Assembly (NCBI GenBank): GCA_947650365.1
Contig: OX393549.1
Span: forward strand, 96,702,014-96,766,013
Origin: Chamaelirium japonicum
Lineage: Eukaryota; Streptophyta; Magnoliopsida; Liliales; Melanthiaceae
Reading direction: 5' to 3'
Length of the DNA: 64,000 nucleotides
The position numbers were made by a program, and so were the translations under genes. Positions 1 to 64,000 of the stretch are shown here, piece after piece; within the stretch, counting starts at the first letter, position 1, and the number at the start of each line of letters is the position of its first letter. A model generated the notes under the pieces. It worked only from the letters and a program-made list of their open reading frames with translations, had not been told where the DNA came from and did no database searches.

Positions 1-662
1 ATTGAGTTACAGTAGATGTTAGAAAGGTGATGCAATTTGTCAGGACCTTGAAACCATGATATGAACTCATCATACCAGTGTTGACATTATAAGCGTACCA
101 CAAGCTTTGATTCCATTACTTATCCATCCTATTTAACATCTGTATAGTTTTCGGCACCAGTGCCATCACCACCCCCCTCCCACCCATAATTGGTTCTCTA
201 TTCATAGTGCATTAAATAGCTGTATCAAGGTGCAAACGGTTGCTTTTACAATTCAATTATTTGTTCCCGAACACCATTCATGGATAGTGGTTTATATCAC
301 CATTATTTGGTTAGACATGACTAATCTTGATTTTCTATGGGTCATGGTAGGCAATGTTTCTAAGCATGCGAAACTCACTTTCTCAAGTCAACAAGCTTTT
401 GAGGCATGATGCTCAAAAAGAGTACTTTAGGCTGTATTTTGATGCTAAAAAAATTACACCATGACTCCTTAAGTAATTATAGAGCATGATTGTTACTTGT
501 GATCTGAATAAAATTGTATTTTGCATTGTTTGTTTGCCTTGTTCGTTTGCCCAATGGAGTATGAGGCGGATTATAGAGTGGGTTTTTTTGCGCTTGGATT
601 GGAAAGGTGGGATTGAGTTGATCATGTAGGGTGAGAGATCTCGATGGATAGAGATTTTCTGG
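1..662. repeat. Direct repeat, copy A (ACC intron 1)
   Basis: This stretch is repeated almost exactly at 6936-7600; I count about 17 differences in 662 bases, or roughly 97% identity. It lies in the intron just upstream of the first coding ACC exon, so it marks a tandem duplication of the 5' part of that gene. Bases 663-1073 complete the intron and are not repeated elsewhere in the window. Confidence 0.9.
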
Positions 663-1073
663 AGTTACTTGTGAGATGGGCATGTGAGGAGAGTGATACT
701 CGGGAGTTTGGCGTAGGATGGACACATAGGAAGAGACTACATACGCAGGACAAGGAAGGGATGAAGTCCTGCATTGCATCCTACAAACACGGAAGTCGGT
801 TTTCTTGACATTGAAACAAAACTTTTAGAGATAGAAACAGATTTTTTCAACTCTGACTTGGAACACCAAAACTCTTGATTACTGCTGGAATGGGAATAAA
901 AAAACTCATTTTAACTAGTTAAACAGATATGTGTATGTTCTAAATCTTCCTAAATATATAATGGAATAAATGATCCAATATTTTGTTTTGGATGGGCATA
1001 CAAGTGTCGGCTTATATCCTTTCCTTAGTTAAAAATGCCCACTTTTGTTGATTGTATTGTTTTGCCCATGCAG

Positions 1074-4000
1074 CATATCTGAAGGCCAAAAGGGCCTAGT
1101 TATGGCAGAAGCTTTGCGTATGAATGGGATTGTGAATGGAATGGTTCAAGTCAAACATGCAGCTACAATGTCAGAAGTCGGTGACTTCTGCATGTCTCTT
1201 GGTGGGAAGAAACCTATCCACAGTATATTGGTTGCAAATAATGGAATGGCAGCAGTTAAATTTATGCGTAGCATCAGGACATGGTCTTATGAAACCTTTG
1301 GAACAGAGAAGGCGATTCTTTTGGTTGCCATGGCAACGCCGGAAGACTTGAGAATAAATGCAGAACACATTAGAATTGCGGATCAATTTGTGGAAGTTCC
1401 TGGTGGAACCAACAACAATAACTATGCTAATGTCCAGCTCATTGTTGAGGTTGGTTCTATAACTTTTGTTTACCTTGTGTGTGATGGTTTTTATGAGAAT
1501 AATCACTTGAATGGTGATTGAAACATCACAGATGGCAGAGATAACTCATGTCTCTGCTGTTTGGCCTGGTTGGGGCCATGCATCAGAGAATCCTGAGCTT
1601 CCAGATGCATTGGATGCAAAGGGAATAATATTTCTTGGACCTCCAGCTTCTTCGATGGCAGCACTAGGTGATAAAATCGGTTCTTCTCTCATTGCTCAAG
1701 CAGCAGGAGTACCAACCCTTCCATGGAGTGGCTCACATGTAAGCCTCATTTTACGTTGGTTTATCTTTTCATCATAGTAAGTCATTCACTCGCACTTTTC
1801 CCCCCTTTTCATGTAAGTATTGTGCATTGTTTAAAATGGTCTTCTAGGTGAAAATTCCACCAGAAAGTTGTTTGGATTCTATTCCTGAGGATATCTATAG
1901 GGAAGCTTGTGTTTATACAACCGAGGAGGCAGTGGCTAGTTGTCAAGTGGTGGGCTACCCAGCCATGATCAAGGCATCTTGGGGTGGTGGTGGTAAAGGC
2001 ATAAGAAAGGTATGTGTCACACCCGATATCAATACATTTTGTGTTTCTCTCCCCCAACTTGCATTGGCAAAATTGAACTTAAACAAAATGCTTATTTAAG
2101 AAACAATGATTTATGTCCTTGTCTTTTCAGCATCTATAATGTAAAGCCAATATAGAGAAATGTCATATATCAATGCCTACTCGACATAAATCGATGCAAA
2201 TTACAACGTAGGTAATCTTCCAGATTTGCTTCTTGCATAAGAGAAGCGAGCATGAACCCAAGGAGCTCAAATAAAAGCACATAGAAAAAGAATGAGCATT
2301 ACGGTAGTAAATTCCTACATAGTGCACATCTCCCTCTACGTATGCCTTTTGGGGAATCTGCATCTCTAGGAATTTGAGAGAAAGAAGTACCACCATATAT
2401 AGCAATGTCTAAGAACTTCATCAAAGATTAAGGCATACTTCCTAGGAGCTTAGTTCTGTTGACCCAAGATATATCAATCTTCCGACCCAAGATATATCAA
2501 TCTTCCAGTCTTGGTCCACAATAAGGACATCATTGAAGAAGGTCCAGAAATCTTCTTAAAACAAGGAGGCCCTTGCCTGTATTTCCTTAAAAGTGGCCAC
2601 CACGATAAACTTGGCAATCACGAGAAGGATGAGTATTTTATGATCTCGCACGACATTACCAATCTTAGGGGTCCGCATTAGTCAACGAGCATTTGTCAAA
2701 GTTGGATCTTGACACCAGGGGCTTCCATACAGACGTGATAAACTGGAAAAAATATATTATCATGATCTAGCACAAGGCAATGATTTTATTAATCTTTAAT
2801 TACCTTGTGAAAGAACCTACATTGATGCAAGTGATACTTTTTTTGATTATGTCATCTTTCTTGCTCGACTTACACTTGATTTTCCTGCTTATTTTAATAC
2901 TTTCTTTCTTCCTGTTTTGGAAAGGAGGTTCATTTTTAAAATTTTATGAATATTGAGCTCTTTGTTCCTTTGCAGTGTAGATGTATTCTTTGGTTTTATT
3001 GCGTGTGATAGCGTCTAAATTATGATCAACTCATTTGTTAATTGTTAGGTTCATAATGATGATGAAGTTAGAGCCCTTTTCAAGCAAGTGCAGGGTGAAG
3101 TTCCTGGTTCTCCAATATTTATCATGAAGGTTGCATCACACGTAAGGGCTCTCTCAAGATCCTATACTACTGAAATTTTACCGTAATTTGTTCCCATTTG
3201 ATTGATGAATGAGTTTGTCTAATGATCAGGCCCTCATAAAGTATATACTTTCTCCTATTGCATGTTAAAATATTTAAAACACATTTAACTGTTACTATTA
3301 GCCAAAGCAAAAGAAATTGAGTGGTGACTGGGAGCTGGCGATAGAGCTGTTGAGTGTTTTCTTGTGAATGGATGTTGTTTATAGAGCAACCTATGCTTGG
3401 ATATATAATTGTGAGGAGTTACAGTCTAATGTTTGTTTCAATATGTTAGCCTAAAGAAAATAAAATATGTATATTTTTATTTGACATGCAGGAAAGTTCT
3501 CATAGTGCTGTTGCAATTATCTGCGATTTCTAGTTGACCTCTTCTTAGTCTTTGTTCCCTTCTTGTAGAGCCGGCATTTAGAAGTTCAGTTACTCTGCGA
3601 CCAACATGGCAATGTCTCTGCCCTGCACAGTCGAGATTGCAGTGTTCAAAGACGACATCAAAAGGTGAGTTTCCTCCATAGTTACCAAATCGGGCGTTTT
3701 TTTGAAAAAAACGAATATAGAACGCGTATCGATCCGAAGACGTAGTAAACAGGAAAAAAACTCGTTTTTTTGAAAAAAAACTTCCGCACGCGTTTTATAC
3801 GCGTTTAAAATGGAAAAAACGTGTATAAAACACGTATAAAACACATCGGGTTTGGTCCGGGTTTAAATTGGGTTTGGGTTTTATTTTATTCGTGCTTAAT
3901 AAACGCATATGCTATATGTTTTGAACTTTTGATTACTTAATGTTGGAAAATGACGTATATACATACTTGGTATAATTTTTAAGATTTTTTTTTTGTTTTT

Positions 4001-5079
4001 TCTGATGTTTTCCCGTTTTTTTTCCCGTTTTCATCGTATCTTTCTGATTTTTTCCTTTGCCGTTTTTTTCCCGTTTTCCGACTTGGTAACTATGGTTTCC
4101 TCAAGCTACCTTCAATATTTTACCATCTGTGTGATTATTTCTGGATTTTTTTGAAGATCTCTATATTTGTCCCACTAGGGTTTCTTCTGTTAAGATATGG
4201 TTTCATTTGGTAGAAGTTGTCTAAAATGACTGGTTCATCTTACAGTAGGGACCCACCCTTGTGTTCATTTTTGTCAGAACTTTCTGGCTAGCTTATTGAG
4301 ATTTTTCTTGATGTCCAACAGATTATAGAGGAGGGTCCAATCACGGTAGCACCTCTTGAGACAGTGAAGCATCTTGAGCAGGCTGCAAGGAGGCTTGCCA
4401 AGTGTGTAAACTATGTTGGTGCTGCTACAGTGGAGTATCTGTACAGTATGGAAACTGGTGAATACTATTTCCTAGAACTAAACCCACGATTACAGGTTTG
4501 TTTGATTTTTCTGCTACACTTTGGCTCGTACAAAATCTTTCTTCTCTTTCTTAAAAGAAGTCCTTTTCAGGTGGAGCATCCTGTCACTGAGTGGATAGCT
4601 GAAATAAATTTACCAGCAGCTCAAGTTGCTGTGGGGATGGGAATACCTCTTTGGCAAATCCCAGGTACGAAAAGTTTTTAAAAGATGCTTAGTGGAAGGT
4701 TTATTTATATTCTATTGTGCGGTTTACTCTTGCTTTATATGCTTCTAATCTCTAGAAATTAGACGCTTCTATGGAATGGAGCATGGTGGTGGGTATGATG
4801 CTTGGAAGAAGACATCTACTGTTGCAACTCCGTTTGATTTTGATAAAGCAGAATCTGTGAGGCCAAAAGGCCATTGTGTAGCTGTGCGTGTAACTAGTGA
4901 GGACCCAGATGATGGTTTCAAGCCTACTAGTGGGAAAGTGCAGGTGAGATTTAACCCGCATGGGAGGGTGCTTACAATGCCATAGACATAGGTTAATGAA
5001 TTTAAGCTTGATTGATCGGTTACTGCAGGAGCTGAGTTTTAAAAGCAAGCCAAATGTATGGGCTTACTTCTCTGTCAAG
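1074..5079 (+). CDS. ACC1: Homomeric acetyl-CoA carboxylase, biotin-carboxylase region only (partial gene)
   Basis: Eukaryotic-type acetyl-CoA carboxylase makes malonyl-CoA from acetyl-CoA; this N-terminal part carboxylates biotin using ATP. Nine exons read without a break: 1074-1449 (ATG at 1102), 1532-1738, 1848-2009, 3049-3141, 3569-3664, 4322-4495, 4571-4664, 4756-4943 and 5029-5079, together 471 codons. All have GT-AG borders. Visible motifs are [16 protein letters not shown], the ATP-grasp glycine loop [10 protein letters not shown], and [13 protein letters not shown]. Plant ACC is about 2,250 residues, so the end of the carboxylase domain, the biotin carrier and the carboxyltransferase are absent: after 5079 no further exon is found before a new ACC leader begins near 5484. 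The family assignment is very firm. That the copy is truncated rather than a working gene is inferred; a misassembly is the main alternative. Confidence 0.93.
2461..2506. repeat. Two tandem 23-bp units in ACC intron
   Basis: The unit GACCCAAGATATATCAATCT plus TCC occurs twice back to back inside the long ACC intron 2010-3048. The rest of that intron holds no exon that I can recognise. Confidence 0.8.
3677..4094. mobile_element. hAT-type MITE in ACC intron
   Basis: The ends are inverted repeats: CATAGTTACCAAATCGG on the left and the complement of CATAGTTACCAAGTCGG on the right. The element is flanked by a perfect 8-bp duplication GTTTCCTC (3669-3676 and 4095-4102), which is the hAT signature. 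It is 418 bp, AT-rich, has no coding capacity and contains internal self-similar stretches around ACGCGTTT. The insertion lies only five bases past the GT donor dinucleotide that ends the exon at 3664. Confidence 0.88.
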
Positions 5080-5482
5080 GTTCGTCCTATAAACAATGCT
5101 ATGGGTTGATCATTTTAATTTTAGCTACATAACATATTATCTTTGTTTTAAGAAGGGGACATCAAATCCCTTTGCATTGGATATGCAGTATCTTATAGTA
5201 GTGACTGATTTACAGCCTATCCCTTTTAAAATTCCTTCTTTTTGTTGGTCATGTATTTATAACTTATAAGCACACTGATAGGTCTGCCTGCCATTGGGCC
5301 ATTTAGGTTCCACTAAATGTCCTTTCTTCCCAAAAGTTTCCATGGCCAAAAATTCAACACTAAATCATCAAGCTTCAGCATCTAATTGAGATACTTAGGA
5401 GTTTAGTCAAGCTTCAACACTAATTGAGATACTTAGGAGATACAAAAATTCAACACTAAATCATCAAGCTTCAACACTAAAT

Positions 5483-5483
<1 letters not shown>
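5080..5483. other. Junction region with interleaved short repeats
   Basis: This non-coding stretch joins truncated ACC copy 1 to the leader of copy 2. It holds two copies of a roughly 30-bp AATTCAACACTAAATCATCA-type unit (about 5347 and 5445) and two copies of CTAATTGAGATACTTAGGAG (about 5382 and 5421). These repeats are candidates for the recombination or slippage that made the junction. No exon is seen. Confidence 0.6.
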
Positions 5484-5517
<34 letters not shown>

Positions 5518-5963
5518 CTCTGATGCTGAGTAATTCCAGCTCTGCAGTGCTGGCCCCGATTCTGTCCACCCAAAACGGAGGGAAGAGTAGTGGGTGATCG
5601 GCGCCACACCCAACTCGCAGTCAAGTCAAAGCCCGCAGCCGTCCCCTTCTCGTTTTCAAATTCCAAAACGCAAACCCTTCAGGATTTTCTTTTAGGAAAA
5701 GAGGAGATCCCCCGTATGGGTTGCGATGGGTATGTGGAGCCACTCCAGCCGTGGGATCTTTCCCGGGTCCTGGTCGATCCGAGAGCGAGGCTGAAGGGGT
5801 GGAATCGGGAGAGAGGGGAAGGCCTGTGGGGCGCTTGAATGGGATCGGATGGGAGTAGTTGGGGGACTGCTACTGCTCTCCCCCCCTCCTACCAATGGAA
5901 TGAGAAGTGAAGGAGGGACCGGTCAGGTATCACGTGGAGCTTCCATACCTTTTAGAACCTGTT

Positions 5964-6003
<40 letters not shown>

Positions 6004-6131
6004 TGATCATCTGGGGATTTGGGGTCATGGGTCCTTCGCAATGATAGCAGAGGAGAGGAATCGGGCCGAATTCTGATCTGGGTTTTGCTTATTTTCGAAG
6101 ATCTTGGCCTTTCGGTGCTTTTTGCAGATGT
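5484..6131 (+). promoter_or_regulatory. Promoter/leader exon of second ACC copy
   Basis: This is a GC-richer region with two CT microsatellites (about 5486-5515 and 5965-6000), typical of plant 5' leaders. There is a CCAAT motif near 5891, a G-box CACGTG at 5931-5936 and a possible leader donor AT|GTGAGTTG near 6131. It lies directly upstream of the repeated intron 6936-7600, as expected for a non-coding first exon of ACC. No coding ACC exon follows before the Gypsy element, so this promoter has lost its gene body in the window. The transcription start is not determinable by eye. Confidence 0.5.
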
Positions 6132-6720
6132 GAGTTGACCAAAATTTCCTCCTTTTTTTTTTCGTTATCCACACAACCGTCCTGCGGTCGTGCTCTGGAA
6201 TTTGGCGTTTATATGTTTTTTTTTTGTTCTGTACTTGCTAGCATGGCTCTGGTTTCCTGGGGGGGTCTCTTTTTTGTTGTTTTTTTTGTACTATTATTGG
6301 GTTATACTGCCGATAGTTTTTCGAAGTGTTTATGATGGATTTTTGTGAATGAGCAAGTTTTTTTTCTTCTTTCAAATTCTTCTTCGGGTTGGAGATCTGA
6401 ATGGTTTGCCAAGGCAGTTAGCTTTTATTCGATTCTTGAGAGTATGCTTTCTCTGTTTATGTGTTTCATGATCGGCGTGGAGTGTAATTGAATCGGAAGT
6501 GCATACTTTTGTATTGGAGGAGCTGTGATGTAATATTAGAATTTTGAATGACATTGCTTGATTTCTGAACTCCCAGCCATTTTACATGGTCAGATTTCAC
6601 AAGTTTGTATGTTGGACTGATTCATATCATGCATTTGAATTGCGCATATTAGGCTTCGTGTAGGCCACTTGTTGCCTTTTTGATAATTATGTTGGGTTGT
6701 ACTTTGTGTTATTTATTTGT

Positions 6721-6833
6721 GTTGAGCGGTTAGTCCCACATCGGTAATGGGAGCGGAGATCGTTGTCTTCGTATACCTGATGTGCTATCTCCTTCCAAAA
6801 GGCCGATTCCCGGTGTGGGATTAACCACTCAAC
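6721..6833. mobile_element. Short inverted-repeat element (MITE-like)
   Basis: The arms 6721-6744 (GTTGAGCGGTTAGTCCCACA then TCGG) and 6810-6833 pair at about 20 of 24 positions. The flanks carry ATTTGT on both sides, offset by one base, so the target duplication is uncertain. It lies inside the first intron of ACC copy 2. Confidence 0.5.
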
Positions 6834-6935
6834 AATTTGTTTACTTGATTGTGTGTTGCTTTTATATTTTATGGCCATGTTATCATGTATGTTCCTTTAT
6901 CTTGGATAGTTTGAGAGAAGAGTTATATTATCTTC

Positions 6936-7600
6936 ATTGAGTTACAGTGGATGTTAGAAAGGTGATGCAATTTGTCAGGACCTTGAAACCATGATATGAA
7001 CTCATCATACCAGTGTTGACATTATAAGCGTACCACAAGCTTTGATTCCGTTACTTATCCATCCTATTTAACATCTGTATGGTTTTCGGCACCAACGCCA
7101 TCACCACCCCCCTCCCACCCATAATTGGTTCTCTATTCATAGTGCATTAAATAGCTGTATCAAGGTGCAAACGGTTGCTTTTATAATTCAATTATTTGTT
7201 CCCGAACACCATTCATGGATAGTGGTTTTATATCACCATTATTTGGTTAGACATGACTAATCTTGATTTTCTATGGGTCATGGTAGGCAATGTTTCTAAG
7301 CATGCAAAACTCACGTTCTCAAGTCAACAAGCTTTTGAGGCATGATGCTCAAAAAGAGTACTTTAGGCTGTATTTTGATACTAAAAAAATTACACCATGA
7401 CTCCTTAAGTAATTATAGAGCATGATTGTTACTTGTGATCTCAATAAAATTGTATTTTGCATTGTTTGTTTGCCTTGTTCGTTTGCCCAATGGAGTATGA
7501 GGCGGATTATAGAGTGGGTTTTTTTGCGCTTGGATTGGCAAGGTGGGATTGAGTTGAACATGTAGCGTGAGAGATTTCGATGGATAGAGAGATTTTCCGG
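6936..7600. repeat. Direct repeat, copy B (ACC intron 1)
   Basis: About 97% identical to bases 1-662. Identity stops at about 7600, exactly where the Gypsy element begins, so the second ACC copy is not continued in this window. The sequence right of the Gypsy element (15374 onward) does not match bases 663-1073. Confidence 0.9.
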
Positions 7601-7748
7601 TCAATAGCTCAATTGTTGACCACTTGGTTTAATTTGCGTTAGTTAACCATCACCCTCATGCATGAACAAGAATATTGAGCAAACACATCTTTATTGAATA
7701 GAACTTGAACTACAAAACGATTACAAGCGTTTCTCCCGTTCAACTACC

Positions 7749-9516
7749 CTAGTAGAACTTGCGCAGGTTGGTTGCATTCCACGGCCTTGCTAGCCCGTCG
7801 CCATCTTGAGTCTTCAAACGGTAGGCTCCATTCTTTCCCATACCATCAACGATGTATGGCCCTTCCCAGGTAGCTCCCAGCTTGTCACTTCCCAACTCCT
7901 TAGTATTATCGAAGACCTTCCGCATGACCAGGTCCCCTTCTTTGAAGATTCGCCTTCTGACTTTGCGGTCATACGCCCACTTAATGGCCTGATGATAGTT
8001 GGCTAAGCGCGCTCTCGCTCTTTCCCTCTTTTCTTCCAGCAGGTCTAGGCCATCAAACAGGAGTTTGTCATTCAGCTCCGGGTCGGCAGCTACGACTGTT
8101 CGCTGTGTTGGCACCAGTGTTTCCGTTGGCAGGACTGCTTCAGAGCCGTAGGTAAGGCTAAACGGGAACTCTCCCGTCGGTCGCTTCGGTGTCGTCCGAT
8201 AAGCCCATAGAACTCCGGGTAAAGCCTCTTCCCATAAACCCTTCTTCTGCTCCAGCTTCTTCTTCAGTATGTCTAGAATGGCGCGATTCGTCGACTCTGC
8301 TTACCCGTTGCTCTGAGGGTACCGCGGTGTAGAGAATAACAGCTTGATGTTACTGGCGCGCATTGACTCCGCATCGAATTGTCGCCCGTTGTCTACAACA
8401 AAAGCCCGCGGCAGTCCGAATCGACAGATGATGCTGCTCCATAAGAACTTTCCTACTTGAACTTCTCCAATCTTCAGCAAAGGAATTGCCTTCACCCACT
8501 TGGTGAAGTAGTCGGTGGCGACGAGGAGAAACTTCCTTCGGTTGGGCGACGTTGGGAAGGGGCCCAAAATATCCAACCCCCATTGTTGGAAGGGCCAAGG
8601 GCTGGATATTGGGTGCAGCTCTTCTGCCGGTTGGTGTATGGAGGGAGCATGCTTTTGTCATTGCAGACACCTCTTCACATACCCCTCCGCATCCGCTTCC
8701 ATGGTGGGGCCAGTAGTAGCCCTGCAGCTTTATCTTCCGCGCCAGAGATCTTCCTCCGGAGTGATTCCCGCATCCTCCTTCATGTACCTCCCTCATAATT
8801 TCTGCTGCTTGCTCCTTCGTGATGCATTTGAGGTACGGTCCACCGAACGAACGCTTGTATAGCTCGTCATCGATAAGGGTGTATCTTGGTGCATGCGTTT
8901 TGGCTCTCCGGGCATCATCGACGTCCTCCGGTAGTATCCCATCAAGTAGGTATTTCTTCATGTTGGCTACCCAATCAGCACCGGCCGCAATAGTATATGC
9001 TGTTTCGATGGCTTGCGTCCTCCCAGCCAGGTGACTATCTTTTGCGTGACCGGCTGTTCGGGGGTCAACGTGCACCTCGATGATGACTCTTTTTTCTTTG
9101 TCTTCTCCGAGTACCGATGCTAGATTAGCAAGGGCATCCGCTTGCTTGTTCTCCACTCTGGAGAACTGGTGGAAGTTTATGTTCTCGAACTTGGCGATCA
9201 GCTCCCCGATTAGCTTCAGGTAAGCTTGCATTCTTGCATCGCGGGCTTCGTATCTACCGGTAATCTTATTGATCACCAGTTGAGAGTGGCCGTAGACCTG
9301 TAAGCTGGTCACCCCCAGCGTTGCTGCCATCTCCAGTCCTGCCAGCATCGCCTCGTACTCAGCTTCGTTGTTCGTCGTCGGGAACAGTTGTCGCACTGAT
9401 TTTTCAAGCTTCGTTTGGTCAGGGGTTACTTGGACTACCCCCACACACTCCCGATCGCGCATGACGAGCCGTCCACGAACAATCTCCAGCCTTCTTCTCC
9501 GTCCTTCCCCTGTCAT
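7749..9516 (-). mobile_element. Gypsy second RNase H and integrase region
   Basis: The first part has NNEAEYEAMLAGLEMAATLG and a later ADALANLAS, the archaeal-type RNase H seen in Tat elements. It is followed by an integrase zinc-binding-like segment, the integrase core (MDILGPFPTSPNRRKFLLVA, FVVDNGRQFD) and a C-terminal domain ending near 7749. Part of the fossil Gypsy element. Confidence 0.82.
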
Positions 9517-9671
9517 GTTGCCGCATCGACTCCCACGGGTCGACCGACAGCTACCGACAGGTCTTCTAACGTCTCTGGCACCGTTGCAGTGTCTTCCGCC
9601 GGGAAATCACTGAGGAAGTCTGCAAGTGCTTGGCCCTTGATTGCTTTCCGAGGTACGTACCGAGGGCCAAA

Positions 9672-10966
9672 CTATTGCAGCTCCGCTGCCCACTTGCTTA
9701 GCCGACCTGCTCGAGTAGAGTTGTCCAGTACTTCCTTCAGAGGGTGCTCGGTGATGACCTCGATGGGGTGGGCGACGAAGTACGGGCGAAGTCTCCTTGA
9801 CACATACACTAATGCTAGGGCCACTTGCTCGATCCGCGCGTACCTAGTTTCAGCCGATGTCATGATGCGGCTGACATAGTAGACAGGCCTCTCCACTCCT
9901 TCACGTTCGCATATCAGTACAGCGTTGATTGCTGCCTTCGATACCGAAAGATATACCCCCAGCGTTGCACCAGGCTGGGGGCTGTCAAGATAGGGGGTTG
10001 GCCAAGGTACGTCTTCAGCTCCTGAAATGCTTTTTCGTAGCGTTGGTCCCAGTCGAAAGGTGCAAGCTTGCTCAACCTTTCGAACAGGGGCCGACACCGG
10101 TCTGAGGACTTGGATATAAAGCGGTTGAGGGCGTTGATCCGTCCAGTCAGCTTCTGGACTTCCTTTCGTGACTTGGGTGACGGCATCTCCTCCAAAGCTC
10201 GGATCTGCTCAGGGTTGGCCTCGATCCCCCGTCGGGTGACCAAGTAACCCAGAAATTTTCCCGACGTCACGCCGAAGGCGCACTTGGCCGGGTTCAACTT
10301 CATGCTATACCTCCGCAGGGTTGCGAAGGTTTCCTCCAGGTCTTGCATATGCGCCTCCTTCGCCTGGCTCTTCACAAGTAAGTCATCGATGTAGACCTCC
10401 ACGTTCCTTCCAATTTGGTCGACGAACATCTTATTCACCAGCCTTTGGTACGTCGCCCACGCATTCTTCAACCCGAATGGCATCATCTTGTAGTAGTAGA
10501 GCCCTCGACCCGTGACGAAGGTCGTGTGCTCCTGGTCCTCTGGATTCATGGGGATTTGGTGATAGCCCGAGTACCCGTCCATGAAAGAGAGCCTCTCGTG
10601 TCCCGCCGTTGAATCTACCAGGGTATCGATGCGTGGTAGCGGGTAGCTGTCCTTCGGGCATGCCTAGTTGAGGTTTGTGAAATCGATACAGACCCGTATG
10701 GCTACAGACTTCTTGGGGACGGCGACCACGTTAGCGATCCACTTCGGGTATCGAGCCTCTCGTATGATGCCCGCTCGTAACAACTTTTCTACCTCCACGT
10801 TGACAGTTGCTGCTTTCTCCGGCGCTAGCGACCGGGGCTTCTGGCGTACAGGTGCAACTCCTTCTCGAATGTTGAGGTGGTGGCAGGCTACCTCGGGGTG
10901 GATGCCTGGCATGTCTTCAACTGACCATGTGAACACATCCTGGTTTGCCTTGAGAAATGTCGTCAT
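9672..10966 (-). mobile_element. Gypsy reverse transcriptase and RNase H region
   Basis: The reverse-transcriptase core shows YSGYHQIPMNPEDQ, TFVTGRGLYYYKMMPFGLKN and VEVYIDDLLVKS (the YIDD active-site box). The first RNase H follows with DNSTRAGRLSKWAAELQ near its end. Part of the fossil Gypsy element. Confidence 0.85.
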
Positions 10967-10990
10967 AGCCTCGGCATGATGCTTTGGCAG

Positions 10991-12208
10991 CTACGACCCG
11001 AGAAAGGTTATCTTCGGATGACCCGCTTCTCCTAAGTCCACGGGCATAATCGGCTCAACGACAGGTAACTCCTCCCACTCCGTGTTTAGGTCTGTCATTG
11101 ACTTCTTCGACTCGTCCGATTCTTTAGATTCAACCGGTCGGTCGGTCTTCTGCGGGTGCGCTGACCCGTTCAGCTCTTTACCTTCAGCTGACAGGTCAGT
11201 CTCCATCGGGTCGCTCGGATCAGTTAGCTCTTTAAGTTCAGCTAACTGACCAGCCCTCTTCAAGTTCCTCGACGCAGTCAGTTCCTTACGTTCAACTGAC
11301 TGGTCGGTCTTCTTTGAGTTTTCCAACGCCATCAGTTCTTTAAGTCCAACTGACAGGTCGGTCTTCAGTAGGTCCCCTGACACAGTCAGTTCTTTATGTT
11401 CAACTGATAGGTCGGTCTTCAGCAGGTCCCCCGACACTATAAGTTCTTTAAGTTCAACTGACAGGTCGGTCTTCTGAAGGGCTTGGCCTCCTCGTGCTCC
11501 TACGCTTGATCCGGTGAGGTGCTGAAACGTTGGAGTTTCTTGACTCCGCTTCGTAATCCAGAGGTTGAGGATGTCCAACTCAGCTCCGTCTTCACCTGGT
11601 TCTCCTCCCTCGATTTGGCACATTGTCTTCAGATGGATGGCGCTAAGCTCGCACTTTGCGGCCGAGGACTGGTCACCTCGAATGCTCATCACGCCCTTGT
11701 CGGTCCAAAACTTCACTACCTGGTAGGCCGACGAGCGGACCGCATCCAAGTGGTGGAGCCACGGTTTTCCAATGATGATGTTGTACGCCGAGTGGGCTTC
11801 AATCACAATGAATCGGGTAAGATTGGTGAGATGCCCTGTTGTGATCGGGAGAGAGATCTCACCAACCACCCTGGCAGCCTCTCCCGTGAAGCCAGTTATC
11901 TTCGACAACGATTCAGTCATCTGCCCGCGATCTAGCTGCATGGCGTCGAAGGCGCTGAGAAAGAGTACATCTACCGAACTCCCGGCATCGACCAGAATTT
12001 TCTTCTCCAGGCAATTTACTATCTGCAGCCGTATAACCAGAGGATGGTTGTGAGGCCTCTCTATCCCGACCAGATCAGCCGTCGAAAACTGTATTGCAGC
12101 TTCCACTCTTGGCTCGGGGCGAATGACGGGGTCGAGCACCACATGGTGAACTTGCCTTGCTTTCTCTATGCGCCACACCTGACGATCAACGGAGTTTGAT
12201 GATGGCAC
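10991..12208 (-). mobile_element. Gypsy protease region with long repeat tail
   Basis: The N-terminal half carries the aspartic-protease signature ILVDAGSSVDVLFLSAF and is the gag-pol protease of the fossil. The C-terminal half is a run of about seven 20-residue units related to KTDLSVELKELTVSGDLL, which is unusual for this position. Part of the Gypsy fossil. Confidence 0.8.
11090..11480 (-). repeat. About seven degenerate 60-bp units in Gypsy
   Basis: On the plus strand the units share CAACTGACAGGTCGGTCTTC followed by a variable part and GTTCTTTAAGTT. They encode the acidic/lysine-rich 20-residue repeats next to the protease. Confidence 0.8.
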
Positions 12209-12309
12209 AGGGCCATGGTACCCGTAGACTGCGTCTACCTCTCGGATCTGGTGTCTTTCTAGCGGAGGACCCGGTAAGCGCGGTGCCGTCGCCCCTCGCT
12301 GGACTTCCC

Positions 12310-14097
12310 CTACAGCCTTAGTCTCCTTACGTTGAGGGAGGCCATGAAGCAGCCAAGGTGGCCGGCCTTAATGAGATCCTCAATATGATGCTTGAGCGCC
12401 CGGCACTGCAAGGTAGTGTGGCCTTGGCCTTGGTGGTACTCGCAAAACCTTGATGCATCTCTGACTCCCCTCTCTCCGGGCTCAAGCGGTTGCGCCCACT
12501 TGAAGTACGGTTCACCCTTGATAGCTTCCAAGATCTGGTCTATGGGGGCGTTCAGTACCGTGAACTCCCTATTCCACTTCGGCCTCGCTGGCCTATCTTG
12601 CCTTTGCCGCTTCGCTTCATGCCGTGTCGCCTCCCCCTGCTGTTTGTTGACGTTCTTCACGGCAGCTGGCTTGGCGTAGTTCTGGTGCGGGACCCTGGTT
12701 TCCACTGCCTTCCTCTTGCGGTCCGCGTCTTCTATCTTAATGTACTTCTCAACGCGCCGTGACAGGTCGTCGATCGTCTCCGGGGTTCGCTTGATGAGTG
12801 ACGCGTTAACAAGCTGGCTGGGCTGAATAGCGTTCTTGAAGGCTGCAATCACCATACGATCATGCCCGTCTGTGTCCGCCAAGCTCAGGTATTCAGACCT
12901 GAACCTATGGTAGAATTGCCTTAATGTCTCCTTCTGGGTCATACTCATCCCGAAGAGTGACTCCAGAGTCTTCAGCTCCCGGCGATTGCATCGATATTGG
13001 TCGATGAACTGCGTGCTCAGCTCCGAGAAAGAAGAGATGGACGAGGGCCTGAGCTTGTGGAACCATTCGAGGGGTGTTCCTGACAAGCTGTTGGCGAAGG
13101 TCCGGCAGAGGATATGATCATTCTTGTGGAGGACCAGAGCATCCCGGAAAGCCAGTACGTGCTCCACCGGGTCTTTCGACCCGTCAAACTTGGGAAGGCG
13201 TGGAGGATTCCATCCCCGAGGGAATGACTCCTGGAGTAACTTCTCTACAAGCGACGACCGTGCGGCTTCTCGGATGGCGACTTCCTTCAGTCGATCGGGA
13301 GCTCGGACCCCCGGTCGGTCTCGCTGGATTCCTTCTTGATCCCCGAGTCGCTCCGACGCATGTACCCGAATGCGCTCATGTACGCTCCTCCGACCAGCAG
13401 AGTGAGCCGGCTGCCGACTAGCCGGCGTCATCCGAGTGTGATGACTATCACTCGGTTGACGATGATGTTCGTTGTCTCGTTTCGGGCGGTGAGGTTGTGC
13501 TGAATCCGTCTTCGAGTGATGCTTGGAGGCAGGCAGCTGTCGGGGGTGTGCCCCGAACCGGGACCAGACATCTGAGCGTGCCGACGCCGCTCGAGCGTGC
13601 TTGTTTCTTTCCGCAGGTTCCGGGCTACTCGAGTCTCGCCCGTCGGGATTCGCACTTTGAACCTCCACCGAGCGATTAACTCTGACCTCCACCTGAGGCA
13701 GTGGTTGCGACTGCACTTGCCCTGGTGGGGCAGCTTGAGTAGGAAGGCTCTGTCCCGCTTGGGCCAACATGCCCTGGTTGAGTAGACCACCCGTCGGTGC
13801 GGCCCGCACGAAGTCACGCAACTCCTCATAGTTGTGCTGCATTGTCTGGAGCTGGGCAGTGAGAGCTTGTTGGGTCATCATCATGGTAGCCAAAAAGGCT
13901 TCTGATAGTCCTGCTAGAGGGGCCAGGGTTACTACCGAAGCTTGACTGGACTCCCCGACTCCCAGTATGGGATTCACCAGTGGGACCGCGCACTCCGAGT
14001 TCATTAGTGGTTGCCCGACGTCATTTGCATCTCCGAGTGGGGCAGCGTCGGATGGGAGCTGCGACGTCGAGCGGGTACGATACGGTTCACCGGCCAT
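12310..14097 (-). mobile_element. Gypsy gag region
   Basis: A region of about 595 codons with the retrotransposon gag core: RLPKFDGSKDPVEHVLAF, then LEWFHKLRPSSISSFSEL, then the RQFYHRF-type segment. In such elements Gag forms the particle shell. It is preceded, on the minus strand, by the LTR and primer site. Read here only as a part of the fossil element. Confidence 0.85.
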
Positions 14098-14493
14098 TGC
14101 TCTTCAACCATGCAGTCGTAATGGTAACTTCTAAGTTTACCGATTGATCGACGCCCACGGGTCGGTCGGTCAGTAAACTACGGCAGGTTGTAGGTAGACT
14201 CAAACTTGTTGACACCAACGGGTCAACAGTCAAAGTCCCTAGTAGGAAGTCTTGAAGACCTATCCCACAAACGGCGCCAAGATTGTGGGAGGTTTTTAAT
14301 CGAACCGGGCGGTTCGGGTGGCGAACACAATCTAACACGCCAAAGAGAAGAAAGAACACGGGAATTACGTGGAAAAACCCCTTCTCAACGTCGAAGGGAA
14401 AAAAACCACGGGTGGGGCGAGAATGCACTAAAACATCTTCAATGGTTACAATCTCTCACCTTAACCCCAATTACACCATGAGGATCGGTCTCC

Positions 14494-14613
14494 CAAATTA
14501 CTGACCTCTACAGTCTCAACTTAGTTACCGACCTCTACAGACAGAACTTAGTTACCGACCTCTGCAGACAGAACTTAGTTACCGACCTCTGCAGACAGAA
14601 CTTAGTTACCGAC
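14494..14613. repeat. 27-bp tandem repeat in Gypsy LTR
   Basis: The unit TTAGTTACCGACCTCTGCAG plus ACAGAAC starts at 14521, 14548, 14575 and 14602, with a degenerate copy before. There are no spacers, so it is a minisatellite and not a CRISPR array. Confidence 0.85.
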
Positions 14614-14989
14614 CGACGACGGTAACTTCAGCTAAGGTACCGATCGACCTCTTTAGCTCCGCAAATTCCGGGACGAAACTGGCAGCGCCTCCTTCAGAAT
14701 TCCTCTCTCTTCTGCTGAAGGGGTAGGTCCCCTTTTATAGTGGTGGAATGACGGTTGGAGCGCTCCGCGCGGGACAGGTAGACGACGTGTCCCCGCAATA
14801 AGCTCAACCGCCGCGGTAGTGGAGACGTGGCGCGCGGTCGACACCCGGTAACTTCGGCCGAAAATCGATGAGCTTAGTCAGCCCTCCGTAACCTCCACGC
14901 GCCCGAGATTTCCGGGTTCAACCGTCGCCCTCCTCTTCGCCTTGATGCACGGCCGACTAGGGGGGGAGCTTGGACCCCTCCCCTCTCCC

Positions 14990-15015
14990 TGACTGTTGCG
15001 CGACCGACCGTCCCT

Positions 15016-15056
<41 letters not shown>

Positions 15057-15215
15057 GTTGCGCGGCCGACCGACACCCCCCCTTTGCTGCCTGTTGCGCG
15101 GCCGATCGACACCCCCCCTTGCTGCCTGTTGCGCGGCTGACCGAGAGAGAGAGGAGGGGGGGTTCGGGCCTCCCCCCTTACTGCTTGTTGCGCGGCTGAC
15201 CGAGAGAGAGGGGGA
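14990..15215. repeat. Tandem TGTTGCGCGGCCGACC units in Gypsy LTR
   Basis: TGTTGCGCG followed by (A/G)CCGACCGA or a close variant recurs at about 14994, 15055, 15090, 15126 and 15186, with G- or C-rich spacers between. The spacing is irregular, about 35 to 60 bp. Confidence 0.7.
15016..15054. repeat. 39-base poly-G run
   Basis: An uninterrupted homopolymer inside the Gypsy LTR. Runs of this length are G-quadruplex-prone and are often mis-sized by sequencing. Confidence 0.9.
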
Positions 15216-15373
15216 CTTGGGCTTTAAACCTTCTCCCCCCATTTTAGAGTATGGCCGTCTCGCAACGAAGCTACGGCCCCCGGTAGGTAGGTTCGCTCTT
15301 CTTTTCCACTTCGCGCGTGGCTGACCCATGACGTAGCTATGGCTCCCGGCAAGCAAGTTCCTCACGGTACACA

Positions 15374-15790
15374 CAAAAGCTATTCTACAAAAATAATTCA
15401 TAATAGTTAATAATTTTGGGAAATAATGTGCTTCGTATCACAATTAAGAAATATTATCTAAGAACTACTAGTTCATAATATATTTATGAGGTCCAAATAA
15501 GATACTAGTTATAACATTTTGAGAAGTCCGAATCAAAATCTTCGGGTAGTGCCTAAGCTAAAGATGCTTGATTTGAATATAATTTTGATCAATCCTCTTG
15601 TGAAGCATTCTTTGATTAAAGTTCGAGATCAACGAATTTTTTGCCCGAATTGATGGCAAATACGTAGATATTATCAAAATAAGTATTGTACAGCTTTGAT
15701 CTTGATTTTTCCCCATTTTTCACAGTTTGCGCTGAAATAATACTATGACTTCCTGGAATCATCAAATCTGAAGGAAGACGATAAAAAATT
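15374..15790. other. AT-rich unassigned stretch
   Basis: No open reading frame, repeat or element end is recognisable here. It separates the Gypsy LTR from an F-box remnant. Confidence 0.5.
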
Positions 15791-15799
15791 GGCCTGGGT

Positions 15800-16240
15800 T
15801 TGAATGGACGAGGTGGGATGGTTCAAATAATAAACTCCCCCTCTACTGATATGAATTTCGAGCTCACCAACGCCATTGATGTCGGAGGATGTTTTTTTTC
15901 GAGGACTAGGAAGAGGGTAATGTGGCGATTTTGTCACCTTAGGGTCGATCCAGCGGTAATGGAGTTTAAATTGGTACTACTGGTTCAATTCACACCAAGG
16001 GTGGTATAACCAGGTATGATGTGCTCAAGCTAGAATCTTCTTCTTCAGAGTGGGAAACAATTGATATCATCACCCACAAATTGTCTGCTATCACCGCATG
16101 TATCGATGATATATTGTACTTTTTGGCCGGTGAAGAAAACACACTGATTGTGAGGTTTGATATGAGTAGTGAAACGTTCGGATCGAAGAGGTCCGAGCTC
16201 CGTTGCAATCTGCAACCAGGAAATATCTGGGTTCTCAAGG
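15800..16240 (+). pseudogene. F-box-associated domain remnant
   Basis: A short frame from about 16009 reads TRYDVLKLESSSSEWETIDI, then a segment around ILYFLAGEENT and VRFDMSSETF. This layout (tryptophan, 'is it visible' strand, then FDxxxExF) is typical of the F-box-associated interaction domain that F-box proteins use to bind SCF ubiquitin-ligase substrates. A second frame at 15800-16009 may be the part before it. No F-box motif is found, and the two frames are not continuous, so this looks like a decayed fragment. Confidence is moderate because the family is very divergent. Confidence 0.45.
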
Positions 16241-16320
16241 ATACTACGACCAGTACCAATGGATTTGGGAGAAAAAACACATCCTGTTGTTGCCACCGAC
16301 GTCTCGATTTTTAGATGTAG

Positions 16321-16888
16321 AAATCCTCTGAATTTCTAAGAAGAAGGTGTGAGAGGCTCTGAGCGCCTGCTCTGTTTCCTATTTAGATCCCTAGGGTTAG
16401 GGTTTCCCCCGATTGTGTGCTCGGCCTCCTCGGACGCCGCCGGTGGCTCCGGGGAGGCCGGACCGTGGGTCCACTCCTCATCGAGGGTGGGATATGACCC
16501 CCTCCTTCCCTCTGTGCATAGGGGTTCATCGGAGGCCAGCGGTTTTGTGATCGAAGAGCCTGGATCGTGGGTTGTCTTCTCTTTGCCCGACTGATGCTCA
16601 TCGCTCGGCATCGGGAGTCGTCTTCTCGCTGGATCTGCTGGGTTGGTCGGCTCAGACCCGTCGTGAGGATCTCCGGCGGTGGATATTCATATCGCCACCT
16701 CCGGGCGGCGAGGGGCTCTTGGCGGCTTGCTGTGGTGGCGAAGGTCGGGGCAGCGTGGAGGACCAGCAACTACTCTATTTTCCCTTCAAGCTGTGCTTCT
16801 GGTGCGGTGGAGGTTCACCGGTTTTTGAGTTTTTTTGGGTGATGTTTGTTCTGTTTCTTTTCCTTTTGGTTTTTATTTGTAACCGATG
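16321..16888. other. GC-rich unassigned segment (left half)
   Basis: GC-rich DNA with no convincing protein. It is separated from its probable right half (18836-19250) by a solo LTR. It loosely resembles 27090-27500: both contain a GGCCTC(C/T)TCGG... and CCGGGGAGGCC-like block and a following CCCCCTTCCCTC block. It could be an old element's 5' region. Confidence 0.3.
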
Positions 16889-18830
<1,942 letters not shown>

Positions 18831-18835
18831 TGATG

Positions 18836-19584
18836 GGCCGAGGTGTTTGTGGCTCCGGAGGAGGAGCCCTCCCCTTTGTTCCTTGTGCCACAGTCTAGTG
18901 GTGGTCTCTGTAGGTGTGCCAGTTGTGGCACTGTTGTCTGTTTTTCACCGGGCGGCGGTCATCTTTCCCCACCTACTGGTGGTTTCCTATGCTGCGCCGG
19001 CATATGGCGCCTCCCGGAGGCCAGTTTGTGACCTCCCCTCTGATAATACCAAAAAAAAAGAAGGTGTGGTTCTGTGCCAGTGTTGCTAGTTGTATTGCTA
19101 TGATGTGTTAGCCGGAACTTATTCCCAAGTTCCTAAATGGCGGAAGGAACCACTGGAATGGGTAGGTGGATTTGTTGAGTCTCTCATCTTCTTTGGAGGT
19201 ACTAGTTCCATCCATACTTCAATTACACTTGGGGTTTTTTTTTTTAATGCCCTCTTGATTTCTACCTTGTTTTGTTAATTTTTCATTTCTCCAGTAATGA
19301 ATTTTATTTTTACATGGTCATAGTTAGCCATATCGTATTATTATTATTATTATTATTATTGGCACGAAACTTTATCTTGTTTCCTTTTACTAAAGATCGA
19401 AAAATGATTTCGTTGTAGTGAATTTTATTTATTTATTTACTTATTTATCATCCTTCTTGTTTGGCTTCTAGAATAACCTTAATTATTGATAAATTTTGTA
19501 AAATGTTGCTGAAACTATTGAAGGCCTAATTTTAGGAGTAAAGCTGAAATCTCGATCTTTTCGCTTCGGGTGTAAAACATGTTA
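18836..19584. other. Unassigned DNA right of solo LTR
   Basis: The first 400 bases continue the GC-rich segment split by the solo LTR. The rest is AT-rich with an ATT microsatellite near 19337-19360. No coding feature is supported. Confidence 0.4.
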
Positions 19585-20300
19585 GGGTCTGTTCTTTTAG
19601 TTTCCTAGGAAATAAAATAAAGGAAACAATTTCTGCATAAATTCTTTCCATACCACTAAATTTCCGTTGTTCTTTTGCAGGAAAATAAAGGGAAGAAATC
19701 AACCACAATGGAAATCTAATTAGATTTCCTCTGTTTTTTATAGCAGAGAAACGAAGGGAAGAAATCAAACAGTTCAGCCTGATAACCACAGGCCTCACCA
19801 TGCAGGACTAATGATTAGCAATGCTCATGATGGACAGTACTGGATTAATCTTCAAAAAGGCAACAAACTTAAGTTTTGGCATAGCAGCTTGCACTTTTCA
19901 GACCATTTAAAAGCACAGAACTACAACAGTGATCACAAAGCAAGCAATGTAGCCATCATATACACAATGATCCCTGAACATACACTCCCTACCAACCAAG
20001 TTGCCGAACAGACAGAACCCTTCACGCTATAACATAATAAGATAATAATTTACCAATTAGCACCAAGGACAAACATAATACACATCGTGTAATACACCAA
20101 TAAGAAATATAAGTTTTTCCTCAAAATAAGTTATCAATTCCAACAAAAAAACAGATACCATAAGTATGAAGGCATGTAGCTGCTTACAAATCTTCCTTTC
20201 AATTTTAAGGACATAAAGACAAAATTACACTAGTTTCCTCCAAAGCAATCAGTTTCCTTCCACTTCTTGTTGTACGAAGTGAAGAAACACTCATCCAAGT

Positions 20301-20505
20301 TTAACCCACCTCGGGTGCGGTCAGCACATTGATGTTTACATCCCTGAACAGAGAAAATCAAAACCAATCACCTAAGATTTAAAACCACAAAAACAACAAG
20401 TGTCATAAAAAAAAAAAGCTCATACTTTCTTAGAGCTGTATCCATGAGAGACTCTGGTGCACAGTTTCTCATCAACGCAACCTCAAGGCCGATCATCTTC
20501 CGGAT
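20301..20505 (-). pseudogene. Unidentified captured exon pair (gene 3' end)
   Basis: Two exon-like blocks, 20505-20426 and 20343-20301, have GT-AG borders and join in frame to IRKMIGLEVALMRNCAPESL, then MDTALRKDVNINVLTAPEVG, then TAA. It looks like the C-terminus of a conserved protein, but I do not recognise the family. It lies downstream of the transporter pieces on the same strand, inside the Harbinger element. Confidence 0.5.
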
Positions 20506-20717
20506 CTGATGGAGCATAAAGATCTTATGTCAGAGGATAGAAAATCAACATCATTGAAATCCTATACGCACAACTTTAACGACGAGGTTCCACTAAAACA
20601 TTGACAAAAAAATTCAATTGACCGTCAACCTGACATCACCCTCTAACATTGGTTGGAAACCTGAGTCACCTGACCAAGACAGCTTGGCATTGTAGGCCTA
20701 CCATGCTGATACATTAC

Positions 20718-21640
20718 CTTACACAAGCTCCAATAATCATTGGCACAACACTCAACTGGAAAGCCCTACGTCGCCCGATCCCATCCATGATCACACCACT
20801 AAACAAGCATCCAACAAATGCACCACCTAAACACATGCTCACCACAAGTCCTGCATCCCACCCCAACTCAGATAACAAGAATTAGAAGTAGACAAAATTG
20901 CTCACAACTAAAGCAAAGTTAAAATTTTTTTTTTTAAAAAAAAAGAAACTCCAATCGAAAAACTACTACCTTCCGCCATGGTGTTCCCACTAAATCCAAG
21001 ATCCAAAGAAATGCTTTCGAGCGGTTCATTAACAACCCTGCAATGAAATCCAACAAAAATAAAAGATTTACGCCTCCCTTCCGCTTCCAAAGATCAATAG
21101 AAGTAAGGGAGCCCTACGATCAGTACGCACCCAATATGATAGCCGAATAAGAAGGATGTGATGATCGCAACGCACACATGCCGCAAAGAGGGCCTCCATG
21201 GAGGAATGTCATTCTCTTGCCCCATTCCATTCAGCAGACATTCTAAGATTCGAAACTCATCAGTAAAAACTCAACTGCCAATCTCTACATAGCAGCCACT
21301 GATCATAACCCAATACAGAGATAAAATATTTATGCAAAATAAAAGGAACCCATGTGTCCAAACACCCGAAGAATTGAACTTCCACTGCATCACGGATCAC
21401 ACCCAGTTCCTCCGGAGATCTAAAGCAATCACTCCAACAACCCACTTCGAAAGATCAGTAGACATGCAAACCCAGAATTTTTTTAAAAAAAATCAGCAAT
21501 CACGCTACCTTGATCTTGGGTTCTCATAGAAGACCCCGGCCTTTTAGTAGAGGAGGGAGAAGATACAAAATTGAGAAGATCATTGGTAGCTGAGAGCGAA
21601 CGTGAGGTGAGATGATCCTCCTCTCGGATCTGGCATGCAA
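20718..21640 (-). pseudogene. Captured plastidic glucose transporter 2 exons
   Basis: Exons with intact splice borders are at 21242-21131 (ends SFLFGYHIG), 21037-20970 (VVNEPLESISLDLGFSGNTM) and 20850 to about 20718 (LVVSMCLGGAFVGCLFSGV, then GIGRRRAFQLSVVPMIIGA). Joined in phase they give the first two membrane helices of the sugar-porter MFS family. The pattern GYHLGVVNEPLES plus GRRRAFQL is that of plastidic glucose transporter 2. A segment 21640-21509 ending SSMRTQDQ before a GT may be the N-terminal exon. The ten remaining helices are missing. It lies inside the Harbinger element, same strand as the transposase. Confidence 0.88.
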
Positions 21641-21792
21641 CATGAATTATTTTGAACCAACTTCCAGCAAGGTTCTGAATTATTTTGAAACAACAGTATC
21701 TAATAGCGAAAGTCATATATCGCATGCAACATGAGAAAAAAAAAAATTATGAACAAAGGACTACCCTTGGGATAGTAACGTTTAATATATAC

Positions 21793-21989
21793 CTTAATAG
21801 ATGAGACCATAGCAATTGCCTTCTTCACAGTTTCAGGGCATAGATTGCCAAGAACACAAAGCTGAAATTACCTAATAAACATGTTTTGTAAATAAGATTT
21901 TACTTCAGAGTTCAGACAATTTGATATCCAACTTGATCAGAACGAAATTCTATACCTCAAATTCAGCTAGTTGGTTCCTGCTTAGTATT
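21793..21989 (-). pseudogene. Captured RNA polymerase II subunit RPB4 exons
   Basis: Two exons with proper borders: 21989-21956 reads ILSRNQLAEFE and 21861-21793 reads LCVLGNLCPETVKKAIAM and five more residues, joining in frame. This matches the C-terminal core of RPB4, the Pol II stalk subunit (family consensus ...LSRHQLTEFELCVLGNLCPE...). Only about 34 codons are present, with no N-terminus or end. It sits inside the Harbinger element, same strand as the transposase, between ORF1 and the transporter pieces. The identity is strong because the motif is nearly invariant. Capture by the transposon is the inferred origin. Confidence 0.85.
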
Positions 21990-22350
21990 CTGATAAAATG
22001 AATTAAGGAATTACAACACCGATGTCCAAAATAAGTCAAAAAGACAAATAAAGATAGAAGATAAGTTAGAATTGCAGAGAACCAGAAAGCTTAGACTTCC
22101 CACTGTTTCAACTAGCTTGCAAATCTGAAATTGGTTCCGAAAGAAAATATTTGGATCACTTGATTTCTCAAACGTTTCACATATTGCATTGACTTCTCAA
22201 ACCAATAGGCATGTCTAAGAGAAAGCTGACAGTTTATTTCTAAAAGCAAAATAGAAACATAAACCAAATACTTCGACCTAACACAATAAAGTCAAATGTT
22301 TATGACCGATTTTATGTTACTTATTACAAATTAAGAACTTTTCGATCTAG

Positions 22351-23313
22351 TCATTGCCTCCGCTTGTGAATCAGTAAAGTATAAAAAAATATGGCCTTCG
22401 CCTTATCATTACTGAGAAACTCTACACACTCTATTGCTTCATCTTCAGTTAGGCCTTCCACTTTCAAGATCTCCTCCCAGATGCGATTGATGTCAAGAGC
22501 TGGGCATAAATTGTCAATAGCTTGAGTCATTAGTTGAATCCTCTGGTCCAACATATTATTTTCATTTTTTCATTTTTACTCTTTCTCTTCCGCTTACTTA
22601 AGGCTAAAGCAGTAGCAGACGATGATCCAGGTGCACGTGTCGGTGCCGGTGTAGGTGCAAGTGCAAACGAAGGCAAAGGCAAAGCTGCAGAGGAAGGGAA
22701 TGGCTCAAGATCATCATCAGCAATGTCATGAATACCATAACCAAACTGAGTATCCTCATCTACTGGGTTGCGTTGTGGGCTTTAATGCTCTATATCAATC
22801 AAAATGGCATCATGTCCTATTATGGCACGAGAACCGGTTGCCTGATCATTCCCAACGATTTGTGATATTTTATCAAAATCAATTATTGCCTTATGCCTAA
22901 ATTGTATGGCTGTGGGGTGACTACAAAAAAAAAAAAATTAGTCCCATGAAAAAGTAAAATATTTAGAATTTTAAAATTAAAATATTTACCTTCAAATATT
23001 CAGTCCATGTGATGTCATCAGCCTCTATCATCTTTTTGGCATCGTTACACCCGAACCCGCTTTGATTGGTCAAAGTAATTATAGCATTGTACCAAGCTCT
23101 TCACGTTTTTGTCATGTTCTTTAAATTTTTCTTTGTCATTTGAATATTTGTTTTTTCTCCTATGACTTTCACAACAGCTTGATATACGTAAGGCTTCCAA
23201 CCATTGTCAGCCTTCCCCCCCTTTTCATACTCCGCCATAAATGCATCCATGCATAGACGGTCCATCTCAGGAGTCCAGACAATATAGTTTTTCTTTTCTT
23301 TAGGCAGACTCAT
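22351..23313 (-). pseudogene. Harbinger ORF1, Myb/SANT-like DNA-binding protein
   Basis: The upstream part (23313-23101) begins MSLPKEKKNYIVWTPEMDRL and continues with AFMAEYEKGGKADNGWKPYV, the Myb/SANT-like (Myb_DNA-bind_3) fold found in the accessory ORF of PIF/Harbinger elements. It normally helps import the transposase and bind the ends. The C-terminal part (22554-22351) has IWEEILKVEGLTEDEAIECV and a short basic tail. The frames between are not continuous, so introns or decay separate them. The protein was likely functional only when the element was young. Confidence 0.7.
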
Positions 23314-23762
23314 CCTAAAATGATTACTTTATTAGAATAAAAGCACAAATATCATATGCATATGAAGAAAAATGCAATTATTGAATATTTAAAGATTAAA
23401 CAAGAGCACAATGTTAACATCCATAAAAGTAAAATATCGACAGAAATATGAGCAGTAATATGATCCGTGACTCAATTATTGAATTACAATCAATGCCCAT
23501 GACCATAGTCCAACCACATATCGGCAGCAATATGGTCCCTCATATTGTCCCATGCATTATTTTTTTCAAGCAATGTAATATCCTCCAACGTGCCCCCACC
23601 CCCAGGAGGAGAGTCATCATCTATAATAATGTCTGCCTCCTCTTCTAATAAATTAGTGGAATCTACAGTTAAGATAAAGTTATGCAGCGCACAACAAGCT
23701 AGTACAATCCTTCCTTATACATCAATATTGAAAAAAGGTTATGTCCTTAGTATAGCCCATCT

Positions 23763-24821
23763 TTACTTCAACATACCAAAAGCACATTCAACAATATTAC
23801 GCATTGACGAGTGCCTGTAGTTATACAACTCCTGTGCTGTTGCGGGATTGTAGCTACGACGACGCTCTGATCTATGATACTGTATTTGTCGGTATGGTGC
23901 TAAAAAGTCAGGATAATGACTATAACCATCATCAACTAGATAATATTTTTCTGTATATTTAGATTGAAACAATATTATTAAAAAGAATTAATGTTATTTT
24001 TTAATAATTTCTTAGTAGGTACCTATAAGCATATATTAAAATCATATGTAGTATATCAGTTATTACCTGAAGGTATAACCAGCTTAATGGGCACATCTCT
24101 TACAGCTGATGATAGTACCTTAGCATCGCTGGCTGAACCCTCCCAACCGGCCAAGACATATGTAAATTACATATCGAAACCTACCGTCCCCATTACGTTT
24201 TGCGCAATCCTATGTTTCCTTCTTCTATATCGAGGTTGATCCTCAAGTTTGACCTTTGCAAGAATATATGTACCATTAATTGCACCAATTGCATCCTATA
24301 TTAATTTATGCATACAATATAATTAGCAATCAAAAATTTAGATGTAGTAGTAGTTTATATAAATTTGGGTAGAAAAGACAAGTTACTCGAAAGAAATGGT
24401 GCTAGGACCTGAGGGTAATCCCACTAGTCGCTGGCGTATTAGGGTCGGGTTGCTTGATGACGTCCATATAAAGTTTCATCACAACGTTCAGAATATTCAG
24501 AAAATGACGATGAACTGTAGACAATGAACGACTAAAGTGGAATGCTACCGATCTCAACCTGTCGTCATGTCTGAGTATATTGAAGAATATAGCAACTTGT
24601 TCATCCATTTCCATATTTTTTGTAGACCGTAATCCCTTTGACTTCAAAGCTTTGACTAATAACTCAAATGTAGGCTGATTGACTCGTAAAAGATTATGTG
24701 TATCTTTATTTTTCTCACGCAGCAAAAGATTGAGATATTTTTCTCTTCGTTCGTATCTATCTTGCTGTAGTTCTTTTGGTATGTATTGTTGTCGTTTATG
24801 ACATAATACCAATTTAAGCAC
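23763..24821 (-). pseudogene. Harbinger transposase (DDE_Tnp_4), inactive
   Basis: Three exons are visible on the minus strand: 24821 to about 24402, 24295-24067, and 23950 to about 23763. The N-terminal helix region holds VNQPTFELLVKALKSKGL. The second exon begins DAIGAINGTYILAKV and contains LAGWEGSASDAKVL. The third has LVDDGYSHYPDFLAPYR and SSMRNIVECAFGMLK. The family catalyses cut-and-paste with a DDE triad. Here the first Asp, normally in IDGTH, is Asn (INGT); the second Asp and the Glu are kept. There is also an in-frame stop in the second exon after VGFDM. The protein is therefore very likely dead. Confidence 0.88.
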
Positions 24822-25493
24822 TACTAATCATATGGTACAAGCACCGACAATGGCTTGTAGTGTAGCTTGGTGTTCCATCTCCATCTACGTTATTAAATTT
24901 ATATAACAATGGTTAGCATACAATAATTAATAGAATGCGTTTAATATAACTATCTACGTTGAATTAACAGTAAGACAAAAAACAGGTTAAAGATCCTCTA
25001 TTTCTTTCTTAAACATCAACCAATGAAAAAAAAATGATTGTAGCATCTAAAACACATTTTAAAGATCCCTAATTTTGTATGATATATATATTTAGGATGT
25101 TTTCATCTTCATTAGATCCAACATAAACATCACAGAAAACCTCGAATCTAGATTAACAAAAAGTCAATATGAAAAAACAGGGCATCCATCAATTTCTATA
25201 TTAAAAAAATACAGATCAATCCAAAGATTGTTCCATCAATTTATTGTCCGCAATAGGTATTAATCCATGTATAAAAAACCGAGGAGATGTTTCAACCTCG
25301 ACATTACTGATTTAATCGCTTCGCATGCAATTATATATTTATTCCCCGGATTTATGTTACCCGGATATGTCGGGTGGATCAAGTAGGTAACAAAATACTT
25401 GCATGCCTACAAAAAACTCATTGAGCATGGCAGTAAGGATGGTTGTAGAGAGTGTCGGGCAGTTGAAAGCTTACTACCAAAAAAAAACTCATT

Positions 25494-25632
25494 GTTGATT
25501 GTTCAAAGCATTGTACAAAAAAAAAAATAGCCCACTGTTGACTACTTGACTGTTCAAAGCATTGTACGAAAAAAAAATAGCTCAACGAGTCACCGTTGAC
25601 TGTTCAAAGCATTGTACTAAAAAAAAAAATAG
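25494..25632. repeat. Three ~50-bp units in Harbinger 5' region
   Basis: TTGACTGTTCAAAGCATTGT followed by AC and an A-run then TAG recurs at about 25496, 25547 and 25596. These could be transposase or ORF1 binding sites in the subterminal region, or simple tandem slippage. Confidence 0.7.
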
Positions 25633-26462
25633 ATTTTCTTTCAAAGATTTGCCTCCTCTGTGAATCTGGACTTTAAAAAATCAGCACAACAGTGACAACA
25701 CTACAACAGTATTGTGAATCAGGCCTCGAATGCAACAGACCAGTTGTCTACACGAGTGCAGTGCATCCGAGGCCTGACCCGTCACTCTAGAAGAAAATAA
25801 AAATAAAAAGGGGCCTGGGGGAGGGAACATAGCACAACAGTCAACGGGTAAATAAAAAACAGAGAAAAACAATGACAGCAGAATAAAACAATGACCTCTG
25901 CAGTGCAATTGCAGAAGTCCAATGACAGCAGAATAAAAAGAAAAAAGAAAAAACAAGGGGGGGAAGAAAAAATCAATACCTGAAAGCAGATCGGAGGGGA
26001 TTGGAGGAGGTCGGAGGAACCAGAGGAACACCATAGAGGCGGTTGCAGGCTGCAGCACCCGGAAGAGCTTTGAGGAGGGCTAGGAGGTCGGAGGACCACC
26101 GGATTGGGCGGAGCCGGAGGGCACAATGGATCGGGAGCAACCTTCCTCACGTGAGCAAAAATCGCCTTTGCCGTCAACGCGATGACAGAGAGAAAGCCAC
26201 TTTCCAAGGAGATGGTTTCCTTGCTCGGCAAGGAACTTTTTCAGCCGAGAAATCTTCTTTCCGTGATATCAGGCGCAAAAGTACGAGAGAAATTCGGGCT
26301 GAAACCCTATTTCTGTTCATTAATAGGTTTCCGTCCGAATTTTCATCCCAAAAAAACAGAGCCTTAGTGTAAATTTAAGTATTAGCTTTGTTTGCTCCCC
26401 TATTATCAAGTAGCTCGGCAGCATGTCTTTCAACCCTCTTCAGGTACAAGAATGCTTTTAAT

Positions 26463-26921
26463 TAGGGCTGGCAATTTCGGACCAGACACGGCAGACCCGA
26501 CACAAAGTTAGCGGGTCTAGGTCATGGCTAAACGGGTCCAGGTCGTAAACGGGTCGACACGATAGACCCGTTTAATAAACGGGTCAGGTCCGAGTTTAGG
26601 GTCTAGATACGGTAGACCCGGGAAGTCCCGTTTAAAATTCAGCGGGTTGGGTCTACCCACAATCCGATACTGTAATATATAGTATCAGCGGGTCTATCAG
26701 GTTAGGTCGGGTCGAGTCGGATCGGGTCAACTGAATAAACTCGTGTGGTCTAACGGGTCTTATCGGGTCTACCCGTTTATAAACGGGTCAGGTACGGGTT
26801 TAGGATCTAGACACAATTAGTTATACGGGTCGGGTCCGGGTCTAGGGGTTTTGGACATGACCCAAAACCCGAAACTAGACACAACACGAACCTGACCCGA
26901 CACGACCCATTGCCACCCCTA
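26463..26921. mobile_element. hAT-type MITE rich in CGGGTC
   Basis: It starts TAGGGCTGGCAATTTCGG and ends with the complement of TAGGGGTGGCAATGGG. The flanks are CTTTTAAT (26455-26462) and TTTTTAAT (26922-26929), an 8-bp duplication with one mismatch. The 459-bp interior is packed with CGGGTC/GACCCG words and has no coding potential. It lies 99 bp beyond the end of the Harbinger element. Confidence 0.75.
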
Positions 26922-27079
26922 TTTTTAATTGCTCTAAATTTAAAAGGGAATCAAAGCTCTGGAGTAGTATTTATATTTTGACATTGGGCCTATACCTATC
27001 TGTCGTCTCCATTGTCAAGCCACGTTTGCATATATGTATTTGTGTAAACTTCAGTGAAAGAAAACACATTTTAATTAGT

Positions 27080-27744
27080 TATAAGTGAAACTACGAGGGG
27101 CTCGGAGCACCGGTTCTCTCTCCCTTTCCAAATTCTCCTTGGTTTAAGGTTTTGATGATCTCCCTATTGGCCTCTTCGGGTGCCATTGGCGATTCCGGGA
27201 AGGCCAGGAGTTCGGTAGAGAGGCTCGTTTGGGGGTCGGATCTGGTGCCCCCTTCCCTCCCCTTGTAGGTTGGGGAATTTCTGCACCATCGGGGGTTTTG
27301 TGCTCGTCTGTCTAGGGTGCGCGGACCTTCCCTGCTCGATTCGACGACCACATCATGGCTTCGGGGTAGTGGCCTATGTCGTTTGCAGCAGGAGTGACAG
27401 ATCTGGACCCCGGCCCGCTGCGCGGCGGATGTTTCGACTATGGGTCTCATGATCCTCTCCTCTGCTCGGTGGAGCGGATCCTAATGGTGCGTTGTGACGG
27501 CGACTGGTTTGGAGGCAGATCGTGGTTTGTCGGTGACTCTTCATCTTCTATGTAGTCGAGCTGGTGGTGGTGTCTCCCTTTGGAGACACTGGCGGTTCCG
27601 AATTTTGGTTTCTTTTTGGGTTTGTTTCTCTTTCAGGGGCTTGTGCTTCATGCCTTCTGCCCAGTGTGGCAATGTTTTTTTTTTTTAGAGGTAAAAAAAT
27701 TGATTAAAAGATAAAAAATGGAGTTACAAATCACGGCTGTACTC
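27080..27744. other. GC-rich unassigned segment and a LINE-like tail
   Basis: The first 550 bases are GC-rich without a supported gene and loosely resemble 16345-16700. At 27677-27688 a T-run followed by AGAGGTAAAAAAATTGATTA looks like the 3' tail of a second, drastically 5'-truncated LINE in minus orientation, abutting the tail of the larger one. Confidence 0.35.
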
Positions 27745-28120
27745 TTTTTTTTTTTTTTTTTTTGAGAACCCCTCCTCAAAGGAGGGAGGGTTTGGCGGAC
27801 CCCGACCAGAAACCAATTAAAAACTAGGCAAGAATTCTGTTACAAAAAAGAAGTGCCTCCTCCCCTAGTTTATCGTACCAAGGGATCATCCAGGTTTTGA
27901 AGAAGGAGCACACCGAATGCCGCAGCTGCTCCGGCCCTGATGACTTGCCATTGAAAATCCGGTTATTCCGCTCAAGCCAGATGACCCAAACGATCGCCAT
28001 GACCAGCAAATCCCACAGCTTCCTAGTTTCCTCTGGAATTCTTCTCCTTCTCCACGAACTCCAAAGGCCACGGAGTGTCCGTGGGTGTGAGGAGATCCCT
28101 GCCTTCCCTTCGAAGTGATC

Positions 28121-29080
28121 CTACAATTGCCTAGCAAAAGGGCACCCGAGCAGCAGGTGCGACGCTGTCTCCTCCTCCGAGGCGCAGAAAGTACACGAGG
28201 CGTCCGACGTCTGGGGGTGATTCCGCCTCAACAAATTCGCCTTCGTTAGAATCTTGTTCCTCGAAGCTAGTAGGGAAAACACCTGAACCTTCGAGGGGGC
28301 CTTTGTCCTCCAAATTGCCTTCGACGGTTTATGTCGTTGAAGTCGAGGAAGCAGATGCTCATAAAACGATCTAACGGAGAAAACCCCTGAAGAAGTGCAG
28401 TTCCACCGGACTTCATCTCGCGACGTCCTGAAGGAAGCCGCCTGCAGAATAGTGGTAAGATCCTGCATCTCCCGTCGACTCTCCCGGTCTAGCGGCGCCC
28501 CTAGCTTTATGCTCCAACCCATCGAGCCATTCCTTCTACAAGCTTGGGAGCGGACGTAAGCGCCCTTACTCCGGGCCAAGGAGAAGAGCGATGGAAAGAG
28601 CTGCTCCAACGGCCTGGTCCCAAGCCAAGTATCCTTCCAAAATCTTATATCCCGACCATCGCCTAGAGTAAGTATGGTCGCCTCCTTGTAGAAGTCTTTG
28701 ACCCTCAGAATGCCCCTCCAAAAATGAGAAATTCTCCCCGAGACCCTACCTCTCGCTTGCAAAGGAGAGAACCTCTTGAAATATTTCGCCAGAAGAACAT
28801 CTCTCCAAGATCCACCCGAACCTTGTTGCAGCCTCCACCACCATTTCCCCAGCATCGATATATTGAACCTGCGCAGGTCTAAGACCCCCAGGCCTCCTAG
28901 CTTCTTTGGCAGACAAACTTGGTCCCATCTCAATAGATTGTAGCCTCCCGTGTTGACCCCCACACCACACCAAAGGAAGGATCGCCGTATCTTGTCGATC
29001 CTGTCTATCACCCAAGACGGCAAGTAGTAGAAGGAAAGGTAGTAAGAAGGAATCAAAGAGAGAACTAAATTCACCAGCAC
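28121..29080 (-). pseudogene. LINE ORF2, C-terminal part with zf-RVT
   Basis: It reads KIRRSFLWCGVGVNTGGYNL near the start and ends with TKANLLRRNHPQTSDASCTF and HLLLGCPFA. This is the RT-associated zinc-binding domain that closes plant L1 ORF2. The following 28009-27824 block (IVWVIWLERNNRIFNGKS) is the extreme C-terminus in another frame. Confidence 0.85.
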
Positions 29081-29113
29081 GAGTCTGCCACCTGAGGACA
29101 GAAAACGACCCTT

Positions 29114-30178
29114 TCAACCCTCCAATCTCCTCTCGATCTTCAGAATCAGCTGCTCCCAATCCTCCCGCCTAAGAGCCTTATCACTGATAGGCAATCCCAA
29201 GTATTTCATTGGCAAAGTAGCTTCCTTACAATTCAACAGTCTAGCTAAACCCTTTCCTGCATCCCCCGTGCCAATGTAATACAGGTTGCTCTTCTGGAAG
29301 TTAATCTTCAGGCCTGACGTCAATTCCAGCCCATACAGAAGTATCTTGAGCGAGACCATCTGGAAAGGGCAAGCCATGGTGAATAGGAGTGAGTCGTCTG
29401 CATAATGCAAATTCGAGGTGGTCCAACCATGCCCGCCCACTCCCTTCACAAGACCTTCAGCGTTCGCCTTGCGAATCGAGGCATCAAAAGCATCGACTAC
29501 CAGAATAAAAAGATACGGTGAAAGGGGACAACCTTGCTTCAGGCCTTTGTAAACCTTGAAGTCCTTACCCTGTTCCCCATTGATAAGGCAAGACAGCTTC
29601 GAGGAAACTAAAATCTCTCTGATCCAGCCCACCCAATTGCTAGAGAAGCCCTTAGCCTTCAGCAAATCAAGCAAAAATTCCAATTTGATCTGGTCGAAAG
29701 CTCTCTCAAAGTCCAACTTTAGCAACACCCCTTCTTCTCCAGATTCGCGTAGGTGAAAGATAGTCTCATGAGCCGCTGCCACACTGTCCAGAATAAATCT
29801 CCCCTTGATGAAAGCTGTTTGGGAGGGGGAGACCAGCAAAGAGATGTTGTCCGCTAGACGATTGGCTAGGACCTTCGAGACGATCTTATAGAGGCAATTC
29901 GACAAAGAGATCGGCCTGAAGTCTCGAATAGCTTCTGCACCAGATTTCTTAGGAAGAAGGATTATCCAGGAGTGATTCAAGTAGTGAAGATGTACCTTGC
30001 CCGAGAAGAAGTCTCTTAAAAAATGGCAAAGGTCGCCCTTTAGCATATCCCAGTACTTCTGGTAGAAGGCCATAGGGAACCCATCTGGCCCTGGAGCTCC
30101 ATCACCTTTGGACTGAAAAACCGCTCTCCGGAATTCCTCGTCGTTGAATTCTGCGTCAATGCTCGTGTCACCATGCAA
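29114..30178 (-). pseudogene. LINE ORF2, reverse transcriptase
   Basis: It contains GPDGFPMAFYQKYWDMLKGD, DFRPISLSNCLYKIVSKVLA, the GLKQGCPLSPYLF box and the catalytic YADD in NLHYADDSLLF. All are diagnostic of non-LTR reverse transcriptase, which copies its RNA at the nicked target. The frame is open for 354 codons but is cut off from the endonuclease upstream. Confidence 0.92.
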
Positions 30179-30899
30179 TCTCTAGAAATCCATGCCGACC
30201 CAGTCAAACGAGACCCCTGTGGCTCCTTCTGTCTCCCGGAAGGAGCTCTTGAAGAAGGAAGTGGCTGCCTCCAGGATATCGGAAGTGGCAGTCAACGATC
30301 GCCCCTCGTGCCACAGAGAAGTCAGAAAGTTATTCCTTCTACGGGCATTGGCCACCTTGTGGAAATAGGCGGTATTCGCATCACCCAGCTTGACCCACTG
30401 CTCCTTCGATCGTTGCCTCCACATCTCTTCCTCCTTCCGCACGAGAAGGACCAGATTCTCATTCAGCTTCTTCAACTCCGCGGCCTCCAGCTGCGTCAGA
30501 TTGGCAGATTCTTCCCGAACTTCAAGGGACTGAATTGCTGCCAAGGTAGAGGATTTCTGCCGCAGTACATTACCAAAATGGTCCATGCTCCAACACAAAG
30601 TTTCCTCTTGATAAACCTGAGCTTGCTAGTCAGGTTCAAAGCCGAGTTATCAAGGTTGCCCGCTTCCTCCCACCATCAAGCCAGCAGCTCCTGGAAACCC
30701 TCCTCCACCGACCACATTAGCTCAAACCTAAAGGGGGGCACACTGGAGAAATAGAGTCGGTTGAGAGTAGAATTAGGGCATGATCGAACACGCAGGAAGC
30801 CAGACCTGACTGAATCGAACCGGGAAAGCGGGAGTCCCAGTCCGCAGAAATCAGGAACCGATCAAGCATGGCCAAAATAGGGTCTTCTCTCTTGTTACT

Positions 30900-31454
30900 C
30901 TAGGTGAAGGTGTGGCCTGTTAAAGGAAGATCTATAAGCTCCTGTTGCCGGATGAAGAGGGAGAAAGCTCTCATAGCGGAAATGTCACCACCACTGCGCA
31001 GCGTCTCTCCCGACCCTCTCGTGACATTGAAATCCCCTGCGACCACCCACGGGCCAGGAAAGCTCACCCGGAGCGAGGACAATTCGGTCCAGAAGTCGTC
31101 ACCTCTACTGTGATCTGTAGGGCCGTAGACCGAGGATATCATCCACTCCTCACCGTCCAGCCTGTTCTGTAAAATAAGAGAAAGGGAGAAAACTCCAACA
31201 ATCGTATTCCACAGTAAGAAAAGGTCATCGCTGTACCCTACCAGAATACCCCCTGAAGCTCCTGTAGCGTCTTTCGCTTCCCATTTAGCAATCTTCTTCG
31301 TACTGAGAGAGCGGAAAAAGTGGCTGGTAGGATTCTCTCGTATCGATTCCTGGACGCAAATGATGTCAACATCGTGGATCGAAGCAAAAGAACTGGCAGC
31401 TCTCCTCTTCTCCGACTTCCCCAGCCCCCTAACATTCCAAGACAAAATCTTCAT
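30900..31454 (-). pseudogene. LINE ORF2, AP-type endonuclease
   Basis: It starts MKILSWNVRGLGKSEKRRAA, the usual N-terminus of plant L1 ORF2, and shows the catalytic CVQES (Glu) and VVAGDFN boxes. The enzyme nicks target DNA to prime reverse transcription. The frame ends before the RT domain; 30598-30182 in another frame carries the linker between them. Confidence 0.9.
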
Positions 31455-31654
31455 AGAAAACAACCCTGACTCCAAACAACGCTCCACCAAACTCCGCCAC
31501 AACATCTTCCTCAGGACGAAGCCAACTTCGCTCTCTTTTCTTCCATGGCCCTGATAGAGTCGAGGAAAAAACGGACACCATCCAGTTCTGGAGCAGTAAT
31601 AAAACCACATCTCATTTGTACTCTAGGTGAGCAAGCAGTAACAAATGCAAAATC

Positions 31655-32257
31655 TCATTTGTAAGGGTAAAGAGCCAAAGCAGGATTCGGCATGGTAAGG
31701 GTAAAGGGACAATTTGCAAGAAAGGGAGGCAAAGGTAGCTTACCCCCCCCCCCCCCCCCCCCCCGAGAAGCATACTCCTCCCCAGTGTCCCCCTCTACCA
31801 AAAAATTACTAGTGTCCGGGCCTTCAATATCTTCCTCCCACGGGGAGGAAAACAGTCGGTTAATGGTCGGAATTTGGACACTTGGGCTATACTTCGAGCT
31901 CCTAGTCTTCCTAACAGAAGACCTTTGTTTCCTAACTAGTGGTTGCACCAACATAGGCCCATCTACAATTGTAGAAGCCTCACCTCCCTCTATTTTAATT
32001 GCCTCCGCATCACCCGAAACCGACTCACTGACCAAACCACCATCACTATCGGATTCTGCTACAGTTTCAGCACCAAGCACCACCCCATCCAAAGAACTTG
32101 CATCATCACTATCAGCACTTGCAGCTATTCCAATAGCACCGGCACCAGCAGACGTAACATTAGAAACTGCATGCATAACATTGGCTGCAGCACTACCACC
32201 AGCATCAGCACTTTCATCAGCAACTGGCGTAACATCAGCTCCAGCAGCAGCATCCAC
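31655..32257 (-). pseudogene. LINE ORF1, variable C-terminal part
   Basis: An open 200-codon stretch rich in Ala, Ser, Asp and Glu with a basic block RKQRSSVRKTRSSKYSPSV. It lacks recognisable domains but lies between the zinc knuckle part and ORF2, and its Ala/Asp-rich composition continues on the far side of the Copia element (42475-42310), as expected for one gene split by the insertion. Confidence 0.6.
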
Positions 32258-32984
32258 CAGCGTAACATCAACGTCACCTTCAGCACTGCTAACAACATCA
32301 GCACTTCCTGTTGGTTTTTGGTGGCCCTTTACGGGAGAGTTACTGAACTAGGTGGACCGGATTGGTTGTCGCAGTCCTGGTCAGACCGGGCGACTCAACC
32401 AAGAGGCTTGACAGGGTTGGTGGTGAACCTAGCTTCATTCTCATGTGCACCCAATAACCGGTGAATGTCCTGATGGGTTGCGTCTACCGGTTGGACACAT
32501 CTATTATAATAGATGTGCAGGGGTGAAGCCCCTATACGCACGTCTTTAGAGCTGCCATTGTGAATCCAGAGGGATTCAGGAGGACCCATCGAATCCGCGG
32601 GAGTCGGCAGCGTGTGGAAGATCTTCACCCGGTATTGCGAACGATCTCTCTCATCTTCACACGAAGGTATGTTCTTCATCCAAGACGACGATCTTGGTAT
32701 ATTGATCGGGGTTGTTTTCGTGTAGAAAACCCAACAATTGGTATCAGAGCAAGGTTTAGATCTTGTTCGTCGTTCTCGGATGACGATTCCTTGAGTGTTC
32801 CATCGTCTCCTCGTCGATGGTATTTTTTGTTCTTGTTTTTTGGATCGATTCCAGCCGGCCATGGCCATGGGATCTTGATCCCATCATAGACCTGATGAGA
32901 ATCCCCTCACTGGCCACACAAAACCGTTCGGTGGCGACTCTGACGGCGACCTGAGCGCCTGAAGGGCGTCAGACGGCGAGCACG

Positions 32985-33170
32985 GTGTCGAGCGGCGCGC
33001 AGCAGCAGCGGCGGCGGGCTCCGGCGCACAGTAGCAACGGCGACGGGCTCCGGCACGCAGCAGCGGCAGCGGGCTTCGGCGCGCAGCAGCAGCGGCGGTG
33101 GGCTCCGGCATGCAGCAGCGGCAGCCGGCGGCGGGCCTGCGCGGGTCAGCGGCAGCGGCGTGCGCACCAG
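32985..33170. repeat. GC-rich ~33-bp tandem units in Copia leader
   Basis: CGGCGGGCTCCGGCGCGCAG-like units recur about five times in the leader just after the primer site. Their frames look like Ala/Arg-rich proteins only because of the repeat. Confidence 0.75.
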
Positions 33171-35341
33171 CGGCTCCGGGCGGCTGCGTATGTGCGTAGG
33201 GGAGGGTGGCGGCGGGTTAGGGTTTCTCCCGATTTTTGGGGAAGAAGCACAGTGCTTCTATTTTGGGTTTAAACCCTATTGCAATTTTACCCGACCCGTT
33301 AGACCCTTAAGTGGTAAAGCCAGGTTTGGTTTAATTGGGTTTCAAAACCTGACATATTATGGACTCGACCCGAGTCTTAAGTTCAGGCTCGAACCTGGAC
33401 CAGGGGCCAGGCCCATTGCTGACCCAGACCCGAACCCAGGTTCAGGCAGACCCAGGCCCAGGCCCAAATCAGCAATATTGTATTTGACTGTTAGGCTTAA
33501 TCTGAGCCGTCAATTATGGTTCTGTGATTTTAGGCCTAATCGGGGTCCGATTTGATCGATCCATATATGGATCTTAGCTAATTGGACCGTTCCAAACACA
33601 TCGGTATGGTAAGATTTTACAGATTCAGACTGTTTTGCAACTTGCTACAATATAATTCAAATAGCAATGTTTTAATATTTTTTAAATGTGACCTTGTGCC
33701 GATTTACATCATTGTTATGTTTACATGTGCTAAACAGTAATGCTACATTTATATTGTGCCTTAGTGGTGTTAATTGTGATTGCTTCTCTGCTAGTTGGCA
33801 CACACATAATATGCAATCGACAGCTGATAGCTGCCATTGAACCCTATTAGGGTATATATTGGCATTATACTACATATTAGGTCTTCCATGGGATTTAGAG
33901 AAGACCAAGTGACCGTCTGAGGCTCACTTTCGAAATGAGTCGGATTTGCCCAAAGGTAGGCGGCTCATGGAGATTGTGGGTAGTCGGATTGGAGTGCTTC
34001 CACTAGGGTCACTAGGCATCCTATTGTACTAGGGTTTGATTCTGCCCAAAGGTGTTTCAGACTACTGAGTACAGTAGAATGAGCAGAATAGTAGCCTGTG
34101 ATTGGGGAAGATAGGATAACCCTTCTTCCCAAAGGTATTGGATAGTGTCCGACTCAACCCTATTACAGCTGATTAGGTCTGTGCATGTTTCTATACGTGA
34201 CTTGGGAAACTGAAGCACATCAAGGGATCTAGACAAAGCTGAGTCTTGATGGTGTGAAGGAGTTATCCTAGAAGAGAACTTAACACATGAAGTCCTCTTC
34301 GGTTGTATTGAATTATAACCTCTAATTCATGTCAACATATATATTGTGATTAGTGTTGAAACTATCACTAATTTATAATCCTCTCTTTAGAGATGATATG
34401 ATAGCTATTTCAGAGAATCTAGCTAGTATTGAGCCCCTGAATTGCTCTATTGATTCATCTTGGAAGATGAATGTTGAGATCTTGCTAGGATGTATGAATT
34501 GTGACTTTGTGCTTATAGAGCCAAATTGGCAAGCTTATAGATGCTTCTACTGAGGCCCGATAGACCCACTTTGCTAAGTGGGAGAAAACGAATCATCTCT
34601 CTTTAATGATGATCAGGGCCACCATTAGCGAGGAGCTTCGAGGTGGCATAGCCAGGACTGAGACTGCAGCAGAGTTGATGGCATTGTTGAAGACACAATT
34701 CATAGGGACCAAGAAGTCCTTGTTGTACGTCAATATGCTTCAGATCATGAATCTGAATCATGATAGCAATGACAGCGTTCATGAGCATACTCTATAGCTC
34801 TCGAAGCTGGTCATAGGCATCAGAGAGTAGGGTCTTCAGCTTGATAAGAAGCTTCTGTTTTTGATGCAGGCGCGCGTCGTCGAAGGGCGGTTGATGAAGG
34901 CGATGTAATATTTTTTTTGTATTTTCTTTGTAAAGAGATAACTAGTGATACGGAATCACCGAGAGGAAGTGGCGGAGGGGGTAAGAACTGTGACAGAGAA
35001 AAAAAGACTAGAAGCTTAGACGAGAGGGGGCCTGAAATCCATCAGGGTACAAGGTGGGGACTCAAATCCATGAGCCAACGAAGGCATCCGCCATCAATTT
35101 TCATTCATAATAATCTGTCCTTCAATGGTTACAATGGGGGCCTTTAAATAGGCTAAAGAAAAGATAAAAATGACAACAAATTTAAAAGCTAATAAGTATC
35201 CTAACAACTTGCCTAAAATAAAGATCTCAAAATAAAAAAAAAAGATTCTAAAAGATATCATAAGAACTATCCTGCCTTATCCATTCATGGCAGGTTAGGA
35301 TGGGCCTTCGGGTGGGCCAATGGGCTTGGGCCCAAGTCGGA

Positions 35342-36280
35342 TCACATCATTCGCTTTCGCTGCGAAGAACTCACCTTCGAGTTCATACGGTAAAGCGCAA
35401 TCATCCTCGAGGTTTTCGCCGATGTAGTATCTGTCGTCAGGAGCTGATGGTGGAGGCCCAACAAATGATGTCTCACGATACCGAAGTTACCACCGGGGTC
35501 CCATGAGAAGGTATCACTGCCGTCGATCGGGAAACACACACCAAAGCGATGCTGGGGTAGACGACCGAGTCGGATAGTAATATCAGACCGCTGCAGTAGC
35601 TCGAACATCGGCTCGCCTGAACGGAGGTAAAGCTGGACAAACACTGTAGGCACCAGTAGTCGGTCTAGCCCAAGAAAATCAATCTGCTGAAGCTCGGCTA
35701 GAGAGACATCCTCGAAAGAATCCATAGTAGGTGGTATCATGGCAGGCGACAGAAGATCCTCTGGAGGGGGAAGCTCATCGGCTGATGGTGGTACTAGAGG
35801 TGATGGATCCACCAAAGATACAACTGGAGGAAGCTCTGTCGGTGGTGGAGGCTCTACTGGAAGTGCTGGAGGTGGAGATTCATCCGTGGAGACCGCCAGA
35901 GGTGAGGCCATTTGCTGTAACTCCCATTCAATCCCACAAGCTATCTCATAGCCTTCGTCCAGATCCCTCCAAGATCTAGGTGAAAACTGGCCCTTTATGT
36001 CGGAGCGGAGTCCTCTAACGTACAGTACCACTGTCAAGAAATCTTTCTCTGAAAAACCATAGCGGATCATGCGCCGATAGAATGCTGAAGTATACTCATA
36101 GACGGAGTTGTTCCTTTGATAACAACGAATCAACCCTTGCATCTTGGCATCCATGTCACAATGATGGAAATGTGGTCCAGGGGTAAATCTAGAATTCTGT
36201 AATGACTGGCTCACTGAAAATTTCTGCTGATGGTATGGATGCGTAGAGCTCGAAAAACCCTTCGATTTGATAGGTCGCAC
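35342..36280 (-). mobile_element. Gag-like frame of the TR-GAG element
   Basis: The middle reads SVYEYTSAFYRRMIRYGFSE and RSDIKGQFSPRSWRDLDEGY, the retrotransposon gag helix region. It is followed by a Pro/Glu-rich tail (PPALPVEPPPPTELPPVVSL). No protease, reverse transcriptase or integrase motifs are present. Presumed to supply a particle protein or packaging function for the element. Confidence 0.7.
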
Positions 36281-36599
36281 GTCAAAAACGGACTAGAAAT
36301 GAAAGAGATATGTCCAATTGAAGTTGGCGGGTCTGTTTTTGTAAACGGGTTGGATCCGAATTCAACTCGGGTTCAGCACTTAAGTGGAAAGTAGCAACTA
36401 GAAAGGTTGGGGATTTGAGGCCTGTTGGATGGGGATCTAAGGGTTGTGGTGGAGGGGTGAATTGGGAAAAGAGAAAGGGACAAAAGGGGGGTTTCGGATT
36501 AGGGTTTGTGTGGGCTCTTGGGTGCAAGTAGGGAAGAGGAAAAGGGTGGCAGCAGTGGGTAGCAAGCAGCAAGCAGCACAGCAGCGGCTACAGCACAGC

Positions 36600-37040
36600 A
36601 GGTACGGTTCTCTCTTCTTTCCTTTTTTTTTTTTTTCTTCTTCTTTCCTTCTTCTTTTCTTTCCTTTTCTTCCCTTTTCTTCTTTCCTTCTATTCTTTTC
36701 TTTCCTTTTCTTCCCTTTTCTTCTTTCCTTCTATTCTTTTCTTTCCCTTTTTTTTTTTTTCTTCACAGATCTGCGGCAGATCTGTTTGGGTTTTTTTTTT
36801 TGGCTGCGGGATGCGCGGGAGCACGGAACAAGAGGTGCGGTTCAGCGGGTGGAGCGGGAGGAAAGGGCGGCTTGCGGTGGACGGGCGGGCGGCAAAGGAG
36901 AGGGGTTCGGTTGAAGGAGGTTTCCTTTCTCTTCTCTTTTCTTTTTTTCTTTTTTTTCTCTCAACAGATATGATCTCTCTCTCTCTCTCTCTCTTTTTTC
37001 TCCACAGATCTGATCTCTCTCTCTCTCTCTTTTTTTTTTT
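36600..37040. repeat. CT-rich low-complexity tract in TR-GAG leader
   Basis: Pyrimidine-rich runs (TTCTTTTCTTTCC and CTCTCTCTCT) fill the leader between the primer site and the gag frame. Long lysine- or phenylalanine-rich frames across it are compositional. Confidence 0.8.
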
Positions 37041-38167
37041 GGATTGTAGGTGACGTACCAAAAGAAGATGACGACGAATCGGCGAGGATGGTGACGATGG
37101 AACGGCGACGATGACGATGGACGATGGCGATCGAAGCGAAGATCGTTCATGGTGCAGGAACGCCACGAAGTCCGAAGCTCTGATACCAACTTGATGCAGG
37201 CGCGCGTCGTCGAAGGGCGGTTGATGAAGGCGATGTAATATTTTTTTTGTATTTTCTTTGTAAAGAGATAACTAGTGATACAGAATCACCGAGAGGAAGT
37301 GGCGGAGGGGGTAAGAACTGTGACAGAGAAGAAAAGACTAGAAGCTTAGACGAGAGGGGGCCTGAAATCCATCAGGGTACAAGGTGGGGACTCAAATCCA
37401 TGAGCCAACGAAGGCATCCGCCATCAATTTTCATTCATAATAATCTGTCCTTCAATGGTTACAATGGGGGCCTTTAAATAGGCTAAAGAAAAGATAAAAA
37501 TGGCAACAAATTTAAAAGCTAATAAGTATCCTAACAACTTGCCTAAAATAAAGATCTCAAAATAAAAAAAAAAGATTCTAAAAGATATCATAAGAACTAT
37601 CCTGCCTTATCCATTCATGGCAGGTTAGGATGGGCCTTCGGGTGGGCCAACGGGCTTGGGCCCAAGTCGGATCACATCAGTTTTTCATTATAGTGATCTC
37701 CCTCCCAAAGTCTTTTGATACTTTGAGGTGAACTATAATGCCTAGGAGAATTAATGGGGCCTCAATCGGTTTATCACCCTATGCATTGTTGAGAAAAAAT
37801 GACTGAATAGAGGGAAGAAGGGATATGAGAATCTTGGCTTTGGTGGTTCTGGAATGAAGTCATTCAAACCGAGATTTCTGTAGTAGATATTAGTTTGTTG
37901 TAAGTCCAATACCGTAGATATACCTTCAAATTGTTAGTAGATCGACTCAGGAGCTTTTGTTCATGTGTCTCACGTTTTGCATGGGCTCAAGAGCAAAAGA
38001 AGACCCAGGCCGGAGGATAGGTCTTTCCTCGGTAATGATAACTTGATGACTATGGTGGCAGTTTGCAACTACTTGGTGGTGTTGGACTAGAGTCTCATTC
38101 TGGTGTAAGAAGACGTTTTCCGATATTATTCGAATCGTTATTGTTTAGCAGAGGATTCTGATATGCT

Positions 38168-40908
38168 TTAGCACAAGAGAATATGCCACATCTCTAGGAA
38201 GAGAGTAGAGGTCTTAATGTAAGATGAGATTCTACCTAGTTTGAACTTTTCAGACTTTGGTACTTGTGTGGACTGCCTCAGAGGGAAGATGACTAAGCAG
38301 AGAAAGCTCACAGCTACCAGTGCTTCAGAGCTCTTAGAGTTGATCCACACAGATATTTGTGGTCCATTCCCAGTCAAAGCTCTTGGTGGTCAGAGTTATT
38401 TCATCACGTTCATTGGCCACTTCTCTAGATATACCTACGTGTATCTTCTCCACCACAAGTCAGAGGCTTTGGAGGTCTTCCAGACATACCAATTGGAGGT
38501 GGAGAAACAACTTGATAAGAAGATCAAGGTAGTACACTCAGATCATGGAGAAGGATATTTTGGAAGGATGAACCAGAGTGGTGTGAATCATGGCCCTTTC
38601 TCTAAGTATCTGAGGCAGCAGGGGATTGTTCCCTAGTATACCACACCCGGCACTCCTGAGCAGAACGGTGTGGCAGAGAGGAAGAACAAGACGTATCAGG
38701 AGGCTGTTCATAGCATGATGAGTCACTCTTCTCTTCCAGAGAAGTTTTGGGGAGAAGCTTTGAAGATAGCGGTTTATATTCTGAATCGTGTGCCTTGCAA
38801 AACTGCCCCAGAAACCCCTTACAGGAGATGGAAAGGTTCAGCTCCATTTGCATGTTTGGGGTTGCCCGGGAGAGACTAAGCTCTGTAATCCAAAAATAAA
38901 GAAACTTGATTTCCGCACAGTTCGATGTTTCTTTATTGGCTATCCTGAGAGATTGAAAGGTTTTCAGTTCTACTGTCCTTCCAGACCATTGGAGATAGTG
39001 GAGACCAATAGAGCTACATTTCTGGAGGATGCAGAATTCAGTGGGATCCAACGACCATTTGATACTCTTTTCAGAGAGAACTCTTCGGAAGGTGTTGTGC
39101 CAGCGCCATTTTTCCCAATTATTCAGCCAGACGTTATAGCAGATACAACTCCAGCACCTGCTGAGATGGTGGCTGAGGTTGACCCACTACCAGTTTAGGC
39201 TGTACCGGTTCTAGATACTCTAGTAGAGCCAGTTCAGCCGAGAAGGTCAGATCGACAGCGTAGGTCAGCTATCCCAGACTATTATGAGATATATTTTCAG
39301 GAGATTCAGAGTGAGGGATATGATATTACTGACCCTACTTTCTTCCGTGAAGCCATGGGTTGCAATGAATCTCGACAATGGCTGGAGGCCATGAGAGAGG
39401 AGTTGCAATCTATGGAAAAGAATCATGTTTGGGATCTTATTGTGATATCAGAAAACTGGAAGGCGGTGGAATGCAAGTGGATCTTTAAGACCAAGAGAGA
39501 TACTGATGGCAAGATCGAGAGACTCAAGGACAGACTGGTGGCTAAAGGTTTCAGGCAGAAGGAGGGTATTAATTTTGGCGAGACTTACTCTCTGGTTTCC
39601 ACTAAGGATTCCTTAAGAGTGATTATGGCCATTGTAGCCTATCACAACCAGGAATTGCACCAGATGGATATTAAAACAGTATTTCTGAATGGTGATCTGA
39701 CAGAGGACATTTACATATCACAGCCAGAGGGCTTTGCAGTCAGTGGGAGAGAACATCTGGTTTGCCAATTGAGGAAGTTCATTTATGGGCTGAAGTAGGC
39801 TTCCAGGCAGTGGTACCTGAAGTTTGATCAGGTTGCTATAGAGTATGGTTTCCAAGAGAATATGGCTGACAGATGCATATATCTGAAAGCCAGTGGGAGC
39901 AGGTTTGTCATACTCATCCTCTATATTGATGATATTCTCTTGGCGAGTAATGACATTTACATGCCCCATGATGCTAAGCACTTCTTATCGAAGAAATTCG
40001 ATATGAAGGACATGGGTCAAGCAGACTATGTGCTTGGGATCAAGATTCATAGAGATAGAGCAGCAGGGATTCTAGGACTCTCGCAGACAGCTTATGTTGA
40101 GAAGGTCCTGAAGAGGTTCGGGATGGATAGGTGTGCTCCGGGTGAGGCACCAGTACTGAAGGGAGATGTATTTTCCCAGGATCAGTGTCCCAAGAATCAG
40201 GCTGAAAGGAGTCAAGTGGATACATATGAGTACGCTTCCATTGTGGGGAGCATCATGTATGCTATGACTTGTATTCGACCAGACATCAGTTTTGCTGTTG
40301 GAATGTTGGGTCGTTATGTGCAGAATCCGGGTATAGCTCATATGTGTGCAACTAAGAAAGTTCTGAGGTATTTTCAGCACACCAAAGAGTTCATACTTAC
40401 CTACCGGCAGGGCAGTGAGCTTCAAGTGATTGGTTACACCAACTCAGACTTTGCTGGTTGTAAACACATCATGAAATCCACTTCGGATTATGTTTTTCTA
40501 ATGGCAGGAGGAGTTATTTCGTGGAAAAGCTCCAAACAATCAATTGTGACTGACTCCATTATGCATGCAGAGTATATTGCTTGCTATGAGGCTACAAAGC
40601 ATGCTCTTTGGCTGAAGAACTTCGTTGGAGGCTTAGGCATTGTGGATTCGATCTAAAAGTCTTTGCCAATTTTCTGTGACAATGAGACTGTTTGTCAGCA
40701 TGTCAAGAATGAGAAGATTACCATACGCAACAAGCACTTGGATATCAAGTATATGCTTGTCTGCAAGAAAGTCAAAGGGGAAGTGGTGAAGATCCCACAT
40801 ATTCATACAGAGCTGATGGTAGCAGACCCTCTCACCAAGGGACTTGCACCAAAGGTTTTCCAGAGCCATGTAACCCGTATGGGCTTGATGGAGTCCTTGT
40901 ATCAGTAG
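38168..40908 (+). mobile_element. Copia pol region
   Basis: The integrase core is at 38240-38900 ([39 protein letters not shown]). Reverse transcriptase is at 39355-40200 (WIFKTKRDTDGKIERLKDRL; ILYIDDILLASND with its YIDD box). RNase H is at about 40420-40908 (SDFAGCKHIMKSTSDYVFL). Integrase before reverse transcriptase is the Copia order. Read as parts of the fossil. Confidence 0.9.
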
Positions 40909-41033
40909 TTGAGTCCCTTTGTTTTGTGTTAATCACTATTGTTTCATTTTTAGATGAATAAAGTTCGATGTCATTTTCTTATTTGAGTTATGTCAAATGT
41001 AAGCAAGATCATAGCATGTAGTAATATGATTTA

Positions 41034-41411
41034 CTCAAGATACTGAGACTAGACATGCTTTGGCAATATATCGAAACGTCCAGTAAGCCTGGAGTACACG
41101 ATACTCAAAAGTGACATTGAGACTAGGCATACTTAGGCAACATGCTAGATAGTCCAATATGCTTGAAGTAAGATGTCTTACTCAAGATACTGAGACTAGA
41201 CATGCTTTGGCAACATGTTAGAACATCTAGTAAGCCTAGAGTACACGGTACTCAAAAGTGACATTAAGACTCGGCATGCTTAGGCAACATGCTAGATAGT
41301 CCAATATGCCTGAAGTAAGATGACTTACTTAAGATACTGAGACTAGAGATGCTTTGGCAACATGTCGAAACGTCCAGTAAGCCTGGAGTACATGGTACTC
41401 AAGAGAGACCT
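41034..41411. repeat. 147-bp tandem repeat near Copia 3' LTR
   Basis: TACTGAGACTAGACATGCTT starts at 41041, 41188 and 41335, a constant 147-bp period. Each unit is itself a dimer of two ~73-bp halves (ACTGAGACTAGACATGCTTT versus ATTGAGACTAGGCATACTTA). It lies between RNase H and the 3' LTR. Confidence 0.88.
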
Positions 41412-42449
41412 GGCTAGGCGTGGGTGGGCACCATGTCAAAACGCCTTCATTCTGTTTATAGTTGGTGGGTATCAACATGGGTATTAGAATGACATGCTTG
41501 GACAAGCATGAGGTTGGACATCATGGGCCTGGGCATAAGATCAAGTGATAATGTACTCAGATAACCCATATACACATGAGAAAAACTACCAGAGTTGTTT
41601 GTTGGAGTTCTTTGTGGGTCTGATAGGTTGACTATGGATATGAACCAGCATAGGATATGCCGGAACAATCATGATCTCCTATCAGGGTCATTTTGAACAA
41701 AGACATGAATGGTCCCTTAGTATTTTTTTTCTTTTAAAATCGATCCGAATCGTGTTTTTCAAAACTGAGTGACTCTCCAAATGTTTCAAAAAAAAATTTA
41801 TTTTCATTACAAAATTATATATGTGTATTTGAAACAAGTTCCCACACCTATATGGTGTAAAGGGCCAAGTGAGAGATTGTTGGTTTTTGGTGGCCTTTTA
41901 CGGGAGAGTTACTGAACTAGGTGGACTGGGTTGGTTGTCGCGGTCCTGGTCAGACTGGGCGACTCAACCAAGAGGCTTGACAGGGTTGGTGGTGAACCTA
42001 GCCTCATTCTCATATGCACCCAATAACCGGTGGATGCCCTGATGGGTTGCGTCTACCGGTTGGACACATCTATTATAATAGATGTGCAGGGGTGAAGTCC
42101 CTATACGCACATCTTTAGAGCTGTCATTGTGAATCCAGAGGTATTCAGGAGGACCCATCGAATCCGCAAGAGACGACAGCGTATGGAAGATCTTCACCCA
42201 GTATTGCGAACGATCTCTCTTACCTTTACACGAAGGTATGTTCTTCATCCAAGACGACGATCTCGGTCTATTGATCGGGGTTGTTCTCGTGTAGAAAACC
42301 CAACACTTCCATCACTCACATGCGTAACATCAGCTCCAACAGCATCGTCCAGCAATGTAACATCAGTATTAGTAGTTTCCACTGCGTTGACACCAGCATG
42401 TGCAGAAACTTCACCGCCCTCCGCACCAAAGTTCACCCTATCCTGGGCC

Positions 42450-43335
42450 CCTTCGGCCAATACCTCACCCAACACCTCAAATCTAGATCCGGACTACTTT
42501 ACCGTTATCAAAGAGGACTCCATTGACTTGGACGGATGAACCATTCCAATTTGTTGCCACACTGAAGAAGTGGCTCCTTTCCTTTGACTGAGGGGGTCTT
42601 ACTCCCATAGGAGACATTCCCCCCAACCTGAGCTCCAGGAAAAGCTTTGGGCTACCACGATTTATAAACCCGAGTAGGGACCACTTTAGGATGTTTGGAA
42701 CAAACATCACCACTATGATCGAATGTTTTGCACGTCTTGCAACGAGTCAGGATCCAATCATACGTAACCGGCTGCCTCGCCCTTATCATTTCTCGCTTGA
42801 ACTCGGCTAGGAAGTGAGTCTTTGACATTTATCTTCACGCATATCCGAGCAAATTGGGCTCTAGTACCTCCAGTTGTTGCTTGATCCATATAAATGGGCG
42901 TGCCAAACACACTCCCCAGACGACTCAACATGGCTTATGTCCATAAATCCCCTTCTAGATTAGGGAAGTTAGCCCAAATCGGGATTTTTGAGACCAACTC
43001 CCTCTCACTGCACATACATCGGTCCCATTTCCGCACGATCAGCGGTCGACCTTCATAATGCCACATTTTGCCTTAAAAAATTTGGTTAAAATCAGAGGCT
43101 AACTCGAACTTAAACCAAAAGACACCATTTGCTCGCGAGAGAATATCCAAACTCCCAATTCAACGGGTTGCCAGGTTCGCAAGATGAATTTTTGGAGATG
43201 TAAATAGTAGGGCCTTCTCCCAAGAACGAATCCCACTATAGTGTGCTCCCATCGCTTGGCGTTTTCTTCGAGTTCAGCTTGCGGGTAAAGAGCAACCTTT
43301 TGTCCTTCGAAGATACCCGGCTCAATAAAGCGCAA
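42450..43335 (-). pseudogene. LINE ORF1, DUF4283 and zinc knuckle
   Basis: 43335-43099 reads HTIVGFVLGRRPYYLHLQKF and continues RTWQPVEL, the DUF4283 core. Near 42760-42690 a CKTCKTFDHSGDVC block fits CX2CX4HX4C, the zinc knuckle of plant LINE ORF1, an RNA-binding protein. The frames between are not continuous. The rest of ORF1 lies left of the Copia insertion (32257-31655). Confidence 0.75.
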
Positions 43336-43346
43336 TGTTTTTCTTG

Positions 43347-44745
43347 TGTTGTTAATTAGGGGAGATGTACACTTATGGCATTTTCAGTAAAGTTAAGTTA
43401 GTCCTATTTGATACTTATAACCCCTAGAAAATAGGAGTATCAACTTAGTCAACTCAATCGTGATCTAGTGATCCTAGTTAGACTAGGGATCACATATGAT
43501 TGACTTCCATACTAATATATTAGTTCGTCAATTGACTCACACCAATGGATCTCATGCATATGTGCATATCCACCATGATGCCAAACTAGGAATCCCAGAT
43601 AAACTAGGAAACATACTAAATAGAGCACATAGAAATATATATTAGGAATCATATTCTCATTAGAGAATCTAATAAGTACACCTAATTTAGGTAACCATGG
43701 GGTCCTAGTCACCATAAAGCGGACCCCACTTCTAGGAATCTTACTTACACTCGGATTAGGGTTTTTATAGCCAATAGAAGTAACTTTGAATTTTATATGA
43801 CTTCGGTGACTCTAGCTCCAATTAGGGAATAAACATGTCATCTCATGACTAAATCATTATTCCTCTAATTAACTACTACTTGAACCACCATTAAGTTATA
43901 GTTGCACTCCAAAGTCAGGCTAATTACATGAGTGCCCTTCCCTACTATGTTAAATAAGAATCCCTCCTATTTTCGGTGTCCGTGTATGCTATCCGAGATC
44001 TCAGACTATCCCTTTCAGTATAGTTCACCCACTTGAGTCCCAGCTCTCCAAGTCCTTGTGATCACCATCTTATCTTTAGATTTACTTGGCCATATAGTGA
44101 TCAGTCTTTCATGGAGGTCGCTCAAGAAGACACCTAGCTCCCTTGAGGAGTGAGGAGTTCCCACAACATGCCTGTGTTCTTTGGTACCCAACACAAGTTA
44201 CCCAATTTACTCAGTTTTGGTCCTGCATTAGACCTCGTTGATTAGTAGGTCAAAGTGACAAACATCAAACCTAGAGTCCATAGGACATCTTAGGATTTAG
44301 AGTTAGTCAACAGTAGTATAGAGACCTAGTCTAAGGTGACTATTAAAGACAAGTTCTTCTATCTCGATTCCATTCAGTGTGTTTTTATCTCTCACAATGA
44401 CAAGCACACCAACACTTATAGTTTAGATTCAACTAATCCAATGGACGAGATAGACCATCTTTCTTGAACGAGAAAGCTATGGTGTTACAGTATTTGATCA
44501 GGTGTCCAATTTGATTACCGACTGTGAACCTTCTGAAGTGTGTAAATTGGTGCACTCAAATCTCCCGTGTACTGATCTCATCAATACACTTGAGTCACCT
44601 AGAGCACACCTCAGTGGACTAGTGGTATGTACATATCATGTACTAAGATATAGGGTTATTTGTGATAGATGCATAGTATTTTACTAATCTGTATCCTAAT
44701 ATCAAATGTCGTCGATTGGCATGCATAACACAATCAATCCCAACA
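43347..44745 (-). mobile_element. LTR-like segment, minus strand
   Basis: In minus orientation it starts TGTTGGGATTGATTGTG, similar to the solo LTR at 16889, and ends ...TTAACAACA, giving TGTTG/CAACA termini over 1,399 bp. The flanks (TCTTG and CCAGT) do not match, so it is either a fragment of a larger element or my ends are off. There are no internal genes. Fossil. Confidence 0.45.
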
Positions 44746-44879
44746 CCAGTCCATCTAACCAACTCGGCATTAGGATAAATCCCTTCTTTTTTAAAAAAAT
44801 CCCAACACCCCCCTTACCCCCTCTCATTCTCTCTCGATTAGCCATGGGATGAGGCGATAATGGGCCGAGTGGCAGAGGC

Positions 44880-45000
44880 AACAGCCATGACCTCGGCCCT
44901 AATGACCCCCTCCTTAACACTGGCAACCTCGACCCAACGACCTCCTCCTCCCGTCCTATACAACCTCGGCCCTGATGACCTCCTCCTTAACGGTGTGAGT
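44880..45000. repeat. Two ~85-bp GC-rich direct repeats
   Basis: ACCTCGGCCCTAATGACCCC and ACCTCGGCCCTGATGACCTC begin two similar blocks that both end CTCCTTAAC. No gene is supported around them. The surrounding 44746-46010 is otherwise unassigned AT-rich DNA with a T-run at about 45300. Confidence 0.55.
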
Positions 45001-46010
45001 TGCAGCTGCTCGTCGCCGCCGCCCCGGCAATGGCGAGCAGCGGAGACGAGAGGCCGGCGGCAAAAGGGGTTCAGATTAGGTCTATGGTTCATCCCATGGC
45101 CTATAGATCTTAGGGTTAGGTTTAGGATCGAATTTAGGGTTCGGTTTAGTTTTATGATGAATGGCAGCAAAGCATAAATTTTAAGTGAGGTGAGGGGGCA
45201 TTTTTATCCACAAGGGTTTGAGCTCAAATGAAAAGGTTGTTGGGACTGCAGCTCAAAAGGGTCTTCTAAGAAGGTCTTCTCACAAAGTCCCCTTAAATTT
45301 TTTTTTTTTTGGTAGAAGAGGATATGGATGATATTGATGATGGAGATGTTCGCAACTCTCTGATAGTATTGGTAGTTCTATTAAACGGATTTTAGATTCA
45401 CGTTGTTCTTACCATATGTGATCTAGGAGGAATCTATATTCAAATCAAAATATTTAATGGAGCAACACCTAGTCCTAGCGGATTGAAGTATATACCAAAG
45501 ATACATAGGAATCTGATATCACTATGTGTTCTGACCTCGTACTATTTACTACTGAAATATCGAAAGATCTCTTGCTCCTTTTTAGACATAGGAACTACAT
45601 ACATCGCACATCTTTTGTAGTTTTTTGTTATTTTGGTCATGTGTTTCTTAATCATAGTTCGTATCTTGTTTTGTATTGCCATAAAGGTCGATAAAGATGA
45701 CTTTATTGCATCTCATCGTGACAAAATAGACTATCTTGCAGTTTTGGGTCTTAATCATGGTCCTTAGATTAGGGCATTATGGGTATCTGAGATCTTCAAT
45801 TCATTTCAAAAGACCTTTAGTTTCTTTAATCGATTCATGTTTTTTTGGTTCTGTATGCACATACTACCACGCGACAGTCTCCTCTAGCCCTCCCCCACCC
45901 TGGGAGTAGTGGGAACGTGTATGAAGAAGGAATGTCATCTTACTAGAACCAACAAGGAGGAAATGAAATGATTTCTTTTTGCTTGGGTGATGATTTTAAT
46001 AAAATAAAAA

Positions 46011-46422
46011 AATTTCTTTTTCATAACAGCATTTTTATAAAAAAATATTTATTTTATTAGCCTCCTGTAAAAAATAATTTCAAAATTAGCCCGCCACGTG
46101 ACTACCAAGTCAGCTATGTGCTGAAATTTCTTTGACTAGTAAAACCAGTATGTGGAATACCGGTTTCCAATGCCACTTTCACCTTTAAAGTTTGTTTTAA
46201 AAAGGGGGACCATCACATTCACATGTGACCTGTAGTGTAAATCGGTGAATAAAATACCGATTTCAAAACCGGTACCTCACTTACCGGTTTTATTGGATAA
46301 AAAATTAATCAAAGAACTGACGTGGCAGCCACGTGGCGGATAAATGACAACTTTTGAAATTATTTTTAACAGGTTATTATTAAAATAATTTAAAAAAAAA
46401 ATGCAATTTTGAAATAAAAACC
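46011..46422. mobile_element. Foldback element 1
   Basis: The arms, about 100 bp each, pair over most of their length. Both contain AAAAATAATTTCAAAA-type blocks and an inner GCCACGTG word. The interior has ACCGGT and further CACGTGG words and no protein. The outer ends are not sharply defined and no clear target duplication is seen. It belongs to the same family as the neighbour at 46450. Confidence 0.7.
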
Positions 46423-46449
46423 CTAAAGAAAACTACAATTAAAAAAATA

Positions 46450-47352
46450 GGTTTTTTTTCAAAGTAGCATTTAAAAAATAAAATATTATTTTCATAGCCA
46501 TCTTTCAAAAATAATTTCAAAAGTGGCCAATTGACGGCCACGTGGCAGCGAGCGCTGCAAAGTGCTCGCCATATCGGCTGCCAATTTTTTTTTCTCTCTG
46601 GCCGTCAAAATCAGAAATTGAAATATGGTTTTCATTAAACCTTAATCATTGTCTTTAATCGAGCACAACTGAAAAAATTTAAGTTTGTGAAACTAAGACT
46701 GAAAACTATATTTGAAATGCATGTTTTAGAACCCATATTCCAAATACCGACTTCAATATAAAAATTGATTTTGGTGATGTACTTTTTTGTCAGTTTTCTT
46801 TGTGATTCTGCTTCTCCTTTGGCTTTTGTAAATTTCACCCCATTTAGTGTAAAGTTTCTATTAGTTCTGGTTTTAAAATTTCTATTGATTATGTTTTCCT
46901 TTGTGATTTTACTTCACCTCCCAAGAACTTTTTTTTTTTTCAGTTTTTACATTGAAGTCGGTATTTGGAATATGGGTTTTAAACAACATATTACAAATAT
47001 GGTTTTCAGGCAAAGTACTAAAAACTTAATTTTTTTCAATCTTTATATTGAAGTCGGTATTTGGAATATGGGTTCTAAAATACGTATTTCAAATATGGTT
47101 TTCAGCCTTAATTTCACAATCTTAAATTTGTTTAGTTGTACTCGATTAAAGGCAAGGATTAAGATTTAATGAAAACCATATTTCAATTACCGACTTTGAC
47201 GGCTAGAGAAAAAAAAAATGGCATTCGACGTGGCGGGCGCATTGCGGCGCTCCTCGCCACGTGGCTGTCAGTTGGACACTTTTGAAATTATTTTTGAAAG
47301 ATGGCTATTAAAATAATATTTTAATTTTTAAATGCTACTTTGAAAATAAACC
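46450..47352. mobile_element. Foldback element 2 (long inverted repeats)
   Basis: Arms of more than 300 bp pair: GGTTTTTTTTCAAAGTAGCA on the left against the complement of GGTTTATTTTCAAAGTAGCA on the right. They continue through AAAAATAATTTCAAAAGTG, GCCACGTGGC and GAAATATGGTTTTCATTAAA. The centre has a ~95-bp direct repeat (GAAGTCGGTATTTGGAATAT at about 46955 and 47051), whose inverted partner lies at about 46750. The long arms suggest a Mutator-like or foldback transposon. The short frames inside (46635-46838, 46765-47169) are repeat artefacts. Confidence 0.75.
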
Positions 47353-47601
47353 TGAAAAAAAAAAAATCCTTTCAAAGATTTCTTTTTGTTTCTCCAATAT
47401 CAAGCATGCTCAGTCTGTGCAAGCGCCTTTGCTGGCCGCACATAGGGAGGAGGGTGTCTTCTGGCAGCCTGCATGGTGCTCGGTAATTTCTCTGTGTGTG
47501 TGTGTGCACGCGCGAGCGCGTAGCATAACCGGGATTTCAAACTAGTTCATTTGACTGCCATAATTGTCATGCATGCCTACATGATTCCATGGTGCTCAGT
47601 T

Positions 47602-48836
47602 TGTTGGAATTAAATCCTATTATCAGAGTCGTAGCGGAAGCAAAAAGTAGATATGACGATCTCATGGTGTATGTTTCCTTACAATTAAATTCTATAAAAC
47701 AATCTACATACAAATCTATGAACCTAGCATATGTGCAGATACCCTAGAAGCAAACTACGATCTACGAAAGATATTATGCATGCATCTAGTTAGATGTTTT
47801 GAATCATCATACCTTATGGATCTTAGATCCGAAGTGAACGGAACGATGGTCGATGATGAACCGCACATGAATCGAGAGGGAAACTGTCAGATAGCACCTT
47901 GTCCTTTGTGAAGGTAGGAATCCTCAAAGTCCTATCTCTGAGTGCAAGGACTATGAGCCGATAAACGATCACGTAGTGAAGACGATGATGCTCCAAAGCC
48001 TAGCCTTCTCTTCTTTTTCTCTATTTTTCTTCCTTCTTCCTTTCCTCCTTTCTTTCTCTTTCTTCTTCCTCTTCTTCTTGGCCAAAACCACAAAGGGGAG
48101 AGAGAGAGACAGAGAGAGAGGTAGGAGCCATATTTTATAAGGAGAGGGAGGGAGAGCTAGGGCCGGCCTCCCCCCCATCTACTTATAGGGTCGGTCCCCT
48201 ATTTGCTCAAGCAAGCTAGGGCCGACCCCTATAGGATAGGGATAAGAGGGGGGGGGGGTGGTTAAGGCTACTCCCTATCTTCTGTGATGTCTTGGATGAA
48301 AACATCCTCACGAAATGGGGAGCACTGTAAGAGAGATATAGTAAGGTATGCTTGTCGGAATCGAGTTTCGTAGCGCCTATGAGCTCCTGGAATTATTTCG
48401 CTCATTTTAAGATCCATATTCAATATGTTCTGAGCCATATTTCAGTATTTACCAAAATACCCCTAGGGCCCCTTAACACATATGAATTAGGTTCTTAAGC
48501 TTCGGCCTTGCACTCCATCGCGCTACTTCGCATCTAACGTATCCAACTAGGTCAGGGGATAATTCTTATACGCAGCGACCTGATGGAACCTTCAGGGTTC
48601 AGGATCTCTAATTCCAACCGGATCTCTGATTAACTATTTCGGTAATACATCAAAAGTTTCGCTAATCAGCCCTAATCTGATTAACCCACGTAGCCACCTA
48701 GAATGCGACGCGAGTTGAACTCGATCTAGTGATCCTAAACTTATGTTACTCCATCGTAACCCTATTATGTACTATATTGAATTAGTTTTTGCACATACAT
48801 TCTTCTTGACTTTTCGGGTTTATTTGGCATCAAACA
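47602..48836 (+). mobile_element. LTR-like segment, possible solo LTR
   Basis: It begins TGTTGGAATTAAATCCTATT, a common plant Copia LTR start, and has a TATA-like ATTTTATAAGGAGAGG near 48131. A possible end is ...CATCAAACA at 48836. No matching flanks are found, so the right limit is uncertain. No retroelement genes are inside. Fossil. Confidence 0.4.
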
Positions 48837-48869
48837 AACAAATATTGTTTTGAACTAGATTGTGGGATT

Positions 48870-49200
48870 AAACGTAAAAAGGGTATGGATGAGATGCACT
48901 TGTGTGGATATGTGTAAATACACATCGGATGCATCTCCACCATTCCCTTTTGTGTATGGATACCCCTTGGCCGTCCATCGGATTGAATGTAAGAGCTATG
49001 GTACATGGAAGATGCATCTGTTCATGCATGGCTATGTGAAACGTACATATCGAATGCATCTCAACCGTTGCCTGTTGTTTAGGGATACATCTCAACAGTC
49101 AGAATGAATGGAAAAAGGGTATAGAGGAGGAGATACACATGCATGTCATGGCTGTGTTTAAGTACAAATCAGACGGTCCGGATGCACATGCATGAAGCTA
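48870..49200. repeat. Degenerate ~110-bp direct repeats
   Basis: AAAAAGGGTATGGATGAGATG and AAAAAGGGTATAGAGGAGGAG head two blocks, each followed by CACAT/GCATCTC words. ATGCATCT recurs between them. No gene is supported from 48840 to 49380. Confidence 0.5.
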
Positions 49201-49380
49201 GCCGCATCCCACGCGGGAGCAGACTCGATCCAGTCTCTTTTAAAACAATTTGGCAGGAAGTCCAAAACATTAGGTTTTGGACAAATTAATTAGGAAACAT
49301 GAAAAGAAATTTGGACGTACAAATACTGAACTGAACATACATACATCGATGAATGCATGCATGCATGCATGATGAGTCGA

Positions 49381-51181
49381 TCAAAATTGGGATGGATGAT
49401 CAGTCGTAAAACCCATGCCGCCATTCGACAGCATATGTGCCAACGGGTGATCATCTACCTCCAGTAGTGCGAACTGTGGCCAATTGTCTGCCCCCTCGAT
49501 CGGCATGGGATCGAGTCTCGACACCTCCAACTCCGAAAAATTTAAATCCCTCCAGTACTCTTCTTCCTTGCCGCCGCCGCCAAGGATCGTGGCATCGTCA
49601 ACGGGCATTAATGGGGTCTCGGCCGGAAGGGGTCTCCACAGCTCCAACTACAACAAATCCAAATCCCACCAGTAGTCTTCTTCCTTGCCGCCGCCGCTGA
49701 GGATCGTGGCATCGTCGACGGGCATTAATGGGCTCTCGGCTGGGAGGAAGCTTGTGCAACTACTCATAGCGGTGTCAGCAGACTTGATCATAACCGTTCC
49801 ATCCTCGGCGCTCAGAGTCGTTACCGCCGCTTGATCCCAGCTAGCGAAAGGATCTACAACTTCTTGATCTTCCTGCATGATCTGCATCATCATCAGCTTG
49901 TGAGTAAACGGGCCCACATCCCCGGTGATGGCCGTCTCGATGTCCCAGTACTCTTCTTCCTTGCCGCCGCCGCTGAGGATCGTGGCATCGTTGGGCATTG
50001 GGCTCTCAGCCAGGAGGAAGCTTGTGCTGCTGCTCGAAGCGATGTCAACAGACTTGATCATCACCGTTCCATCCGCGGCGCTCTGAGTAATTACCGCCAC
50101 TTGATCCCAAGCGAAGGGATCCACAAGTTCTTCTTCCTGGCGCCTCATCATCTCGTGGGTAAATGGGTTCACAACCCCGGCGATGGCCGTCTCGACATCC
50201 CAGTACTCTTCTTCCTTGCCGTCGCCGCTGCTGAGGATCATGTCATCGTTGGGCATTGGGCTCGCGGCCGGTAGGAAGCTTGTGCAGCTGCTCGAAGCGA
50301 TGTCAGTAGAATTGATCATCACCGTTCCATTTACCGCGCCGTCGCTTGATCATCCCAAGCGAAGGGATTTACAAGTTCTTCTTCCGGCATCATCATTATC
50401 TCGTGGGTAAACGGGTCGGCGATGACCATCTCGACGTCCCGTACTCTTCTTCCTTGCCACCGCCGCCGCTGCTGAGGATGATCATGGCATCGTCGGGCAT
50501 TGGGCTCTCAGAATCTCGCTGCTTTCTTTTCCTCTTCTTACTGCAGCAAGCTGCCTAGTTGGTGACGCACCTAGCTGGCCTCTTGATTAGACACAGAACC
50601 CACTCGTGAAACTGGGTCCACTCAGGTGCTGCTGCTACCAAAAGCGAGCTCATACTCGTACATTGTCCATCCTATGTTCTGTTTCTCGCCCATGCCGAAA
50701 GACAAGCACCTCTTCCAGGCGACCACGTCACCATTGCAGTTGATCACCAACTCAACTTTGTAGGTGACCCATATTCCAACACCGGCGACACGAGACGGGC
50801 GCGCTCCTCTGCTGTACTTGCGATCCCTCCGAGTAAAGAAGTAGGACTCGGCGACATCCTCTGCAGATCCATAATGCGTACGTCGCCTGTAAGCCTCAAG
50901 ACAAACCCTAATTCGAATTGGGGGTGGAAATTAAAGAGATGGGCAACTTACCAGGGAGGAGATTCCAGGGTTCGGTGATTGTAGACGTCGGCGGTGGCGA
51001 CGGCGTCGGAAGGGAGGGGCTGGCCGGAGATCATGGGGTGAAGGTAGAAAACGATCAGCTCGTCGTCGGTTGGTTCAAACCTAAAACCCACCGGTATCTC
51101 CTTGGCTCGATCTATCCTCTCAATGGGGCTGGCGCGGGTACGTCTATAAATAGACCCATATGATGAAGTCAGTTGCCCCAC
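49381..51181 (-). pseudogene. NAC-domain transcription factor gene, decayed, with repeated C-terminus
   Basis: Exon 1 (51181-50952) has VGFRFEPTDDELIVFYL and SGQPLPSDAVATADVYN, the NAC subdomains A and B. Exon 2 (from 50886) has YFFTRRDRKYSRGARPSR, then WKRCLSF, WTMYEYEL and, in a shifted frame, EWTQFHEWVLCLIKR, which is the end of the NAC domain. A KKRKRKQR nuclear-signal-like block follows after a stop. The C-terminal region repeats an ~88-residue unit with ILSGGGKEEEYWD three to five times. No ATG precedes the NAC domain, at least two frameshifts and two stops interrupt it, and the usual GYWKATG is GIWVTYK. NAC proteins bind DNA as dimers. This copy is probably a pseudogene. Confidence 0.75.
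49640..50510 (-). repeat. ~265-bp tandem repeats in NAC C-terminal region
   Basis: GGAAGCTTGTGCAGCTGCTC-like blocks lie at about 49746, 50012 and 50273 (periods about 266 and 261), with partial units on both sides. Each encodes an acidic SPMPNDATILSGGGKEEEYW-type motif. Confidence 0.85.
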
Positions 51182-51359
51182 TCACTACAACAGTAACAAT
51201 TATTTGCGGCTGAATAACCGGCGGTGACTTCACCGATGGCCACATATGTTCCCTTCAAAATAAAAAAAAAATCAGAATTTTTTTTCGGCCGCCCAACAGC
51301 CGTTAACTTCACCAGATCCGGCGAGTGTCCTGTTCCGCCGCTAACTTCACCCGATCCCG

Positions 51360-51765
51360 GCCGAAAAATCGGCGGCCAGATCCGGCGGGCCGGATCTATC
51401 TCGCGAAGCCGGCGGCCAGCTCCAGGGAGGCCGGATCCATCTCTCGAAATCGGCGGCCAGCTCAATGGGGCCGGATTTCTCCAACACGGCCGCCGCATCC
51501 AGTCGTCTCAGCCGCCGCATCATCGACGAGGTGATTCGGGGGTTTAGGCCGCTGCATAAGCGCCTCTATCTCGGGGGTCCAGCTCGCCGCATCAAAGGGG
51601 ATCTGCTTCGAAGCAGATCCCCCTCTAATTCGGGGATCCATGCCGCCGAATCTGTGGAGCAGGTCGCCGCATGAGAGGTTGGTGGTAATGGCCGCCGCAT
51701 TAGAGGGAATCCAGGCCGCCGCATCTGTGGTGCAGCCGAGATTAGAGTCTTGGCCGCCGCACGTA
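51360..51765. repeat. CACTA subterminal repeats
   Basis: GCCGCCGCAT or a close variant recurs about nine times between 51488 and 51765 at 15-60 bp spacing. Before them, three ~41-bp units begin CGGCGGCCAG (about 51370, 51411, 51452). In En/Spm such subterminal motifs are the binding sites of the TnpA-type protein; that role is inferred here. Confidence 0.75.
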
Positions 51766-51889
51766 AGGTTTTTTCAGCACCAATTTAAGAATTCGCGCCA
51801 AATTTTTTTGCATGCGCTTCAAGTCTTCGACGATCCAGCTTCCATCCCTGGCCTGCGATGAGTTCCCGCGATCGACTTGCATGCCCTGG

Positions 51890-51982
51890 CCTGCGATGAG
51901 CTTCCCCGGCTTCCCTGCTGGTAATCTGGTATGTGCCTCTATCCTCTCTCATCCTCTTCATCCCGGCGACAGTCTACAGATG
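51890..51982. repeat. Direct repeat in CACTA subterminal region, copy 1
   Basis: The block GATGAGCTTCCCC...CCTCTTCATCCCGGCGACAG...CTACAGATGTTG recurs at about 54345-54432 at roughly 90% identity. The core CATCCTCTTCATCCCGGCGA is also found near 52047. Confidence 0.75.
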
Positions 51983-54344
51983 TTGATCAGCATCTGGTAG
52001 ATGCTGATCAGCATATCTATGCTCGATCTCTTCCACCGCCGTTCTATAGTGTTCTCATCCTCTTCATCCCGGCGACAGTCTACAGATCCACCGCCTGTGA
52101 TTGATTGAGGAAATTTCCTGATCGAAGTTCCGGCCTCCACTTTGATTAAGATCTCCCGAGCATTCCGCCAATCCATCAACAGTGCATAATTGGTAAGATT
52201 GTTCGATGATCGAATATCTCTTATTAAACCCTTGCATCGATCATATATCGATAATTTGTCATGTCTCTTTTTGAGTAAGAAGAATATCTGAACCCCTCAT
52301 TTCTATTGCCTAAATGCACACTTTCTCTTTTACAATGTCTGATGCCTATAAGTGATGCAATGAGATGTGACAAATGAGCAAAGAGTAGTATATATGAAGC
52401 ATTGAAAAAGGATGTATTCTTATAGTCCTATTTAAATGCATGACTTTCCTTGCAAGTATTTAACTGCATATCCTTTCCATTTCGTGTTGTACAATACCTA
52501 TCATCTTTACCTACATAAGATGGATGTCAATAGCTTATATCAGTGGGTATTGATGAGTATCGGCTTGTATTTTGGTGTTTCTTATCGAATACAGGGTTAT
52601 GTGTCAACATTATTTGTCGACTGAACTTATATTCAACCAAATCATGCTTCAAAAATTAAGATCACTGTGTTATTTTTAAAATATAATCCAATATTAAGCT
52701 AGTTTTTTGTTAGTTTAATTAATGTAATTCTTTTGCTAAGTGGTGTTCATGAGCTGTACACATGTGTTTTCTCAGAATTCTTGTTTCATTGTTCGAAACA
52801 ACCCTACCTATTAGAAAGAATTAAGAGGACCTAAAGTAGTGTAGTAACCCAAACGTATGTTTTCCTCGTGTATCTTGCTGTGCCAATTTGTTATTTTTCA
52901 CTAATATCTATCGTCCTGTAGACGTGCATTGTGTTGGCAGTTGGCACAGCACAAGGCATGGAACAGTATGGTATGACAACGCATGACTAAGTCAGATCAT
53001 GTCGCCAGGGACACTTGATGCATCCAGAATTCAAGAGCAATGTCCATCTTTGGTTGGGGCAATCTTCATGATAAGTACTAGAAGTTGAGAGATCCCATTC
53101 ATGGGGAGCCGAATTGTGCATGCACGAAATCCGAGGTCCACATTGGGCTTTTATTTGCTGGTTTAGTTATTATTTTTTATTTTGGATTTTTTATGGTAAT
53201 TTTTGCACATGTCAAAACCCAAGTTTTAAGTGTTTCCTCAGTGTCATATGAATCCAAGACCTAAGTGTATTAGGAGTCCAAATCCCAAGTGTATTAGGGG
53301 TCCAAAGTATAGTAGAAGTTGTATTGCTTTGGAGTCTATCAAAGGACCCCAAAGTCTCTATTCTGATTATTGCTTTTGATGATAAAAAAGAAAAATTCTG
53401 CTTCGTAGAAAGGTTGACTGTGGTGGCGTTTCTTCTAAGACCGTGAGAGGTCGTAGGGTACCTGACGAGAGGTTGGCACTGAGAGGCCATAGGGTACCCG
53501 GTGAGAGGTTGACGACGAAAGGTCGCACGGTGAGATGCTCTGTTAATCATCTCTCAAACTATTTTCCTGGAAAAATCTGAACCCATCACCATCGCCATCG
53601 ACCTTTGTTGCCTTTTCTACAAGACCTACAAATTTCACAAAAGTTGAACCTTAAAATCCGTTTGAATAACTATCAAACCCCTCCGAAATCCCTTAAACTT
53701 GATCCTACATAACCCTCATGTAACTATAGACCTTCCCTTGCATCCGGTCATCGAAGTTTGACCCATACTTTCCCACACCTAGATCTACCTCGCTATCAAC
53801 TTTCAACAACATCCGACTCCCGGATTTTAGGAATACAACAAAATAGTACCATGATGTGGTCAAAATCTGCATGATTATCTTCGGACCCGAATTAATTTTT
53901 TCAACCGTTCAATGGGATATTACTTCGGGTCGTCTTCTCTAAATTTGATGATCCATGGCTCGTTTTGATGTTTGTCTTGTATCGGTTCTTCCTATCATGT
54001 TCGTGCCTTACTCCAGTAGGCCTTGAAAAGTAGAATTGACGTTTACCTTTTTCACATAGAGCGAGTTCGTTGGTTTTGGTGGGACCCCTCACTCTTCTGC
54101 ATCAAATAACCTATTACCTCATGGAATAATGTTCCAACTGGGATGACAATGTTGCTTTACAAGAGGCGTGTTGAGGCACATATGCGTTATGTTGTCGAGA
54201 GACAACTAATAAATGAAATGACAAGGTGAAGGAAAAGATAGAGACTACGACTGCGGAGGGCAGTGTTATGAGAAGCGGACCGGACCATTTAGTCGAACCG
54301 GTGAACTGGTTCCTACACCGGTCCGGTTACGATTCTCTTCATCC

Positions 54345-54432
54345 CGGCGATGAGCTTCCCTCCCTGGTAATCTGATATGTGCCTCTATCCTTACTCATCC
54401 TCTTCATCCCGGCGACGGTCTACAGATGTTGT
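54345..54432. repeat. Direct repeat in CACTA, copy 2
   Basis: The partner of 51890-51982. The 2.3 kb between the copies (51990-54340) contains no gene that I can support, only a short 35-bp triplication near 53440-53530 (GAGAGGTCGTAGGGTACC-like). Confidence 0.7.
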
Positions 54433-54579
54433 TCTTTAATCCTCGACTTACAACATTCAGATGGTAGTCAAATCTGCAGTGATATTACTGCCGCTTGCAT
54501 CCTCAGTCATTTGTAACTTCCTTCTCCAAGACTAAATTTTCCTGATGTGATTTTGCTTACATCCTAGGGTTGAATATTG

Positions 54580-54598
54580 GATGTGTGTGTGTGTGTGT

Positions 54599-54666
<68 letters not shown>
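54580..54666. repeat. (GT)n(GA)n microsatellite
   Basis: A GT run passes into a long GA run ending at about 54665. Confidence 0.95.
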
Positions 54667-54668
<2 letters not shown>

Positions 54669-54946
54669 AGTGATAAATGTTTGAAGAACCAAGCACAAAG
54701 ATTGAAGATTTGGTTCTAGAATATCAAAAATTTTGGTTTTTTAATTTTTATTGATTATATTTAAAATATAGTACACGATATCAACTGCACATGCACACTA
54801 GGATATCATAAGTTAGAATTTCCGTTCGATGGGGTCGTGAGCAATCAGTAAACTCGTAACTTTACAGTCAGCTGATTCACTTGTTAGTTGACTCGAGTAC
54901 TGTTACGTTTTGTAAGATAGCAACGACAGTCGAATTGCCCGAAATT

Positions 54947-55023
54947 GTTTATATATAGAACCCTTATAGTTTGGCCGATAGTAGTGGTCATCGACCAAAG
55001 TATATGCGGTTCTATATATAAAC
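54947..55023. other. 77-nt hairpin
   Basis: GTTTATATATAGAACC (54947-54962) pairs perfectly with 55008-55023. The inner part TTTGGCCGA also pairs with TCGACCAAA. The fold resembles a small-RNA precursor in length, but no such function is shown. Confidence 0.6.
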
Positions 55024-55038
55024 AGTTTCACTGGGCGG

Positions 55039-55272
55039 CACTAGAATGCCAAGGTCTCTTAATAGTCGCTATGTTCTTGGTATTGTTCTATTTTGAGAAA
55101 TTTCATCAGCACTCCCTATATGTTCTCTGGGTACATAGTTAGACACGGTGGCTCCGTTGCCCTTAGTCTAACTCTGTGTACTTGGAGAACTGTAGGGAAG
55201 TTCTGCCGAAATTTTCTCGAAATAGAGCATGCCAAGAACTAGCGGCTATTAAGGGGTCTAGGCATTCTAGTG
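55039..55272. mobile_element. CACTA-ended hairpin (possible CACTA MITE)
   Basis: Arms of about 106 bp (55039-55144 and 55166-55272) pair at roughly 80%. The outer ends are CACTAGAATGCC and its complement GGCATTCTAGTG, so the fold has CACTA termini. The flanking trinucleotides (CGG and TGT) do not match. Confidence 0.6.
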
Positions 55273-55503
55273 TGTGTATAGGACATATCACCCTGTAGGT
55301 GTTAATAGGAAGCATGCATTGAAAATATCAATTAATTTAAAAATTATAGTTCACAATATAAAATTATAAATCCAAACCCTTTAACCGTAACCTTCAACCC
55401 TAAGCAAATACAATTTTATTATATTTTCTTTCATCCTAAATATGTAAATGATATTTGAGCGCTAATGGTTTATGTTGTTATGTTAATGAAGGTACCTAAC
55501 GTC

Positions 55504-58500
55504 ATGGATATGAGTTGGGTTGACAGTAATCGGGCTAGTGCAGAATATATGAATGGGGTTCATAATTTTGTTGATTATCTATTTAGCAAAGAAGCATATG
55601 GGGACAGGGTTCTTTGTCCTTGTAAACATCATAGGACAGCTCGATATCAATCACGTGATGATGTAATTGCTGATTTATTTCAGTTCGGAATAGAACCTGG
55701 GTATAGAACATGGAAGATGCCCGATGAATCTAGTGATCCGCCTCAGAAACTTCCTGAAACAGAAATAGATAACATGCACGGGCTCATAGATGCTGCTTTT
55801 GGAATGCATACTATATCTGATGATAACATGGAAGATGAACCAGTAGTACGTGATCAAGATCGGATGGGCAGTGATTCAGATCAGTATACTCGAGTTTTTA
55901 ATGATGCATCACATAAGTTATATCCTGGTTGTAATAAATTCACGACACTATCATTCATTGTTAAACTGTTGCATATCAAGTGCCTAAATGGATGGAGCAA
56001 TAAATCGTTTAAAATGTTGCTAGAACTACTTAATGATGCTCTCCCTGATGGCCACACATTACCTTCAGATTACAGCAAGTGTCAAAAGATTATTCGGGAC
56101 CTTGGCCTTGACTATCATAAAATAGATGCATGCAAAAATGATTGCATTCTGTACTGGAAGGATAATCAATCAAAGACTCATTGTCCAACATGTGGTCAAT
56201 GTAGATGGAAAGAGACTGGTAAAAAAATTCCAGAGAAATCCCTACGTTATTTTCCATTAAAACCAAGATTGCAACGACTGTTTATGTCGGAAAAGACAGC
56301 TGCAGACATGCGATGGCATCATGATAAACGCGTCGATGATGGTGTGATGAGACATCCTGCAGATTCTCAGGCATGGAAGCACTTTGATCAGTTGCATCAG
56401 CAGTTTGCTTGTGATTCACGGAATGTCAGACTCGGTCTAGCAAGTGACGGGATGAATCCTTTCGGAAACATGAGCATCTCTTACAGCACATGGCCGGTTG
56501 TTCTCGTTCCATATAATTTACCACCGTGGATCTGCATGAAACAAACTAATTTTATACTTTCAATGATTATACCTGGACCACGTGCTCCTGGAAATGCAAT
56601 CGATGTCTATCTACAACCTTTAGTTGAGGAGTTGAAGGATCTATGGGAAGTTGGTATTGAAACTTATGATGCATATGCCCGGAATAATTTCCAATTGCAC
56701 GCCGCTTTAATGTGGACAATCAATGACTTTCCAGCATATGGTAACCTATCCGGATGGAGCACCAAGGGTCATTTGGCTTGCCCGGTATGCAATGAGGATA
56801 CTACATCACGACAATTGAAGAAAAGTAAAAAACAATGTTATATGGGCCATCGAAGATTCCTGCCATTTAACCATAGGTGGCGCATGTGGAAAAAATCATT
56901 TGATGGGAATTCAGATAGAAGGCGGCCACCGAATCATTTGTCTGGTATTGATGTGCTTCAGCAGTTACAACACATGCCACCTGTGATGTTCGGAAGAATA
57001 CCAGGTAAGAAAAGAAAAGATCTGCATAAAGAAAAATATTTAGGGTGGACGAAAAAAAGTATTTTTTTCGAACTACCATATTGGAGCAGTAATTTGTTAC
57101 GGCACAATCTAGATGTTATGCATATAGAGAAGAATGTCTGTGAAATTCTCTTGGGGACATTGATGAATATAGCAGATAAAACAAAAGATAATTTAAATGC
57201 TCGATTGGACCTCTGCGACCTAGGTATACGAAAAAATCTTCATCCAATTAAATCAGGTGATGTGTATAAGATGCCAGCAGCATGCTACACAATGGATGCA
57301 AAGGAGAAGCGTGCTCTATGTCAGTTTCTCATGAACATAAGATTCCCAGACAACTATGCATCGAATATATCTCGATGTGTTAATTTTGAAGATCGAAAGG
57401 TTTCTGGTATGAAGAGTCATGACTTTCATGTGATGTTACAACAACTCCTACCTATTGCAGTACTTGATCTCATGCCAGCAAATGTATCTGAAGCAATAAT
57501 TGAACTTGGCATTTTCTTCAAGGAACTTTGCTCTAAATCGTTACGGTTAGACATCCTCGAGAAACTTGACAAGCAAATAGCGATTACGCTTTGCAAGCTT
57601 GAGATGATATTTCCACCGGCATTTTTCGTTGTTATGATGCACCTCCCTATTCATCTAGCCGCGGAGGCTAAGCTTGGCGGTCCGGTTCAATACAGATGGA
57701 TGTACTCCATTGAGAGGTTAGTCATTTAACAACTATAAATATAAGCAAATTACTTAATTAATTAAATTGTTCTTTGCTTTGAAATATTCTATTAGTAATA
57801 TAAATATTTATTTATCAGGTATTTACATACAATCAAGTCGTTTGTACGGAACAAGGCCCATCCGGAAGGATCTATTGCTGAAGGATACATAGCGGAAGAG
57901 TGTTTAACGTTTTGCTCAAGATACCTTTGCGGTATCGAGACCCGATTTAATCGTCCAGAAAGGAATTATGATGGAGGTCAGATAAACCCTGAAGCAACCT
58001 TATCTGTGTTTTCCTCCACCGGTCGTCCAGTCGCAGGAGGTCGCACTTATTACCTTACAAATGCTGAGATCGATCAGGCTCAGTTCTATGTACTACAGAA
58101 CTGCACGGAAGTCTATCCATACATTGAGTAAGCTTATTCTAAGTATTTACTTGGTTTAAAATGTCATTAATTAATTAATTAGACTTGGTTTAAAATATCA
58201 TTAATCTATGGTTACTATGATTCATGATTATAGACAACACATTGAGGAGATCAGAAGATCTGGTGTGAGGAACATTGAAAAGGAGCACATGAACACATTT
58301 TCAGAATGGTTTAAAATACATGTATAAATTCTTATTAAATCTTGCAATATAATTTTATCATACCAATTAAATGATATATTAAGATTATCAATCCTATTAT
58401 GATACAGGTTGAAACTTTAGACGTTACTGAAGAACTAAAATTACTGGCAAGGAGCCCTCATCGTGAAGCAAAAATTTACGATAGCTACAATGTAAATGGT

Positions 58501-59279
58501 TATAGGTTCTCCACAGAAGCGTCTCAATTGTATAGAAAAACTCAAAACTCTGGCATTCATGTTAAGGGAGATGATACCACTAGCAGCACTGAAAACTTTT
58601 ATGGTGTTCTTCAACAAATTTTGGAGATTTTCTATTCCAGCACTCTGCGTATTGTGTTGTTTAAATGTAAATGGTTTAATGTTGAGGATCGTCGGAACGG
58701 GTACAGAAAAAGAATGGGTATGGAAAGTGTAAACATTACACGCAATGCATACGAGAACCAACCATATGTGTTGGCATCTCAGGCTATGCAGGTTTTCTAC
58801 GTTAAGGAGATAAAAGACCCGAAATGGCATGTCATATTGAAGACGCAACCCCGAAACTATTACAACATACCTCTTGTGGATCAATCGAATAGAGAGTCTG
58901 AAATAGAAGATCAGCCTTATCAGCAGGATGTGAATGATGATATCCCCATTCCTTCTACTTCTTGTGCATTAGATATCGAAGACGACATGGATTGGGTAAG
59001 AAATGATATCCCTCCAGAAGTCTTAGCATCTCACTACGGTGAAGGTAAGGCTTACAACACGTCATAACCCCTTTTTATCTGAAGAGTATTTAGTGTTTCA
59101 TATTACCTCTTCATACCGAGAACACTGTTTTTGTTATGAATTGTCTTATAGTTTGACATTTCCTTGTTGTTTTCCTGTTACATCATTATTGCTTTTACAA
59201 TCAATCTGAATCGGTTTTGCAATGTTACTTTTGTTTGATTTGTCCTCTAGGTCCTTCCCATTTCCCCCCAGCTTGTTAA
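55504..59279 (+). CDS. CACTA TNP2-type transposase, apparently intact
   Basis: Five exons with GT-AG borders (55504-57716, 57819-58127, 58234-58321, 58408-59044, 59251-59279) sum to 3,276 bases, giving 1,091 residues and a stop with no break. The start is the ATG before SWVDSNRASAEYMNGV, the usual N-terminus of the transposase-associated domain. The Transposase_21 core follows (CPTCGQCRWKETGKKIPEKS; GMNPFGNMSISYSTWPVVLV; LRHNLDVMHIEKNVCEILLG). Then come DUF4218 (HPEGSIAEGYIAEECLTFCS) and DUF4216 (FYVKEIKDPKWHVILKTQPR). It catalyses excision and insertion of the element. Exon joins are by eye; the last small exon is the least certain. Confidence 0.88.
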
Positions 59280-60126
59280 TCTTCCCTTGGATAAGTTCCA
59301 AGCTGCACTTACTCGTGTATTGCAGGTATTCTTATTTTTAAAGGAATATTATTTCTTGTTAGTGTGTGTATATACTAAGCCTTGAATATGTTAGATTTAT
59401 CCTTTTTTGTGGTATGTTCACCTTGGGCGACCCCATCTCATGTACAGATATATAGGGCCATTGCCCCATTGAGTGAAATTAATTGCCATGTCTTTAACTA
59501 TGTGTATGGGAATTTTTAGTTTTGAACGCAAAATATATATAGTTAATAAACAGTCATAGTAAAGCAACGGAGGATAACAACTACAATGTTACTAAGACGA
59601 AAAAATTAGGGCTCATTAGAGATAGAATCATAGAAAACAAGAAAAAAAATTCCTAAATTGGAGATTCAAGAATGAAACAGAGGGAAATAGATGAATATAT
59701 AGGGAGTAAGACAGGAGGGGATAGAGAGAAGGATGACAGACTATTTATCAATGGCCTTCGGTGGTCGATGTTGGCCGTCAGTGGTTCCTCCGCTCTCTCT
59801 GTGAAACATTAAAAGAAGGGGGTTGGGGTTTTGAGTCTGTATATAGGGGGGAGGGGGGTGCTGAGCTAAGCTGGCTGCCTAGGTCGCCTCCTAGGCGATT
59901 CAGCCCGAACTTGGCACCAAAATGTGTCCATGGACATAAAATGGGTGTAAAGGAAGATAAGAATGTTGCAATGAACACATGGTAAAACCAAGAACGATAG
60001 GACTATAATGTGCATATTTGAGGAGGCATAGGAGTCAAACTGATAGGATAAAGCTTTATCAACTGAGATATGGGCATTGTAACCATTGTTTATGAAATAG
60101 GTGAAGTGGCACCAAGAAGGAGAGGC
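59280..60126. other. Unassigned CACTA interior
   Basis: AT-rich DNA after the transposase with a G-rich tract near 59850 (GGGGGGAGGGGGG). No gene is supported; short frames near 59761 and 59866 lack any family features. Confidence 0.4.
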
Positions 60127-60180
60127 CACTACAACATGAACAAACATTTGCGGCTACATAATCAGCGGTAAGGTCTCAGC
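60127..60180. other. Second CACTA-type terminus
   Basis: CACTACAACATGAACAAACA then TTTGCGGCTACATAATCAGC matches the 51183 terminus (CACTACAACA, then ATTTGCGGCT, then a CGGCGGT-like block). It is in the same orientation as the outer left end, so it may be the left end of a nested relative that carries the SERK pieces. No matching right end was found before 62580. A T-run with a small stem (TCCTCTCCGAGGAGAGGA) at 60222-60260 looks like a LINE or SINE tail. Confidence 0.6.
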
Positions 60181-60612
60181 TAAATAGGTGGACCATCTAT
60201 TTAAATTGTACCAAACTTGACTATCTTTTTTTTTTTTAGCAATTCCTCTCCGAGGAGAGGATGGGATTTACAAAACCTGACTATCAAGTCGAATGAATGG
60301 CTAACAATATTATTTCTGTTTTCCTAAAATGGCAAACCTTGGCCGCTACATAGTTAGGCTAACTGGCTAAGGCTTCTTGCTAGTACTTATGATTTACACT
60401 GTTTTTCTGTATATTCATCCTCTTCTTTTCTTTTATATAAAAGGTCATTTACTTACGATTACCAGAGGGAACATTAACAAAATTAACAATAAAGAGATGA
60501 AGCTTTGTTGAATTACTTTACGGTTTTTTTCTTCTTTCTTGCTTCGATTTATCTCTAGAAGATTCTCATTTCTAACTTTAGCTTTTTTTGTTTCTTGATG
60601 CGGGAGGATAGA

Positions 60613-61067
60613 CGGCTTAACAACAATAGCCTGTTAGGTCCCATTCCTAAATCTTTAACCAACATTGTTGCACTCCAAGTTCTGTAAGTCACTCTGGTCC
60701 TTATTTAATGCGATGGTCTACTCCGTTTTCATTTTGTTAATAGTCTTTTCTCCTGACATGATCAGTTTCTATAATTAACATGCAGGGATCTGTCAAACAA
60801 CAATCTGTCAGGAGAAGTTCCATCTACTGGCGCCTTTTCACTATTCACCCCCATCAGGTGTCTTGTGATTTATTTTGTGAATTGTTTGGGCTTTCTGTGA
60901 CCCTGATTACAATGTTGTTCATTCTAATTTCTAACAAGATAATCAATTTTGTAGTTTTGCTAACAACCCTTTGTTATGTGGCCCGGGTACATTAAAGCCT
61001 TGTCCGGGTGCTCCTCCATTTTCGCCGCCACCTCCGTTTAATCCACCGGCACCACTGTCGGCACAAG
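60613..61067 (+). pseudogene. Captured SERK receptor-kinase exons
   Basis: Three exons with intact borders join in frame. 60613-60683 gives RLNNNSLLGPIPKSLTNIVA. 60786-60857 gives DLSNNNLSGEVPSTGAFSLF. 60955-61067 gives SFANNPLLCGP and the proline-rich PPFSPPPPFNPPAPLSAQG. This is the last leucine-rich repeat plus the Ser-Pro hinge that defines somatic embryogenesis receptor kinases, co-receptors in brassinosteroid and immune signalling. The signal peptide, membrane helix and kinase are absent. The piece sits between the two CACTA genes on the same strand. Confidence 0.9.
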
Positions 61068-62461
61068 GTGATGGTTCACTATGATTTCAGCGCTGGAGCT
61101 TATATAATTCTTTGCTTAAAATTTAGATACTTGATCCAGGCAAACTTGGTGGTTTTTGGGCAAGGCTAATGATTATGCTGCATTTATAAGAAAAAAAAAA
61201 GTCTTCTTTGAATCCTGACTACTCCAGCAGAAAGAGCCCTTCAGAAACACTTCACTTGAAGAAATTTCACGCAAACTCTGTTGTTGGCTAACCAACATTG
61301 GACTATCAATCTTCAATATTGTTCCATCTAAAATGTTAGGGCATTTGGATCTGTTTCTCTTTGGAAGTGGCATATACAAAATAATTTTTGTGTTGGTCTT
61401 CTACTCAAGTTGGCTTGTTCTAATTGATTTGGCCCTCAGTTGGCCAAGCAAAATTTATGTTCCTGATGAACCCTCACTTCTTCTTTTTTTCTTCTCATTG
61501 TACGTCACAATTTTGAGCAATATGCACTTCACGGATTTGGTTCCTGATTCTTAACTGCATACTTCGGTTCCTGAGTGCAAGCTGTACTTTATAGCAATTA
61601 GTTCTGGAAGTAGTGTCGTCTTTACTTGAACTGGAGACAGAAAGTGTGCTGAGTGGTGCTGTGTTCTTTCTACTGCTTGACTATGTTGAGTTGTTAATGT
61701 GTCTAGTATTAGCAGGTCATTTGGTTATATTTTGTAATATTTACTTGTGCCTTTTGGATCATCACTATCCAGCCTAAATCAATAGTGTCATCTAAACTTA
61801 AACAAATGGATTTTTGATTACTCTTGTTTTAAGATTGTGAAGGTTGGTTCAATGATCTTCAGATGGACTTATGGCTCGTCTCATTTTGAGCTAAAATCGG
61901 TATGCATTTCAGGTTGGACGAAAGTCTATGATGTCCGTATAGCATCAGGCGAACCATTTTGTACTTGACATATGAAGTTGATTGTAGATGATAATCTCTT
62001 TTTATGAAAGAATGCACCATTTCTAGACTGCCTATCATAGATGGCTTCACCTCCCTTGCATGAATTTTGTTGGTATGCAACATAATAAGCATGCCAAAAG
62101 TGTTTCTTTCATTTTTCTCTCTGCAATCGTAGTCGATGTTTGTAGTTTGTTGGCTAGTGAATCTGGATTTCGTGCTGTGTTTCAATGGGAGCTCTTGTTT
62201 CTCCTTGAATTTTACTGTTGGATGGAGTTTTTCGGGAGGATGATTTTTTTTTGTCGGGGGGTTTGTGGGTTTTGAGATTAGGAACTCGTAGAGTTTGGAT
62301 CGCATCTTGCATGTCGGATGTGCTCTTGTATTGGGGATCTTATTGGTTCTGGAGAAGTGTTGATATGTTATTCTGGTTCTCGTTTGAGGACTGAAAAATA
62401 TTCTGATATGGGTTTTATAGATGCTGATAGCATTGAATTCATTTGTTGTAAGTGGACATGC

Positions 62462-62512
62462 TTGGATCTTTACTTAAACAATTTCACTGGTGGAATACCT
62501 GCTTGCTGGGGA
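62462..62512 (+). pseudogene. SERK leucine-rich-repeat fragment, out of order
   Basis: It reads LDLYLNNFTGGIPACWG, matching the SERK repeat LDLYLNNF(T/S)GPIP that normally precedes the exons at 60613. Here it lies 1.4 kb downstream of them, so the captured gene has been rearranged. 61068-62460 between them has no other supported exon. Confidence 0.7.
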
Positions 62513-62581
62513 ATCTATCAAAACTGCGCTTCCTGTATGAAAACTGATCCTGTTGATTGTCTAACAGGTTGAAAGGGAGAA

Positions 62582-64000
62582 ATGATTCGTGGCAGGGGTC
62601 ATCGGTGTTTGTCGAATCCCCCGATTGGGACTCGCCGATTACAGGATCCCTCGACGCAGGATCATCCTATACAGAATCCTGTCGTGGATCCAAGTATTGA
62701 GGATGCAGAGACACAGGAGCCCGATGTTCCATCCCACGCATCAGGTCCAATATCCTCTAGAGGTAAAATAATTAAAAATGATGTTAAGATTTCTTGTTTT
62801 TATATCCTTTTTGTTTAAAACTATTAAAGATGATCTTACTTTAATTCTACTATTGTTTCAATGCAGAATCATGTTCTAAACGGAAGAGGGGCATCGCAAA
62901 GGGTATCCCTCGACCAAGCAGAGAAGAAGATAGATATCCAGTTAGTATTTCTGAAGTTGGGCCTGTGGGTCCGAATAAAGACAAGTTCCTCACAAAGATC
63001 GGCGTGTGGGTCAAGGACCAATCTAATTTTCCTTTTTGGCAAAAGGATTTCAATAACTTCTCCCAATCAAAATGGGAAAATATGGCGAGACTTGCTATGG
63101 TAATAACTTTTTCACAATCAAAATTCATTATTGTATCTTTATTATATATTGTTTCATATTACTAATTATTGCATCTTTTTTACTTCTAGGAATATTTTAA
63201 CATTCAATACTCAGGGGTTCTTGCTGACTTCTTACGAGATAAGAGTAGAAAAACTTGGAATGATGCAAGATCGAAGCTATATCGGGAAAACTACCAGCCC
63301 TATCCGCATTGTGAAGCGATCCAGCATGTCCCTCGTGGTATGGAGTCTATGGACAGTGTGACTTGGACTAGAATATGTGAGGAGATATTCTCGCAACCAT
63401 GGTGGAAGGTATATTATTACTAGAGTTCTACATTACTGTAGTTTTTAGAATTATTGAGCTTAGTAATAAGTTATGCATAATATTTTACAGGGTACAAGTG
63501 ATAGAAATATAAGAAATCGCACAAATCAGCGTGTCATACATGTCTCTGGGCGAACAAGCTTTGCACAGAGGAAAGAAGATCTGGTATACATTATTTTTTT
63601 AATTTTGATATGCAAAGTATTATGCAAAATTAAAAATGGTTAAGATAATAGTCAAACAACTTTCCGTTATATGCAGCGTACGAAATTAGGACGGGAACCG
63701 AATCGCAATGAGATGTGGAAACAATGTCATATAAAGGCTGACGGGACCGCTGCGAATCCACACACCCAAGAGGTTACGGTAAGTGTTTCAACTTTAGTTA
63801 TCGATTACTTGAATATAATTTTCCATGTGTCTTTAAATGCACTCATTGATTTATTTTGCCTCTTCAACATTGCAGAGTCGGATGGATGCGATGATAGAGC
63901 AGTCCATGGAGACCTCTGGGACTGTGGACGAGAATGCGATATTCCGGGAGGTCCTTGGTCCAGAGAGTCGTGGACGTGTACGTGGCGAGGGGAGGGGAAT
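62582..64000 (+). CDS. CACTA TNP1-like protein (Ptta/En/Spm), partial at window end
   Basis: Six exons are open and in phase: 62582-62762, 62867-63099, 63190-63408, 63491-63583, 63677-63778, and 63876 to beyond 64000. The core has VGPNKDKFLTKIGVWVKDQS, FPFWQKDFNNFSQSKWENMA and NRNEMWKQCHIKADGTAANP, which mark the plant Ptta/En/Spm transposase family (Transposase_24). By analogy with TnpA it would bind the subterminal repeats and help the main transposase. A basic SKRKRG block may be a nuclear signal. The start ATG is chosen because it opens the first in-frame exon and no upstream exon is evident. Confidence 0.82.

Follow-up and report, generated by a model that had tools for sequence, protein, structure and literature searches.

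Structure of the element

The window, as we term the whole 64,000-nucleotide stretch of Chamaelirium japonicum DNA analysed here, holds a single PIF/Harbinger element with both of its ends, in which an ORF1 and transposase core is accompanied by pieces of three host genes: RPB4, a sugar transporter that we take to be plastidic glucose transporter 2 (pGlcT2), and a PUS1-type tRNA pseudouridine synthase (Table 1). All captured pieces lie between 19766 and about 22202 and on the transposase strand (-). This agrees with a preliminary description of the locus, which had placed inverted termini with TTA duplications around a Harbinger transposase and ORF1 and had claimed the capture of three host genes; the third, unnamed there, is named here from its PDB matches and a locus on C2.

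Table 1. Features of the element, in window positions.
Feature	Position	Strand	Remarks
PIF/Harbinger element	19585-26363		single element with both ends
Target site duplication TTA, left	19582..19584		read directly
Left terminal inverted repeat GGGTCTGTTCTTTT	19585..19598	+	same end in L029 and L030
Left element end	19585..19765	.	common to relatives; no match in PUS1 source locus
PUS1-type tRNA pseudouridine synthase piece	19766..20525	-	two exons, intron, 3' sequence
PUS1 exons	20426-20511; another begins 20343
pGlcT2 piece	20525..21634	-	5'UTR, exons 1-3, introns kept
pGlcT2 exons 1, 2 and 3	21131-21225; 20970-21037; 20718-20850	-
Short joint between pGlcT2 and RPB4 pieces	21635..21662	.	adjoins imperfect 19-base direct repeat
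RPB4 piece	21663..22202	-	intron sequence kept; right limit uncertain
RPB4 clear exons	21956-21988; 21793-21861	-
RPB4 probable exon	22173-22201	-	by eye; splice borders not clear
ORF1 region	22351..23328	-	Myb/SANT-like domain 23101-23328; Myb_DNA-bind_3 2.2e-7
PIF/Harbinger transposase gene	23490..24827	-	three exons; DDE_Tnp_4 3.4e-7
Right element segment	24983..26363	.	to 25414 common only to L032 among fetched loci
Right terminal inverted repeat, inward GGCTCTGTTTTTTT	26350..26363	-	same motif closes L030
Target site duplication TTA, right	26364..26366		read directly

The two terminal inverted repeats match at 12 of 14 bases. They are not a chance pairing, since the left end also heads two other loci, L029 and L030, and the right-end motif closes L030, which is flanked by TCA/TCA duplications and whose own repeats are identical over their first 14 bases. 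Parts of the last 150-210 bases of the window element match L018, L030 and L032. Complete ends on both sides were seen in the window element and L030 only. The features of the PIF/Harbinger class are present: a three-base duplication (mostly TTA/TAA in this class, TTA/TTA here), terminal inverted repeats in both of these elements, a DDE_Tnp_4-type transposase above cut-off, though broken in the window copy, and an ORF1 with a Myb/SANT-like domain, likewise above cut-off.

The ORF1 frame is also broken in the window copy, and relatives keep longer frames. Comparison of the window's reading frames with those of relatives places a stop within transposase exon 2, and the first catalytic aspartate, at what is presumably its place, is altered; the transposase exons are open in several relatives. 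The window element is full-length and now probably non-autonomous. The preliminary description had made no claim of an intact transposase.

A smaller element nested at the core was considered and rejected: the core edges are unpaired among the 25 listed of the 89 inverted repeats found, the left limits of homology differ among copies, and right-type ends sit ~1.4 kb past the core in L016 and L018.

Captured pieces and their source genes

The transporter is identified by a Pfam match (Sugar_tr, 4.7e-12) and by a matching gene on C3 (C3:49487000-49491000, L031), to which the piece, introns included, aligns at 94.5-97%. The C3 gene is the likely source, with a gene on C4 a close second; further along the C3 gene, frames resembling later transporter exons were recognised by eye. 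The captured piece carries one 325-base internal deletion. The element lacks 115 bases that are present in the C3 gene, and a different allele or copy may therefore have been the donor. Exons 1-3 keep an open frame with splice borders. They differ from the C3 gene by 9 replacement and 5 silent changes and from the C4 gene by 9 and 7, against 0 and 4 when the C3 gene is compared with that on C4; judging from these counts, the captured exons are no longer under constraint.

The only PDB matches of the third gene are tRNA pseudouridine synthases (E 0.004-0.008), and a Pfam search of this piece gave no match. It aligns at 92-93% in the best aligned blocks to C2:22789000-22794500 (L033), which on this similarity is its probable source. 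Relative to the C2 locus the piece has a 1-base frameshift and has lost 217 bases of coding sequence; loss of an intron was rejected as the cause of this gap since the C2 gene has open coding sequence there, which makes the gap a deletion. Two more stretches of the C2 locus, of about 235 and 460 bases, are missing from the piece, and these gaps may reflect change on the element side or on the C2 side. For RPB4, the Pfam score of the piece is below cut-off (0.0056), and the joined exon translations match Rpb4 chains of PDB at 8.5e-5.

The search for parental genes in the host genome proposed in the preliminary description thus yielded likely sources for two pieces, pGlcT2 on C3 and PUS1 on C2. 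Its claim of preserved splice borders and open frames holds for pGlcT2 exons 1-3 and fails for PUS1, with its frameshift and coding loss. Its suggestion that capture was recent did not stand, given the divergence of 3-8%, the damage to PUS1 and the excess of replacement over silent changes in pGlcT2. Capture through RNA (a retro route) was rejected, as introns are retained in the captured pieces.

The common orientation of the three pieces with the transposase, together with the open pGlcT2 exons and their splice borders, would suit a reading in which the element expresses a chimeric protein and selection preserved the captured exons within it. We consider this highly improbable in view of the replacement and silent counts given above, the frameshift and coding loss in PUS1, and the broken transposase of the window copy.

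Shared cargo and mosaic flanks in the family

The captured pieces are common to the window element, an insertion on C12 (L029), an element on C7 (L030) and a near-copy of the latter on C2 (L007), whose own ends were not seen. In listings of window-to-locus matches of at least 40 bases, from which the left limits given below were also read, and of at least 25 bases, L029 matches window 19584-20616 in a single run, which comprises the left end, the PUS1 piece and the joint between PUS1 and pGlcT2. L030 holds the PUS1 piece, the RPB4 piece and the first part of the pGlcT2 piece in a different order, inside its own ends and duplications, and window 21663-21993, part of the RPB4 piece, is found again in L006/L030 and L007 at 94.6%. 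The joints in L030 are patchwork: its RPB4 piece sits between two PUS1 segments that have 33 bases (20350-20382) in common, and at that joint 57 bases of the same element occur a second time, at 88%. Two C12 loci (L004/L005) are 91% alike over about 2.2 kb that runs from outside the element inward; since the outside flanks are shared, the C12 copies represent one insertion duplicated with its region, and the idea that they are near-twins by transposition was rejected.

This shared cargo bears on the refuting case named in the preliminary description, in which a host locus holding exons of several genes was hit by a Harbinger insertion, or the termini belong to two different elements. The pieces do adjoin, as could happen in a rearranged locus, and no support for such a history was found. 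The left end, the PUS1 piece and the PUS1/pGlcT2 joint recur at C12 (an insertion doubled by regional duplication), and pieces recur inside complete ends at C7 and in the C2 near-copy. Because the PUS1/pGlcT2 joint thus lies in further elements as well, including a complete one, both versions fail on L029 and L030, and we regard them as extremely improbable.

At least 36 places, the window included, hold nearly all of the ORF1 and transposase core. The flanks of these copies are mosaic, some with lipoxygenase, tRNA synthetase or RCC1 pieces, and homology to the window's core stops on the left at different points (22025, 22142, 22146, 22197, 22220 and 22247). Six peptides from other copies had matches, five of these above cut-off; three others, from a presumably PP2C-like piece, a presumably OTU-like piece and an L014 frame, gave no match. 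The left-flank frames were of at least 60 residues, on one strand, in 12 of the 19 loci L010-L028, while for the L029 and L030 stretches frames from both strands were taken with length limits of 45-60. Among 20 copies there are 13 pairs with cores less than 1.25% apart. Counting only matches of at least 60 bases at 85% or more, 10 of these pairs share fewer than 200 of 1250 left bases, 5 fewer than 200 of 1350 right bases and 4 are this different on both sides; the remaining 3 pairs on the left and 8 on the right exceed that level. Some of the flank differences among the 20 copies may be truncations or nested insertions.

Alike cores could arise through gene conversion, and one may suppose that old elements with unrelated flanks had their cores homogenized in this way, captures being old and flank turnover slow. 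The varying left limits of homology are what conversion tracts would leave. We nevertheless think this unlikely, as L016/L021 and L020/L024 keep long common flanks (matches of at least 60 bases) together with alike cores, and most flank modules common to copies agree at 90-100%, with a few older ones at 71-77%. Tentatively, and at somewhat less than even odds, this may be a very prolific PIF/Harbinger family whose core lies between two capture regions that rapidly swap host exons and family modules; at the same tentative level, copies with cores less than 1% apart would have come to differ in at least one flank. If true, such fast exchange would amount to an extensive natural archive of gene capture by template switching within one transposon family.

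Route of capture and known relatives

With a probability of roughly 0.85, we read the locus as a PIF/Harbinger element with three transduplicated gene pieces, a conserved core and variable flanks, the pieces having been captured most likely by gap repair. In the proposed sequence of events the element would be excised and the gap filled in by DNA copying, during which the growing strand would switch, aided by short matches, to host genes or other elements; the ends would be joined, and later transposition would spread the new mosaic. We infer gap repair as the generating step and mobilization by transposase from another copy. By eye, short matches are seen at the pGlcT2 deletion (TGCC) and at the PUS1/pGlcT2 joint (about GACA), and the third joint inspected (21365) has no short match; the four-base matches at two joints lend weak support to template switching.

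The pieces might also have been acquired when faulty excision caused two adjacent elements to be joined, with deletions afterwards, as proposed for Arabidopsis Pack-CACTA in the part of that work concerned with capture (PMC13317346). The long colinear, intron-bearing stretches captured and the several cargoes within one family would fit this model, yet one neighbour pair would be required per gene, and the model does not readily account for what L030 shows, namely pieces in altered order, an overlap of 33 bases and a 57-base repeat; we judge it rather improbable. In a family with many near-identical cores and differing cargo, capture joints can be read while fresh, so the numbers of filler stretches, overlaps and short matches at them can be used to test gap repair against neighbour joining. 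Such elements can also mislead genome annotation, producing spurious models of lipoxygenase, RCC1, transporter and similar genes.

The best-documented cases of gene-piece capture are those of Pack-MULEs and Helitrons. Host gene capture is already known for the PIF/Harbinger class, in the passages on Pifvine-3 (Benjak et al., 2008; PMC2528002) and Pack-PIF (Gisby and Catoni, 2022; PMC8903248) consulted here. Pifvine-3, a grapevine PIF family, is described in that account as carrying, besides transposase and ORF1, as much as 3.5 kb of additional sequence that matches host exons and introns and is sometimes common to several copies (PMC2528002). The window element resembles it in all of these respects, with intron-bearing genomic copies whose source genes lie in the genome (pGlcT2 on C3, PUS1 probably on C2) and with pieces common to several mobile copies. 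It differs in plant and in genes, in having variable sequence to either side of the core, and in that three source genes are named in one element; the transduplication account of Pifvine-3, in its portion on this family, gives no flank differences at less than 1% core divergence (PMC2528002).

The Pack-PIF/Harbinger elements described in rice and maize, in the sections of that study on gene capture, are alike in their PIF ends, mostly TTA/TAA duplications and coding gene fragments inside (PMC8903248). In the pipeline outlined there, a transposase match places an element among autonomous copies or their derivatives and outside Pack-TYPE (PMC8903248). The window element has host coding sequence between its ends and also transposase sequence, so we call it a transduplicating PIF element rather than a strict Pack-TYPE. 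Hatvine-6 of grapevine, according to the lines devoted to it, likewise combines a common transposase and ends with a remainder often unique to one or a few copies, and differs in belonging to the hAT superfamily (PMC2528002). Turmoil-1 of C. elegans, as summarised in PMC2572040, also has two host coding pieces in a Harbinger element, but is an animal element in which those pieces lie within long terminal repeats.

Structure and class of the element

A single element spans 19585-26363 of the window (C1:96702014-96766013 within a 1.52-Gb genome, a plant's judging by its genes and transposons), is bordered by TTA on either side and has two ends that are alike in 12 of 14 bases. Together, these ends, the TTA, a DDE_Tnp_4 transposase and an ORF1 with a Myb/SANT-like domain identify it as PIF/Harbinger, of which it is a real, well-formed case. 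The preliminary description of three host gene pieces inside such an element is borne out by these features and by the matches to RPB4, PUS1 (the third gene, until now unnamed) and pGlcT2, the name that the description gives to the captured sugar transporter. All three pieces lie on the transposase strand, an arrangement that might yield the chimeric transcripts which that description proposes.

Features of the window element and cargo of related copies
Feature	Position or locus	Strand	Evidence
Left end	19585		reads GGGTCTGTTCTTTT
Right end	26363		read inward GGCTCTGTTTTTTT
Transposase piece		minus	DDE_Tnp_4 3.4e-7, above Pfam cut-off
ORF1 piece with Myb/SANT-like domain		minus	2.2e-7, above Pfam cut-off
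RPB4 clear exon	21956-21988
RPB4 clear exon	21793-21861
RPB4 probable exon	22173-22201		by eye
Class I tRNA synthetase	L018		Pfam 6.5e-7, above cut-off; valyl by eye
RCC1 repeats	L020		Pfam above cut-off
RCC1 repeats	L023		Pfam above cut-off
Two lipoxygenase pieces	L028		Pfam above cut-off
ABC transporter membrane region	L030		Pfam 3.5e-4, below cut-off; ABC-C by eye

Capture of gene pieces by PIF elements is already known, and the window element adds another case. Grapevine Pifvine-3 elements contain as much as 3.5 kb of extra sequence in which exons and introns of host genes occur, in some cases common to several copies (PMC2528002), and the window element is like them in holding host exons with introns in pieces common to several copies. 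Pack-PIF elements have been annotated in rice and maize (PMC8903248), and Turmoil-1 is a Harbinger case from an animal (PMC2572040). Among the open-licence papers listed by queries that could not be family-specific, none was recognised as describing the window element's own family.

Sources and state of the captured pieces

The search for a parental transporter gave a matching pGlcT2 gene at C3:49487000-49491000, which aligns with window 20525-21634 at 94.5-97% over the 5'UTR, exons 1-3 and introns and has frames further along that resemble later transporter exons by eye, and a second close gene on C4. The element's piece carries a 325-base internal deletion with TGCC at both borders. Over 296 exon bases, a comparison with the C3 gene shows 9 base differences in replaced codons against 5 in silent ones (9 and 7 for the C4 gene); between the two genes the counts are 0 and 4. 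The piece is thus free of constraint on the protein. At window 21365 the C3 gene has 115 bases absent from the element and the C4 gene has ~5.8 kb at the matching place; the donor may have had neither insert. Two matches of 114 bases to the 5' region of pGlcT2 (window 21209-21322, 96%), at C8:33038158-33038271 and C8:32904176-32904289 (G000), are perhaps further captured copies.

For the third gene, the sole PDB matches of the peptide are tRNA pseudouridine synthases (E 0.004-0.008), and C2:22789000-22794500 is the probable source, aligning with window 19766-20525 in two blocks at 92-93% and two others at 75% and 89%. Relative to this locus, a 217-base portion of open coding sequence is absent from the element's PUS1 piece, as are two more stretches, and a one-base frameshift leads to a stop. 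In the PDB, the joined RPB4 exons match Rpb4 chains of Pol II at 8.5e-5 but the plant Pol IV/V subunit at no better than 0.8; two exons alone reach 0.0056 in Pfam, below cut-off.

The preliminary suggestion of a recent capture does not stand, since divergence from the probable source genes of pGlcT2 and PUS1 is 3-8%, and higher in parts of PUS1; the capture is not fresh. In the window copy, exon 2 of the transposase contains a stop, and an asparagine stands where the first catalytic aspartate is expected; in several relatives these exons are open.

Joints in related elements and mode of capture

That the pieces are a host locus into which an element inserted, an alternative raised at the outset, is excluded by two other loci. 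Window 19584-20616, comprising the left end, the PUS1 piece and the PUS1-pGlcT2 joint, is present uninterrupted in L029 on C12. In L030 on C7, two ends with TCA/TCA enclose a PUS1 piece, an RPB4 piece and the beginning of the pGlcT2 piece, arranged in a different order. The joints therefore travelled with the element. A locus on C2 (L007) matches the L030 region at 98.6% over 3.3 kb, compared without its ends in view. The second C12 place, L005, is alike to the first outside the element too, so that the two derive from a single insertion by duplication. In L004 and L005, ~219 kb apart, the duplicated sequence takes in the outer flank as well as the element (91% over ~2.2 kb), pointing to a segmental duplication on C12.

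Because introns are retained, the template of the copying was DNA. The RPB4 piece of L030 lies between PUS1 segments that overlap by 33 bases, and 57 bases from farther along the same element are repeated at that joint. An excision gap refilled by copying with template change, a step that we infer, would give this patchwork. Joining of neighbouring elements, as in the Pack-CACTA model (PMC13317346), is a possible alternative. Of three joints inspected in the window element, two have about four shared bases and the third, at 21365, has none.

Core, flanks and cargo of the family

With window 22450-26363 as query, 40 of 157 first-look candidates were scored; at least 36 places, the window among them, carry nearly all of 22450-24982. 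The flanks around this ORF1 and transposase core (22220-24982) are mosaics, and possible cargo exchange across the family is the aspect worth pursuing. Among the 20 best places, cores diverge by a mean of 3.9% (0.1-7.0%) between L010-L028 and by a mean of 6.6% between these and the window. In 13 of 190 pairs the cores are <1.25% apart; 10 of these share <200 of 1250 bases of left flank (two including L010, which may be truncated) and 5 share <200 of 1350 bases of right flank, both flanks differing in four pairs, all with L013. Counter to such exchange, more left flank is shared by L011/L012 (all 1250), L017/L022 (579) and L016/L021 (486), and more right flank by 8 of the 13. As copies were viewed with 1.5 kb per side, some flank differences may reflect truncated copies or nested insertions. 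L016 and L022 have 2,716 bases in common at 99.3% and, among matches of at least 60 bases, beyond that a displaced right module alone. L010 and L011 match at 99.6% over 4.3 kb of core and right flank, the left flank diverging at once. Right ends were observed in L016, L018, L030 and L032.

ORF1-side flank frames were read in 12 of the 19 loci L010-L028, plus stretches of L029 and L030, and ten peptides picked by eye were searched against Pfam. L020 and L023 have part of their flank in common. The Pfam search gave no match for the L014 frame or for the peptides of L015 (PP2C by eye) and L016 (OTU by eye), the latter two perhaps also having host-like exons beside the core. Among cargo-bearing copies, both ends were observed in L030 only.

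About 100 bases to the right of the window element, a repeat-rich stretch (26465-26919, GGGCTGGCAA ... TTGCCACCCC, many ACGGGTC units) resembles a hAT-type miniature element, and L032 also has a 77% relative, ~280 bases from its right end. Elsewhere in the window, by eye, 1033-4678 has two exons like the biotin carboxylase part of acetyl-CoA carboxylase, and long frames resemble transposon proteins of Ty3 (7752-14103), LINE (28124-31622), copia (38223-40653) and CACTA (55459-59064) type.
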